Shown here: positions 1 to 45,688 of the stretch, one piece after another | Layout of the letters: each line of letters starts with the position of its first letter | How positions within the stretch are numbered: position 1 is the first letter of the stretch | Source: Lachnospiraceae bacterium | GTDB taxonomy: Bacteria > Bacillota > Clostridia > Lachnospirales > Lachnospiraceae | NCBI GenBank assembly: GCA_030524705.1 | Contig: JAUNGD010000023.1 | Location: 1 to 45,688, forward strand | DNA length: 45,688 nt | Reading direction: 5' to 3' | Made by a program: the position numbers and the translations under genes | Notes under the pieces: model-generated | The model's input: only the letters and a program-made list of their open reading frames with translations | Told to the model about the DNA's origin: nothing | Databases searched by the model: none

Positions 1-68
1 GCTTGCAAAAAACGGATGGATATAGTATTCTGTATGTGGTTTTGAAGGTATGTTAGGTATGAAGTGTA

Positions 69-98
69 AGACAGAATTTTAGTATTCTGTCTTTTTTT
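69..98 (+). terminator. Intrinsic terminator of an upstream gene
   Basis: A perfect 9-bp stem (AGACAGAAT 69-77, ATTCTGTCT 84-92) with a 6-nt loop is followed by a run of seven T (92-98). This is a classic rho-independent terminator for a plus-strand gene to the left of the window. Confidence 0.8.
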
Positions 99-264
99 GT
101 ATTTGAAATAAAATTTCATTTCTACAGTTACCTATAATATTCAGTAAAAAATTTGTATATATACTTTATGTCAAAAATTTGCAGTATTGACGAAAGATAA
201 TTAAGTAAATTATAATCATTATGTACTGTAAATTTATTTTATATAATTGAAGATCAGGTATAGT

Positions 265-299
265 AACTGCCGCACCGTTTGATTTGGTGCGGCAGTTTT
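265..299 (+). terminator. Strong GC-rich hairpin, terminator-like
   Basis: A perfect 12-bp stem (AACTGCCGCACC 265-276 with GGTGCGGCAGTT 286-297) with a 9-nt loop is followed by a short T run (296-299). It could be a second terminator or part of a structured leader. It lies about 330 nt upstream of the regulator gene. Confidence 0.6.
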
Positions 300-462
300 G
301 ATAATACGGGAGGTGATAAAGTGAATAGTTAAAAGCAGATGCACAGTCAGTCAGGCATGCAGCGACAGACTCTGTGCATTTTCCAGGCGGTACGTAAAAA
401 TTCAGAGAGGAGGAGTGAACAAAAATCATACCAGTGATTGAACAAATGTATCTGTTACTATT

Positions 463-500
463 TTGACAAATTTATTTATACAAATGAATAAATATATTTG
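463..500 (+). promoter_or_regulatory. Candidate promoter with overlapping palindromic operator
   Basis: A consensus -35 box TTGACA lies at 463-468; the -10 is poorly defined among AT-rich hexamers around 486-492. Overlapping it is an inverted repeat: CAAATTTATTTAT at 467-479 and ATAAATATATTTG at 488-500, which pair at 12 of 13 positions. Placement across -35/-10 suggests a repressor site, plausibly autoregulation by the SorC-type regulator at 627. The regulator assignment is inference. Confidence 0.45.
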
Positions 501-626
501 TGAAAAAATACTATTTATACGGATGTTCAGGGGGATAGAATTGCTGCAAACTGACGGGATTGCTAAAATACAGATACAAACTCACTGGATGATTACTTAG
601 TCACAGAGGAAAAAAATGAAAAAATT

Positions 627-1580
627 GTGGATGATATCCGGCTGATTTATAAGGTATGCAGTTTATATTATGAGGATGGGTTAAGCCAACAGGAAATTTG
701 CGACAATATGGGAATTTCCAGGGCTACCGTTTCAAGGCTGTTAAAAAAAGGCAAGGAGAATGGAATTGTTAAAGTAGAAGTACTTAATCCGGTTCAGTTT
801 TCATATGGACAGATTGAAAAGACGCTGGAGCGAAAATATGGGCTGAAGGAGGTTATTATTGTAGACAGCAATTCACTGGATACCAATGCAGAATACGTTT
901 CCAGATTGTATGAACGGGCGGCTTTGTATTTGGCGCAGTTCTTTAAGGATGGGGATTATATTGGCGTTTCCATGGGATATACCATACATAATATTGCAAA
1001 GGTGAAGCAGGCATTCCCAAAAGATAATCATTATATGTTCGTGCCTATTGTGGGAGGAATTAGCCAGATAACTGTAGGGCATGAGGATATTCAGAGTAAT
1101 CAGGTCGCGAAAGAGTTTGCAAAGAAGTTCGGCGGTACGTATACGCAGTTTTTGTCGCCGGCTGTGTTTTCTGAAAAAGCGGTTATGAAGTATTTTATGA
1201 AAGAAAAATCTGTCAGCTTTATCTTTGACTATTTCCGAAAACTGGATACGCTGGTTATGGGGATCGGTATTCCAGAAAGGGCAGAATCTACATTGATCCG
1301 GGCCGGTTATATTACGGAAAAGGAAATGGATAAATATGTAGAAGAAGGACTTGTTGGGGATATTGCCTTACAGTTCTTTGACGCACGGGGTAATACGGAA
1401 CAGTTTAAAGAATTTAATGACCGTGTAGCAGGAATGCCGACGGAAATGATACGAAAGGTGCGTAATCGCATTGGGATAGCCGGAGGTGCTAACCGGGTCG
1501 AGGCAATTAAAGGAGCGATTCGGGGAGGGTTCATCAATATGTTGATTACCAATGTAGATTCGGCAGAGAAACTGTTGTAG
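627..1580 (+). CDS. SorC/DeoR-type sugar-responsive transcriptional regulator
   Basis: A 317-aa DNA-binding regulator. Residues ~1-55 form a helix-turn-helix (LSQQEICDNMGISRATVSRL), and residues ~60-315 match the SorC sugar-binding domain, a Rossmann-like fold related to sugar-phosphate isomerases that binds a phosphorylated sugar effector. The length is normal for the family (about 310-330). It lies directly upstream of an oxidoreductase and an importer on the same strand, so it probably controls region 1681-7075. The GTG start at 627 is the only standard start after the in-frame stop at 564, but its spacing from AGAGGA (605-610) is long. A better-spaced ATG at 616 opens another frame and stops after 9 codons. 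Family assignment is confident; the exact start is not. Confidence 0.85.
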   Translation: MDDIRLIYKVCSLYYEDGLSQQEICDNMGISRATVSRLLKKGKENGIVKVEVLNPVQFSYGQIEKTLERKYGLKEVIIVDSNSLDTNAEYVSRLYERAALYLAQFFKDGDYIGVSMGYTIHNIAKVKQAFPKDNHYMFVPIVGGISQITVGHEDIQSNQVAKEFAKKFGGTYTQFLSPAVFSEKAVMKYFMKEKSVSFIFDYFRKLDTLVMGIGIPERAESTLIRAGYITEKEMDKYVEEGLVGDIALQFFDARGNTEQFKEFNDRVAGMPTEMIRKVRNRIGIAGGANRVEAIKGAIRGGFINMLITNVDSAEKLL

Positions 1581-1680
1581 AGGAAAACAGAGAGAAGCAC
1601 AGTACTGGGGCATGAACTTCTGAAAAATATGGTTACATATTAATTTACTTTTTATACATATAAAGAAAAGGAGAAAAATT

Positions 1681-3000
1681 ATGTTAAACATGGACCAGAA
1701 GTTACTGAAGAGACAGGAAGAAGGGAAAATTATCAGAACCGGTATTGTTGGCGCGGGTCAGATGGGCCGTGGAATGGTCACGCAAATGGTACTAATGAAC
1801 GGTATCACGCCAGCTATCGTATCTGACATTAAAGTAGAAAATGCAGTCAACGCATTCAAATATGCCGGTGTATCGGATGAGGACATTGTCATAGCAAAGA
1901 CCTTGGAAGATGCGAATGCGGCAATGGAATGTGGAAAATATGTAGCATGCGAAAATGCTGACTTCGTGTCTCATGCAAACCTGGTTGAATGTGCGATAGA
2001 TGCGACCGGAGTTCCGGATGTAGGTGCAAAGGTTGCGACAGATGCATTGAGAAATAAAAAGCATGTCGTAATGCTGAATGTTGAGACTGATGTTGTGATT
2101 GGGCCGTATCTGAAGCGTTTAGCTGCTCAGGAAGGAGTTATATATACGGGATCAGCAGGAGATGAACCCGGAGCGGTTATGGAGCTGTACAGCTTTGCAA
2201 AAGCTATGGGGATGACTGTCGAGGTTATGGGAAAAGGAAAAAATAACAAGATTGATTATTCCTGTAATCCAGATACAGTTTATGAAGAAGCAGTTCGGCG
2301 TGTCATGAGTCCCAAAATGCTCTGTGCATTTAAAGACGGAACGAAAACCATGGTGGAAATGACCGCTATGTCCAATTACACGGGGCTTGTTCCGGACGTG
2401 ATTGGCGGTCATGGTCCTAAAACGTCACCGGGAACAGAAGGTGTAAAAGAATTAAATGAGATTTTGAAATTGAAAAAGGACGGCGGAATTCTGAACAAAC
2501 ATGGTGTTGTGGAATATGTAAACGGCATTGCTCCGGGAGTATTTGTAACAGTATCGACTCCGAATCAGGAAATCGCTTATCAGATGTCTTATCATAGTAT
2601 GGGCCCGGGACCGCTGTGGACGCTTTATCGGCCGTTTCATCTGTGTAATCTGGAAACGCCGCTTACTGTGGCAAAAGCAGTAATTGATCATGAGGTTACG
2701 TGTGTACCGATAGACGGTCTTGTATCAGAGTGTATTACAAGGGCAAAAATTGATTTGAAAGCAGGACAGCGTATTGATGGAATCGGTGGTTATACGACTC
2801 ATGGCTCTATTGCGACAGCCAAGGAATCGAATGAAAAAGGCTATGTACCCTTTGGTCTCGTAACGAATAAAGCTGTCATGAAAAAGGACTGCAAGAAGGG
2901 CGAATTGATTACATACGATATGATTGATTTGGACAAAACAACGCTTATTTATAAGCTTAGAAAAGAGCAGGATGCAATGTACGGAAGATTTGTGTTATAG
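1681..3000 (+). CDS. NAD(P)-dependent oxidoreductase with C-terminal SAF domain (homoserine-dehydrogenase-like)
   Basis: A 439-aa cytoplasmic enzyme. An N-terminal Rossmann domain carries the dinucleotide motif VGAGQMGRGM (residues ~24-33), then a homoserine-dehydrogenase-like substrate domain (~130-320, including the segment EPGAVMELY). The C-terminal ~100 residues resemble the SAF domain seen in antifreeze-like/FlgA proteins. Fusions of this kind act on sugar-derived substrates in several bacteria, but I cannot assign the substrate here. The start has a good site (AAAGGAG) 8 nt upstream. It follows the SorC regulator by 100 nt and precedes an importer, so its substrate may be what the importer brings in. 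An imperfect long hairpin (3047-3122) follows the stop. Confidence 0.75.
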   Translation: MLNMDQKLLKRQEEGKIIRTGIVGAGQMGRGMVTQMVLMNGITPAIVSDIKVENAVNAFKYAGVSDEDIVIAKTLEDANAAMECGKYVACENADFVSHANLVECAIDATGVPDVGAKVATDALRNKKHVVMLNVETDVVIGPYLKRLAAQEGVIYTGSAGDEPGAVMELYSFAKAMGMTVEVMGKGKNNKIDYSCNPDTVYEEAVRRVMSPKMLCAFKDGTKTMVEMTAMSNYTGLVPDVIGGHGPKTSPGTEGVKELNEILKLKKDGGILNKHGVVEYVNGIAPGVFVTVSTPNQEIAYQMSYHSMGPGPLWTLYRPFHLCNLETPLTVAKAVIDHEVTCVPIDGLVSECITRAKIDLKAGQRIDGIGGYTTHGSIATAKESNEKGYVPFGLVTNKAVMKKDCKKGELITYDMIDLDKTTLIYKLRKEQDAMYGRFVL

Positions 3001-3046
3001 AGTGATAATGATTTCAAAAATGCTATTGTAACGGTATGATTATTTG

Positions 3047-3122
3047 GGAACTTCAACATAATGATGCCTCCTTTCAAATTTGTATTGTTTACAAGTAGGT
3101 AGCATATTTTGTTGAAGTTTCC
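3047..3122 (+). other. Long-range hairpin between oxidoreductase and importer genes
   Basis: AACTTCAACA (3049-3058) pairs with TGTTGAAGTT (3110-3119), extended by GG/CC across one bulged base; the enclosed ~51 nt can pair further (ATGC/GCAT). No clear T tract follows, so it is as likely an RNA-processing or attenuation element as a terminator. It sits in the 173-nt gap before the ATPase gene. Confidence 0.45.
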
Positions 3123-3173
3123 TTATTTTATCCGGGACAACGGGCTAGTTTACAAAAAGAGGAGGAATTTAGA

Positions 3174-4286
3174 ATGAGTGTTGCAATTACTGTAGACCAT
3201 GCGTTGAAAAAATATGGGGACAATATTGTTATCCCGGATCTTAGCCTGAAAATACATGAGGGCGAGTTTTTTACATTGCTTGGTCCTTCCGGATGCGGAA
3301 AAACAACACTGCTTCGTATGATTGCGGGTTTTAATAGTATTGAGGGCGGAGAGTTTTACTTTAACGACAAAAAGATTAATGATCTGGATCCAGGAAAGCG
3401 GAATATTGGCATGGTGTTTCAAAATTATGCAATTTTTCCGCACTTAAGTGTAAGAGATAATGTGGCTTTTGGACTTACCAATCGGAAGGTACCAAAAGAG
3501 GAGATAAAAAGGCGCACGGACAAATTTATGGAGATTGTACAGATTACACAGTATGCCGATCGTATGCCGGAAAGACTTTCAGGAGGGCAGCAACAGAGGG
3601 TAGCGCTGGCACGGGCATTAGTGATTGAACCGGATGTGCTTTTGATGGATGAACCATTGTCTAATCTTGATGCAAAATTACGTTTAGAGATGCGGGCGGC
3701 AATTAAGGAAATTCAGCATGAAGTCGGGATTACTACGGTGTATGTTACCCACGATCAGGAAGAGGCAATGGCCGTTTCAGACCGGATTGCAGTTATGAGC
3801 GGCGGCGTAATTCAGCATATAGGCAGGCCAAAGGATATTTATCAACGTCCGGCTAACCGATTTGTCGCTAATTTTATTGGTCAATCTAATTTTTTGACAG
3901 CTGATCTGAAAGAAAAAAATGGTAGCTGCAGTCTTGTTTTTGCCAGCGGGTATATGGTTCCCATGGATCATGTGCGGACTGAGAACCGCAAATCTCAGGA
4001 AGTTGTGGTTTCAATAAGACCTGAGGACCTGAAGGTAACGCTTAAGGAAGAACCGGGGCTGAATGCGGTGGTAAATGACAGCGTATTTCTGGGAATGAAT
4101 ACTCATTATTTTGTTACGCTGGACAGTGGAGAAAAAATGGAGATTATTCAGGAATCTACAATAGATTCTATTATTGCTCCCGGAACACGGATTCGTCTGA
4201 CAGTTAATGAAAAGAAAATTAATATTTTCACAAAGGACGGCAGCAGAAACCTGCTGGAGGATTCCGTAGCTGCAGATGAGCGGTAA
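3174..4286 (+). CDS. ABC importer ATP-binding protein, FbpC/AfuC/PotA type
   Basis: A 370-aa ATPase that powers the importer encoded with it. The nucleotide-binding domain (~1-240) shows Walker A (GPSGCGKTT, ~40-48), the signature LSGGQQQRVALARAL, Walker B with catalytic Glu (LLMDEPLSNLD) and the switch His (YVTHDQEEAM). The C-terminal ~120 residues form a TOBE-type regulatory domain, typical of the iron/phosphosugar/polyamine/aminoethylphosphonate group and fitting the usual ~350-370 length. A strong site (GAGGAGG) precedes the ATG. The permease gene starts 15 nt after its stop, so the two are translated from one message. The substrate cannot be read from the ATPase. Confidence 0.9.
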   Translation: MSVAITVDHALKKYGDNIVIPDLSLKIHEGEFFTLLGPSGCGKTTLLRMIAGFNSIEGGEFYFNDKKINDLDPGKRNIGMVFQNYAIFPHLSVRDNVAFGLTNRKVPKEEIKRRTDKFMEIVQITQYADRMPERLSGGQQQRVALARALVIEPDVLLMDEPLSNLDAKLRLEMRAAIKEIQHEVGITTVYVTHDQEEAMAVSDRIAVMSGGVIQHIGRPKDIYQRPANRFVANFIGQSNFLTADLKEKNGSCSLVFASGYMVPMDHVRTENRKSQEVVVSIRPEDLKVTLKEEPGLNAVVNDSVFLGMNTHYFVTLDSGEKMEIIQESTIDSIIAPGTRIRLTVNEKKINIFTKDGSRNLLEDSVAADER

Positions 4287-4301
4287 GAAGGGGGTGACAG
4301 A

Positions 4302-5963
4302 ATGAATGCAGGAACAAAAAAATTTGATCTCTGGTCGGTAATAAAATTATTATTTGTGGGTATTTTCGGTTTGTTTCTGGTTTATCCCTTGTTCAATATT
4401 TTTAAAGAAGCGGTGATTTCACCGGACGGGCATTTTACGCTGGAACAATTCGTAAAGTTTTTTTCGGATCCTTATTACAGTATGACCATTTGGAACAGTT
4501 TAAAAGTGACAGTAGCCGTAACTTTGGGCTGCCTTTTGATCGGCGTTCCGTTTTCCTATTTTTATTCTTTTTATCGGCTGAAAGGGACAAAATTTTTGTT
4601 TATTTCCAGTTTACTTTGCTGTATGTCTGCACCATTTATTGGCGCATATTCATGGATTATGCTTCTCGGGCGTTCGGGAGTTGTTACCAAGTTTCTCAAA
4701 GCTGCTTTTGGCATAAAGCTTGGAAGCAGTATTTATGGATTCAGCGGTATTGTACTGGTACAGGTGTTGAAATTTTATCCGTTGGTATTAATCTATATGA
4801 ATGGAGCTTTCAGAAATATTGACAATTCTTTGATTGAAGCTGCGGAAAACATGGGATGTACTGGATTAAAACGATTTTTTAAAATAGTAATTAAGCTGAC
4901 CATGCCGACACTTTTGGCGGCGGCGCTGTTGGTTTTTATGCGGGCTTTTGCAGACTTTGGGACGCCGCTTCTGATTGGGGAGGGTTATCGGACGTTTACT
5001 GTTGAAATATACAATCAGTATATGGGAGAAAATGGTACGGATCACAGCTTTGCAGCGGCGATTAGTATTTTGGCGGTTGCTGTGACTGCAATCATTCTTC
5101 TTATTCAGAAATATGCGACAAACCATTATAAATTCAGCATGAGTGCTCTTCATCCGGTAGAAAAGAAAAAAGCGACAGGAATACGTGGTATTCTGATGCA
5201 TGTTTACTGTTATGGAGTGGTTGCTTTTGCAATTTTACCGCAGCTGTATATTATTTATCTGTCTTTCAGAAATTGCAAAGGAAGTATTTTTAAAGAAGGA
5301 TATTCACTGAATAATTATATTTCAGGCCTGGACAAATATCTATTCCGTTCGATTGGAAATACACTGGTTTTTGGTGTGATTTCTCTGATAATTATTATAG
5401 TATTTTCCATACTGATTGCCTATATAGTGGTACGGCGGGCAAATGTGATCAGCAATGCTATTGATGTAGTGGCAACGATTCCCTATGTAATTCCAGGTGC
5501 GGTGGTCGGAATTGCAATGATTATTTCTTTCAATAAGAAGCCTCTCAATATTGTAGGAACCATGTGGATTATGATATTGGCTTTGGTGATCCGAAGGATC
5601 CCGTATACGATTCGATCGGCTACGGCTACGCTGATGTCAATTCCGATGAGTATTGAGGAGGCATCTGTCAGCCTGGGAACATCAAAAATGAAAACATTGA
5701 TGAAGGTTACAGTACCGATGATGGCAAGCGGCATTACTTCCGGCGCAATTCTGAGTTGGGTTGCGATTATTACGGAGCTGTCCAGCGGAATTATTCTTTA
5801 CAATAACAAAAATATTACGTTGACAGTGGCTACATACGTACAAATTGTCAGAGGTAATTATGGTGTGGCGTGTGCATTTGCAACAGTACTTACTGTGTTC
5901 ACAGTCATATCAATGATCATATATCTGCTGGTAAGCAAATCAGAGGATAACGTAAAGCTGTAA
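4302..5963 (+). CDS. Fused double-domain ABC permease, FbpB/AfuB type
   Basis: A 553-aa integral membrane permease with about 12 hydrophobic segments, made of two consecutive MetI-type halves. Each half carries the cytoplasmic EAA loop that docks the ATPase: EAAENMGCTGLKRFFKIVI around residue 178 and EEASVSLGTSKMKTLMKV around residue 450. One polypeptide therefore supplies both halves of the channel, as in FbpB, AfuB and the aminoethylphosphonate importers. Length is as expected (500-580). It is flanked by its ATPase (15-nt gap) and its binding protein (65-nt gap containing a hairpin), which makes a complete three-gene importer. Confidence 0.9.
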   Translation: MNAGTKKFDLWSVIKLLFVGIFGLFLVYPLFNIFKEAVISPDGHFTLEQFVKFFSDPYYSMTIWNSLKVTVAVTLGCLLIGVPFSYFYSFYRLKGTKFLFISSLLCCMSAPFIGAYSWIMLLGRSGVVTKFLKAAFGIKLGSSIYGFSGIVLVQVLKFYPLVLIYMNGAFRNIDNSLIEAAENMGCTGLKRFFKIVIKLTMPTLLAAALLVFMRAFADFGTPLLIGEGYRTFTVEIYNQYMGENGTDHSFAAAISILAVAVTAIILLIQKYATNHYKFSMSALHPVEKKKATGIRGILMHVYCYGVVAFAILPQLYIIYLSFRNCKGSIFKEGYSLNNYISGLDKYLFRSIGNTLVFGVISLIIIIVFSILIAYIVVRRANVISNAIDVVATIPYVIPGAVVGIAMIISFNKKPLNIVGTMWIMILALVIRRIPYTIRSATATLMSIPMSIEEASVSLGTSKMKTLMKVTVPMMASGITSGAILSWVAIITELSSGIILYNNKNITLTVATYVQIVRGNYGVACAFATVLTVFTVISMIIYLLVSKSEDNVKL

Positions 5964-5975
5964 AAGATGTAACTG

Positions 5976-6000
5976 TCAGTTTGGGATATAGCCAGACTGA
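5976..6000 (+). other. Intra-operon stem-loop before binding-protein gene
   Basis: TCAGTTTGG (5976-5984) pairs with CCAGACTGA (5992-6000), one pair being a G-U wobble, around a 7-nt loop. It lies between permease and binding-protein genes, where stem-loops often raise binding-protein mRNA stability. No T tract, so not a terminator. Confidence 0.4.
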
Positions 6001-6028
6001 TAAAATAAAAAAGAAAAGGAGAAACGAT

Positions 6029-7075
6029 ATGAGAAAACAGACAACAAAACATGCAGTAATTACGATGGCAACAGTATTGGGATTATCCATGGGAATGTCC
6101 TTGCCCGTATTTGCGGAGGGGGAAGAAGTAGAGAATTCTCTGGTTATCTACACAGCGGAGCCGGACAGCAACATGGAGCCGTTGATTGCAGGCTTCAACG
6201 AGGTGTATCCGGATTGTGAGGTAGAAGTAATTTATGGTTCTGCAGGAGATATGACGTCACGTATTATTGCTGAATCAGCAGATCCTCAGTGCGATGTGAT
6301 GTTCAGTGGACTGAATGCAGGAGACGGGGATGCATACAAAGATTATTTTGAGGAGTATGTATCGGTCCATGATGAAGAAATGATAGAAGATTGTAAGAGC
6401 AATAACGGCTATTACAATTATGTGATTATTTCTCCAGCAGTCTTGTATGTAAATAATACGCTTTTGGAAGAAGCTGGTGTAACGGTAAAAAATTATCAGG
6501 ATTTGCTTCAGCCTGAGTTGGAAGGAATGGTTGTTTCTGCAGATCCGAATTCATCCTCAGCGGCCTGGAATAATCTGGCAAACATTTTGGCAGACTTTGG
6601 TTATGAATCAGAAGAAACCTGGGATTATATTGACAAACTGTTGGGCAATGGATTGGTCATCACATCCAGCTCATCCACTGTATTTACCTCTGTAACAAAT
6701 GGAGAGTACGCAGTTGGTCTGACCTATGAGACAGGAGCAACCACGCAGCTTTATGATGGTGCAGAGGATTGCGAAATTATTTACCCGGAAGAAGGCGGCG
6801 GATATATTGTTACCGCAGCGGCCATAGTGAAAGACTGCAAACATCCGGAAGCAGCGAAGGCATGGATTGATTATACCGCAAGTGCAGAGGGACAAACAGA
6901 ATGGGCGACTACCGTAGGAACGATTCGACCGACCAATGCAAATGCAACGTATGAGAGCGAATTTATGCAGCCATTCGATTCCATCAATTGGGTAACTCGT
7001 GATAACGATTATCTGACCAGCCATAAGAATGAGATTTTGGAAAAATGGAATGAGCTTTACAATAAGCACAATTAA
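6029..7075 (+). CDS. Extracellular solute-binding protein, FbpA/AfuA family
   Basis: A 348-aa secreted binding protein that delivers ligand to the importer at 3174-5963. Residues ~1-28 are a Sec signal peptide (basic start, hydrophobic core, SLPVFA cleavage site). The mature part (LVIYTAEPDSNMEPLIAGF) is typical of the family 1/6/8 class II fold that binds ferric iron, phosphorylated sugars, thiamine or aminoethylphosphonate. I chose ATG 6029 over an upstream in-frame ATG (5981) because AAAGGAG at 6015-6021 is well spaced for it and the signal peptide begins there. Oddly, there is no lipobox cysteine, so membrane anchoring is not explained. Ligand unknown; with a SorC regulator and a dehydrogenase nearby, a sugar-phosphate-like ligand is a reasonable guess. 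Confidence 0.85.
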   Translation: MRKQTTKHAVITMATVLGLSMGMSLPVFAEGEEVENSLVIYTAEPDSNMEPLIAGFNEVYPDCEVEVIYGSAGDMTSRIIAESADPQCDVMFSGLNAGDGDAYKDYFEEYVSVHDEEMIEDCKSNNGYYNYVIISPAVLYVNNTLLEEAGVTVKNYQDLLQPELEGMVVSADPNSSSAAWNNLANILADFGYESEETWDYIDKLLGNGLVITSSSSTVFTSVTNGEYAVGLTYETGATTQLYDGAEDCEIIYPEEGGGYIVTAAAIVKDCKHPEAAKAWIDYTASAEGQTEWATTVGTIRPTNANATYESEFMQPFDSINWVTRDNDYLTSHKNEILEKWNELYNKHN

Positions 7076-7120
7076 ATTTTTACAGTAATTGAAGTCTTTA
7101 CAGACCGCGTAGAGAGGATG

Positions 7121-7215
7121 TCAGTTAATATCAGTTTTTAGCCTGTGATATCCCTAAATAAGAAAATCCCATGGTAATCCAATGCTTAAAAAGCTTGGAT
7201 TTCACGGGATTTTCT
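7121..7215 (+). repeat. Dispersed ~95-bp repeat, copy 1, with terminator hairpin
   Basis: The left 50 bp (7121-7170) match 17205-17254 with one mismatch. The right part is a 53-nt hairpin core (7162-7214) whose ends GAAAATCCC and GGGATTTTC pair perfectly; inside are ATCCAA/TTGGAT and GCTT/AAGC pairs with bulges. This core is 52/53 identical to the reverse complement of the core in copy 2 (17246-17298), so the core is flipped relative to the shared flank. A smaller hairpin (ATATCA 7128-7133, TGATAT 7146-7151) precedes it. T's after the core let it act as the terminator of the binding-protein operon. Confidence 0.85.
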
Positions 7216-7294
7216 TTTTGTACCTACTTTTTTGTTAAATGACATATACAAAATAACTAAAAATGGCGAAAATAAATTGTTTAATATAGTTAAT

Positions 7295-7323
7295 TGACAC
7301 AATACGTTTCTTATGGTAAATTA
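7295..7323 (+). promoter_or_regulatory. Sigma-A-type promoter of the ROK-kinase/sugar ABC cassette
   Basis: TTGACA (7295-7300), a 17-nt spacer and TAAATT (7318-7323) with an extended -10 TGG just before it. The expected start near 7330 gives a ~100-nt leader before the ATG at 7429. The stretch TTATGGTAAA also occurs in the promoter of the ROK repressor at 15913-15922. Confidence 0.75.
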
Positions 7324-7327
7324 ATAA

Positions 7328-7412
7328 CATCACAGAAGTAAATAAAAGGAATCGTAAACAGTTAAAAGAGACGGGATAAAGGAATAAATTATTACATCAT
7401 AGAAGTAAATAA
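7328..7412 (+). repeat. Pair of 19-bp direct repeats in the cassette leader
   Basis: ACATCACAGAAGTAAATAA (7328-7346) and ACATCATAGAAGTAAATAA (7394-7412) match at 18 of 19 positions, 66 bp apart. The first overlaps the expected transcription start and the second ends just before the ribosome site of the kinase. They may be binding sites for the cassette's ROK repressor, or a local duplication; the role is inference. Confidence 0.5.
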
Positions 7413-7428
7413 TAGAAGGGGTGAAAGT

Positions 7429-8385
7429 ATGAATGTAGCAATCGGAATTGATTTGGGAGGAACAAATATAAAGTATGGACTTATAACAGAAAAGGGCGAT
7501 GTTATAAAAAAAATTTCATTGCCGACCAGAAGAAATTCCGGAGAAAGACAGATTCTTTCCGATATAGCTGCTGAAGTTGTTAGGCTGCAACAGGAGTTTA
7601 TGGGGCAGAATACATATAAAATGCTAGGTATTGGCGTAGGGATACCTGGGCCGGTTCGAGCAGATGGATATGTTGAAACTTGTGTAAATCTGAATTTCAA
7701 GAAAATTAATCCGGCAGAGGCCTTAAGTGAAATGCTGAAAGATATGCCCATTGTAGTCGGAAATGACGCGAACGTTGCTGCCTTGGGGGAAATGTGGCTG
7801 GGAGGCGGAAAAGGATACAAAAATATTCTTGTTGTTACTCTTGGGACAGGAGTAGGATGCGGAGTTGTTTTAAACGGCAGAATTGTATTTGGCAAAGCTG
7901 GATTAGCAGGAGAAATAGGGCATATTATTGTAAATCCTAATGAGGTTGATCAATGTAATTGTGGAAAAAGAGGATGTCTGGATCAATTTGCATCGGCGGA
8001 GGGAATTGTACGGAACGCGAAACGGATTCTGGAATTTTCTTCAATGTCTTCCGAACTGCGAAATATCCCTAAAGATGAACTGACCGCAGAGAAAATCGTA
8101 AATATAGCTAAGAACGGGGATGGGTTGGCCTATTTTATTTTAGATTATTGCATGAGTTTTTTGGGGAAATGTTTGGCAGATACTGCTTACGTAATAGATC
8201 CAGATGTATTTGTAATTGGCGGTGGCGTTTCGAAAGCAGGCGCTTTTTTGACAGATATGATTCAAAAGCATTACGAGAAACAGATCTCTTTATCTGAGGA
8301 AAGAACCCCTGTTATAGTTGCACAACTGGGAAATGATGCCGGTATCTACGGAGCAGCGAGAATGGTATTTGATAAAGAGACATAG
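7429..8385 (+). CDS. ROK-family sugar kinase
   Basis: A 318-aa cytoplasmic kinase expected to phosphorylate a hexose or amino-sugar with ATP. It has the N-terminal phosphate loop IGIDLGGTNIKYGL (~5-18), the catalytic segment GNDANVAALGE, the adenosine-region motif GTGVGCG, and the ROK zinc/sugar signature (GEIGHII followed by CNCGKRGC). It has no N-terminal helix-turn-helix, so it is an enzyme rather than a repressor. Length fits glucokinase-type ROK proteins (300-325). GGGGTGA precedes the ATG. It is the first gene of the cassette, 13 nt before the M24-fold gene, which suggests it acts on the sugar released or imported by that system. Exact sugar unknown. Confidence 0.85.
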   Translation: MNVAIGIDLGGTNIKYGLITEKGDVIKKISLPTRRNSGERQILSDIAAEVVRLQQEFMGQNTYKMLGIGVGIPGPVRADGYVETCVNLNFKKINPAEALSEMLKDMPIVVGNDANVAALGEMWLGGGKGYKNILVVTLGTGVGCGVVLNGRIVFGKAGLAGEIGHIIVNPNEVDQCNCGKRGCLDQFASAEGIVRNAKRILEFSSMSSELRNIPKDELTAEKIVNIAKNGDGLAYFILDYCMSFLGKCLADTAYVIDPDVFVIGGGVSKAGAFLTDMIQKHYEKQISLSEERTPVIVAQLGNDAGIYGAARMVFDKET

Positions 8386-8398
8386 GAAGGAAACGAAC

Positions 8399-9799
8399 AT
8401 GCTGGTAAATAAAGATAATATTCAATATGGAGAGATTAAAGCTCCGGAGGTAGAGTGTTCCTCAAAACCGATTGTATTAAATGATAGGACGATGGAGGAG
8501 CATAAAGGCAAAATTATTGCAGCAATGCAAAAAGAAAAATTAGATTTTCTTTTTATCTATGCAGATAGAGAGCATGGAGGAAATTTTGGGTATTTAACCG
8601 GATTTGAACCGAGATTTGAGGAAGCCGTACTTGTATTGCATGTGAATGGGAAAGCATATTTGTTGTTGGGAAATGAAAATTTGAAAATGGTAAAATACTC
8701 CAGAATTGAGGCAGAGGCTGTACACGTCCCGCACTTTTCCTTGCCCAACCAGCCCATGGATACTGAATTAAATGTAGAAGAATTGATAAGAAGGGCAGAA
8801 ATTTCAGATGGACAGCATGGGGGAGTTGTAGGATGGAAAATGTTTACCTCAAAGAAAGAGGTGAATATAGAGCTTTTTGATGTTCCGTATTTTCTGGTAG
8901 ATGCGCTGAAACAGATTGTTGGAAGGAATGGTTCGATTGAAAACAGAACGGCGTTGTTTATGGATCCATCGGATGGTGCACGGGCTATTGTGAACGCAGA
9001 TGAAGCCGCGCATTATGAATATGGAGCATCAAATGCGGCAGTACATATAAAAGCGGTTATGGATAATTTGAAAGAGGGAAAGACAGAAATAGAATTAGCC
9101 CGCTTTTTAAATCCATCTGGACAGCCGTTAACGGTTCAGACTATCTGTGCATCCGGGCAGCGTTTTACGAAAGCGGTTGTTGCACCCAGAGATAAAAGTA
9201 TTGAAATGGGAGAACCCTTTTCCGTCACAATAGGACTTCGGGGCGGTCTGACCTGTAGAGCCGGTTATGTGGCAAGAGACGAAGAGGATTTGCCAATGGA
9301 TCAAAAAATGTATATAGAGAAAGTCGCAAAACCATACTATGCGGCCTTGGCAACGTGGTATTCAAGTGTTGCGGTTGGTGTTACAGGAGGAGAAATTTAC
9401 CGGCTGGTAGAGCAGGCGGCACCGAAAGAAGAATATGGCTGGTATTTGAATCCTGGCCATTTGATATCAAGCGAAGAATGGCTTTCATCTCCATTTTATA
9501 AAGATTCTAATATTGTGCTGAAAAGCGGTATGATGCTGCAAATGGATATAATTTTTTCTGTAAAAGGATATGCAGGAATCAATGCAGAGGATGGTGTTTT
9601 GTTGGCCGATCGGGATTTGAGAGATGCAATAGCCCGGCGCTATCCTGAATTGTGGGTGCGGATGGCAAAGAGAAGAAGATATTTTACTGATGTATTAGGA
9701 ATTCAAATATCAGATGATTTGTTGCCGTTATCCGGTTTGTGTGGGTATGTTCGTCCGTTTTTGCTGGACAGGAAACGGGCTATGTTTTTAAAGAGCTGA
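8399..9799 (+). CDS. M24 (creatinase/prolidase-fold) family protein with altered metal site
   Basis: A 466-aa protein with the two-domain plan of aminopeptidase P, prolidase and creatinase: an N-terminal domain (~35-200) and a pita-bread C-terminal domain (~215-455). Of the five usual metal ligands, the His (GH, His354) and the last Glu (AED, Glu397) are visible; the first Asp is replaced by Thr277, the second falls in a changed segment (CRAGYVAR), and the penultimate Glu is Asp383. It is therefore either a non-metal enzyme, as creatinase is, or a catalytically dead relative. ATG 8399 was chosen over an upstream in-frame ATG because GGAAGG sits just before it and the gene then follows the kinase without overlap. 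Substrate unknown. Confidence 0.7.
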   Translation: MLVNKDNIQYGEIKAPEVECSSKPIVLNDRTMEEHKGKIIAAMQKEKLDFLFIYADREHGGNFGYLTGFEPRFEEAVLVLHVNGKAYLLLGNENLKMVKYSRIEAEAVHVPHFSLPNQPMDTELNVEELIRRAEISDGQHGGVVGWKMFTSKKEVNIELFDVPYFLVDALKQIVGRNGSIENRTALFMDPSDGARAIVNADEAAHYEYGASNAAVHIKAVMDNLKEGKTEIELARFLNPSGQPLTVQTICASGQRFTKAVVAPRDKSIEMGEPFSVTIGLRGGLTCRAGYVARDEEDLPMDQKMYIEKVAKPYYAALATWYSSVAVGVTGGEIYRLVEQAAPKEEYGWYLNPGHLISSEEWLSSPFYKDSNIVLKSGMMLQMDIIFSVKGYAGINAEDGVLLADRDLRDAIARRYPELWVRMAKRRRYFTDVLGIQISDDLLPLSGLCGYVRPFLLDRKRAMFLKS

Positions 9800-9835
9800 A
9801 TTTATAAATATATAGAGATACAGGTTGTTGCGATA

Positions 9836-9889
9836 AGTTCCATGGGAATGGAGGTGGATAAAATGCATGGAACTAAGCGTGAAAATTAA
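9836..9889 (+). promoter_or_regulatory. Hairpin with embedded mini-ORF before the binding-protein gene
   Basis: AGTTCCATG (9836-9844) pairs perfectly with CATGGAACT (9866-9874). The loop carries a strong ribosome site GGAGGTGG (9850-9857) leading to ATG 9863, which opens an 8-codon frame (MHGTKREN) ending at 9889. It could be a leader peptide, or a chance frame on a stabilising hairpin in front of the highly expressed binding-protein gene. Confidence 0.4.
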
Positions 9890-9915
9890 AATAATAAAAT
9901 CAGGAGGAAATTAAT

Positions 9916-10854
9916 ATGAAAAAGAAAATGGTAATGGCACTTGCAATGGTTTTAGGGCTCCAGTTGGCGGTAAGTGGTATAGCAAATGCAGAGGAATCAG
10001 ATGTTACGTTTGCTACTATTATGCAGACAAACAATGACTGGGCAATGACTTTGGCAAAGGGCGGCGAAGAAGCATGTGAAAAATACGGATATAAGCATAT
10101 TACTATGAATCCGGAGGGCGATATTCAAAAGCAGACAGATTTAGTTCAAAGCTGTATAAGTCAGGGCGTGACAGGACTGTTTCTTCATGCCGTTGACAGC
10201 CAGGCCATTATTCCGGTACTGAAGCAGGCTGCAGATGCAGGAATTTACGTGTTTGCACAGTCGGATATGGCAGAGGCATTTAAAGATTATGATAATTGCT
10301 TTTTTGCAGACTATAATCATAAGACAGCCGCTTCAAAATGTGCAGATGCTGTGGCAGAGGCTCTCGGAAATGAAGGGAAAGTTGGAATTATTGCGGGAAT
10401 TGCCGGAGCAGACAATACGACTCAGCGATCAGAGGGCTTCCGAAAGAGAATAGAAGAAGAATACAGCGATATTGAGATTGTTAATGAAATTAACTGTGAT
10501 TGGGACCGTGCAGTGGCAATGAGCGCAGCAGAAGATATGATCACCGGAAACCCTGATATTGGAGCATTCTACTGTATGGGTGAAGAAATGGCATGGGGTG
10601 TTTTAGAGGCGGTACAGGATTCTGGCAAAGATATTAAAGTAGTTACGATTGATGCCTCTACTCCGACGGTACAGATGGTAATGGATGGAGAAATGTATGC
10701 TTGTATTGGCTGTCCGCCAAAAAGCTTTTCCGGCGGAGCAATTGATATTATGAATAAGCTTCTGGCAGGAGAAACAGTAGACAGTCAGTTGTACCCGGTT
10801 GAACCTACATATATGACGCAGGAAAATGCATCGCTGGAAATGGCAGATTATTAA
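9916..10854 (+). CDS. Sugar ABC transporter binding protein, RbsB-like
   Basis: A 312-aa secreted binding protein of the periplasmic-binding-protein type I (ribose/galactose) group. Residues ~1-26 are a signal peptide ending in GIANA; the mature domain starts with VTFATIMQTNNDW and continues with the typical alternation of beta strands and helices (QKQTDLVQSCISQGVTGLFL; GKVGIIAGIAG; KVVTIDAS). It feeds the ATPase and two permeases that follow. Start supported by AGGAGG 8 nt upstream. Like the other two binding proteins of the window it has no cysteine at the signal-peptide end, so it is not a conventional lipoprotein. The ligand is probably a sugar or sugar conjugate. Confidence 0.85.
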   Translation: MKKKMVMALAMVLGLQLAVSGIANAEESDVTFATIMQTNNDWAMTLAKGGEEACEKYGYKHITMNPEGDIQKQTDLVQSCISQGVTGLFLHAVDSQAIIPVLKQAADAGIYVFAQSDMAEAFKDYDNCFFADYNHKTAASKCADAVAEALGNEGKVGIIAGIAGADNTTQRSEGFRKRIEEEYSDIEIVNEINCDWDRAVAMSAAEDMITGNPDIGAFYCMGEEMAWGVLEAVQDSGKDIKVVTIDASTPTVQMVMDGEMYACIGCPPKSFSGGAIDIMNKLLAGETVDSQLYPVEPTYMTQENASLEMADY

Positions 10855-10862
10855 TAATTACA

Positions 10863-10903
10863 GGGCTGTGAAAACATCTTTTTCGGGGCGTTTTGCACAG
10901 CCC
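10863..10903 (+). other. Stem-loop between binding-protein and ATPase genes
   Basis: GGGCTGTG (10863-10870) pairs with CACAGCCC (10896-10903), extended inward by AAAAC/GTTTT across a bulged G to 13 bp. Only TTT follows. It lies in the 75-nt gap after the binding-protein gene and probably acts as an attenuator or 3' stabiliser, giving more binding protein than membrane parts. Confidence 0.6.
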
Positions 10904-10929
10904 TTTATAAAAGCATGGAGGTGTAGCAA

Positions 10930-12417
10930 ATGGGAGAATTTATTTTGGATGTAAAAAACGTATCGAAAATATTTCCAGCGGTAAAAGCGTTGGACAATGT
11001 TTCTCTGCGGGTAAGAAAAGGAGAAATTCATGCTTTTGTAGGTGAAAATGGTGCAGGTAAATCTACATTGATGAAAATATTGAATGGAAACTATAAAAAA
11101 GATGAGGGAAGTATTTATTTTGACGGAAAAGAAGCAGATATTAAAAATCCGGAAGACGCGAGAAATCTTGGTATCAGTATTATATTTCAGGAATTAAATC
11201 TGGTTCCACATCTGTCGATAGCTGAAAATATTTATATGGGAAGATTGTTCAGAGGGAAATTTTCCTTGATCGACTGGGAAAAGGTATATAAAAGAGCAGA
11301 TGAATTAATGGAGCAGATTGGTTATCGGATGGACTCGCGTACAAAAGTGGAAAGTTTGAGTGTTGCTCAGAAACAAATGGTGGAAATTGCGAAAGCTCTT
11401 TCTTATCCTAATACAAAATTGATTCTGATGGATGAGCCTTCTGCAACACTTACAACAAAAGAATGCAAAAAGTTGTTTGACGTAATTCGAAGCTTGAAGG
11501 AAAGAGGGGTTTCTGTAATTTACATTTCTCATAAGCTGGAGGAAATTGATGAGTTATGTGAGTGGGTAACGATATTGCGGGATGGAAAAATTATAGACAG
11601 CGGGCCAATCTCATCCTTTACAAGGGACCAGATGATCGCAAAAATGATCGGAAGAGAGATAACGAATAAGTTCCCGAAAAGGAATAGTACAGTAAGGGAG
11701 AAAGAAGTACTTTCAGTGAAAGGGCTGAATCGTGCAGGGGTGATCTCAGATGTCTCTTTTTCTTTGCGGGAGGGAGAAGTGCTGGGATTTGCGGGTCTGG
11801 TAGGCGCTGGAAGAACGGAAATAGCGCGTGCTATCTGTGGAGTGGATTATACGGATTCTGGTGAAATATTCGTAGGAGGGGAAAGAGTAAAGATCAATAA
11901 TCCGAAAGATGCTTTAAAAGTTGGAATTGCATATTTAAGTGAGGACAGAAAGCAGGAGGGCTTGGTTTTAAAAGCACCTATTAAATGGAATATAAGCATG
12001 GCAAATATGGAGAATGCGTTGTCTATGGGTATGATAAATGAGAAAAAAGACAGGCAAATATCGGACAAAATGATCCAGGCTATGCTGATAAAAACCGCAT
12101 CTATGGAGGAATATGCCGGTAATTTGAGCGGCGGAAATCAACAGAAAATCGTTATTGGAAAATGGCTAAATACGAATGCAAAAATTTTTATTTTTGATGA
12201 ACCGACGCGGGGAATAGATGTTGGTGCTAAATATGAGATATATCTGCTAATCAACAGGCTGGTGGAAGAAGGAAGGAGCGTTATTCTTATTTCATCAGAA
12301 ATGCCGGAGGTACTGGAAATGAGTGATCGTGTATTAGTGATAAATAAAGGAACAATAGTTGCTGATTTATCAGGTGAAAAAAAGAACGCACAGACAGTAA
12401 TGGAGTATGCAATTTGA
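10930..12417 (+). CDS. Sugar ABC transporter ATPase, RbsA-like (two nucleotide-binding domains)
   Basis: A 495-aa ATPase with two tandem nucleotide-binding domains, the hallmark of the Rbs/Mgl/Xyl carbohydrate importers. Domain 1 (~1-240) has Walker A GENGAGKST and Walker B LILMDEPSATL; domain 2 (~255-495) has a degenerate Walker A (LVGAGRTE), signature LSGGNQQK and Walker B IFIFDEPTRGIDVGAKYEIY. The degenerate second Walker A is normal for this family. GGAGGTG precedes the ATG. Its 3' end overlaps the first possible start of the next permease, so the operon continues directly. It energises the importer with permeases at 12443 and 13432. Confidence 0.92.
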   Translation: MGEFILDVKNVSKIFPAVKALDNVSLRVRKGEIHAFVGENGAGKSTLMKILNGNYKKDEGSIYFDGKEADIKNPEDARNLGISIIFQELNLVPHLSIAENIYMGRLFRGKFSLIDWEKVYKRADELMEQIGYRMDSRTKVESLSVAQKQMVEIAKALSYPNTKLILMDEPSATLTTKECKKLFDVIRSLKERGVSVIYISHKLEEIDELCEWVTILRDGKIIDSGPISSFTRDQMIAKMIGREITNKFPKRNSTVREKEVLSVKGLNRAGVISDVSFSLREGEVLGFAGLVGAGRTEIARAICGVDYTDSGEIFVGGERVKINNPKDALKVGIAYLSEDRKQEGLVLKAPIKWNISMANMENALSMGMINEKKDRQISDKMIQAMLIKTASMEEYAGNLSGGNQQKIVIGKWLNTNAKIFIFDEPTRGIDVGAKYEIYLLINRLVEEGRSVILISSEMPEVLEMSDRVLVINKGTIVADLSGEKKNAQTVMEYAI

Positions 12418-12442
12418 AAGGGATAGGGAGGTGGTAGAAATT

Positions 12443-13420
12443 ATGGCAGAGGAGAAAGTCATGAAAGATGGGGCTTTAAATAAATATATTCAATTTTTTC
12501 TTGAAAATCTAAATTGGGTTCTGTTAATTCTTTTGGTATTATTTGGGGTTCTTTTTACAGATAATTTTTTCTCATGGAATAATATTTCAAATGTATTGAA
12601 ACAGGTAAGTATTAATGGAGTACTGGCTGCCGGATTTACAATCGTAATTCTTGCAGATGGTTTTGACCTGTCGATCGGTTCTATTATATCAATTTGCGCT
12701 GTTGTTGCGGTCGGGACGTTAAATGCTACCCAAAATACACTGCTGGCAGTTCTGGTTTCTATTCTGATCGGTTTAGCTTTCGGTATCTTTAATGGACTAC
12801 TGATAAAAATTATAAAAGGGAATAACAGCGACTCCTTTTTAACGACGCTGGGAACGATGCTGGTAGCATCGAGCTGTGCGTATACATACAGCGAAGGCTT
12901 CAATATTTATTGTGATAGCACTGTAAAAGCCTACCGGGTGATTGGCAAAGGAACAATTTTGGGTATTCCGGTTTTGATTGTTATCATGTTTTCTGTAATG
13001 CTTATATTAGAATTTATTCTTCAGAAAACAGCTCTTGGAAGGAAGATTAAGCTGAGCGGAAGCAATCGTGTAGCGGTCTACATGTCAGGAATTAATGCAC
13101 ATAATATAAAAATATTTTCTTTTGCGGTAACTGGATTATGTGCAGGTATTGCAGCCGTTATGCTGACGGCAAGAACCGGAGTCGCGTCGCCCTCCACTGG
13201 ATATGGCTATGAAGTGGATGCTGCAACGGCAGCGATTATAGGAGGTAACCGGGAAGGCGGAATGAGAGGAAGCATTGTAAAAACGCTTACGGGGGTTTTG
13301 ATCCTGGGATTGCTGACAAATATTATGAATATCATGAATATAAGCACTGTAGTTCAGACAATCTTTAAAGGTACTATATTGTTACTTACCTTGTATACAA
13401 ATCGTTTAAAGAGGCTGTAG
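12443..13420 (+). CDS. Sugar ABC transporter permease 1, RbsC-like
   Basis: A 325-aa membrane permease of the BPD_transp_2 type with about 8-10 hydrophobic segments. It shows the family pattern LADGFDLSIGSI near residue 75 and GRKIKLSGSNRVAVYMSGIN in the conserved cytoplasmic loop near residue 205. ATG 12443 follows AGGGAGG at 12425-12431; an earlier in-frame ATG at 12407 would overlap the ATPase gene by 11 nt and give a longer, charged N-terminus without homologous features. It is followed 11 nt later by a second RbsC-like gene, so the channel is probably a heterodimer. Confidence 0.88.
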   Translation: MAEEKVMKDGALNKYIQFFLENLNWVLLILLVLFGVLFTDNFFSWNNISNVLKQVSINGVLAAGFTIVILADGFDLSIGSIISICAVVAVGTLNATQNTLLAVLVSILIGLAFGIFNGLLIKIIKGNNSDSFLTTLGTMLVASSCAYTYSEGFNIYCDSTVKAYRVIGKGTILGIPVLIVIMFSVMLILEFILQKTALGRKIKLSGSNRVAVYMSGINAHNIKIFSFAVTGLCAGIAAVMLTARTGVASPSTGYGYEVDAATAAIIGGNREGGMRGSIVKTLTGVLILGLLTNIMNIMNISTVVQTIFKGTILLLTLYTNRLKRL

Positions 13421-13431
13421 GAGGGACGAGT

Positions 13432-14373
13432 ATGGTATTGGCAAAAAAGTTGATGAATCAATATAGAATTTGGATTATTTGTATCGTAGCATTTTTGATA
13501 GTCCCTTTGTTTAAACCTGCATTTTTAACAGTGAACAATATAGAAGGAATTTTAACTTCTATGGTTACATACGGTGTCATTGCACTTGGCTTGACAATGA
13601 CATTGATAACAGGAGAGATCAATATTTCAATTGGCGCAGTTATGGCTTTTTCCAGTGTTACTTTTGCGGTATGTATGAAGTCTCTTCCGATTGTAGTATC
13701 CATGGTGCTCGCTTTAGCAGGAGCTGCTGTTTTTGGACTGGTAGACGGATATTTTGTTGCATATAAAAAGCTGCCGGCTTTTATGGTCTCTGTTGCTGTA
13801 ATGGTAACGGTGCGGGGAATTGCGTTGGCGGTATCCGGAGAAGCTCCTGTTGGAATTATGTCAGATACAATTGCAAAAATAGGGAGACTTCAGATCGCAC
13901 ACATACCGGTATTGTTTTTATTTTTATTGTTATGTGTGTTAATTTTAGAGCTATTTTTGAAAAGAACACAGGTAGGAAGAAATATGTACGCTGTGGGAGG
14001 CGCACCGGAGGTTGCAGCAGCCTACGGATTAAATGTAGAGAAATATAAGTGCCTTTCTTTGACGTTTTGTTCTTTCATGGCAGGCGTGGGAGGGATTCTT
14101 CTGGCTATCCGAATGTGTTCAGGCTCTCCGTCTGTGGGAGAAGATGCAATGCCTTCTGTTCTTCCGATGATCGTAATTGGTGGTACTTCAATATCTGGTG
14201 GAAAAGGCGGAATGATAAAAACATTGTCCGGAATCGTTCTGATGAATTTGATTTTTAATATTATGAGTATGTTTAATATATACGTAAATGTACAGAACCT
14301 GATAAAAGGAGGAATTCTTCTGGTTATCGTCATTACAGACAGGTATCTGGAAAACAGAAATAAAAAAATATAA
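13432..14373 (+). CDS. Sugar ABC transporter permease 2, RbsC-like
   Basis: A 313-aa membrane permease, paralogous to the previous gene. It contains the conserved segment LITGEINISIGAVMAFSSV near residue 60 and GRNMYAVGGAPEVAAAYGLN in the ATPase-facing loop near residue 185, plus the GGTSISGGKG stretch near the C-terminus. AGGAGGGAC lies just before the ATG. Two different permeases with one double-domain ATPase is a known arrangement in several Rbs-type importers (for example those for galactofuranose). The M81-type hydrolase gene starts 22 nt later. Confidence 0.88.
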   Translation: MVLAKKLMNQYRIWIICIVAFLIVPLFKPAFLTVNNIEGILTSMVTYGVIALGLTMTLITGEINISIGAVMAFSSVTFAVCMKSLPIVVSMVLALAGAAVFGLVDGYFVAYKKLPAFMVSVAVMVTVRGIALAVSGEAPVGIMSDTIAKIGRLQIAHIPVLFLFLLLCVLILELFLKRTQVGRNMYAVGGAPEVAAAYGLNVEKYKCLSLTFCSFMAGVGGILLAIRMCSGSPSVGEDAMPSVLPMIVIGGTSISGGKGGMIKTLSGIVLMNLIFNIMSMFNIYVNVQNLIKGGILLVIVITDRYLENRNKKI

Positions 14374-14395
14374 TTTGTAAAGGGAGGCAAGCATT

Positions 14396-15853
14396 ATGAA
14401 ATTTTTAGTAGCAGGATTTTATCATGAATCGAATACATTTAATCCGATTCTTACAAAAAAAGAGGATTTTATCGTAGTTCAAGGAAAGGAGCTACTGGAT
14501 TGTTTTCCGGGAGCTGTAAATACGTTTCTGGAAGCCGGTGCCGAGGTTGTGCCTTGTACGTTTGCGGGATGGATGTCTTCTGGCGTGATTGAAGAAGATG
14601 CATATCGGTATTATGTGGATATGATCGTGGAGCAGATAAAGGCGGAAGAGAATATCAGCGGTATTTGGCTTCAATTGCATGGGGCAATATATGTTGAAAA
14701 CATTGGATGCGGCGAATTATTTATGCTGAGGAAAATTCGGCAGGCAGTCGGATATGATATACCGATTGCAATAGGTATGGATCCTCATGGAAATCTTTCG
14801 CCGGACATTGCAGACTATGCAAACATTGTACGGGCATATCACACGGCGCCGCATGTGGACCAGCAGGATACGTACAGGGTAACGGCGGAGGCTTTGGTGG
14901 ATTTTGCAGAGCGTAAGGTTAGAATAAAACCGGCCTTTGTACGGCTTCCGATGCTCCTTTGTGGGGATACGGCCCTGACCAGGGATGAACCCCTTCGTTC
15001 GGTTATTGCACATTTCAAACAGATGGAGGCAGATAAAGAAGTTGCGTGTGCATCCTTTTTTATCTCAATGCATTCTGCAAATACAGAAAATACATATCCT
15101 GCAGTCGTGATCGTACCGAGAAATCCCGAGGATTACGATCGTATGATGGACATTGCCAGAAAGACTGCCGAAGAAGTTTATGACAGGAGACATGAATTTC
15201 GCTTTGAGGGAGAGTTGGTAAAACCGGAAGTGGCAATAGACATGGCTTGTGATTGTGCAGAGTCTCCGGTGGTCATTTCTGATTCTGGTGACAATACGAC
15301 GGCGGGAGCTACTGGAATGAATACTTTCTTTTTGAAACTGTTTCTTGAACGGAAAGATCTTCATGGGAAAAAGGTATTAATTTCAACAATTTATGATAAG
15401 AATGCATACAATGTACTAAAGGATAAAGAGATCGGCAGTGAATTTGAAATTATGCTGGGAACAGGTGTTGACCAATGGTCGCAGCCAGTGCCGATTAAAG
15501 GGAAGATAAAGGCAAAAGGGGAGACATTGATTTATGCACCGATGAGGAATTCGAGAAATACTACGGCAGGCGGTTTGATAACAGTGGAGGTAGGCGATAT
15601 AGATATTACTATATGTGAAGTAGCAGATTCATTTACCGATGTGGATCAGTGTGAGGTCGGTAATTTTTGTGCGGAAGATTACGATATTATTGTGGTAAAA
15701 CAGGCATATCAGTTCCCGGATCTAGTTAAGCTGGCTAAAAAACAGATCATTGCATTGACACCGGGAGCTACATATCAGGATTTGATTGCTATAAAAAATC
15801 TATATACAAAACTTCCCTGGACCCTATGGCCTTTCCAGGGAACAGACAAATAA
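14396..15853 (+). CDS. M81 family metallohydrolase (MlrC/microcystinase C type)
   Basis: A 485-aa protein of the M81/MlrC family, whose founding member cleaves linearised microcystin. The N-terminal half is the M81 domain; the metal ligand pattern of the family is intact: Glu11 in FYHESNTF, Asp129-x-His131 in GMDPHGN and His153 in YHTAPH (the Asp-x-His to His spacing is as in MlrC). The C-terminal half (~300-470) matches the MlrC C-terminal domain. GGGAGG precedes the ATG. Family members outside microcystin degraders have no settled substrate. Co-location with a sugar importer and a ROK kinase suggests an amide-containing sugar derivative; this is inference. Confidence 0.85.
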   Translation: MKFLVAGFYHESNTFNPILTKKEDFIVVQGKELLDCFPGAVNTFLEAGAEVVPCTFAGWMSSGVIEEDAYRYYVDMIVEQIKAEENISGIWLQLHGAIYVENIGCGELFMLRKIRQAVGYDIPIAIGMDPHGNLSPDIADYANIVRAYHTAPHVDQQDTYRVTAEALVDFAERKVRIKPAFVRLPMLLCGDTALTRDEPLRSVIAHFKQMEADKEVACASFFISMHSANTENTYPAVVIVPRNPEDYDRMMDIARKTAEEVYDRRHEFRFEGELVKPEVAIDMACDCAESPVVISDSGDNTTAGATGMNTFFLKLFLERKDLHGKKVLISTIYDKNAYNVLKDKEIGSEFEIMLGTGVDQWSQPVPIKGKIKAKGETLIYAPMRNSRNTTAGGLITVEVGDIDITICEVADSFTDVDQCEVGNFCAEDYDIIVVKQAYQFPDLVKLAKKQIIALTPGATYQDLIAIKNLYTKLPWTLWPFQGTDK

Positions 15854-15895
15854 TCTACTCCTGGATTAGAAAAATACATTTTCTGAGGAAAGAAT

Positions 15896-15924
15896 TTGTA
15901 CATAGTGCCTGGTTATGGTAAAAT
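15896..15924 (+). promoter_or_regulatory. Promoter of the ROK repressor gene
   Basis: TTGTAC (15896-15901), a 17-nt spacer and TAAAAT (15919-15924) preceded by TGG (extended -10). The predicted start near 15931 leaves only about 9 nt before ATG 15940, which argues for the TTG at 15961 as the true translation start. Confidence 0.65.
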
Positions 15925-15960
15925 CAGGAAAAAGGCTAAATGCGGGGGAGGAGGAGAAGT

Positions 15961-17157
15961 TTGAAGTACCGTACCGTTCAAAAACAAATTAATATTAAAG
16001 ATAATAATTGTAAGCTTGTCTTAAATCTCATACGGGATAATCAGGAAAACAATATTTCCAGAGCAGGGATTGCCAAGATAACAAAAATGAGTGCTACCAG
16101 CATAACCAGGATTACAGATTACCTTATGAACCTGGGGTTGGTCAGACAGGCAGAGGCTGTTGCCACGGGTACGGTGGGGCGAAATGGATTTCAACTGCAG
16201 GTAGTGCCAGATGCGTTATTGACGGCGGGTATTTCGATTGACTCAGATTATGTGGATGTTTGTCTTTTAGATTTTGATGATGAGATTATCTCAACAGAAC
16301 GCCGGGAATTGGATAGACGTCCATATGCTCCAGAGGAGATTTTAATGACGGCAAAAGAGCTTTTTTTGAATGCATGTAAGAAAGCCGGAGTAGACAGCAA
16401 ATTAGTGAAATCAATCGGTATTTCCTGTATCGGAAATGTGGATTATCAAACTGGTAAGGTATTTTTTGCACCGCAGTTTCAATGGCTAAACGTGGAGCTT
16501 GGAAAAATGGCAAATGATATATTTGAGCAGCCTGTATTTGTAGATAATGATATGAAGGCGTCCCTGGTGGGATTATCACACCGTCATAAAGATATTGCCC
16601 ACGAGGATGTTACATATTTGTCCGTAGGAATGGGAGTCGGCTCAGCCGTAATGTACGGAGGCGTTTTGGTGAGAGGTTCAAACAATGCTTCGGGTGAAGT
16701 CGGACACATTATTGTGCAGCCGGGAGGAAGACGCTGTGACTGTGGGCAGAGAGGCTGTATTCAGACATATTTGACAAAAGTTAGTTGGATTGAACAGTGC
16801 CAGGAAGAAGGAAATTATGTAGAGAATATTTTCCAGATTTATGAGTCTTTTGCCAGAGAAGAGGAATGGGCAATAAAGTTTGTTGAGCGGCAGGCAGATC
16901 ATTTGGCACTGCTGATTCGAAATCTTGTGTATATGTATAACACAGAATATATATTGGTGGGCGGTGCTATCATCTATGATTTCCCGGAATTATTTAAGCT
17001 GGTAGAAGGAAAAGTAGAGGAACTGCTGCATGTGAACCTGTATTCTGATTTGCATTTGATGCGTGTACCAGAGAAAGATAACAGCGTTGTCGGAGCTGCT
17101 TTTATGGCGCAGGAAATTTATATGGAAAAAGTACTGTTTAAAGATGCCGGTGTGTGA
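15961..17157 (+). CDS. ROK-family transcriptional repressor (NagC/XylR type)
   Basis: A 398-aa repressor. Residues ~10-70 form a winged helix-turn-helix (SRAGIAKITKMSATSITRIT), followed by a ROK sugar-binding domain with the signature GEVGHIIVQPGGRRCDCG and GCIQ. The kinase phosphate loop is poor (GISIDSDYVDVCLLD), as in regulators. I chose the TTG at 15961, which follows the very strong site GGGGGAGGAGGAG, over the ATG at 15940; the promoter at 15896-15924 supports this. Last gene of the cassette bracketed by the two repeats, so it most likely represses the promoter at 7295 and possibly its own, with a sugar or sugar phosphate from this pathway as inducer. Confidence 0.85.
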   Translation: MKYRTVQKQINIKDNNCKLVLNLIRDNQENNISRAGIAKITKMSATSITRITDYLMNLGLVRQAEAVATGTVGRNGFQLQVVPDALLTAGISIDSDYVDVCLLDFDDEIISTERRELDRRPYAPEEILMTAKELFLNACKKAGVDSKLVKSIGISCIGNVDYQTGKVFFAPQFQWLNVELGKMANDIFEQPVFVDNDMKASLVGLSHRHKDIAHEDVTYLSVGMGVGSAVMYGGVLVRGSNNASGEVGHIIVQPGGRRCDCGQRGCIQTYLTKVSWIEQCQEEGNYVENIFQIYESFAREEEWAIKFVERQADHLALLIRNLVYMYNTEYILVGGAIIYDFPELFKLVEGKVEELLHVNLYSDLHLMRVPEKDNSVVGAAFMAQEIYMEKVLFKDAGV

Positions 17158-17204
17158 AGCAAAGTCAGTAAAATATGACCTTTTAAGACAATAGACTGGG
17201 AACC

Positions 17205-17298
17205 TCAGTTAATATCAGTTTTTAGCCTGTGATATCCCCAAATAAGAAAATCCCGTGAAATCCAAGCTTTTTAAGCGTTGGATTACCATGGGATTTTC
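17205..17298 (+). repeat. Dispersed ~95-bp repeat, copy 2, hairpin core flipped
   Basis: Positions 17205-17254 repeat 7121-7170 with a single mismatch and in the same orientation. The 53-nt core 17246-17298 (ends GAAAATCCC and GGGATTTTC) is instead the reverse complement of the core of copy 1, at 52 of 53 positions. It lies between the convergent ROK repressor (+) and thioesterase (-) genes, whose stops are at 17157 and 17308, and can terminate both; on the minus strand it is followed by TTATTT. It marks the right edge of the 10 kb cassette. Confidence 0.85.
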
Positions 17299-17307
17299 GC
17301 CTAGATG

Positions 17308-17823
17308 TCAGAAACCTTCTTGCCGACGTTTTTTTCGAAAATTGTACCGTTTTTCGCCGTTTTCCCATTCAGCGAATTGTTCGGGCGTATGTAGTTCCAG
17401 CCGCGGAACCGGGACGGGAGTCATATTTTCGTCGACGGCAACCTCCACCACATATGCCCGGTTGATCGACTTTCGGATACCGTCCATTCCTTCTACATAG
17501 GTATCGACTCTGACCTCCATGGAGGTACTTCCCACGTATGTCATGCGTCCCACCAGTACGATGACTTCTCCGGCTTTGGCGCCTTCTTTGAATTGAAGAT
17601 TGTCTACGGCAGCCGTGGTTATTCTTGTCTCACAATGTCTTCGCGCTACGATACCGGCCACTTCGTCAATCCACATCATAAGCTGTCCGCCGAACAGACG
17701 GTGAGAGCTATTCAAATAAGCAGGAAACAGCAGATGTGCCTGCTCGACAACAGAATCCTCTACTTTTTTTGAATTTTCTGTCCGGGAAATCTGTCCAGAG
17801 GTGGTATGTGTTTCTTTGACCAT
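17308..17823 (-). CDS. Acyl-CoA thioesterase, hotdog fold (YciA/BACH type)
   Basis: A 171-aa cytoplasmic thioesterase that hydrolyses acyl-CoA to free acid and CoA. It has a single hotdog domain with the family motif LNSSHRLFGGQLMMWIDEVAG (~37-57), corresponding to the N-x(n)-GG-x-L-x-x-WIDE pattern of YciA-like enzymes, and the central strand TTAAVDNLQFKEGAKAGE. The C-terminal tail is basic. It starts 19 nt after the CoA-transferase stop on the same strand and is read with it from the promoter at 19097-19125. A role in releasing CoA from dead-end or excess intermediates of the neighbouring acyl-CoA pathway is likely. Confidence 0.85.
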   Translation of the reverse strand: MVKETHTTSGQISRTENSKKVEDSVVEQAHLLFPAYLNSSHRLFGGQLMMWIDEVAGIVARRHCETRITTAAVDNLQFKEGAKAGEVIVLVGRMTYVGSTSMEVRVDTYVEGMDGIRKSINRAYVVEVAVDENMTPVPVPRLELHTPEQFAEWENGEKRYNFRKKRRQEGF

Positions 17824-17842
17824 TGCGATGCCTCCTTCCGTT

Positions 17843-19033
17843 TTAGATTACTCCGCTTTCTTTCAGTCTGGCAAGTTCTTCATCTGTTTTGTGGAGAAGA
17901 CCCTTGAAGATTTCCTCGTTGTTTTCCCCAATTAATGGTGCGCGTTCACGATTGACAATGGGGCGGGTGGCAAGCTTGAGCGGGCTGCCTACAAAGGGGA
18001 CTTTACCCAATCCCGGTACTTCTGTATAGACGACCATTTCACGTTCCAGAGAATTTGGATCGTGCAGGATACGGTCGAGATTAAACACGATTCCGCAGGG
18101 CACTCCGGCATCGGTCAGCAGCTGGTCGGCCTCTTCCACAGTATGCTGTGCGAACCATTTTGCTGCAAGGCGATCCACGGTAAAATAATCAGCCATTCGG
18201 TTTTCGATGACCATATACTTTTCATTAAGCAGCTCTGGATCCTGAGTCACTTCTGCAAATCGTTTATAATTCGGATCGGTTCCGGCATGAAGACACACAT
18301 AACCGTTCGTGCACTGATAAACGTTAGAAGGGCAGGCAAGCGGGTCTCCTGTGTCATATTTTGGAACCACACCGATATCGACGCCGTTAAGAGCGAAGCC
18401 CGGGAGACGTGTCTCGAATACAGAGAAGAGGCAGTCTACCATGGCGGTATCAATGCATTGGCCCTGGCCGGTTTTTTCACGGTCATATAGCGCCATCATA
18501 ATAGCGAGTGCGTTATATATGCCGGATATATGGTCGCCCAGTGGGATTCCGGTGGGACGCGGCCCGCTTTCGGTAAAGTTTATTGCATACATGCCGCTCA
18601 TTGCTGCAGCAATGCCGTCGAAAGCTGCTTTGTGAGAATAACGTCCGCTTTGTCCGAATCCGGAAATAGAGGACATGATAATGCGTGGGTTGATTTCTTT
18701 GCAGGTTTCGTAGTCAAATCCCATTTTTGACATTGTTCCAGGACGGAAGTTTTCGATAATGACATCAGACTGCGCAATGAGCTCCCGGAAAAGCGCTTTT
18801 CCTTCATCGGTTCGAAAATTAATGGTGATGCCCTTTTTATTTCGGTTGAAAGCGGTGACGTAAACACTGATGCCGTCTTTATACGGTCCCAGTCTTCGGC
18901 CATCTTCACCGGCGCCGACACGTTCGATTTTTATAACCTCAGCACCCATATCTGCAAGAAGCATTCCGCAGAAGGGAGCAGAAATAAATCGTCCCAAATC
19001 AAGAATACGAATTCCTTTTAAAATACCTTCCAT
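17843..19033 (-). CDS. Family III CoA-transferase (CaiB/BaiF/formyl-CoA transferase type)
   Basis: A 396-aa enzyme that moves CoA between carboxylic acids, usually from a product acyl-CoA to the incoming substrate. It begins with the family segment GIRILDLGRFISAPFCGMLLADMGAEVIKIE, shows IIENFRPGTMSKMG and GQCIDTAMVD, and has Asp167 (in PLGDHISG) where the catalytic Asp of formyl-CoA transferase lies. I chose ATG 19033 because GGAGG (19041-19045) precedes it; the longer frame from 19105 lacks a site and adds a non-family tail. It is divergent from the acyl-CoA ligase gene, sharing a regulatory region. Substrate not determinable; the bile-acid, carnitine and aromatic-acid enzymes all look alike at this level. 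Confidence 0.88.
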   Translation of the reverse strand: MEGILKGIRILDLGRFISAPFCGMLLADMGAEVIKIERVGAGEDGRRLGPYKDGISVYVTAFNRNKKGITINFRTDEGKALFRELIAQSDVIIENFRPGTMSKMGFDYETCKEINPRIIMSSISGFGQSGRYSHKAAFDGIAAAMSGMYAINFTESGPRPTGIPLGDHISGIYNALAIMMALYDREKTGQGQCIDTAMVDCLFSVFETRLPGFALNGVDIGVVPKYDTGDPLACPSNVYQCTNGYVCLHAGTDPNYKRFAEVTQDPELLNEKYMVIENRMADYFTVDRLAAKWFAQHTVEEADQLLTDAGVPCGIVFNLDRILHDPNSLEREMVVYTEVPGLGKVPFVGSPLKLATRPIVNRERAPLIGENNEEIFKGLLHKTDEELARLKESGVI

Positions 19034-19096
19034 ATTGAATCCTCCATAAAAAATGAATCTGCTGAAAAATTTTTTTGAAATCTTAGCTTGTAAATG

Positions 19097-19125
19097 ATTG
19101 TACATTGGTAAATTACAAAAGTGAA
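19097..19125 (-). promoter_or_regulatory. Promoter of the CoA-transferase/thioesterase operon
   Basis: Read on the minus strand: TTCACT (19125-19120), a 17-nt spacer and TACAAT (19102-19097) with TG one base before it. The expected start near 19090 leaves about a 55-nt leader to ATG 19033. Confidence 0.55.
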
Positions 19126-19247
19126 AACAATTTCATTCGAAAAAATCCTAACATGATGAGTGGAGAATGTCAATAAAAAGGCGAAAAAAAGATTTTAATT
19201 GTGAAAATATCATAAAAATATCGCGAATTATTTTGCAAAAATGACAA

Positions 19248-19276
19248 TTGACTTATGGAAGAATGGGAAATAACAT
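19248..19276 (+). promoter_or_regulatory. Promoter of the acyl-CoA ligase/CoA-transferase operon
   Basis: TTGACT (19248-19253), a 17-nt spacer and TAACAT (19271-19276). The expected start is near 19283, immediately before the palindrome at 19286-19299. Confidence 0.6.
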
Positions 19277-19285
19277 AAAAGAAAG

Positions 19286-19299
19286 CGATAACGTTATCA
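19286..19299 (+). promoter_or_regulatory. CcpA cre-like / LacI-type operator
   Basis: CGATAACGTTATCA fits the cre consensus TGWNANCGNTNWCA at every defined position but the first, and contains the perfect 12-bp palindrome GATAACGTTATC (19287-19298). Placed at about +4 to +17 of the predicted transcript, it is well positioned for roadblock or initiation repression. The binder could be CcpA or the LacI-type regulator encoded at 33368. Confidence 0.65.
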
Positions 19300-19355
19300 G
19301 TTCTGTGAGCCGGAACGTAAACGATGTATAGAGAAATTAAGGAGGGAATAGGTTC

Positions 19356-20972
19356 GTGTTTGACGGGAATGAATTGTGGAAAGAAAGACTCGGGCTAAAC
19401 ATGGAAGAAAGAGTGTACTGCGGAAAAACGTACACGACTTACCGCGATCTTCCGGATAATTTATATCTGGGGATGAAAGAAATGGCACGGCGGTATCCTG
19501 AAAAAGTATGTATAACAGATGATGATGGGACGAAAGTTACATTTCGGGAATTTCTAAAACTTACGGATGAGTTTGCGGATTTTATGATGCTGGAAGAGAA
19601 GGTGTCGCCGGGGGATCATGTGGCATTAATGATGTTCAATTGCCGGGAGTTTTGTGTAGCGTTTGTGGCCTTGATAAAAATCGGGGTCATGGTACTGCCG
19701 CTTCCCAGTAAGTTTAAACAGAAAGAAGTTCTTTCTCTGATGGAAAAGTCGGATTGCAGTATGGTGATTTGTGACCGGAAGTTTGCCGAATGGCTGCTGC
19801 CGCTGGAGAAGAAGGGGACAAAGGTGCTTGTTTCAGATGGAAGCGTCCAAACCTATGGATTTGGAAAACTGCTTGCTTCTTTTGGAACTCCTGAAGAGCA
19901 TGTGGCATGCCATGCAAGGCCGGAGGATCCGGCAGTGTTGATGTTTACGTCGGGGACCACGTCCATGAGCAAGGGCGCGGTGCTGACTAATTTCAATGTA
20001 ATGCATGCAATTTTTACGTATCAGAAGCTTTTGGACATCACTCCGGAAGATAAAAGCATCATTGCAGTACCAATTTATCATGTGACAGGGCTGATTGCTA
20101 TTTTGGGACTGTTTTTGTGTTCGGGAGGAGAGGTATATCTGCATCGGATCTTCGACGCGGACCGGGTGCTTCGATGCGTGAGGGACAACCGGCTTACCTT
20201 TATTCATGGCGCCCCAACTGTTTTTTCAATGCTCTTGCAGAAAAAGGAAAGCTTTCCAAAGCTGCCGTCTCTGAGAGCCTTTGCCTGCGGAAGCAGCAAC
20301 ATGCCGAAAGAAAAAATCAGGGCACTGCATGAGTGGCTTCCGCAAATGGTATTTCACACAGTATACGGCCTGACCGAGACGTCGTCACCGGCGACTGTTT
20401 TTCCGGATGATGCGGCGGTAAGTGACAAAATCGGATCCTCCGGAATACCGATACCGGGTACTGTTTTCCGGATCGTGGATGAATCAGGAAAAGAGAAAGG
20501 AGCCGGAGAAACGGGAGAAGTACAGCTAAAGGGCAGCGTGGTGATCAGGGAATATTATAAACTGAGTACAAAGGCTCTGGACGAAGAGGGGTGGCTTGCG
20601 ACAGGAGATCTGGGCTATTTTACGGAGGATGGTTATATTTATCTCGTGGATCGCATTAAGGATATTATTAATCGGGGCGGGGAAAAAATCTGCAGCTATG
20701 ATGTGGAAAATGAGCTGTACCTGATGGAAGGGATTGAGGAGGCGGCGGTTGTGGGGATCCCGGACAGTCTGTACGGAGAAACAGCGGCAGCAATGGTGAA
20801 ATGCGCTCCTGGTTATGCATTGGAAGAAAAAGAGATTCAGGAGTATCTGAAGGAACGGATGGCAAAATACAAGGTGCCGACAAAAATTATGTTTGTGGAG
20901 CAAATCCCTCTGACGCCAAATGGTAAGGTGAACAAAAGAAAGATACGGGAAATGCTGAAAGAAAAAGAGTAA
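19356..20972 (+). CDS. AMP-forming acyl-CoA synthetase/ligase
   Basis: A 538-aa member of the ANL superfamily that activates a carboxylic acid to acyl-CoA through an acyl-adenylate. The ATP/AMP loop MFTSGTTSMSKGAVLTN (~197-213), the YGLTETS motif (~339), the adenylate-binding TGDLGYFTEDGYIYLVDR (~414-431) and the C-terminal lysine region PLTPNGKVNKR (~518-528) are all present, so it should be active. The GTG start at 19356 has GGAGGG 9 nt upstream; it is the only well-placed start. It is the first gene of the plus-strand arm and precedes a CoA-transferase by 23 nt, giving the cell two ways of activating an acid. Acid specificity unknown. Confidence 0.88.
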   Translation: MFDGNELWKERLGLNMEERVYCGKTYTTYRDLPDNLYLGMKEMARRYPEKVCITDDDGTKVTFREFLKLTDEFADFMMLEEKVSPGDHVALMMFNCREFCVAFVALIKIGVMVLPLPSKFKQKEVLSLMEKSDCSMVICDRKFAEWLLPLEKKGTKVLVSDGSVQTYGFGKLLASFGTPEEHVACHARPEDPAVLMFTSGTTSMSKGAVLTNFNVMHAIFTYQKLLDITPEDKSIIAVPIYHVTGLIAILGLFLCSGGEVYLHRIFDADRVLRCVRDNRLTFIHGAPTVFSMLLQKKESFPKLPSLRAFACGSSNMPKEKIRALHEWLPQMVFHTVYGLTETSSPATVFPDDAAVSDKIGSSGIPIPGTVFRIVDESGKEKGAGETGEVQLKGSVVIREYYKLSTKALDEEGWLATGDLGYFTEDGYIYLVDRIKDIINRGGEKICSYDVENELYLMEGIEEAAVVGIPDSLYGETAAAMVKCAPGYALEEKEIQEYLKERMAKYKVPTKIMFVEQIPLTPNGKVNKRKIREMLKEKE

Positions 20973-20995
20973 AAAATTCAGAAAGGCGGGAAATT

Positions 20996-22579
20996 ATGAG
21001 AAAACCAGTATTTGTAACGGGAGAAGAAGCTGCGGGGATGATTGAAAGCAATAAGACAATCGCTACGATTGGAATGACGCTTGTTTCTTCTTCAGAGACG
21101 ATTTTGAAGGCATTGGAAAAACGATATCTGGAAACAGGAGAACCGAAAAATCTGACGCTTATGCATTCCTGCGGACAGAGCGACAGGGACCGGGGAATTC
21201 AGCACTTTGCCCATGAAGGAATGCTTGGGAGAATTATTGGAGGGCATTGGGGGCTTCAGCCAAAAATCATGAAGCTGATTTCAGAAAATAAGCTTCTTGC
21301 TTACAATTTTCCTCAGGGACAGTTTGCTCAGCTTTACCGGAGCATGGCAGGCGGAGAGCCAGGCAAGATAACGAAGGTAGGGCTTGGCACTTTCATTGAT
21401 CCGAGACTGGACGGCGGGAAGATGAATGAGATTACAAAAGATGCACCGGATCTGATAGATGTAGTAACCATTGGGAATGAGGAGTATCTGCGTTACAATC
21501 CGATTCCGATTGATTATTGTATCATCCGGGGAACCAGGATTGACGAGAACGGCAATTTGTCTACGGAAGAAGAGGCAATGAATCTGGAGGTGTTTTCTGC
21601 AGTGATGGCCTGCAAAAAATTCGGCGGAAAGGTTATTGCACAGGCAAAATATAAGGTTGCGGCGGGAAGCATTCACTGCAAACAGGTAACAGTTCCCGGC
21701 GTATTCATTGATGCAGCGGTAATATGCCCGGATCCGGAGGAAGACCACAGGCAGACACACAGCTTTTATTTCAATCCAGCATACTGTGGGAATATACGTA
21801 CACCTTCTGAGGCAGATGATGTCCTTCCGCTTACTGTGCGCAAGGTGATTGGGCGGCGCGCTATGATGGAACTCTCTGAAAATGATATCCTGAACGTTGG
21901 AACAGGGATTCCGAATGATGTGGTAGGGCCGATTATTGCAGAAGAGGGGATTGCAGAGGATGTAACGATAACAGTTGAATCCGGGATTTACGGCGGTGTA
22001 CCTATGGGGGGCATTGATTTTGGTATCGCAAAGAATAATTTTGCGCTGATGCGACACGACGATCAGTTTGATTTTTATAATGGACAGGGAGTTGATGTCA
22101 CGTTTATGGGAGCCGGGCAGGTAAATGCGGAAGGCAGTGTCAATGCGACGCGTCTTGGGCCGAATCCCACCGGAGCAGGCGGATTTATTGATATTACAAC
22201 GAATGCAAAGCATGTGGTTTTCTGCTCCACATTCACTGGGAAAGGATTGGAATGCTCCTTCGAGGGAGGAAAGGTTACGATTTTGAAGGAAGGGAGCCTG
22301 ATTAAATTCGTAGACAGACTTCAGCAGATTTCTTATAACGGGCAAATTGCCCGCAGAAAAGGGCAGAAGATGCATTATGTGACTGAAAGGGCAGTTTTTG
22401 AATTGACACCGGAAGGGCTGATGCTGACAGAAATTGCAAACGGTATCAATTTGCAGACGCAGATATTAGATTTGATGGAATACAAACCGCTGATCAGTGA
22501 GAATTTGAAGGTGATTCCGACGGAAATCTATAATTCTGAGGGAGCCTTTGGATTGAAAAGATATCTTTGTAAAGGATAA
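20996..22579 (+). CDS. Family I acyl-CoA:acetate/propionate CoA-transferase (Pct type, fused subunits)
   Basis: A 527-aa CoA-transferase with both alpha and beta domains in one chain, matching the ~520 aa of propionate CoA-transferase. Glu328 in TVESGIYGG is the likely covalent catalytic Glu, at nearly the same position as in the Clostridium propionicum enzyme. The N-terminal domain carries the oxyanion/glycine-rich segment typical of the alpha half (TIGMTLVSSSE). It swaps CoA between short-chain acyl-CoA and free acids such as acetate. The ATG follows AAAGGCGGG. It completes the first plus-strand operon of the module; a 239-nt AT-rich gap with a new promoter follows. Confidence 0.88.
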   Translation: MRKPVFVTGEEAAGMIESNKTIATIGMTLVSSSETILKALEKRYLETGEPKNLTLMHSCGQSDRDRGIQHFAHEGMLGRIIGGHWGLQPKIMKLISENKLLAYNFPQGQFAQLYRSMAGGEPGKITKVGLGTFIDPRLDGGKMNEITKDAPDLIDVVTIGNEEYLRYNPIPIDYCIIRGTRIDENGNLSTEEEAMNLEVFSAVMACKKFGGKVIAQAKYKVAAGSIHCKQVTVPGVFIDAAVICPDPEEDHRQTHSFYFNPAYCGNIRTPSEADDVLPLTVRKVIGRRAMMELSENDILNVGTGIPNDVVGPIIAEEGIAEDVTITVESGIYGGVPMGGIDFGIAKNNFALMRHDDQFDFYNGQGVDVTFMGAGQVNAEGSVNATRLGPNPTGAGGFIDITTNAKHVVFCSTFTGKGLECSFEGGKVTILKEGSLIKFVDRLQQISYNGQIARRKGQKMHYVTERAVFELTPEGLMLTEIANGINLQTQILDLMEYKPLISENLKVIPTEIYNSEGAFGLKRYLCKG

Positions 22580-22599
22580 GAAATCTTTTTTGCTTAATA

Positions 22600-22613
22600 T
22601 GAAAACGTTATAC
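22600..22613 (+). promoter_or_regulatory. Weak cre-like site upstream of MaoC operon
   Basis: TGAAAACGTTATAC keeps 8 of the 10 defined positions of the cre consensus TGWNANCGNTNWCA. It lies about 140 nt before the promoter at 22737 and just after the CoA-transferase stop, so its role is doubtful on its own. Confidence 0.3.
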
Positions 22614-22736
22614 TAAAAATAATAAATAAAAATAATGGTATAAATATGGGGAAAAGCAACTAAAAATTGAGAAAAATATTTAAAATATGGAAGAAATATA
22701 CAAAAAATAAAAAGAAAAATTGTTACATATTGAGTA

Positions 22737-22765
22737 TTTGCAAAAAACAAAAGGGATAATATAAT
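22737..22765 (+). promoter_or_regulatory. Promoter of the MaoC/crotonase operon
   Basis: TTTGCA (22737-22742), a 17-nt spacer and a perfect TATAAT (22760-22765). The predicted start is near 22772. The rest of the 239-nt gap (22580-22818) is very A-rich with no gene. Confidence 0.75.
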
Positions 22766-22772
22766 CAAAAAC

Positions 22773-22786
22773 AGAAAACGATTTTA
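22773..22786 (+). promoter_or_regulatory. cre-like / LacI-type operator at the start point
   Basis: AGAAAACGATTTTA keeps 8 of the 10 defined cre positions and is centred on CG. It begins at about +1 of the predicted transcript, the same placement as the palindrome at 19286-19299. Confidence 0.45.
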
Positions 22787-22818
22787 GTTCAGAAAAATGG
22801 AAAGTCAGGAGGATAGAG

Positions 22819-23250
22819 ATGCCATCTTATACATACAGCCAATTGCAGATTGGTGATTCAAACAGTTTTGAGAAGACCATTACGGCGGCGGATGTACTTT
22901 TATTTTCAGCAGTATCCGGAGATTGCAATCCGATGCATGTCAGCGATGAGTTCGCAAAGAAGAGCCAGTTTGGACAGAGAATCGCACATGGTGCGCTGGT
23001 CTCGGGTCTGATTTCTACAGCCTTGACGAATGCATTTCCAACTTCAATTTACATCTCACAGAGTGTAAAGTTCCTGGCTCCGGTGCATCTGGGAGATACG
23101 ATAAGAGCGGTGGTTACCTGTAAAGAAAAGCTGGGAAAGGGTAAAGTCCTTATGGAAACAGATTGCATTAATCAGGACGGAGTGAAGGTTATCGAAGGTG
23201 AGGCAGTGACACGCCTTGCCAGAGAAACGGCGTCAGAAGGGAATGGATGA
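22819..23250 (+). CDS. MaoC-like (R)-specific enoyl-CoA hydratase (PhaJ type)
   Basis: A 143-aa single hotdog-domain hydratase that interconverts trans-2-enoyl-CoA and (R)-3-hydroxyacyl-CoA. The hydratase-2 motif is intact: Asp35 and His40 in SGDCNPMH, corresponding to the Asp/His pair of PhaJ, followed by FGQRIAHGALVSGL. Length fits PhaJ (130-160). AGGAGG precedes the ATG. The stop overlaps the start of the first crotonase gene (ATGA), so the two are translationally coupled. Together with the FabG-type reductase at 29660 it forms an R-stereospecific branch beside the S-specific dehydrogenase at 31698. Confidence 0.88.
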   Translation: MPSYTYSQLQIGDSNSFEKTITAADVLLFSAVSGDCNPMHVSDEFAKKSQFGQRIAHGALVSGLISTALTNAFPTSIYISQSVKFLAPVHLGDTIRAVVTCKEKLGKGKVLMETDCINQDGVKVIEGEAVTRLARETASEGNG

Positions 23251-24008
23251 TGGGAAAAATTGATGTAAGGATAGAAAACCGGGTGGCGGTGGTTGCTTAC
23301 TCAAACCCGCCGGTTAACGCGACTGACAGCCGGGACTACGATGAATTCACAAGAATCTTCCGGGAACTGGATCAAAGGTCGGATATCAGCGCTGTCGTAC
23401 TTTGCACGGAGGGCAAAGGATTTATGGCAGGAAATGATATTAAGGAGCTGAAGACCCACACGCCGGAGGGACATGCTGCATATCAGCAGAGGCTGATCGA
23501 TGCATTTGAAAGTATCTGTGATTGCAGGCACCCGGTAATCGGAGCCGTTCAGGGCTACGCGCTTGGGGCAGGTTTTGTATTTGCGGCCTGCTGCGATATG
23601 GTGGTAGCTTCCGAGGATGCCTACTTTGCACTTCCGGAAATTACACTTGCAGTTATTTCAGGCGTCGGATATGCGCTTAAAATGCTTCCGGAATGCGCAG
23701 CCAGATATATCTGTCTGACAGGCAAGCCTCTTGGGGCGAAGGAAATGTTGAATTTTGGAGCAGTCAATCGAGTTGTTTCCAGAGACAAACTTATGGAGGA
23801 AACGATGGAAATAGCGGGAAATATCGCAAAACTTCCTCCTAATACGGTGACCTGCATGAAGGAGCTGCTGAACCAGCATTGCAACAACGAGCACAGAAGG
23901 AAATTTAAGTTAGAGGATGCATATACGGGACGGCTGTTCGGACTGCCGGAAAAGCAGGAGGCAGTTAACGCCTTTCTTGAAAAAAGGGAACCAAATTATA
24001 AAAGCTGA
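23247..24008 (+). CDS. Crotonase-family protein 1 (enoyl-CoA hydratase/isomerase)
   Basis: A 253-aa crotonase-fold enzyme. The two oxyanion-hole segments are present (GKGFMAGNDIKEL ~56-68 and GYALGAG ~103-109). Of the two catalytic Glu of classical hydratase (Glu144 and Glu164 of the rat enzyme), the second is kept as Glu131 in LPEITL, but the first is Val111; the 20-residue spacing confirms the alignment. Single-Glu crotonases include isomerases and several atypical hydratases or hydrolases, so simple hydration is not assured. The start overlaps the MaoC stop; an alternative ATG is at 23250. A paralogue follows 24 nt later. Reaction not assigned. Confidence 0.82.
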   Translation: MMGKIDVRIENRVAVVAYSNPPVNATDSRDYDEFTRIFRELDQRSDISAVVLCTEGKGFMAGNDIKELKTHTPEGHAAYQQRLIDAFESICDCRHPVIGAVQGYALGAGFVFAACCDMVVASEDAYFALPEITLAVISGVGYALKMLPECAARYICLTGKPLGAKEMLNFGAVNRVVSRDKLMEETMEIAGNIAKLPPNTVTCMKELLNQHCNNEHRRKFKLEDAYTGRLFGLPEKQEAVNAFLEKREPNYKS

Positions 24009-24032
24009 GTGAAAAGAAGAAAGTGAGGAAAG

Positions 24033-24788
24033 ATGTATTTTCGTACAGAGACAAAAAATGGAATTGCACGTATTGTTTTTGAACGGCCGCCGGTAAATGC
24101 CATGAATGCGGAGGCATACAGGGAAATGGCACGCATCTTTGACGAGACAGGCAGACAAAAAGAAACCAGATGCATTATTTTGGAGACTGTGGGAAAAGGA
24201 TTTATCGGGGGCAATGATGTAGATGAAATCGCTGCCCATACCAGAGAGAATCACTCAGAATATCAGGAAATTGTAGGATCTGCTGTTATGGCGATCAGAA
24301 ATTGTTCGGTACCTGTCATTGCACGGGTACAGGGATATGCAATCGGTTCGGGAATGTTGATTGCATTGGCCTGCGATCTGGTAATAGCAAATGAACGTGC
24401 ATGGTTCAGCCTGCCGGAGGTTTCCCTGGGAGTAATAGCTGGTTCCAGTTTTGCGATGAATGACCTGCCGGAAAAGGTATTGTACAACATATGTCTGACC
24501 GGAGACCGCATTTATGCGGACGAGCTGTATCGCTATGGCGCGGTTACGCAGGTATGTCCTTTGGGGGATCTTGACAGGCGGGTGCAGCAGGCCGCGGAAA
24601 AAATACGCAGACAGCCGCCGAAAGCAGTAAAGCTGTTTAAAGAATGTACCAGGAGATGCTATGACCATAGATCTGAAGATTTGTTCCGGATGGAGACTAC
24701 TTATACGGACGAACTGCTGGGAACACCGGAAAGAGAGGAATGTATGCGGGCATTTTATGAAAAGAGGGAAGCGGTGTTTGAAGATTAG
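24033..24788 (+). CDS. Crotonase-family protein 2 (enoyl-CoA hydratase/isomerase)
   Basis: A 251-aa paralogue of the preceding gene with the same plan: GKGFIGGNDVDEI and GYAIGSG oxyanion segments. Here too the first catalytic Glu position is hydrophobic (Leu109) while the second is kept (Glu129 in LPEVSLG). The shared substitution suggests the two proteins act on related substrates, perhaps as a pair or a hetero-oligomer. GTGAGGAAAG precedes the ATG. A 95-nt gap with a hairpin separates it from the binding-protein gene of the Liv importer. Confidence 0.82.
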   Translation: MYFRTETKNGIARIVFERPPVNAMNAEAYREMARIFDETGRQKETRCIILETVGKGFIGGNDVDEIAAHTRENHSEYQEIVGSAVMAIRNCSVPVIARVQGYAIGSGMLIALACDLVIANERAWFSLPEVSLGVIAGSSFAMNDLPEKVLYNICLTGDRIYADELYRYGAVTQVCPLGDLDRRVQQAAEKIRRQPPKAVKLFKECTRRCYDHRSEDLFRMETTYTDELLGTPEREECMRAFYEKREAVFED

Positions 24789-24820
24789 AACAGTGTGGAC
24801 AGGAAGTCTTAACGTATCAA

Positions 24821-24854
24821 TAAGTGATTACAAAAATAAGATCGTAATTACTTA
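24821..24854 (+). promoter_or_regulatory. Inverted repeat before livK
   Basis: TAAGTGATTAC (24821-24831) and GTAATTACTTA (24844-24854) pair at 10 of 11 positions (the other is a G-U wobble) around a 12-nt loop. It could be an operator or an RNA hairpin; no T tract follows. It lies 30 nt before the livK ATG. Confidence 0.45.
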
Positions 24855-24883
24855 GAAATATAAAAAAGAAAGGAGAAGGATTT

Positions 24884-26116
24884 ATGAAAAACTTAATGAA
24901 GAGAGGAATCGCGCTTACAGCAACGGCAGCTATGGTAATGGGGACAATGGGGGTAACTGCCATGGCTGAGGAAGCGGAGACAATTAAGATTGCGGGCCTG
25001 TTCAATTATTCAGGAGCTAACGCGGACACAGGTATTCTCGATGGAGACGGTGCACAGTTTGCAATTGACTGGATCAATGAAAAAGGAGGAATTCAGTCAT
25101 TAGGCGGTGCAAAACTGGAGTATATCCAGGGAGATACGCTTTCTGATTCAGCACAGGCAAAGGCGGTTGCAGAACGGGTTCTGTCTGAAAACCCGGATAT
25201 AGTAGGTGCGGTTGGAGCCGGCGGAAGCGGATATACGATTGCGATGGGAAGTGTTTTTGAGAAAAATCAGATTCCATATGTACAGAACGGTGTATCTTCC
25301 AATATTCCGGAGCAGGGATATAGCTTTACTTTCCAGCCTGTTCCGAATGTATTTGGTCAGACACAGATTGAATTTATTCAGTATATGAATGAAAATTATG
25401 ATTACAATATCTCAAAAGTAGGTATCATCTATGAAGATACGGACTATGGTATTTCTACAGCGGCAGGAAATCTGGAGCTGGCGCAGGAAGCAGGGCTTGA
25501 GGTTGTATTTGAAGAATCTTTTCCGGCAAACGGCTCTGACGTTTCTTCTCTGATTACAAACCTGAAGGCTTCCGGTGCAGAAATCGTTCTTCCGGTGGCA
25601 TTTACACAGGATGCAAAGCTGATTTTTAATACGATGAGCTCCATGGATTATCATCCGCTGATTCTTGGCGGAGGCGCCGGTTTCCTGTATCCGTCCTTTG
25701 CTGAGGAGCTTGGAGACGCAGTAGACGGTGTTCTCTCTGTTGCATCTTTGAATTGGGATTCTACTTCATTCTCCGGTGATTTTGCAGATGTTGCGTCTGG
25801 ATTTGAAGAAAAATATGGATATTTTATGTCAGAACACAGTGCAGGTACCTTTAATCACGTTTATATTATTGCCCAGGCACTGGAAGAGGCAGGTACAACA
25901 GATGGAGCAGTGCTTGCAGATACGATCCGCAACCTTTCTATTCCTACTGTACAGGGCGGAAAGACAGGGATGCTTGCATTTGATGAAAATGGTGCAAATA
26001 CGGATGCTTCTCCGGTTATTGTTCAGTGGCAGAAGGATGACGACGGAACATACAGACCACATACGATTTTCCCGGAAAATCTGGCAGGAGAGAATGGGTT
26101 CGTTGCAGTAGAGTAG
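24884..26116 (+). CDS. livK: Branched-chain-amino-acid-type ABC binding protein (LivK-like)
   Basis: A 410-aa secreted binding protein of the Leu/Ile/Val family (periplasmic-binding type I). Residues ~1-28 are a signal peptide ending VTAMA; the mature protein starts with IKIAGLFNYSGANADTG, the usual first strand and ligand loop, and contains GIIYEDTDYG near residue 185. AAGGAG lies 8 nt before the ATG. It heads a complete Liv transporter. Embedded in an acyl-CoA module, the ligand may be an aromatic, alicyclic or short-chain organic acid rather than an amino acid; that is inference. There is no lipobox cysteine. Confidence 0.85.
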   Translation: MKNLMKRGIALTATAAMVMGTMGVTAMAEEAETIKIAGLFNYSGANADTGILDGDGAQFAIDWINEKGGIQSLGGAKLEYIQGDTLSDSAQAKAVAERVLSENPDIVGAVGAGGSGYTIAMGSVFEKNQIPYVQNGVSSNIPEQGYSFTFQPVPNVFGQTQIEFIQYMNENYDYNISKVGIIYEDTDYGISTAAGNLELAQEAGLEVVFEESFPANGSDVSSLITNLKASGAEIVLPVAFTQDAKLIFNTMSSMDYHPLILGGGAGFLYPSFAEELGDAVDGVLSVASLNWDSTSFSGDFADVASGFEEKYGYFMSEHSAGTFNHVYIIAQALEEAGTTDGAVLADTIRNLSIPTVQGGKTGMLAFDENGANTDASPVIVQWQKDDDGTYRPHTIFPENLAGENGFVAVE

Positions 26117-26167
26117 TCGGCAAAGAGATGCGGGATGATTTGAATACATAAAAGTTTACTGCCAATC

Positions 26168-26278
26168 GGAGGAGGAACACTTCGGTGGGACTCCTCCACT
26201 TAATTACAAATACTGTAACTGTTTAGAGCCAGGGCAGAAAGCACAAACGGTTTTGTATTCTGGTTCTGGACAGTTACA
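26168..26278 (+). other. Two consecutive stem-loops between livK and livH
   Basis: Hairpin 1: GGAGGAG (26168-26174) with CTCCTCC (26191-26197), an inner CAC/GTG stem and a UUCG tetraloop (26181-26184). Hairpin 2: TGTAACTGT (26214-26222) with ACAGTTACA (26270-26278), plus inner GAGCCAG/CTGGTTC pairing (26226-26232 with 26260-26266). Neither has a T tract. Together they fill most of the 177-nt gap and end next to the livH ribosome site, suggesting mRNA processing, differential expression or a regulatory leader. Confidence 0.55.
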
Positions 26279-26293
26279 AAGGAGGATTGCATT

Positions 26294-27169
26294 ATGACAT
26301 GGAAAATAATCCAGGCCATTATCAACGGTATTTTGAACGGAGGCGTATATGCAGTTGTTGCCGTTGGACTGACCATTGTATATGGCGTTATGAAAATGAT
26401 TAATTTTGCAAATGGTGAATTCCTGATGCTGGGTATGTATTTTACCTATTTGCTTTATGGCTTGACTGGCTGGAACTGCTATGCGCTGATTCCTCTGGTG
26501 GTGATAGCCATGTCGGTATTTGGATTTGTAGTTTACAAACTGGTCATAGAGAGGATTATCGGAAGGGATTCTACGACGTACATTATGGTAACGGTTGGAC
26601 TTTCTTATTTCCTGATCAACCTTTCTCAGATTATTTTTTCAGCAACACCTGTCAGCGTTCCGTCTGACATCAAAACCTCATCTGTAACCTTCGGAAGCTA
26701 TTCAGCAAGTCTCCCAAGATTGATTGCGTTTCTGGCAGCCTGTCTTCTCATTTTTATCACCTGGTTGTTCATGCAGAAGACGTATATGGGGAGAGCAATG
26801 AGAGCGACATCTGAAAAGCCGGAGGTCGCACAGATATTGGGCATTAATACGAAAGTAGCATTTACGGTGGCGTTTGTACTCAGCGTGATACTGGCTGGCG
26901 TAGCCGGACTGCTGCTCACGCCGATTTATACGATTTATCCCTCTGTCGGAAGTGTATTGAAAACAACAGGACTTATGATCGTTGTCCTTGGAGGAATGGG
27001 AAGTATTCCGGGAGCATTGCTCGGAGGTGTGATCGTCGGCGTAGTGGAGGCGCTGGTAGGAACACTGATCAGTGCAAACCTGGGACCGGCAGGCATCTTT
27101 GCAGTATTTCTGATTATCCTGTATGTCCGTCCGCAGGGCATTTTCGGAAAGAAAGGAAGGGTAGCATGA
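26294..27169 (+). CDS. livH: Liv-type ABC permease (LivH)
   Basis: A 291-aa membrane permease with about 8 hydrophobic segments. It shows the LivH features NGGVYAVVAVGLTIVYGVMK at the N-terminus, INFANGEFLMLG after it, and MGRAMRATSEKPEVAQILGI in the cytoplasmic ATPase-facing loop. AAAGGAGG precedes the ATG. Its stop overlaps the livM start by 4 nt (ATGA), so the two are translated in step. It partners LivM in the channel. Confidence 0.92.
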   Translation: MTWKIIQAIINGILNGGVYAVVAVGLTIVYGVMKMINFANGEFLMLGMYFTYLLYGLTGWNCYALIPLVVIAMSVFGFVVYKLVIERIIGRDSTTYIMVTVGLSYFLINLSQIIFSATPVSVPSDIKTSSVTFGSYSASLPRLIAFLAACLLIFITWLFMQKTYMGRAMRATSEKPEVAQILGINTKVAFTVAFVLSVILAGVAGLLLTPIYTIYPSVGSVLKTTGLMIVVLGGMGSIPGALLGGVIVGVVEALVGTLISANLGPAGIFAVFLIILYVRPQGIFGKKGRVA

Positions 27170-28164
27170 AAGAAAGAATTCGACTTACTCCGAAAAATAT
27201 CACGATTGCGGTTCTCACAGTCATTTTGCTGCTGATACCGTTATTTGTAAAAAACAATTACGTGATAACGACGCTGGTTTATTGTTTTGTGTTTGCAAGC
27301 CTTGGCGTTGCATGGAATATGATTGGGGGCTATGGAGCACAGATATCCTGGTGCCATGCGGTATTTGTTGCAATGGGCGCTTATTCCAGTATGATTCTGT
27401 TCAAAAAATTTAACGTGACGCCGTTTCTTTCCATGTTTGTAGGAATGGCTCTGGCATTTTTGCTGGCGACGCTGATCGGTCTTGGAACCTTTCGCCTGAG
27501 AGGTCCGTTCTTTTCTCTGTCGACCATTGCTTTTGCAGAGATCGTCCGGATCATCATTCAATATTGGGGAAGTCTTACCGGCGGCGCTTCCGGTTACAGT
27601 GTTCCATTCAAGGGAGCAAATTTCTTTAACCTGATGTTTTATGACGATATCCCTTTTTATTACATAATGCTGGCGCTGCTTGCAATTGTTATTGCATTTA
27701 CTGCCTGGTTTGAACATTCAAAAAATGGATATTATCTGGGAGCAATCAAGGGCGATGAGGATGCTGCGATATCGCTGGGCATTGATTCCTTTAAAGTAAA
27801 GCTTCATACATTCCAGATCAGTGCCGTGATCGCTGCGGCTGTCGGAACCTTTTATGGATTTTTCCTTACCTTTATTGATCCGCCTTCTATCTGTTCCCTT
27901 GATTTTTCGGTAAAAATCGGTATTGGAGCGATCATCGGAGGAATTGGTACACTTTGGGGGCCGGTTTTGGGAGCGTTTGTTGTAAATATTCTGACGCAGC
28001 TTTTGAATTCCTGGTTTTCCAATATTGGAGGACTGAGCCAGTGCATTTATGGACTTGCACTTGTCCTTGTCGTTATCTTCCGGCCGAAAGGATTGATTTC
28101 CTTTTTCCCTGGGGCAAATAAGTCAAAAGAGAAGAGTGCAGTCGGAAAGGAGGGGAAGCAATGA
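27166..28164 (+). CDS. livM: Liv-type ABC permease (LivM)
   Basis: A 332-aa membrane permease with about 9 hydrophobic segments, including the LivM pattern LGVAWNMIGGYGAQISWCHA near residue 45 and GPFFSLSTIAFAEIVRII near residue 120. The cytoplasmic loop GAIKGDEDAAISLGID docks the ATPase. It overlaps livH by 4 nt at its start and livG by 4 nt at its end. With LivH it forms the translocation pathway. Confidence 0.92.
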   Translation: MKERIRLTPKNITIAVLTVILLLIPLFVKNNYVITTLVYCFVFASLGVAWNMIGGYGAQISWCHAVFVAMGAYSSMILFKKFNVTPFLSMFVGMALAFLLATLIGLGTFRLRGPFFSLSTIAFAEIVRIIIQYWGSLTGGASGYSVPFKGANFFNLMFYDDIPFYYIMLALLAIVIAFTAWFEHSKNGYYLGAIKGDEDAAISLGIDSFKVKLHTFQISAVIAAAVGTFYGFFLTFIDPPSICSLDFSVKIGIGAIIGGIGTLWGPVLGAFVVNILTQLLNSWFSNIGGLSQCIYGLALVLVVIFRPKGLISFFPGANKSKEKSAVGKEGKQ

Positions 28165-28904
28165 GCGATGCGATTCTGGAAGTAAAGCATCTGGCAATTT
28201 CTTTTGGAGGTATCAAAGCAGTACAGGATGTAAGCTTTGAGATTAAAAAAGGGGAGATACTTGGTCTGATCGGGCCGAACGGATGCGGAAAATCTACTAC
28301 AGTAAATTTGATTACGAATACATGCAAACTGGACAAGGGAGAAGTCATTTACGATGGAAAACTGATTCCTGTGTCGGTGGGCATTACAGAGAGAGCCAAA
28401 ATGGGCATCACAAGAACGTTTCAGACTCCCAAGCCCTTTGGCAATTTGAATGTGTATGACAATATATTTTCGATTGCGCTGCAGAATCGCACATATGCGG
28501 AGGCGAGGCAGAAAACAGAAGAGATATTGGAACGAATGGAACTGACTCCTCTTGCCTATATGCTGAGTTCAAAACTCCCGATAGAAAAACGTAAATGGAT
28601 GGATATGGCAAGACTTCTGACGCTGGATCCGAAGATTATCATGATGGATGAGGTTATGGGCGGCCTGAATCCTTCCGAGATGGAATCCAGCCTGCAGATG
28701 GTCAGAAAGCTGAACAGTGAAGGAATTTCCATTTTGTTTATTGAACATGTCATGAAGGCAGTGGCGAGCCTTTGCCATCGTGTGGTCGTGATGAATGAAG
28801 GAAGGGTGCTCTGCGAAGGCGTTCCGCAGGAGGTACTGAAACGGCAGGATGTAATAGAAGCTTATCTGGGAGGTGCAGCAAATGGCAAGCATGCTAAAGG
28901 TTGA
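28161..28904 (+). CDS. livG: Liv-type ABC ATPase (LivG)
   Basis: A 247-aa ATPase of the importer. Walker A is GPNGCGKST (~39-47). The signature region is atypical, SSKLPIEKRKWMDMARLL, in place of the usual LSxGxQR; Walker B is IIMMDEVMGGLNPSE, with the Glu in place, then the switch segment LFIEHVMKAV. The C-terminal LivG tail (EVLKRQDVIEAYLG) is present. It overlaps livM by 4 nt and livF by 23 nt. The degenerate signature means ATP hydrolysis may rely on the composite site formed with LivF. Confidence 0.9.
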   Translation: MSDAILEVKHLAISFGGIKAVQDVSFEIKKGEILGLIGPNGCGKSTTVNLITNTCKLDKGEVIYDGKLIPVSVGITERAKMGITRTFQTPKPFGNLNVYDNIFSIALQNRTYAEARQKTEEILERMELTPLAYMLSSKLPIEKRKWMDMARLLTLDPKIIMMDEVMGGLNPSEMESSLQMVRKLNSEGISILFIEHVMKAVASLCHRVVVMNEGRVLCEGVPQEVLKRQDVIEAYLGGAANGKHAKG

Positions 28905-29595
28905 TAAGGTCAATGCAGGATATGGAGACCTTCATGTATTATTTGATGTAAGCCTGGAGATGGAGGCGGGCGAGGTGGTTTCTCTGGTTGGCTCTAATGG
29001 AGCGGGCAAGACAACTTTACTTCGTATTCTGTCCGGTCTGGAAAAGGTAGAATCCGGAACGGTAACATATATGGGGAAGGATCTTCTTAAAACGAAAGCG
29101 CATGAGAGAGCTTCTCTGGGAATCGGACAGATTCCTCAGGGGCGCGGAATTCTTGGAACACTTTCTGTCATCGATAATCTCCGTATGGGTGCCTATATTA
29201 AGGAAGCAAGGGACAAGGTGGATGAAAACATTGAGAAATCCTTTAATATGTATCCGATTCTGAGAGAACGGCAGAATCAGCTTGCAGGCTCTTTAAGCGG
29301 AGGACAGCAGCAGATGCTTGCAATCGCCAGGTCGCTGATGAGTTCTCCAAAGCTTCTGATGCTGGATGAGCCGTCTCTGGGGCTGGCTCCGATCATCGTA
29401 GAAGAAATGTTTGAAATCATTGCCGGGGTGGCGGAGCAGGGAGTATCGATTCTTCTGGTTGAACAGAATCTGATGCAGGCACTCTCAATCGCGGACAGAG
29501 GATATGTACTGGAAAATGGAAGAATCGTTCTTTCGGGAAGTGCAGAGGAACTGATGCATAATGATGCAGTAAGAGCCGCATATTTGGGCGTTTAA
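28882..29595 (+). CDS. livF: Liv-type ABC ATPase (LivF)
   Basis: A 237-aa ATPase, the partner of LivG. It has Walker A GSNGAGKTT, signature LSGGQQQMLAIARSL, Walker B LLMLDEPSLGLAPI and the switch LLVEQNLMQAL, all canonical. I chose ATG 28882, which follows GGGAGGTG (28869-28876), over the GTG at 28873 inside that ribosome site. The gene begins inside livG, with a 23-nt overlap. It ends the transporter part of the operon; a reductase gene follows 64 nt later. Confidence 0.92.
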   Translation: MASMLKVDKVNAGYGDLHVLFDVSLEMEAGEVVSLVGSNGAGKTTLLRILSGLEKVESGTVTYMGKDLLKTKAHERASLGIGQIPQGRGILGTLSVIDNLRMGAYIKEARDKVDENIEKSFNMYPILRERQNQLAGSLSGGQQQMLAIARSLMSSPKLLMLDEPSLGLAPIIVEEMFEIIAGVAEQGVSILLVEQNLMQALSIADRGYVLENGRIVLSGSAEELMHNDAVRAAYLGV

Positions 29596-29659
29596 TAAAG
29601 AAATACTTGCCGGAAAAGGGCGGGATAAAAAGATCATATAATATGAGGAGGAAAATGCA

Positions 29660-30403
29660 ATGAGATTGAAAGGAAAAGTAGCAATTGTCACAGGTGCGAG
29701 CCGCGGTCTTGGAAAAGGAATTGCCGTAAAACTGGCACAGGAGGGCGCAAAGGTAGTTATCGCCGATATGATCGACGCAGCAGATGCAGTGAAGGAGATT
29801 ACAGAAAACGGTGGTACAGCAGTGTCTTATAAAGTAAATATTTCGAATCAGGAAGAGGTTCAGGGCCTTGTTCAGTTTGCAATTGACACATATGGAACGC
29901 TGGACATCATGGTAAACAATGCAGGTATCAACCGCGATGGTATGCTGCACAAAATGCCGAAAGAAAATTGGGATCTTGTTATCTCTGTTAATCTTACCGG
30001 TACCTTCTATTGCACACAGGAAGCAATTAAATATATGAGAACGAAAAATTACGGAAGAATTATTAATATTTCATCCGGAAGCTGGCTTGGAAATATTGGA
30101 CAGGCAAATTATGCCGCATCTAAGGCGGGTGTTGTCGGCCTGACAAAGACGGCGGCCCGGGAGAACGCAAAGAAGGGTATTACCTGCAATGCTATCTGCC
30201 CTGGCTTTATTGAGACGGATATGACCTGCAGGCTGAAGGAAGTAAATGATGGGGCCGCATGGGACAGCATGATCGCAAGAGTTCCGATGGGGTATGCCGG
30301 AAAACCATCTGATGTTGGCAATCTGGTAGCTTTCCTTGCTTCTGATGAGGCTTCTTATATTACGTCAGAAGTAATCAATTGCGGCGGCGGAATGATCGTA
30401 TAA
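29660..30403 (+). CDS. fabG: FabG-type short-chain dehydrogenase / 3-oxoacyl reductase
   Basis: A 247-aa short-chain dehydrogenase/reductase. The NADP(H) loop TGASRGLGKGIA (~11-22), NNAGINRDG (~86) and the catalytic Tyr151-x3-Lys155 in YAASKAG are intact, as is NAICPGFIETDM. FabG and PhaB proteins interconvert 3-oxoacyl and (R)-3-hydroxyacyl thioesters. Because it lies in an acyl-CoA operon with a MaoC hydratase, a CoA-ester role is more likely than fatty-acid synthesis. AGGAGG precedes the ATG. The symbol reflects family, not proven function. Confidence 0.85.
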   Translation: MRLKGKVAIVTGASRGLGKGIAVKLAQEGAKVVIADMIDAADAVKEITENGGTAVSYKVNISNQEEVQGLVQFAIDTYGTLDIMVNNAGINRDGMLHKMPKENWDLVISVNLTGTFYCTQEAIKYMRTKNYGRIINISSGSWLGNIGQANYAASKAGVVGLTKTAARENAKKGITCNAICPGFIETDMTCRLKEVNDGAAWDSMIARVPMGYAGKPSDVGNLVAFLASDEASYITSEVINCGGGMIV

Positions 30404-30439
30404 AAAAATAAAAATGTACAGATTTATATGGAGGATATT

Positions 30440-31627
30440 ATGAGTGAGTTTAAGGATGTAGTAATTGTTTCAGGCGTTCGTCTTCCGGTAGGCTCCTATG
30501 GCGGAAGCCTGAAGTCAGTAAGCGCCATTGACATGGGTGCGATGGTGGTAAAAGAGGCTGTAAACAGAGCAGGAATCAAACCGGAGGACGTAGATGAAGT
30601 AATTGTCGGTCAGGTTGGACAGATTGCAGAGTGCGGTTTCGTAGCCCGGGCGATCAGTCTGGCGGCGGGGATGCCGAAGGAAACCACCGCTTATTCTGTC
30701 AATCGGCAGTGTGGTTCCGGACTGCAGGCAATCGCAGATGCCGTAATGGAAATTCAGACAGGATATGCAGATGTTGTTGTTGCTGCGGGTGCGGAGAACA
30801 TCAGCCAGCTTCCTTATTATGTGAAGGATGCAAGATGGGGAGCGAGAATGGGGCATAAATCCTTTGAGGATGGTGTGATTGACATTCTTACCTGGCCTTT
30901 GAATAATTCCCACAATGGTACGACGGCAGAGAACGTTGCCAGTCAGTTCCATGTGTCCAGGGAAGAACAGGATGCGTTTGCACTGGAAAGCCATAGACGT
31001 GCGGTGGCGGCGATCAAAGCGGGAAAATTTGTGGATGAGATTTTGCCGGTGGAGCTGAAGGACCGTAAGGGTAACGTCACGGTGTTTGATACGGACGAGG
31101 GCCCCAGGGATGGACAGAGTATGGAGAAGCTGGCGAAGCTTCGGCCGGCGTTTGTCAGCGGAGGAACGGTGACGGCAGGAAACTCCTCCAGTCTGAATGA
31201 CGGGGCAGCAGCAGTGGTTGTAATGTCAAGAGAAAAGGCAGAGGAATTAGGCGTTGTACCGAAGCTGAAAATTGAAGGTTATGCGGTTGCAGGACTGGAA
31301 GCAGAAATTATGGGATATGCGCCGAAGCTTTCCAGCGAGAAGCTGGCGAAGAAGCTGAATCTGGATCTGAAGGCAATTGATATGTTTGAGATTAACGAAG
31401 CTTTTGCAAGTCAGGCATATGCAGTGAGAAGAGATCTGGGCCTGGATCCCGAGAAGGTCAATATTTATGGGGGCGGTATTTCCATCGGCCATCCTATAGG
31501 AGCAACCGGCTGCATACTGGCGGTTAAGGTACTGTATGAATTGCTCAGGACGGACAAAAAAGACGCAATGATCAGCATGTGCATCGGTGGAGGACAGGGT
31601 ATCTCCATGTATTTTACAAAATGCTGA
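30440..31627 (+). CDS. Thiolase (acetyl-CoA C-acyltransferase)
   Basis: A 395-aa thiolase that cleaves 3-oxoacyl-CoA with CoA, or condenses two acyl-CoA. The nucleophile Cys91 in NRQCGSG, His351 in GHPIGATG and Cys381 in CIGGGQG are all in place, with NEAFA upstream. Length is standard (390-400). I chose ATG 30440, which follows TGGAGG, over ATG 30428, whose codons form that ribosome site. It probably performs the last step of the degradative route, giving acetyl-CoA plus a shorter acyl-CoA. Short-chain versus broader specificity cannot be decided by eye. Confidence 0.92.
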   Translation: MSEFKDVVIVSGVRLPVGSYGGSLKSVSAIDMGAMVVKEAVNRAGIKPEDVDEVIVGQVGQIAECGFVARAISLAAGMPKETTAYSVNRQCGSGLQAIADAVMEIQTGYADVVVAAGAENISQLPYYVKDARWGARMGHKSFEDGVIDILTWPLNNSHNGTTAENVASQFHVSREEQDAFALESHRRAVAAIKAGKFVDEILPVELKDRKGNVTVFDTDEGPRDGQSMEKLAKLRPAFVSGGTVTAGNSSSLNDGAAAVVVMSREKAEELGVVPKLKIEGYAVAGLEAEIMGYAPKLSSEKLAKKLNLDLKAIDMFEINEAFASQAYAVRRDLGLDPEKVNIYGGGISIGHPIGATGCILAVKVLYELLRTDKKDAMISMCIGGGQGISMYFTKC

Positions 31628-31647
31628 TCCGTTAACAAAAAGATCTG

Positions 31648-31674
31648 CTGGGAAAAAGGTTCTCTTTTTCCCAG
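31648..31674 (+). other. Perfect hairpin between thiolase and dehydrogenase genes
   Basis: CTGGGAAAAAG (31648-31658) and CTTTTTCCCAG (31664-31674) pair over 11 bp around a 5-nt loop. The T run lies inside the stem rather than after it, so it is a stabiliser or weak attenuator within the operon rather than a clean terminator. Confidence 0.5.
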
Positions 31675-31697
31675 TATTAATATAAGGAAGGAAGAAA

Positions 31698-32855
31698 ATG
31701 AAACTGGATGAATTGAAGACAGTAGCCGTGATCGGTGCCGGGGATATGGGACATGGGATTGCACAGTGTGCACTGATGGCGGGCTATCACGTAAATCTCT
31801 GCGATATTAAGCAGGAATATGTGGAACGTGGGATAAACCGTATTTTTACCAGCCTGGAAAAGCTGGAGGCAAAGGGAAAAATAGACAGTGGGCTTGTTGC
31901 TGCCATCAAAAGCAGCGGAATCAGTGGATACGTGTCAATTCAGGAAGCGGTGGCAGAGGCGGAACTGATCGTGGAAGCTGTGCCGGAGGTTGTGGAAATA
32001 AAAAGATCTACATTGAACCAGATCTCAGACGGCTGCAGAGAAACGTCGGTAATTGCGACAAATTCCTCGACAATGAGCATTACTATGCTGGCAGAGAATG
32101 TGAAAAAACCGGAAAACATGGTGGGAATCCATTATTTCAATCCGGCGGTTCTGATGAAGCTGGTGGAGGTTATCCGGGGGGATAAGACCTCCGATGAGAC
32201 GGCAGAATTTGCATGTGCGTATGCCAGAAAAATAGGAAAAACGGTGGTTCTGGCGAAGAAAGATACTCCCGGTTTTATTGCAAACCGGATTGTAGCGCCT
32301 GTCGTTGTGTATAACGGCCTGTGTCTGGATCAGGATGGCTTCACTCCGGAGGATATCGACTTGTCTATGATGAAGAATGGACAGAAAATGGGCCCGATGG
32401 AGCTGGCTGACTATACCGGTGTGGATGTGACCTCTGCCTGCCAGGATTACTATCATGAGCATCTTTCTCCGGAGTACGAGCCGTCTTTGTATGCCAAATC
32501 GTTGATGCAGAGGCAGGAACTTGGCAAAAAGACCGGGAAGGGATATTACGTATGGCCGCAGAAGGGACGCCCGGAGATTGACAGGACAAAATATACAGGG
32601 CGTTATAATCCGGATATTCCGAATATGATTCAGGCGAATGAAGCGTGTAAGCTCTGGGAGGAGGGTGTGTGTACGCTGGAAGAATGCGATACGGCGATGG
32701 TGCTGGGTTATAATATGCAGGGGCCGGTGGATTATATTCAGAGATTTGAGCCGGAGGAGCTGATCAGCATTTTGAATAATCTGGCTGAACGGTATCAAAA
32801 AGAGATTTTCCGTCCGGCTGCAACGATCGTGAGCGGAGCGTATAAAAGAGGATAG
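31698..32855 (+). CDS. 3-hydroxyacyl-CoA dehydrogenase family protein
   Basis: A 385-aa NAD-dependent dehydrogenase that oxidises (S)-3-hydroxyacyl-CoA. The Rossmann domain (~1-185) has VIGAGDMGHGIAQ; the substrate-facing ATNSSTMSIT and catalytic His145 in HYFNPA are present. The first C-terminal domain (~187-285) is typical, and a further ~100 residues make it longer than the ~280-aa Hbd enzymes of butyrate producers, the extra part resembling a second C-terminal domain half. AAGGAAGG precedes the ATG. With crotonases it provides the S-stereospecific arm of the pathway. Confidence 0.87.
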   Translation: MKLDELKTVAVIGAGDMGHGIAQCALMAGYHVNLCDIKQEYVERGINRIFTSLEKLEAKGKIDSGLVAAIKSSGISGYVSIQEAVAEAELIVEAVPEVVEIKRSTLNQISDGCRETSVIATNSSTMSITMLAENVKKPENMVGIHYFNPAVLMKLVEVIRGDKTSDETAEFACAYARKIGKTVVLAKKDTPGFIANRIVAPVVVYNGLCLDQDGFTPEDIDLSMMKNGQKMGPMELADYTGVDVTSACQDYYHEHLSPEYEPSLYAKSLMQRQELGKKTGKGYYVWPQKGRPEIDRTKYTGRYNPDIPNMIQANEACKLWEEGVCTLEECDTAMVLGYNMQGPVDYIQRFEPEELISILNNLAERYQKEIFRPAATIVSGAYKRG

Positions 32856-32876
32856 CGGTATGAAAAGGAGCAGCTT

Positions 32877-33134
32877 ATGAAATTTGAATATATAAGAGAT
32901 GTACGCGGATTTTTTGCTGTGTTGGATAAATGCAGCGGCAATATTTATCTTGTAACTCCGGAAGGGGACCGGTTGAACCTGAAATCAAAGCTTACACAGT
33001 ATGTAGCATTCTCCGCACTCTTTCACGGAGATCCTATTGAGGGGATGGAACTGGAATTTGACAGAGAAGAGGATGAAAATGAGGTGATTCACTATCTGTT
33101 GGAAGGCAACTATACACCGGAAGACGAAAGATAG
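32877..33134 (+). CDS. Small HPr-like protein without the phosphorylation histidine
   Basis: An 85-aa protein I recognise only by pattern. The order of predicted elements and the stretch GDRLNLKSKLTQYVAFSALF followed by MELEFDREEDENEVIHYLLE resemble the second half of the PTS phosphocarrier HPr. The HPr active-site segment (GIHARPA) is absent; the matching part reads VRGFFAVLDK with no histidine. If HPr-like, it cannot be phosphorylated at His15 and might be a regulatory or structural relative. The start has GGAGCAGCTT upstream and lies 21 nt after the dehydrogenase stop, so it is the last gene of the operon. Function unknown. Confidence 0.55.
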   Translation: MKFEYIRDVRGFFAVLDKCSGNIYLVTPEGDRLNLKSKLTQYVAFSALFHGDPIEGMELEFDREEDENEVIHYLLEGNYTPEDER

Positions 33135-33180
33135 CGCGAAAGATAAAATATCTGCTGTTTGGCAAAATTGAACTGAAATA

Positions 33181-33211
33181 AATAGAAAAAAAAGGATAAT
33201 CATGGTATAAT
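33181..33211 (+). promoter_or_regulatory. Promoter of the LacI-type regulator
   Basis: A perfect TATAAT (33206-33211) preceded by TGG (extended -10). The -35 at 17 nt (TAGAAA, 33183-33188) is poor, compatible with an extended -10 promoter. It gives a leader of about 150 nt before the regulator. Confidence 0.5.
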
Positions 33212-33334
33212 CTGCTTATAAAAAGGAAGATTTCAGAGCGGAAGACAGAGAAGAATAAAGTGTTCCGGAAGGCCATTTCCAGAAGGGAAGGATTTCGGAT
33301 ACAAAATAACTCAAAAGAATAATTTCAGAAAGGG

Positions 33335-33355
33335 ATTCACGTCCCAAGCGTGAAT
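33335..33355 (+). promoter_or_regulatory. Inverted repeat over the first possible GTG of the LacI gene
   Basis: ATTCACG (33335-33341) pairs with CGTGAAT (33349-33355) around TCCCAAG. The GTG at 33350 lies in the right arm. Folding would bring AAAGGG (33329-33334) to about 12 nt from the GTG at 33368. It could also be a DNA operator for autoregulation. Confidence 0.4.
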
Positions 33356-33367
33356 TGGTTTTGCAAC

Positions 33368-34399
33368 GTGGCAGATATTACAATTCAGGATATTGCGAAA
33401 ATGGCAAATGTTTCTGTATCGTCTGTCTCCAGGGTATTGACGGGCCGGCCTGGAGTAAATAAAGCGAAACGGGCAGAAATAAAAGAAATCATAAAAAAAA
33501 CGGGATACGTTCCGAGTGAGACGGCAAGGAGTCTGGTCAGGGGAAGGTCAAATGTGGTTGGGATTATTGTGCAGGAGTTATCGAACCAGTACTATTCCTC
33601 CATGGCAGTTGCTTTTCAAAGAGAATTGAGAAAATATGAATATATTCCTTTTGTGATTAGTGCATCTACGAATGGGGAGCAACAGGAAAGCTATCTGGCA
33701 GAGATTAATAAACTGTTTGATTTTGCAGGGCTGTTCATTTCTGTTCTGTCAAAGTCATCGGAGCTGAGCCAGTCTTTGCAGGAGGCAAAATGCCCGGTGA
33801 TCCAATTGAACCGGACATTTGACTTTCAGTCGGATCAGGTTATTCAGAATGATTATATGGTTGGGGTTATCGCAGCCAATCATCTGTTGGGACTTAATCA
33901 TGAAAATCTTTGTATTCTTGCGGGTCCCATGTATGAAAGCATTTCATGCCAATTGCGCTGGGAAGGTTTTCAGCAGACGCTTCTCGGGCATGGAATAGAA
34001 CTGGGCGAGGACAGAGTCATTGTGTGCCAGCAGAGTATGGAATCTGCAGAATATGCGACCAGAGAATTTTTCAACAGACTGAGAAAAGAGGGCAGCCCCA
34101 TACCTACAGGAGTGTTTGTCTGCGGCAATAGTATGGTACTCGGACTTTTGAAGGTCTGTGCGGAATTCGGCATCAGAGTGCCGGAGGATCTTGCGATAGT
34201 GACAAATGACAATCCGACTATTATGAGCTTACCGGGAATTGACGTAACGACAATTAGTATTCCAATGGAAGATATGGTGAGGAATGCGGTGGATATTTTC
34301 AGAGGCAGGCTTGATGAACCGGACGGAAAGAAGAAAACCATTGTTTTGCAGCCGGAGATAATTGTCAGAAAATCCTCAGGAGTAAGAAGAGAAAGCTGA
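33368..34399 (+). CDS. LacI-family transcriptional regulator
   Basis: A 343-aa regulator (349 aa if started at GTG 33350). The N-terminal helix-turn-helix ITIQDIAKMANVSVSSVSRV and the hinge (GYVPSETARSLVRGRSNVVG) are classical; residues ~60-335 form the periplasmic-binding-like effector domain. I favour GTG 33368 because LacI proteins usually begin a few residues before this helix, but neither start has a normal ribosome site. It sits between the acyl-CoA operon and a glycerate kinase. It may control either; the CG-centred palindromes at 19287 and 22773 are the type of site such regulators bind. Confidence 0.85.
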   Translation: MADITIQDIAKMANVSVSSVSRVLTGRPGVNKAKRAEIKEIIKKTGYVPSETARSLVRGRSNVVGIIVQELSNQYYSSMAVAFQRELRKYEYIPFVISASTNGEQQESYLAEINKLFDFAGLFISVLSKSSELSQSLQEAKCPVIQLNRTFDFQSDQVIQNDYMVGVIAANHLLGLNHENLCILAGPMYESISCQLRWEGFQQTLLGHGIELGEDRVIVCQQSMESAEYATREFFNRLRKEGSPIPTGVFVCGNSMVLGLLKVCAEFGIRVPEDLAIVTNDNPTIMSLPGIDVTTISIPMEDMVRNAVDIFRGRLDEPDGKKKTIVLQPEIIVRKSSGVRRES

Positions 34400-34425
34400 G
34401 TGTTTATACATTCGGCTTTTTGTTT
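34394..34425 (+). terminator. Intrinsic terminator overlapping the LacI stop codon
   Basis: AGCTGAGTG (34394-34402) pairs with CATTCGGCT (34409-34417), using two G-U pairs, and is followed by TTTTGTTT. The stop codon TGA (34397-34399) lies inside the stem. Confidence 0.6.
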
Positions 34426-34459
34426 AAGGAGAATGGGGCGGCGATAAGGAGGAAGGAAG

Positions 34460-35695
34460 TTGATATTGAGAAAGGATGCAGAAATAATAATTAAAGAAGC
34501 GCTGCGGGAGGTTTTGCCGGATGAAGCGGTGGCGCAGGCATTGAAGGATAAAGAGTTTGGAGATGGAGACCTGTATGTTGTCTCTGCAGGCAAAGCAGCC
34601 TGGCAGATGGCGAAGAAGGCCGCTGACATCCTGCAGGACAGGCTAAAGGCCGGCGTTTGTGTGACAAAATATGATCATGTAAAAGGAAAAATAGACCAGA
34701 TAGAATGTTATGAAGCAGGACATCCGGTACCGGATGAAAATTCCTTCCGGGGAACGAGAGCGGCTCTGAAACTGGTGGAGAATCTGACGGAACGGGACAC
34801 AGTGATTTTCCTGCTCTCCGGAGGTGGTTCCGCATTGTTTGAAAGCCCTCTGGTCTCAGGGGAGGAGCTTGCCGGCATCACAAAGCAGCTGCTTGCCTGT
34901 GGAGCGGACATTACGGAAATGAATACGGTTCGGAAACGGCTTTCGGCGGTAAAAGGAGGCAGGTTTGCAAAAATATGTGAACCGGCGAAGGTCTACAGTA
35001 TTGTTTTGAGCGATGTCTTGGGCGATCCGCTGGATATGATTGCGTCTGGCCCGGCATATCCGGATACAAGTACTTCCAGGCAGGCCGTAGGAATTATTCA
35101 AAAATATAAACTGAAGCTGAGTAAGCAGGCCCAGGAGCTTATGCAGAAAGAAACGCCGAAAACACTGACAAATGTAGAAACTGTGATTACGGGCAGTGTC
35201 CGCAATCTGTGCCGGGCAGCGGCGGCAGCCAGTGAGCGTCTGGGGTACGAACCGATGATACTGACAGACCAGTTGTCCTGCGAGGCCAGGGAAGCGGGGG
35301 CATTTCTCGGAGCAATTGCAAAGAGCCATCAGAATACAGAGAAAAGCCTTGCTTTTATTGCCGGAGGAGAGACCGTTGTCCATTTAACCGGCGGTGGAAA
35401 GGGCGGACGTAATCAGGAGCTTGCTTTAGCAGCAGCAGAGCAAATATCCGGGCTGGAAGATACGGCAGTGTTCAGCGTAGGAAGCGATGGCACCGACGGA
35501 CCTACGGATGCGGCAGGCGGATATTGTGACGGCAGGACAAAGCAGCAGCTAAGTGAAATGGGAGTTGAAATTTATCAGGTCCTGCAGGAAAATGATGCGT
35601 ATCATGCGCTGGAAAAAACAAACGGCCTGATTATCACGGGGGCAACCGGGACGAACGTGAATGATGTATCTGTGCTGTTAATCAGGAGAGCGTGA
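34460..35695 (+). CDS. Glycerate 2-kinase (DUF4147/MOFRL type)
   Basis: A 411-aa cytoplasmic kinase of the GckA/TtuD group, which makes 2-phosphoglycerate (or, in some, phosphorylates hydroxypyruvate-pathway intermediates). The N-terminal domain shows VVSAGKAAWQMAKKA, then AGHPVPDENS and FLLSGGGSALFESP; the C-terminal MOFRL domain shows GGKGGRNQELALAAA and SVGSDGTDGPTDAAGG. Length is standard. The TTG start at 34460 follows AAGGAGGAAGG (34447-34457) closely. It lies 60 nt after the LacI gene, across a terminator. Its 3' end overlaps the convergent HAD gene by 18 nt. It could serve sugar-acid or serine/glyoxylate metabolism; nothing else nearby decides this. Confidence 0.88.
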   Translation: MILRKDAEIIIKEALREVLPDEAVAQALKDKEFGDGDLYVVSAGKAAWQMAKKAADILQDRLKAGVCVTKYDHVKGKIDQIECYEAGHPVPDENSFRGTRAALKLVENLTERDTVIFLLSGGGSALFESPLVSGEELAGITKQLLACGADITEMNTVRKRLSAVKGGRFAKICEPAKVYSIVLSDVLGDPLDMIASGPAYPDTSTSRQAVGIIQKYKLKLSKQAQELMQKETPKTLTNVETVITGSVRNLCRAAAAASERLGYEPMILTDQLSCEAREAGAFLGAIAKSHQNTEKSLAFIAGGETVVHLTGGGKGGRNQELALAAAEQISGLEDTAVFSVGSDGTDGPTDAAGGYCDGRTKQQLSEMGVEIYQVLQENDAYHALEKTNGLIITGATGTNVNDVSVLLIRRA

Positions 35696-36463
35696 GAAAA
35701 AATGCTCCTCAATATACCTTGCCACTCCGTCCTCCTCATTGCTGCGCGCACGGTCCTTTGCGGCGCTTAACACTTCGGGAATCGCATTTGCCACAGCGAT
35801 GCCAAGGCCGCAGCCCCGGATCATTTCGAGATCATTCTGGTCGTCGCCGAAAACCGCTACCTCAGACATGGAAAGGCCAAGGTGCTCTGCCAGGGAGCGC
35901 AGAGCAGAAAGCTTTCCGGTATTTTCCAGAAGAAAGGTGTAGCGGTTTTCTCCGCGGTAGCGCAGCAGCTTGCAGTCAGCCTTTTGGGCGATGGCCTGTA
36001 ACGGCGCTGGGTCAGTGGGTTCAGCCACGATTTTGTAGGCATTTTCCTGAAAACTATTATTGAAGTCTACGACTTCAAACTGGGAGTACGGTGCGGTCAG
36101 GTAGTCAACCTGTGAAAAGTTTCGGAAAACTCCATTTCTTGTAGAGACAGAAAGGCGGACGGAAGGGTCTGCCTTTTTCAGCTCCTGGATGAGAAATGTG
36201 GTTCTTTCCAAGCCCAGGGATGTACCGAACCAGAATTCTTGCCCGCGGTAGACCATGGTGCCGTCATTGGTGATGGCGTAGTCGGTCTGAAGCTTTTCCA
36301 TAAAGGGTTTGGCGCCGAAGAAAAAGCGGGCGGTGGCGATGGAGGTCTGTATTCCAAAGGAACGACAGCGTGAAAACACCTCTGCAGTGTAGTCGGAAAC
36401 AGTACGGTCGTTTCTCAGCGCAGTAAAGTCAAGGTCAGTGACGACAAGTTTAATATTACTCAT
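35678..36463 (-). CDS. HAD-superfamily (Cof-type) phosphatase
   Basis: A 261-aa soluble phosphatase of the Cof/YkrA type, acting on sugar phosphates or other small phosphate esters. The catalytic motif reads DLDFTAL (residues ~10-16), with both Asp and the Thr kept but Phe in place of the usual Gly; motif IV GDDQNDLEM is intact, and the alpha/beta cap lies between (~85-190). Its promoter is at 36553-36581 and the start lies after GGAGAAA. The 3' end overlaps the glycerate kinase by 18 nt in convergent orientation, so transcription of the two is likely to interfere. Substrate unknown. Confidence 0.87.
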   Translation of the reverse strand: MSNIKLVVTDLDFTALRNDRTVSDYTAEVFSRCRSFGIQTSIATARFFFGAKPFMEKLQTDYAITNDGTMVYRGQEFWFGTSLGLERTTFLIQELKKADPSVRLSVSTRNGVFRNFSQVDYLTAPYSQFEVVDFNNSFQENAYKIVAEPTDPAPLQAIAQKADCKLLRYRGENRYTFLLENTGKLSALRSLAEHLGLSMSEVAVFGDDQNDLEMIRGCGLGIAVANAIPEVLSAAKDRARSNEEDGVARYIEEHFFSRSPD

Positions 36464-36552
36464 ATATTTCTCCGTTTCTCATGATGTCAGTGTGTAAAGT
36501 CCATGGATGCTGTCTTTGGTAATTCTGCATGCAAAACGCATGGAATGCTTTC

Positions 36553-36581
36553 AGTATACCGTGGAAAGATTTCCAGGGCAA
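36553..36581 (-). promoter_or_regulatory. Promoter of the HAD phosphatase gene
   Basis: On the minus strand TTGCCC (36581-36576), a 17-nt spacer and TATACT (36558-36553). The leader to ATG 36463 is about 80 nt. The remainder of this 250-nt divergent gap is AT-rich on the topB side, with no clear -10 for topB beyond TACAAT near 36616. Confidence 0.5.
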
Positions 36582-36713
36582 GCTAAAAAACAGTCGAGTT
36601 TATTTTCGGGGTGTGTTACAATGGCTTTGATCAAATAACAAATGATAAGTAAGAAAATTTAAGCAATAAAATGTAAATAATAAAATGTAAAAATAAGATG
36701 AGGACGAAGTATT

Positions 36714-38987
36714 ATGAAGACATTAGTTTTGGCTGAAAAGCCGTCAGTGGGCCGGGATATTGCCCGGGTACTTCACTGTCAGCAGAAATCAGACGGATAT
36801 ATCGAGGGAAAGGATTATGTTGTCACCTGGGGGCTGGGGCATCTTGTAGAGCTGCAGGACCCTGAGGGCTATGATAAAAAGTATAAGGAATGGAAGGCAG
36901 AGGATCTTCCGATCATGCCGGAAAAGCTGCTGACGGTGGTCATTGGACAGACCTCAAAGCAATACCGGAGGGTGCAGACGCTGCTGGGACGAAATGATGT
37001 GAAGGATGTGGTGATTGCTACAGACGCCGGACGGGAAGGAGAGCTTGTTGCCCGATGGATTTTGCAGAAAGCGGGCTGCCGCAAGCCCTGCCGCCGTCTC
37101 TGGATATCCTCTGTAACGGATAGGGCGATCCGGGAGGGATTTGCGAATCTGAAGGATGCAAAGGAATATGAAAATCTGTTCCGGGCGGCGGTTTCTAGGG
37201 CGGAGGCCGACTGGCTGGTGGGAATTAACGCGACAAGGGCGCTGACCTGTAAATACAATGCACAGCTCTCCTGCGGCCGGGTGCAGACGCCGACTTTGGC
37301 GATGATCGCAAAGCGGGAGGAGGAGATTCGGAGGTTTCAGCCGCAGACGTACTATACTCTGACGGCAGAGGCGCAGGTACGTTCATCCGGCGGCAGTACA
37401 GGAGCCGGAGTGAAATCGACGGGCGGCGCCTCCGGCGGTCCGGTGATCCGTTTTCAGTGGAGGGACGGCGCCTCCGGCAGCTACCGTACCTTTGCCAAAG
37501 ATCGTGCCGATTCTGTAAAGCAGGCATTGCAGAACGGTACGCTGATCATCACAAGGGTAGAAAAGAAAAAGAAGAAAACGTACGCTCCGTTGCTTTATGA
37601 TCTGACAGAGCTTCAGAGAGACGGCAGCAGGCGTTTTGGATATTCGGCAAAAGAGACGCTGAATATTATGCAGCGTCTGTATGAAAATCATAAGGTTTTG
37701 ACGTATCCGAGAACGGATTCCAGGTATCTGACGTCGGATATTGTTCCAACCTTGAAGGAACGTATTGATTCCTGCGGAGTCGGCCCGTATAAGGCGATTG
37801 CCGCAAAGGTAAAAAATAAGAATTTTACAGGGAGCCTGCCCTTCGTAAATAATGCTAAGGTCTCTGATCATCACGCCATCATCCCCACGGAGGAGGTGCC
37901 TGAATTATCCCATATGACCATTGACGAGCGGCGGATTTATGATCTTGTGGTACGGCGTTTTCTTGCGGTGCTGTACCCGCCCTTTGAATATGAAGAGACG
38001 GTGCTGACTGCCGAATGTGCGGGTGAAAAAATCGAGCTGGCGGCCCGGGGAAAAACAGTTCTTTCTTCCGGGTGGAAGGATGCCTACGGTGAGATCACTG
38101 AAGACGGTGAGGAGCAGGAGGAGGATTTGCGGGAGCAGATACTTCCTGCTGTGGCACAGGGGCAAAGGCTGTCGGTCCGGTCTGTAACCTGCAAGGAGGG
38201 GAAAACAAAGCCGCCGGCACGTTTTCAGGAGGCCACGCTTTTGTCGGCAATGGAAAATCCGGTGCGGTACATGGAAAGCGGCGACCGCAGCCGGGCAAAG
38301 ACGCTGACGGAGACCGGAGGTCTCGGGACAGTGGCAACAAGGGCAGATATTATTGATAAGCTTTTTGGAAGCTTTCTGATGGAAAAAAGAGGCCAGGAAA
38401 TATATCTTACGGCGAAGGGGAGACAGCTCCTTCAGCTTGTGCCGGAGGATCTGAAAAAGCCGGAGATGACGGCGGACTGGGAGATGAAGCTGGCGCGTAT
38501 TGCTTCCGGCGATATAAGACGGGATAAGTTCATGAAGGAAATCCGCAGCTATACGCTGGAGCTGCTGCAGGAGATTCAGACCCAGGAGGGAACGTACCGT
38601 CATGAAAATATGACGAATAAAAAGTGTCCGAATTGCGGGAAGCGGCTTTTGGCTGTCAATGGAAAAAATGCGAAGCTTTTGGTTTGTCAGGACCGGAACT
38701 GCGGATATCGGGAGACGGTATCCCGGACTTCCAATGCGCGCTGTCCTGTCTGCCACAAGCGGATGGAGATGTCGGGAAGCGGAGCGGATGCCACCTTTTT
38801 CTGTGCCTGCGGGTACCGGGAGCGCCTTGAAAAATTCAAGGAGCGGAGGAAAAAGGAGGGCGCCGGCGTGACAAAACGCGATGTGGCAGCCTATATGAAA
38901 AAGCAGCAAAAAGAAGCCGCCGAGCCGGTGAACAATGCATTTGCGGCAGCGCTGGCGGGGATACAGCTGGATGAAAAGAGAAAATAG
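36714..38987 (+). CDS. topB: DNA topoisomerase III (type IA)
   Basis: A 757-aa topoisomerase that relaxes or decatenates DNA by single-strand passage. The TOPRIM domain begins LVLAEKPSVGRDIARVL and includes ATDAGREGELVARWI; the catalytic Tyr331 lies in LTYPRTDSRYL. The C-terminus (~635-705) holds two Cys-rich zinc ribbons (CPNCGKRLL... and CPVCHKRM...). Residues ~222-260 are a Gly/Ser-rich insertion encoded by GC-rich DNA with a 13-bp direct repeat (CGGCGCCTCCGGC at 37424 and 37466, 42 bp apart, in frame). In Clostridia some TopB copies sit on conjugative elements, but no other mobile-element gene is present here. Confidence 0.93.
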   Translation: MKTLVLAEKPSVGRDIARVLHCQQKSDGYIEGKDYVVTWGLGHLVELQDPEGYDKKYKEWKAEDLPIMPEKLLTVVIGQTSKQYRRVQTLLGRNDVKDVVIATDAGREGELVARWILQKAGCRKPCRRLWISSVTDRAIREGFANLKDAKEYENLFRAAVSRAEADWLVGINATRALTCKYNAQLSCGRVQTPTLAMIAKREEEIRRFQPQTYYTLTAEAQVRSSGGSTGAGVKSTGGASGGPVIRFQWRDGASGSYRTFAKDRADSVKQALQNGTLIITRVEKKKKKTYAPLLYDLTELQRDGSRRFGYSAKETLNIMQRLYENHKVLTYPRTDSRYLTSDIVPTLKERIDSCGVGPYKAIAAKVKNKNFTGSLPFVNNAKVSDHHAIIPTEEVPELSHMTIDERRIYDLVVRRFLAVLYPPFEYEETVLTAECAGEKIELAARGKTVLSSGWKDAYGEITEDGEEQEEDLREQILPAVAQGQRLSVRSVTCKEGKTKPPARFQEATLLSAMENPVRYMESGDRSRAKTLTETGGLGTVATRADIIDKLFGSFLMEKRGQEIYLTAKGRQLLQLVPEDLKKPEMTADWEMKLARIASGDIRRDKFMKEIRSYTLELLQEIQTQEGTYRHENMTNKKCPNCGKRLLAVNGKNAKLLVCQDRNCGYRETVSRTSNARCPVCHKRMEMSGSGADATFFCACGYRERLEKFKERRKKEGAGVTKRDVAAYMKKQQKEAAEPVNNAFAAALAGIQLDEKRK

Positions 38988-39080
38988 CCAGTGTCCGGTC
39001 AGATGGAGCAGCGAGCATAAAGAAGGATAGCAGGAACAGAAGAGAAAAAAATAAAAGCGGCAGGAACAGGAGGAAGCACT

Positions 39081-39914
39081 ATGGATAAAATGCCTCATAT
39101 TCAATTAGATGCGGGAATCAAAGCGGTATCGGCCATTCTCCCCGGCGACCCGGCCAGGGTGGATGCGATTGCGGAATTTCTCACGGACGTCCGGGAGGAA
39201 GCATTCAGCCGGGAGTACAAAAGTATTACCGGAACGTATAAGGGTTCCCGGATTTTAGCGATTTCTACTGGGATGGGCGGTCCGTCGGCGGCAATCTGTG
39301 TGGAGGAGCTGGCGAATATTGGGATCAAAAATATTATCCGCATCGGGAGCTGCGGCGCACTTCAGCAAGAACTGTCCCTGGGACAGCTTGTCATCTGCGA
39401 CCGGGCAGTATGTGATGACGGTACAAGTCAGACCTATCTCGATTATTTCCGTTATGCAAGCCTGGACTATTCTCTTGATGGCGCTGCCGGGACAAAGGCT
39501 GGCATTGCCGGGACCAGGGATGGCGCTGCCGGGGATATGGAGGCGATCTGTTTTTCCTGTGGAGATGACGCTTTGCGGCAATGCTGTGTGACAGCCGCGA
39601 AAGCGCTGCAAATTCCCTGGACGGTGGGGGCGACGAGATGCCATGACGCGCTGTACCTGCGGCAAAAGCCGAGGCTGGATGAGTTTTATTCGGGCAAAGG
39701 GATTCTGGCTTCCGATATGGAAACGGCCGCTATTTTTGCAGTCAGCGCTCTTAGAGGCATCCGGGCCGCAAGTATTCTGAATGTGGTCGTGGAATGGAAA
39801 AGGAATATTGGAGAGGGAATCTCTTCTTATAAGGATGGAGAGGCGGCAACCGCAGACGGAGAGAAAAATGAGATATTGACAGCGCTTGAGGCATTGCGTC
39901 TGGCGGTGCTGTAA
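39081..39914 (+). CDS. Nucleoside phosphorylase (uridine phosphorylase type)
   Basis: A 277-aa phosphorylase that splits nucleosides to base and ribose 1-phosphate. The phosphate-binding segment ILPGDPARVDAIAEFL (~19-34), the ribose/phosphate loop IRIGSCGALQ (~90-99) and the catalytic SDMETAAIFA (~214-223) place it with the NP-I hexameric enzymes, nearest uridine phosphorylase. Residues ~133-153 are a 21-residue insertion encoded by three 21-bp tandem repeats, in a region facing the usual nucleoside loop. AGGAGG precedes the ATG. Base specificity (uridine, purine or other) is not certain. Confidence 0.85.
   Translation: MDKMPHIQLDAGIKAVSAILPGDPARVDAIAEFLTDVREEAFSREYKSITGTYKGSRILAISTGMGGPSAAICVEELANIGIKNIIRIGSCGALQQELSLGQLVICDRAVCDDGTSQTYLDYFRYASLDYSLDGAAGTKAGIAGTRDGAAGDMEAICFSCGDDALRQCCVTAAKALQIPWTVGATRCHDALYLRQKPRLDEFYSGKGILASDMETAAIFAVSALRGIRAASILNVVVEWKRNIGEGISSYKDGEAATADGEKNEILTALEALRLAVL
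39477..39539 (+). repeat. Three in-frame 21-bp tandem repeats inside the phosphorylase gene
   Basis: Units at 39477-39497, 39498-39518 and 39519-39539 share the core GGCGCTGCCGGGA or GGCATTGCCGGGA and translate to DGAAGTK, AGIAGTR and DGAAGDM. The unit length, a multiple of three, keeps the frame, so copy number could vary without breaking the protein. Confidence 0.85.
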
Positions 39915-40027
39915 ATCTGCTTTTCGATCTGTTTTTGAAAAAATTTGCGTCAGGAATAAAGAAAAGATTTGCGCAGAAGATAAGAAAATAAAGGTACAAA
40001 AAGAATCTGTATGGAGGAATTGAAGCA

Positions 40028-40600
40028 GTGAAGCGAAAGGATCTTCTTCTTGTGATTGATATGCAGAATGTTTACAGGCCGGGGGAGGAATGGCAGTGTC
40101 CCTCCATGCTCAGGGCGGCAGAGAACATCCGGGGGCTGCTGGAGACCGGGATCATAGAGCAGACGGTGTTTACCCGTTTTACGGCGCCGGAGCATCCGGC
40201 GGGAGCCTGGAGGCAGTACAATGAGGAGTATGCGGAAATCAATGGCAATCGTTATCTGAATGAAATAATAAAGGAACTGCAGCCGTACACCTCAAAATAT
40301 CCGGTATATGATAAGAATGTGTACTCCTCGTTTAAGATTCCAGAGCTTGTACAGCTTGCTTCCCGGGCAGAGCACATTCTTCTTGGCGGCGTTGTCGCAG
40401 AGTGCTGTGTTCTAGCAACCCTGATGGAGGCAATCGACCTCGGGTGCAAAGTAATCTATCTGACGGATTGCATTTCCGGGCAGACGGAGCAGAATGAGCA
40501 AAGCATCCGCAAGATCGCGGAAAGCTTTTCGCCGATGCATACGCTGGTCATGGACAGCAAACAGTATATCCGCTACGGCGGAGCGCATATGACAGAATAA
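40028..40600 (+). CDS. Cysteine hydrolase, isochorismatase/nicotinamidase fold
   Basis: A 190-aa hydrolase of the isochorismatase-like family, which cleaves amides or vinyl ethers with a Cys nucleophile. The first catalytic Asp lies in LLLVIDMQNVY (Asp11), a Lys in YDKNVYSSF (~Lys98) and the Cys in GGVVAECCVLATLMEAIDLG (~121-140). The GTG start has GGAGG 10 nt upstream. Substrate could be nicotinamide, a ureido compound or another small amide; the sequence does not say. It lies 113 nt after the phosphorylase and may be co-transcribed with it, which would fit nucleoside/base salvage. A large bidirectional hairpin follows. Confidence 0.85.
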   Translation: MKRKDLLLVIDMQNVYRPGEEWQCPSMLRAAENIRGLLETGIIEQTVFTRFTAPEHPAGAWRQYNEEYAEINGNRYLNEIIKELQPYTSKYPVYDKNVYSSFKIPELVQLASRAEHILLGGVVAECCVLATLMEAIDLGCKVIYLTDCISGQTEQNEQSIRKIAESFSPMHTLVMDSKQYIRYGGAHMTE

Positions 40601-40604
40601 GCTA

Positions 40605-40690
40605 AAAACGGCGCTGTGTCAGCCCTATATTTCCAGAACATCCCGGTGATTCGTTCTTTTCTGGAAGGCTGGGATTGACACAGCGCTGTT
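40605..40690. terminator. Bidirectional terminator hairpin
   Basis: GCGCTGTGTC (40611-40620) pairs with GACACAGCGC (40677-40686); inner stems AGCC/GGCT and TTCCAG/CTGGAA (40631-40636 with 40661-40666) extend it. Read on the minus strand it is followed by GTTTTTAGC, a good T tract for the germination gene; on the plus strand the tail is only weakly T-rich. Confidence 0.75.
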
Positions 40691-40736
40691 CTTATGAGAA
40701 ATGTGTTTTGACCCGATTTTGTCTGGCAGTTTTTGA

Positions 40737-42098
40737 TCAGTTCAGCTTAATGTTCAGATAATTCCTGCCGGAAAGCGTGCGGTTTGTACAAAGTAGCAGG
40801 ATTAAAATGGCGCAGCCGATCAGGAAGCCGATCCAGCCGAAGGCGGCGGTAAGGATCAGAAGCATGATCCGCATGAATTTGACTGCGTAGCCGAGCTCAA
40901 AATTGGGCTGTGTATAGTTGGCGATGGCTACGAAGGCCATGTATAGCATGACCTCGGAATTGAACCAGCCGGAATTGACAGAAAATTCTCCCAGGACAAG
41001 GCCGGCAAAGACACTGAAGGGAGTACTCAGCATATTCGGGGTATTCAGCGCCGCCAGCCTTAGCCCGTCGATGGCAAGCTCCAGAATCAAGAGCTGGTAG
41101 ACCAGAGGAATATTGACAATATCCTTTACGGCTATGAAGTCCAGGGCCGGAGGGATCCACTGCGGGTAATCCATCAGCAGAAGGAATACCGGAGTCATGA
41201 ATACGGTCAGAAAAAGAATGATGATCCGGGACAGCTTCAGATACAGGGAGGTCCATGCCGGAAAATAATAGTCGTTTGCCTCCTCGATCATGTCCAGAAT
41301 GGAGGTGGGCAGAATCATGGCCGCCGGGGAATTGTCGACGAGGATTGCCACCTTTCCTTCCATGATGCAGGCCGCCGCTGTGTCAGGCCGTTCTGAAAAT
41401 TTGAATTTCGGAAACGGATTGTACCACCTGGAGCCGATCAGAGCCTCGGCAAGGCTTTGCTGGTTCATGCACAGGTCTGTCGTGTTGACGGCCTGTATTT
41501 TTTTGCGGACATTTGCAAGCAGGTCTGGATTGACAAGATTTTTCATGTAGCAAAGTACCACGTCTGAGCGGGAGGAGCTTCCCACCTCCAGCATTTCCAT
41601 GACAAGGTTTGGATCGCGGATCCGCCTTCGGATGAGGGCCGTATCGAAGACCACTGTCTCCACAAAGCCGTCCTTTGAGCCCCGCAGGGATTTGTCCTTT
41701 TCCGGCTCCTCCACGCCGCGTACCGGATAGGTCCGGCAGTCGATGGCGATTCCCGCCTCATATCCGTCAATAAAAAGAACGAGGATACCGGACAGTACGT
41801 TTCGGATGATCTGGTCGAAGTCGCCGTAAATGTCAACCTCAGTATAGGGAATACATTCCTGGGAGAAGCCCGTGGCGTCCTGGGGCATTTCCGTATCCTG
41901 TATTTTCAGCAAAGTGTCCATGATCTTGAGCATGGATTCGTCCTTCAGCATTCCGTCGAGAAAGTAAAGGGAAGCGTCTCTGCCGCCGATTTTAATATCC
42001 CGCTGAATCAGATCAAAGCTGTCCTGAATCGGCAGAAGCTGAGTCATAGCATCCCGGTTTTGACTGATTTCCTTATACGCCTTCTGTGTTTCTGGCAT
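40737..42098 (-). CDS. Spore germination protein, GerA/SpoVAF family
   Basis: A 453-aa membrane protein of the GerA A-subunit family: a soluble N-terminal part (~1-275) followed by about five membrane segments. The C-terminal signature (LELAIDGLRLAALNTPNML, then ANYTQPNFELGYAVKFMRI) is especially close in style to SpoVAF, a GerA relative of the forespore membrane. ATG 42098 follows GGAGG (42106-42110); the longer frame from 42200 has no site. No B (permease) or C (lipoprotein) partner gene is adjacent, which also fits SpoVAF-like orphans. A possible forespore sigma promoter lies upstream (42152-42181). It marks the organism as a likely spore former. Confidence 0.88.
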   Translation of the reverse strand: MPETQKAYKEISQNRDAMTQLLPIQDSFDLIQRDIKIGGRDASLYFLDGMLKDESMLKIMDTLLKIQDTEMPQDATGFSQECIPYTEVDIYGDFDQIIRNVLSGILVLFIDGYEAGIAIDCRTYPVRGVEEPEKDKSLRGSKDGFVETVVFDTALIRRRIRDPNLVMEMLEVGSSSRSDVVLCYMKNLVNPDLLANVRKKIQAVNTTDLCMNQQSLAEALIGSRWYNPFPKFKFSERPDTAAACIMEGKVAILVDNSPAAMILPTSILDMIEEANDYYFPAWTSLYLKLSRIIILFLTVFMTPVFLLLMDYPQWIPPALDFIAVKDIVNIPLVYQLLILELAIDGLRLAALNTPNMLSTPFSVFAGLVLGEFSVNSGWFNSEVMLYMAFVAIANYTQPNFELGYAVKFMRIMLLILTAAFGWIGFLIGCAILILLLCTNRTLSGRNYLNIKLN

Positions 42099-42151
42099 GT
42101 TTAGTCCTCCATTAAATTGTTCATATATTAAAGAATCCCCTGTTTTATTTA

Positions 42152-42181
42152 ATTTATTCCCGGGATAGAACAAAAGTATAC
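42152..42181 (-). promoter_or_regulatory. Possible forespore (sigma-F/G-like) promoter
   Basis: On the minus strand GTATA (42181-42177), 15 nt, then GGGAATAAAT (42161-42152). This fits the Bacillus sigma-F pattern GYWTA-16-GGNRANANTW with one base changed and a spacer one nt short. The leader to ATG 42098 would be about 45 nt. The call is inference from a consensus defined in another genus. Confidence 0.35.
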
Positions 42182-42197
42182 TTTGGACACTCCCACG

Positions 42198-42240
42198 CAA
42201 AAAAATCCGAATACATCGGAAGATCGGTGTATTCGGATTC
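42198..42240 (-). terminator. Terminator of the NodB-domain gene
   Basis: AATCCGAATACA (42204-42215) and TGTATTCGGATT (42228-42239) form a perfect 12-bp stem. Read on the minus strand it is followed by a seven-T run (42205-42199). It separates this gene from the germination gene, which must then have its own promoter. Confidence 0.85.
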
Positions 42241-42271
42241 GATATATTGTCTGTCTGCTGATGCTATGGCG

Positions 42272-43840
42272 TTATGACTCTCCATTTGCAACCACCGGTG
42301 TTGGACGTCTGGAATCAAACACCTGTGAGGCGAGAAACATATTGTCAAGAACCGTTGTACCGCCCTGGCTGGATTTGTAAAGAAGGTAGCCGTCCAGGTC
42401 GATACGCCCCTGTCGCACGTAATCGCTGGTAATCTGTACCCAATAGGGCTGGGAGCTGTCTACGTTGCAGAAGAAATTGTAGCCGGCGCTCTTGAAATAT
42501 GCATATTTTTCGTTGTCGCTGCTGTATCCCTGCCAGTCGCCAATGTCATTACCGTGGGCAAAGATAATGGTATCCACCGGTCCGACAATGTTCTGAACAT
42601 TGTTAACCCACTTTTCGTTGTCGATACGCAGTTCATCGACTGTTTTTCCGGTGACGCTTAAGTGTCCCCAGGTATGGCTTGCAAATTCCCATCCGTCTTC
42701 TTTGAGGGCATTTGCAATCGTTATCGCTTCGTCAATCTCGGTCTGACGGTTGAAATCCGGGTGTTCCTCCAGCCACTTGCTCTGATCGGCCAGGAGATTC
42801 TGACGAGTCTCATAGTCGGAATCGGTGCGGTAACCGAAAACGCCGTTGTAGCCTGTTAAGGCAATCAGGCCCCGGGCTCCTTTATAGGCGCCGTCGGGAT
42901 GCTCCTTCAGGAAGGTGTTGAGACGCGGCACAACATCGAAATCTCCGACCTGCTCAGTACCGTCGGCCGTGACATAATGACATTTTACATCGCCGTTTTC
43001 ATCCAGAATGAGCTTGTCAGGAAAACCGGCAGGCTCGTAGGAATGGTAATAGCTCAGATCATCCACGGAGAGTACCACTGCTTTTTTGCCCGGCGGAAGC
43101 AGCAGGTTCGTATTTGGAGTGAATGAGACATTGCCATTTTCATCGGTGGATTCTACCACGAGATCCCGGAGACGCACGAAGACGTATCCGTTGTCATACA
43201 TGGTCTGGGTGATCTTGTCAAATTCTTCAATGGTAGTCATCCAGGCGTTCATACCGTCAACGGCTCCCTGGCCGAGGACAGAAACGTTAAATGCACGGTC
43301 CGTATCATTTAAAAGTGAGTGATAAAAAATATGAGGTACGGTGTTGACGTCTACGGCCACGCAGGAGGCCTTTGTCGCCTCAAAATCACTGATGGCGGCA
43401 GTGATTTCAGGATCTGCTTCGTAGGATGGCACTGTCTTCAGAAGCTCGATGGCTCCGTCGTAGTCATAACCCATCGCCATGAGTCTGGCTTGCTCCAAAA
43501 CAGAGCTGTCTGCAGCCACTGGAGCAGCCGGAGCCGAAGTTTCCGCTTCGGATTCGGTCACTGGCTCTGCGGCAGGCGTTTCTGTCTGGATTGGTGCGTT
43601 TGTCTCTGTCTGGCTGCCCGTCTGCGTGTTATTGACGGAAGAAGAGCCAGCCTGCGGTGAATCATTGCGGCTCAAAAAGGTTTTTGAGCCGATAAATACC
43701 GCTGCGCCGATGATGAGCACGAAAACGATCAGGAAAACGGCCCGTTGGATAGCCACCTGACGTTTTCTCTTCTGACGCCGGATACGGCGGCGTTCTTCAG
43801 CGCTGTCGTAATCGAAGTCCTGATTGAAATTGTCGTTCAT
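42272..43840 (-). CDS. Membrane-anchored NodB-domain polysaccharide deacetylase-like protein
   Basis: A 522-aa surface protein. A short cytoplasmic, strongly basic start (RRRIRRQKRKRQ) precedes one membrane segment (~33-52), then an extracellular Ser/Thr/Glu/Pro-rich linker (~60-115), a helical segment (~120-160) and a deacetylase-like domain (~165-505). The carbohydrate esterase 4 motifs appear as VLSVDDLSYYH (~255-265, double Asp) and SHTWGHLS (~386-393, His-x3-His), so the metal site looks intact. It could act on peptidoglycan or a surface glycan. Promoter at 43887-43915; a perfect terminator follows. It and the germination gene lie on the same strand but seem to be separate units. Confidence 0.83.
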   Translation of the reverse strand: MNDNFNQDFDYDSAEERRRIRRQKRKRQVAIQRAVFLIVFVLIIGAAVFIGSKTFLSRNDSPQAGSSSVNNTQTGSQTETNAPIQTETPAAEPVTESEAETSAPAAPVAADSSVLEQARLMAMGYDYDGAIELLKTVPSYEADPEITAAISDFEATKASCVAVDVNTVPHIFYHSLLNDTDRAFNVSVLGQGAVDGMNAWMTTIEEFDKITQTMYDNGYVFVRLRDLVVESTDENGNVSFTPNTNLLLPPGKKAVVLSVDDLSYYHSYEPAGFPDKLILDENGDVKCHYVTADGTEQVGDFDVVPRLNTFLKEHPDGAYKGARGLIALTGYNGVFGYRTDSDYETRQNLLADQSKWLEEHPDFNRQTEIDEAITIANALKEDGWEFASHTWGHLSVTGKTVDELRIDNEKWVNNVQNIVGPVDTIIFAHGNDIGDWQGYSSDNEKYAYFKSAGYNFFCNVDSSQPYWVQITSDYVRQGRIDLDGYLLYKSSQGGTTVLDNMFLASQVFDSRRPTPVVANGES

Positions 43841-43886
43841 TTGTATGCTTTCCCCCTATAACATGAAATTCTATTTATACAAGGAC

Positions 43887-43915
43887 AGTCTAGCACAGAT
43901 ACAAAAAAGAGGCAA
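43887..43915 (-). promoter_or_regulatory. Promoter of the NodB-domain gene
   Basis: On the minus strand TTGCCT (43915-43910), a 17-nt spacer and TAGACT (43892-43887) preceded by TGC (extended -10). The leader to the ATG at 43840 is about 40 nt. Confidence 0.55.
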
Positions 43916-44000
43916 ATAATTTGTAAAACAGTTTGCTTATTTCACAAAAATAGCTGCGCCGGGGATGCTGCAAATCGCTGTGTTATCAGCCGGCATCTGG

Positions 44001-44029
44001 TTGACAGAGATTTTCAGATTCGATAAAAT
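44001..44029 (+). promoter_or_regulatory. Consensus promoter of the NlpC/P60 gene
   Basis: TTGACA (44001-44006), a 17-nt spacer and TAAAAT (44024-44029). The expected start is near 44036. An ATG at 44030 therefore lies upstream of the transcript and cannot be the translation start. A 13-bp direct repeat (ATATGCATAATAC) occurs at 44028-44040 and 44064-44076. Confidence 0.75.
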
Positions 44030-44128
44030 ATGCATAATACAGCTCCGACAGACGGCAATAAGAATATGCATAATACGGCTTCAAACAGAATAAAAGAAAG
44101 AGAAGAAGCGGGAAAAAGAGTCCATAAA

Positions 44129-44926
44129 ATGAAATCTACATTAAAGGAGTTGCTCCTCACCGGGCTTGAGCCGGTGGGTTCTACTATGTATGTGTGGGGC
44201 GGCGGATGGAATGAAGCAGACACGGGAGCCGGAGCGGACGCGCGGCGGATTGGAGTCAGCCCGGAATGGAAAAGATTTTTTCAAAAGCAGAACAGTGGGT
44301 ATGATTACAGAAAGACCTGCTATCAGATTTCGAAGGGCCTGGATTGCTCCGGGTATATCGGATGGTGCATTTACAATATCAGGAACACGGAGGACGGGAA
44401 AGACGGATACGTGATGCCGGCGGAAAAAATGGCCGCGGATTTTGCTGCCAGGGGCTGGGGAACGTATACGGCCCGGGATGAGGTGAAAAATCACAGAGCC
44501 GGCGATATTATGAGCGCGCCGGGACACGTTTGGATGGCGGTGGGAGCGTGCTGTGACGGAAGCGTCGTATTGCTGCATTCCAGTCCGCCGGGAGTTCAGC
44601 TGGCCGGAACGCCGGACAGAAGCGGGAGAGCCTGCAGCCGGGCCGTAAAGCTTGCAGAATATTATATGAAGAAATATTTCCCCAAATGGCATGAAAAGTA
44701 CCCGAGCTGTGCAAAGGGAAACGCATATCTGACGGATTACGCCCGGATGCGGTGGGATATTTCGGGGAATGCGGTTATGACCGATCCGGAAAAATACAGA
44801 GATAAAACGGCGGATCAGATTTTAAAGGATCTGTTTTCAGCAAGAGAGACAGGAGATGGAGGATATGGAACAGAAGGCTTTAGATGCGATAAAAGATGCA
44901 GAAATGATTTTGGTGGGAATCGGTGA
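44129..44926 (+). CDS. NlpC/P60-family (C40-like) peptidase or amidase
   Basis: A 265-aa protein with a papain-like NlpC/P60 domain. Cys73 in KGLDCSGYIGW is the nucleophile and the His lies in APGHVWMAVG (~133), followed by a polar third residue in VVLLHSS. Such enzymes cut peptidoglycan stem peptides, but there is no signal peptide or cell-wall binding repeat, so it would act inside the cell or be exported another way. I chose ATG 44129 because the promoter at 44001-44029 excludes ATG 44030; ATG 44066 remains possible. The GGGAAAAAGAG site is only fair. Its last ~20 codons overlap the next gene by 62 nt in another frame, and its tail (RCDKRCRNDFGGNR) looks unlike a folded domain. Confidence 0.72.
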   Translation: MKSTLKELLLTGLEPVGSTMYVWGGGWNEADTGAGADARRIGVSPEWKRFFQKQNSGYDYRKTCYQISKGLDCSGYIGWCIYNIRNTEDGKDGYVMPAEKMAADFAARGWGTYTARDEVKNHRAGDIMSAPGHVWMAVGACCDGSVVLLHSSPPGVQLAGTPDRSGRACSRAVKLAEYYMKKYFPKWHEKYPSCAKGNAYLTDYARMRWDISGNAVMTDPEKYRDKTADQILKDLFSARETGDGGYGTEGFRCDKRCRNDFGGNR

Positions 44927-45626
44927 GGAATTTTCTCCGGTCTGGGTGAATCCAGAAGCAGAAGACAGGGGCGAAAGCTCATCTTCAGAACAAGAGAAGG
45001 AAACGGTAACAGACAAACATGGAGCTTCATTCCAGGAGGAGTGTCTCAAAAGCCGGTTTTATGAGTCGATCCCGGAGGAGCACGAGGTGATTGCCGCATA
45101 TAACAGACTGCGGGAGTTGATCGGGGCAAAACCGTATTTTGCGGTGACGATGAATACGGACGATCTGATTTACCGCTCTTCCCTGGAAAGGGATCTGGTC
45201 GTGGCGCCCTGCGGGAGTATGGGAAGGCTGCAGTGCGGTGAGCATATCGTTCCGGCGGGGGAGATCAGGGACGCCGTACTGAAGACGCAGGATGAGAGCC
45301 TGGCTGTCTGCCCGGAATGCGGGAGGCCGCTGCAGTTCCATACGGTGGCGCACTCCGGCTACATGGAGGAGGGCTACCTTCCTCAGTGGGAGAAATATAC
45401 GAAATGGCTGCAGTGTACGCTGAACCGCAGGCTCTGTATTCTGGAGCTGGGGGTTGGCTTCCAGTATCCCCAGGTGATCCGCTTTCCCTTTGAGAAGACA
45501 GCATTTTTTAATCAGAAGGCCGTACTGATCCGAGTTAACAGTAAATTCCCCCAGCTGGCCCAGGAACTGGCAGGAAAAGGGATCAGCATAAGAGAAAACC
45601 CGATTCATTTTCTGACTGAGTGTTAA
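44865..45626 (+). CDS. SIR2-fold (sirtuin-like) protein lacking the canonical catalytic His
   Basis: A 253-aa protein with sirtuin-type elements: a degenerate first NAD loop (ILVGIGEEFS), the substrate/NAD segment TMNTDDLIYRS, a Cys-rich zinc-ribbon region (LQC at ~124 and CPECGRPL at ~148) and the C-terminal ILELGVGFQYP with RFPFEK and LIRVN. Where classical sirtuins have the catalytic His (HGS), this protein reads PCGSMG. It resembles divergent sirtuin families, including macrodomain-linked ones, but no macrodomain or lipoylation gene is present. I prefer ATG 44865 (GGAG 9 nt before) to ATG 44856. It overlaps the NlpC-type gene by 62 nt. NAD binding is likely; deacylation uncertain. Confidence 0.65.
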   Translation: MEQKALDAIKDAEMILVGIGEEFSPVWVNPEAEDRGESSSSEQEKETVTDKHGASFQEECLKSRFYESIPEEHEVIAAYNRLRELIGAKPYFAVTMNTDDLIYRSSLERDLVVAPCGSMGRLQCGEHIVPAGEIRDAVLKTQDESLAVCPECGRPLQFHTVAHSGYMEEGYLPQWEKYTKWLQCTLNRRLCILELGVGFQYPQVIRFPFEKTAFFNQKAVLIRVNSKFPQLAQELAGKGISIRENPIHFLTEC

Positions 45627-45661
45627 AAGTGGTAACTATTCAGCCATCCAGTCCGCAGCCC

Positions 45662-45680
45662 GCCTTTTTCAAAGGCTTTT
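45662..45680 (+). terminator. Small intrinsic terminator-like hairpin
   Basis: GCCTTT and AAAGGC (45662-45676) form a 6-bp stem around a 3-nt loop and are followed by TTTT (45677-45680). It lies 36 nt after the SIR2-like stop, at the window edge. Confidence 0.4.
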
Positions 45681-45688
45681 CGCTGCTA

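Follow-up and report, generated by a model that had tools for sequence, protein, structure and literature searches.

What is the function of an operon in which two proteins of peptidase-type fold are encoded together with a sugar-type importer, a sugar kinase and a repressor? This question is raised by positions 7429–17157 of contig JAUNGD010000023.1 (GCA_030524705.1, Lachnospiraceae bacterium, a gut-type organism), where eight genes, every one on the + strand, form one operon. All coordinates are positions in the window, that is, the whole 45,688-nt stretch analysed. We give an even chance to the reading that the operon is under regulation and serves the breakdown of a small molecule in which a sugar is combined with an amide- or amine-linked group. 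Our comparison reveals related gene sets in other Clostridia, whose parts can replace one another. No description of this operon type was found in the literature searched.

Organization of the operon

All eight genes that an initial annotation had placed in one compact operon were recovered by Pfam and NCBIfam profile matches, on one strand and at the given positions. The features of the locus are as follows.

7157–7219, no strand assigned: inverted repeat with 17-nt arms, 88% complementary, T-rich end (repeat search)
7294–7322, +: promoter-like TTGACA-17-TAAATT (promoter scan)
7325–7344, +: operator-like element, copy 1, TAACATCACAGAAGTAAATA, present in 7 operons
7392–7411, +: operator-like element, copy 2, direct repeat of copy 1
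7429–8385, +: ROK-family sugar kinase, glucokinase-type (Pfam ROK; TIGR00744 above cut-off)
8399–9799, +: M24-fold protein of a subfamily in which both metal-ligand Asp residues are missing; probable metal-free C–N hydrolase
9916–10854, +: CUT2 (Rbs-type) substrate-binding protein (Peripla_BP_4)
10930–12417, +: CUT2 ATPase with two ABC domains (profile matches)
12407–13420, +: CUT2 permease 1 (BPD_transp_2)
13432–14373, +: CUT2 permease 2 (BPD_transp_2)
14396–15853, +: M81 (MlrC-type) metallohydrolase, Zn-site residues kept (PF07364 and PF07171)
15940–17157, +: ROK-family repressor (HTH and ROK), Mlc/NagC-like (profile matches)

The preceding operon stops at 7075 and is followed by the inverted repeat at 7157–7219, which is likely to be its terminator and the boundary of the operon studied here; the repeat is absent from the terminator-scan list, its loop being larger than the limit of 8 in that scan. 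Promoter-like sites are frequent (37 within 7000–17400 versus 29.8 expected in the promoter scan). By eye, a TTGAC box is seen 5' of the operator-like element, upstream of the kinase gene, in six related operons. For the M24 gene, the start at ATG 8399 (466 aa) is more likely than the mechanically called TTG 8318, as judged from the sequence; a Shine–Dalgarno-like AGGAAGGA (8384–8391) overlaps the kinase stop and lies directly before ATG 8399.

The two copies of the operator-like element are 83% alike over 30 nt with a spacing of 67 nt (repeat search), and a whole-genome search returned only these two matches in the same genome. In 1.57 Mb of collected loci, the pattern gave 15 matches, 10 of which are the sites from which it was derived, versus 0 for the reversed pattern. 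By comparison, a narrower pattern searched with at most 2 mismatches in 299 same-family genomes gave 8 matches versus 13 for the reversed control, indicating that, at this tolerance, the element is not long enough to be searched for genome-wide; the one match placed at a recognised M24 operon is the perfect match in G214. The putative repressor contains a ROK domain, its MarR-type HTH scores below the cut-off of that model, and it fails the NagC and Mlc equivalog cut-offs (135 versus 650 and 116 versus 530 bits, respectively). We infer that this repressor would bind the candidate element at 7325–7344 and 7392–7411 and be released by a sugar or sugar phosphate.

The M24-fold protein probably lacks a metal site

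The creatinase/prolidase ("pita-bread") fold of the M24-fold protein is confirmed, and the protein is nearly as close to creatinase and ectoine hydrolase as to prolidase. By comparison with 1pv9, D209 is replaced by T, D220 falls in a gap, and H284, E313 and E327 correspond to H354, D383 and E397, respectively; we take these five positions to be the D, D, H, E and E metal ligands of M24 metallopeptidases. The five-ligand set of an M24 metal site is thus incomplete. Because both metal-binding Asp residues are lost and one Glu is Asp, the protein is probably not a metallopeptidase, and its description in the initial annotation as a peptidase-fold hydrolase finds no support in that form.

Creatinases (1chm, 1kp0 and 7yto) match the full length of the fold with an rmsd of 2.6–2.7 Å over 353–354 residues, at only 14–15% identity; EutD, an SPT16 domain and D36/H38 mutants of the L. 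lactis prolidase are also among the structural matches. Creatinase hydrolyses a C–N bond without a metal and serves as our working model, while we know of no sugar context for it. Across 16 sequences, 54 columns are invariant, many of them polar, including D56, E58, H59, R72, E74, E75, R287, H354, E360, D383 and E397. No NCBIfam family was matched at E 0.001, hence no DoeA model either.

The M81 protein retains a zinc site and belongs to an M24-linked clade

The M81 protein matches PF07364 and PF07171 with 235 and 117 bits, respectively, and shares both domains and all five Zn-site residues with MlrC/M81 proteins (7ylq, 3iuu). In the alignment, E11 is kept in 45 of 46 sequences (one gap), and H95, D129, H131 and H153 in 46 of 46. 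The spacing of the latter four equals that of the MlrC Zn-site residues H150, D184, H186 and H208, as given in an excerpt of PMC12474180. Identity with the microcystinase MlrC was ruled out by its score against NF041767 (83.1 bits versus a cut-off of 999), and the partners of the window protein are a sugar importer and a kinase. To our knowledge, M81 proteins have no settled role outside microcystin degradation; the literature searched gave none, with some papers mentioning M81 proteins in passing.

M81 is rare, occurring in 17 of 299 same-family genomes and in 22 of 398 across the phylum, the present genome, with its single M81 match, being counted in both. In a tree of 46 M81 proteins (51 ORFs minus 5 fragments), a 16-row clade (100/99) contains all 14 M24-linked rows, four of which are contributed by L048; none of the 7 rows with Dpp peptide importers belongs to it. 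Thirteen of the 16 clade rows are labelled with a CUT2, PTS or CUT1-like importer adjoining M24, with L048 (PTS) and L115 (CUT2) assigned manually. The view that M81 is rarely found with sugar importers, as initially annotated, is consistent with M81 at large but not with the clade of the window protein. Outside the clade, L119 carries CUT2 genes 4.7–7.2 kb from its M81.

Importer and kinase

The CUT2 importer set is complete, with a Peripla_BP_4 binding protein, a double ATPase and BPD_transp_2 permeases. Identity as a ribose operon was ruled out: the binding protein (9916–10854) misses the RbsB equivalog cut-off (118.9 versus 337 bits), and the positions of RbsB D89, R90, R141, N190 and Q235, presumably the ribose contacts, are occupied by S, D, T, G and C, respectively. 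The Escherichia coli rbs operon comprises a CUT2 importer, a sugar kinase of the PfkB type and a repressor. The window operon shares this plan, but differs from it in its ROK kinase, its two extra hydrolases and a binding protein in which most ligand-site positions are replaced.

The kinase (7429–8385) passes TIGR00744 (275 bits versus a cut-off of 260.35), and its best PDB sequence matches are the glucokinases 2qm1 and 3vgk; plain glucose as the substrate would likewise agree with such a glucokinase-like score. At 11 of the 26 M24-subfamily loci, a ROK kinase lies 0–25 nt 5' of the M24 gene (the mechanically called spans overlap in 7 of these 11 pairs). The ROK-kinase tree is too weakly resolved to place the M24-linked kinases in one clade or not.

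Related operons exchange their hydrolases

The M24 subfamily is present in 8 of 299 same-family genomes, 5 of which have M24 and M81 as neighbours (p = 1.6e-5 for co-occurrence, treating genomes as independent). The initial annotation had staked its proposal on co-occurrence elsewhere, and kinase, M24, importer, M81 and repressor were indeed found together, in the same gene order, in L032 and L045. Chance grouping was rejected by this synteny and by control stretches: at round positions in seven genomes, scanned with the same custom-built HMMs, none of 20 stretches of 20 kb had M24, M81 or M20 matches, and one had CUT2 genes.

An amide- or peptide-type hydrolase lies near M24 at 19 of the 26 loci (M81 at 9, M20 at 5, Amidohydro_2 at 4 and M18 at 1; the M20 of L043 sits 5.7 kb away). 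The other seven have none on the same strand up to 7 kb away, indicating that the hydrolase is not obligatory; two of these seven, L042 and L044, appear broken or rearranged. In L033, in L036 and in L035, which comes from the culturable relative Blautia caecimuris DSM 29492, an M20 gene occupies the M81 slot, and a second operon in the window's own genome is of the M20 type (L050). The three M20 proteins scanned (L033, L046 and L050) pass the ArgE/DapE model TIGR01910, L033 barely (218.1 versus 217.6). The binding proteins of M20-type operons show 25–26% identity to that of the window or no match, suggesting that the ligands may differ. On the M24 tree, hydrolase type requires 15 changes versus a shuffled mean of 17.3, a value as low being reached in 16 of 200 shuffles; this weak clustering may reflect frequent swapping or loose association.

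Partners also vary. PTS genes adjoin M24 at L047 and L048, which have no ROK match; at L039, the binding protein encoded with kinase and M24 is of the amino-acid type (SBP_bac_3); PfkB kinases occur at L043 and L115, and a GH36 melibiase at L034. At L080, a shorter M24 beside M81 matches DoeA models weakly (56 bits versus a cut-off of 575), and at L078, an M81 locus of the same genus, dehydrogenases are present and no kinase was found. In the reading favoured here, a probably metal-free M24 enzyme is the constant core of the operon family.

Mechanical ORFs and custom-built HMMs underlie the locus labels. At L116, the label "CUT2" was wrongly given to a 948-aa protein, which we take to begin like UvrA, and the weak CUT2 ATPase labels at L093 and L099 probably mark ABC ATPases of another kind. 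The 26-locus table leaves out L052 (a weak, 21% match), the overlapping L078 and a piece of less than 350 aa; the M18 of L041 and the M81 of L046 (located on L078) were set manually. The M24 of L042, split into two ORFs, the split RbsA of L038 and the binding protein of L032, which apparently changes frame, were left as found.

Proposed function and alternative explanations

In the proposed pathway, the CUT2 importer would take up a sugar conjugate, and the ROK kinase would phosphorylate its sugar part, as the PTS would at the two PTS-linked relatives. The M24-fold protein would cleave a C–N bond next to the sugar in the manner of creatinase or ectoine hydrolase, with no metal pair, and the Zn enzyme M81 would hydrolyse the other, amide bond, a task that may fall to the M20 deacylase or the amidohydrolase in sister operons. 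Our observations comprise gene content, conservation, linkage, exchanged parts, residue patterns and the repeated element; what kind of substrate is used, in which order the steps run, how the M24-fold protein acts, that M81 and M20 are equivalent and that the repressor pairs with the operator-like element are proposals. The initially annotated scheme of sugar-conjugate uptake, hydrolysis and phosphorylation is supported in part: the co-occurrence and the replacement of M81 by a deacylase or amidohydrolase speak for it, and a metallopeptidase role of the M24-fold protein is improbable. In the frl/gfr operons for Amadori products, an importer or PTS is combined with a sugar kinase and with an enzyme that cleaves sugar–amine conjugates. 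The window operon follows the same plan; unlike frl/gfr, none of its eight proteins is a SIS-type deglycase in the Pfam scan.

The imported compound might instead be a plain sugar, a polyol or an inositol-like molecule, with the M24-fold and M81 proteins having drifted to lyase, lactonase or isomerase chemistry, for which the M24-fold DMSP lyase DddP is a precedent. We regard this as rather improbable: the Zn site of M81 is intact, L039 has an amino-acid-type importer, and an ArgE/DapE-type M20 deacylase or Amidohydro_2 protein in the place of M81 favours amide or C–N hydrolysis of a sugar-containing molecule. The M24-fold protein could also be a non-enzymatic partner or sensor, leaving hydrolysis to M81 alone. 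Its metal ligands are lost and M24-fold non-enzymes exist, but the 54 invariant, often polar columns and its persistence where M81 is missing make such a role very unlikely.

A substrate without sugar, such as an N-acyl amino acid, a dipeptide or an ectoine-like cyclic amidine, appears unlikely as well. M24 plus deacylase mirrors the ectoine route, in which, as described in an excerpt of PMC5924519, the hydrolase EutD (DoeA) and the deacetylase EutE (DoeB) act in a pathway without a kinase; the EutD structural match and the weak DoeA match at L080 point the same way. Against it, the window operon has a sugar-type importer, its M24 matches no DoeA model, the sugar kinase lies directly 5' of M24 at the 11 loci noted above, and sugar-related partners (PTS importers, PfkB kinases and the melibiase) recur.

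Returning to the sugar-conjugate reading, we tentatively raise the possibility of a new family of metal-free M24-fold hydrolases acting on phosphorylated sugar–amine or sugar–amide conjugates, which might combine with a ROK kinase (or PTS) into a portable "deglycosylation" core, extended by M81, M20 or amidohydrolase modules according to the conjugate; this would be the first physiological role of M81 outside microcystin degradation. Both M81 and the degenerate M24 lineage would gain directly testable chemistry from a conserved neighbourhood with a kinase and a sugar importer, where a deacylase can take the place of M81. Such a neighbourhood would also point to a class of sugar conjugates on which Clostridia draw, masked in current annotation as "peptidase".

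Organization of the operon and its surroundings

The block comprises eight genes in one direction. Its upstream boundary is an inverted repeat that follows the preceding operon, and genes on the opposite strand bound it downstream.

7429–17157, + strand: ROK kinase, M24-fold protein (start most likely at 8399), CUT2 (Rbs-type importer) binding protein, ATPase, two permeases, M81 hydrolase, ROK repressor

The adjoining operon (627–7075) encodes a SorC-type sugar-sensing regulator, a DRL-type (DXR-like) oxidoreductase and an ABC importer. The binding protein of this importer matches 2-aminoethylphosphonate PhnS2 best, with a score below the cut-off. The region 17308–32855 carries a thioesterase and a class III CoA-transferase on the minus strand, then an acyl-CoA ligase, a CoA-transferase, MaoC and two enoyl-CoA hydratases, as well as a branched-chain-amino-acid-type importer, an SDR, a thiolase and a 3-hydroxyacyl-CoA dehydrogenase; this set looks like one for anaerobic acid degradation. 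At 33350–35695, a LacI-type regulator adjoins a DUF4147/MOFRL protein, presumably of the glycerate 2-kinase type.

The M24 subfamily and its partner hydrolases

Searching 299 same-family genomes with the M24-fold protein (E 0.001) gave some match in 27, with clear subfamily members at 10 places in 8 genomes (E 8e-77 or better; next match 1e-9). Members occur in 6 of 391 genomes at the class level, its own included (E 1e-30), and a GTDB contig scan returned 13 loci. Among the 26 loci (30 proteins) examined, counting on the same strand within 7 kb, M24 is accompanied by M81 at nine, by M20 (ArgE/DapE-type deacylase family) at five further loci, by Amidohydro_2 at four and by M18 at one, while none of these is found at seven. 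In one same-genus genome (L046/L078), which has two M24 copies, both M81 and M20 lie next to them. The M24 tree shows hardly any clustering by hydrolase type (15 changes vs a shuffled mean of 17.3), which may reflect frequent exchange or, alternatively, loose association.

Three related loci, L033, L035 and L036, share the order kinase, M24, binding protein, ATPase, one permease, M20 and ROK repressor, in which M20 fills the slot of the window's M81, with the permease on one side and the repressor on the other. Their M20 proteins are 83% (L035) and 69% (L036) identical to that of L033. The kinase, M24 and repressor are 48–66% identical to those of the window, whereas importer parts are only 25–37% identical and the L036 binding protein does not match the window's, indicating a common core with varying outer parts. 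A second operon of the window's genome (L050; G000:C85, 8330–17017) contains M20, M24, binding protein, ATPase, two permeases and ROK repressor. The M20 proteins of L033, L046 and L050 score above the ArgE/DapE deacylase cut-off, that of L033 by a narrow margin.

M81 was found in 17 of 299 same-family genomes and 22 of 398 phylum-wide, and its Zn residues are conserved. It occurs together with the M24 subfamily in five genomes (17 and 8 of 299 singly; Fisher p 1.6e-5, genomes taken as independent), always less than 6 kb from M24. When 46 M81 proteins are placed on a tree, one clade of 16 rows (100/99) takes in each of the 14 rows that have M24 no more than 8 kb away, and its remaining two rows (L079 and L082) are without M24; all seven rows with Dpp-type peptide importers fall outside it, as does L119, which has CUT2 genes 4.7–7.2 kb away. 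Three M24–M81 links (L080, L081 and L083) involve a shorter M24 type, in which both metal-ligand Asp, missing from the window protein, are seemingly lost too, as read by eye. None of 20 control stretches taken at round positions contained M24, M81 or M20. The shorter M24 lineage at L080, L081 and L083 adjoins M81 and sugar-type importers. In another family of the phylum (L101 and L105), a ROK-family protein adjoins M81 with a Dpp-type peptide importer.

A putative operator

In seven operons, the promoter-like site ahead of the kinase gene is followed by a 20-nt element, TAACAYCAYAGRAGWAATWA, which is doubled in the window, L033 and L035; we infer that the ROK repressor binds it. Allowing up to two mismatches, 1.57 Mb of collected loci gave 15 matches, ten of which are the sites from which the pattern was derived, as compared with 0 for the reversed pattern and 0–1 for eight shuffles. 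One of the other five lies elsewhere (L098), and four lie at M24 loci:

L036: gap between M24 and binding protein
L042: 1 kb upstream of M24
L078: upstream of M81
L115: upstream of M24

The window's own two sites are the only matches in its genome. A narrower form of the element showed no enrichment in 299 genomes at up to two mismatches (8 matches vs 13 for the control). L050 has a weak copy at 8296 with three mismatches.

Possible substrate of the module

The window binding protein aligns best with ribose-type proteins. Of the positions we take to contact ribose (N13, F15, F16, D89, R90, R141, F164, N190, D215 and Q235), N13 and D215 are kept and F15 and F164 become W; in place of F16, D89, R90, R141, N190 and Q235 the protein has A, S, D, T, G and C, respectively. 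Since these positions are mostly changed, plain ribose is, from sequence, an unlikely ligand. The binding proteins of L044 and L045 carry the same residues except T for S, as does that of L032 up to an apparent frame change.

On the sugar side, 11 of the 26 loci have a ROK kinase gene that ends 0–25 nt ahead of M24, and M24 adjoins sorbose/mannose-type PTS genes at L047 and lies near a beta-glucoside-type PTS at L048, both without a ROK match. Also present are PfkB kinases (L043 and L115), a glucuronyl-esterase-like protein (L117), DUF2961 (L114) and a GH36 melibiase (L034). On the amine side, L039 combines an amino-acid-type binding protein with a kinase and M24, and there are also the deacylases mentioned earlier. 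At L048 (6216–17672), four M81 genes, an AbrB-family (PF05145) gene, the PTS IIBC and M24 are contiguous.

The initial annotation proposed import of an amide- or peptide-linked sugar, its hydrolysis by M81 and/or the M24-fold protein, and phosphorylation by the ROK kinase. The survey improves the fit of this proposal, with the M24 protein now seen as a creatinase-like enzyme that is probably metal-free and as the constant part of a wider module.
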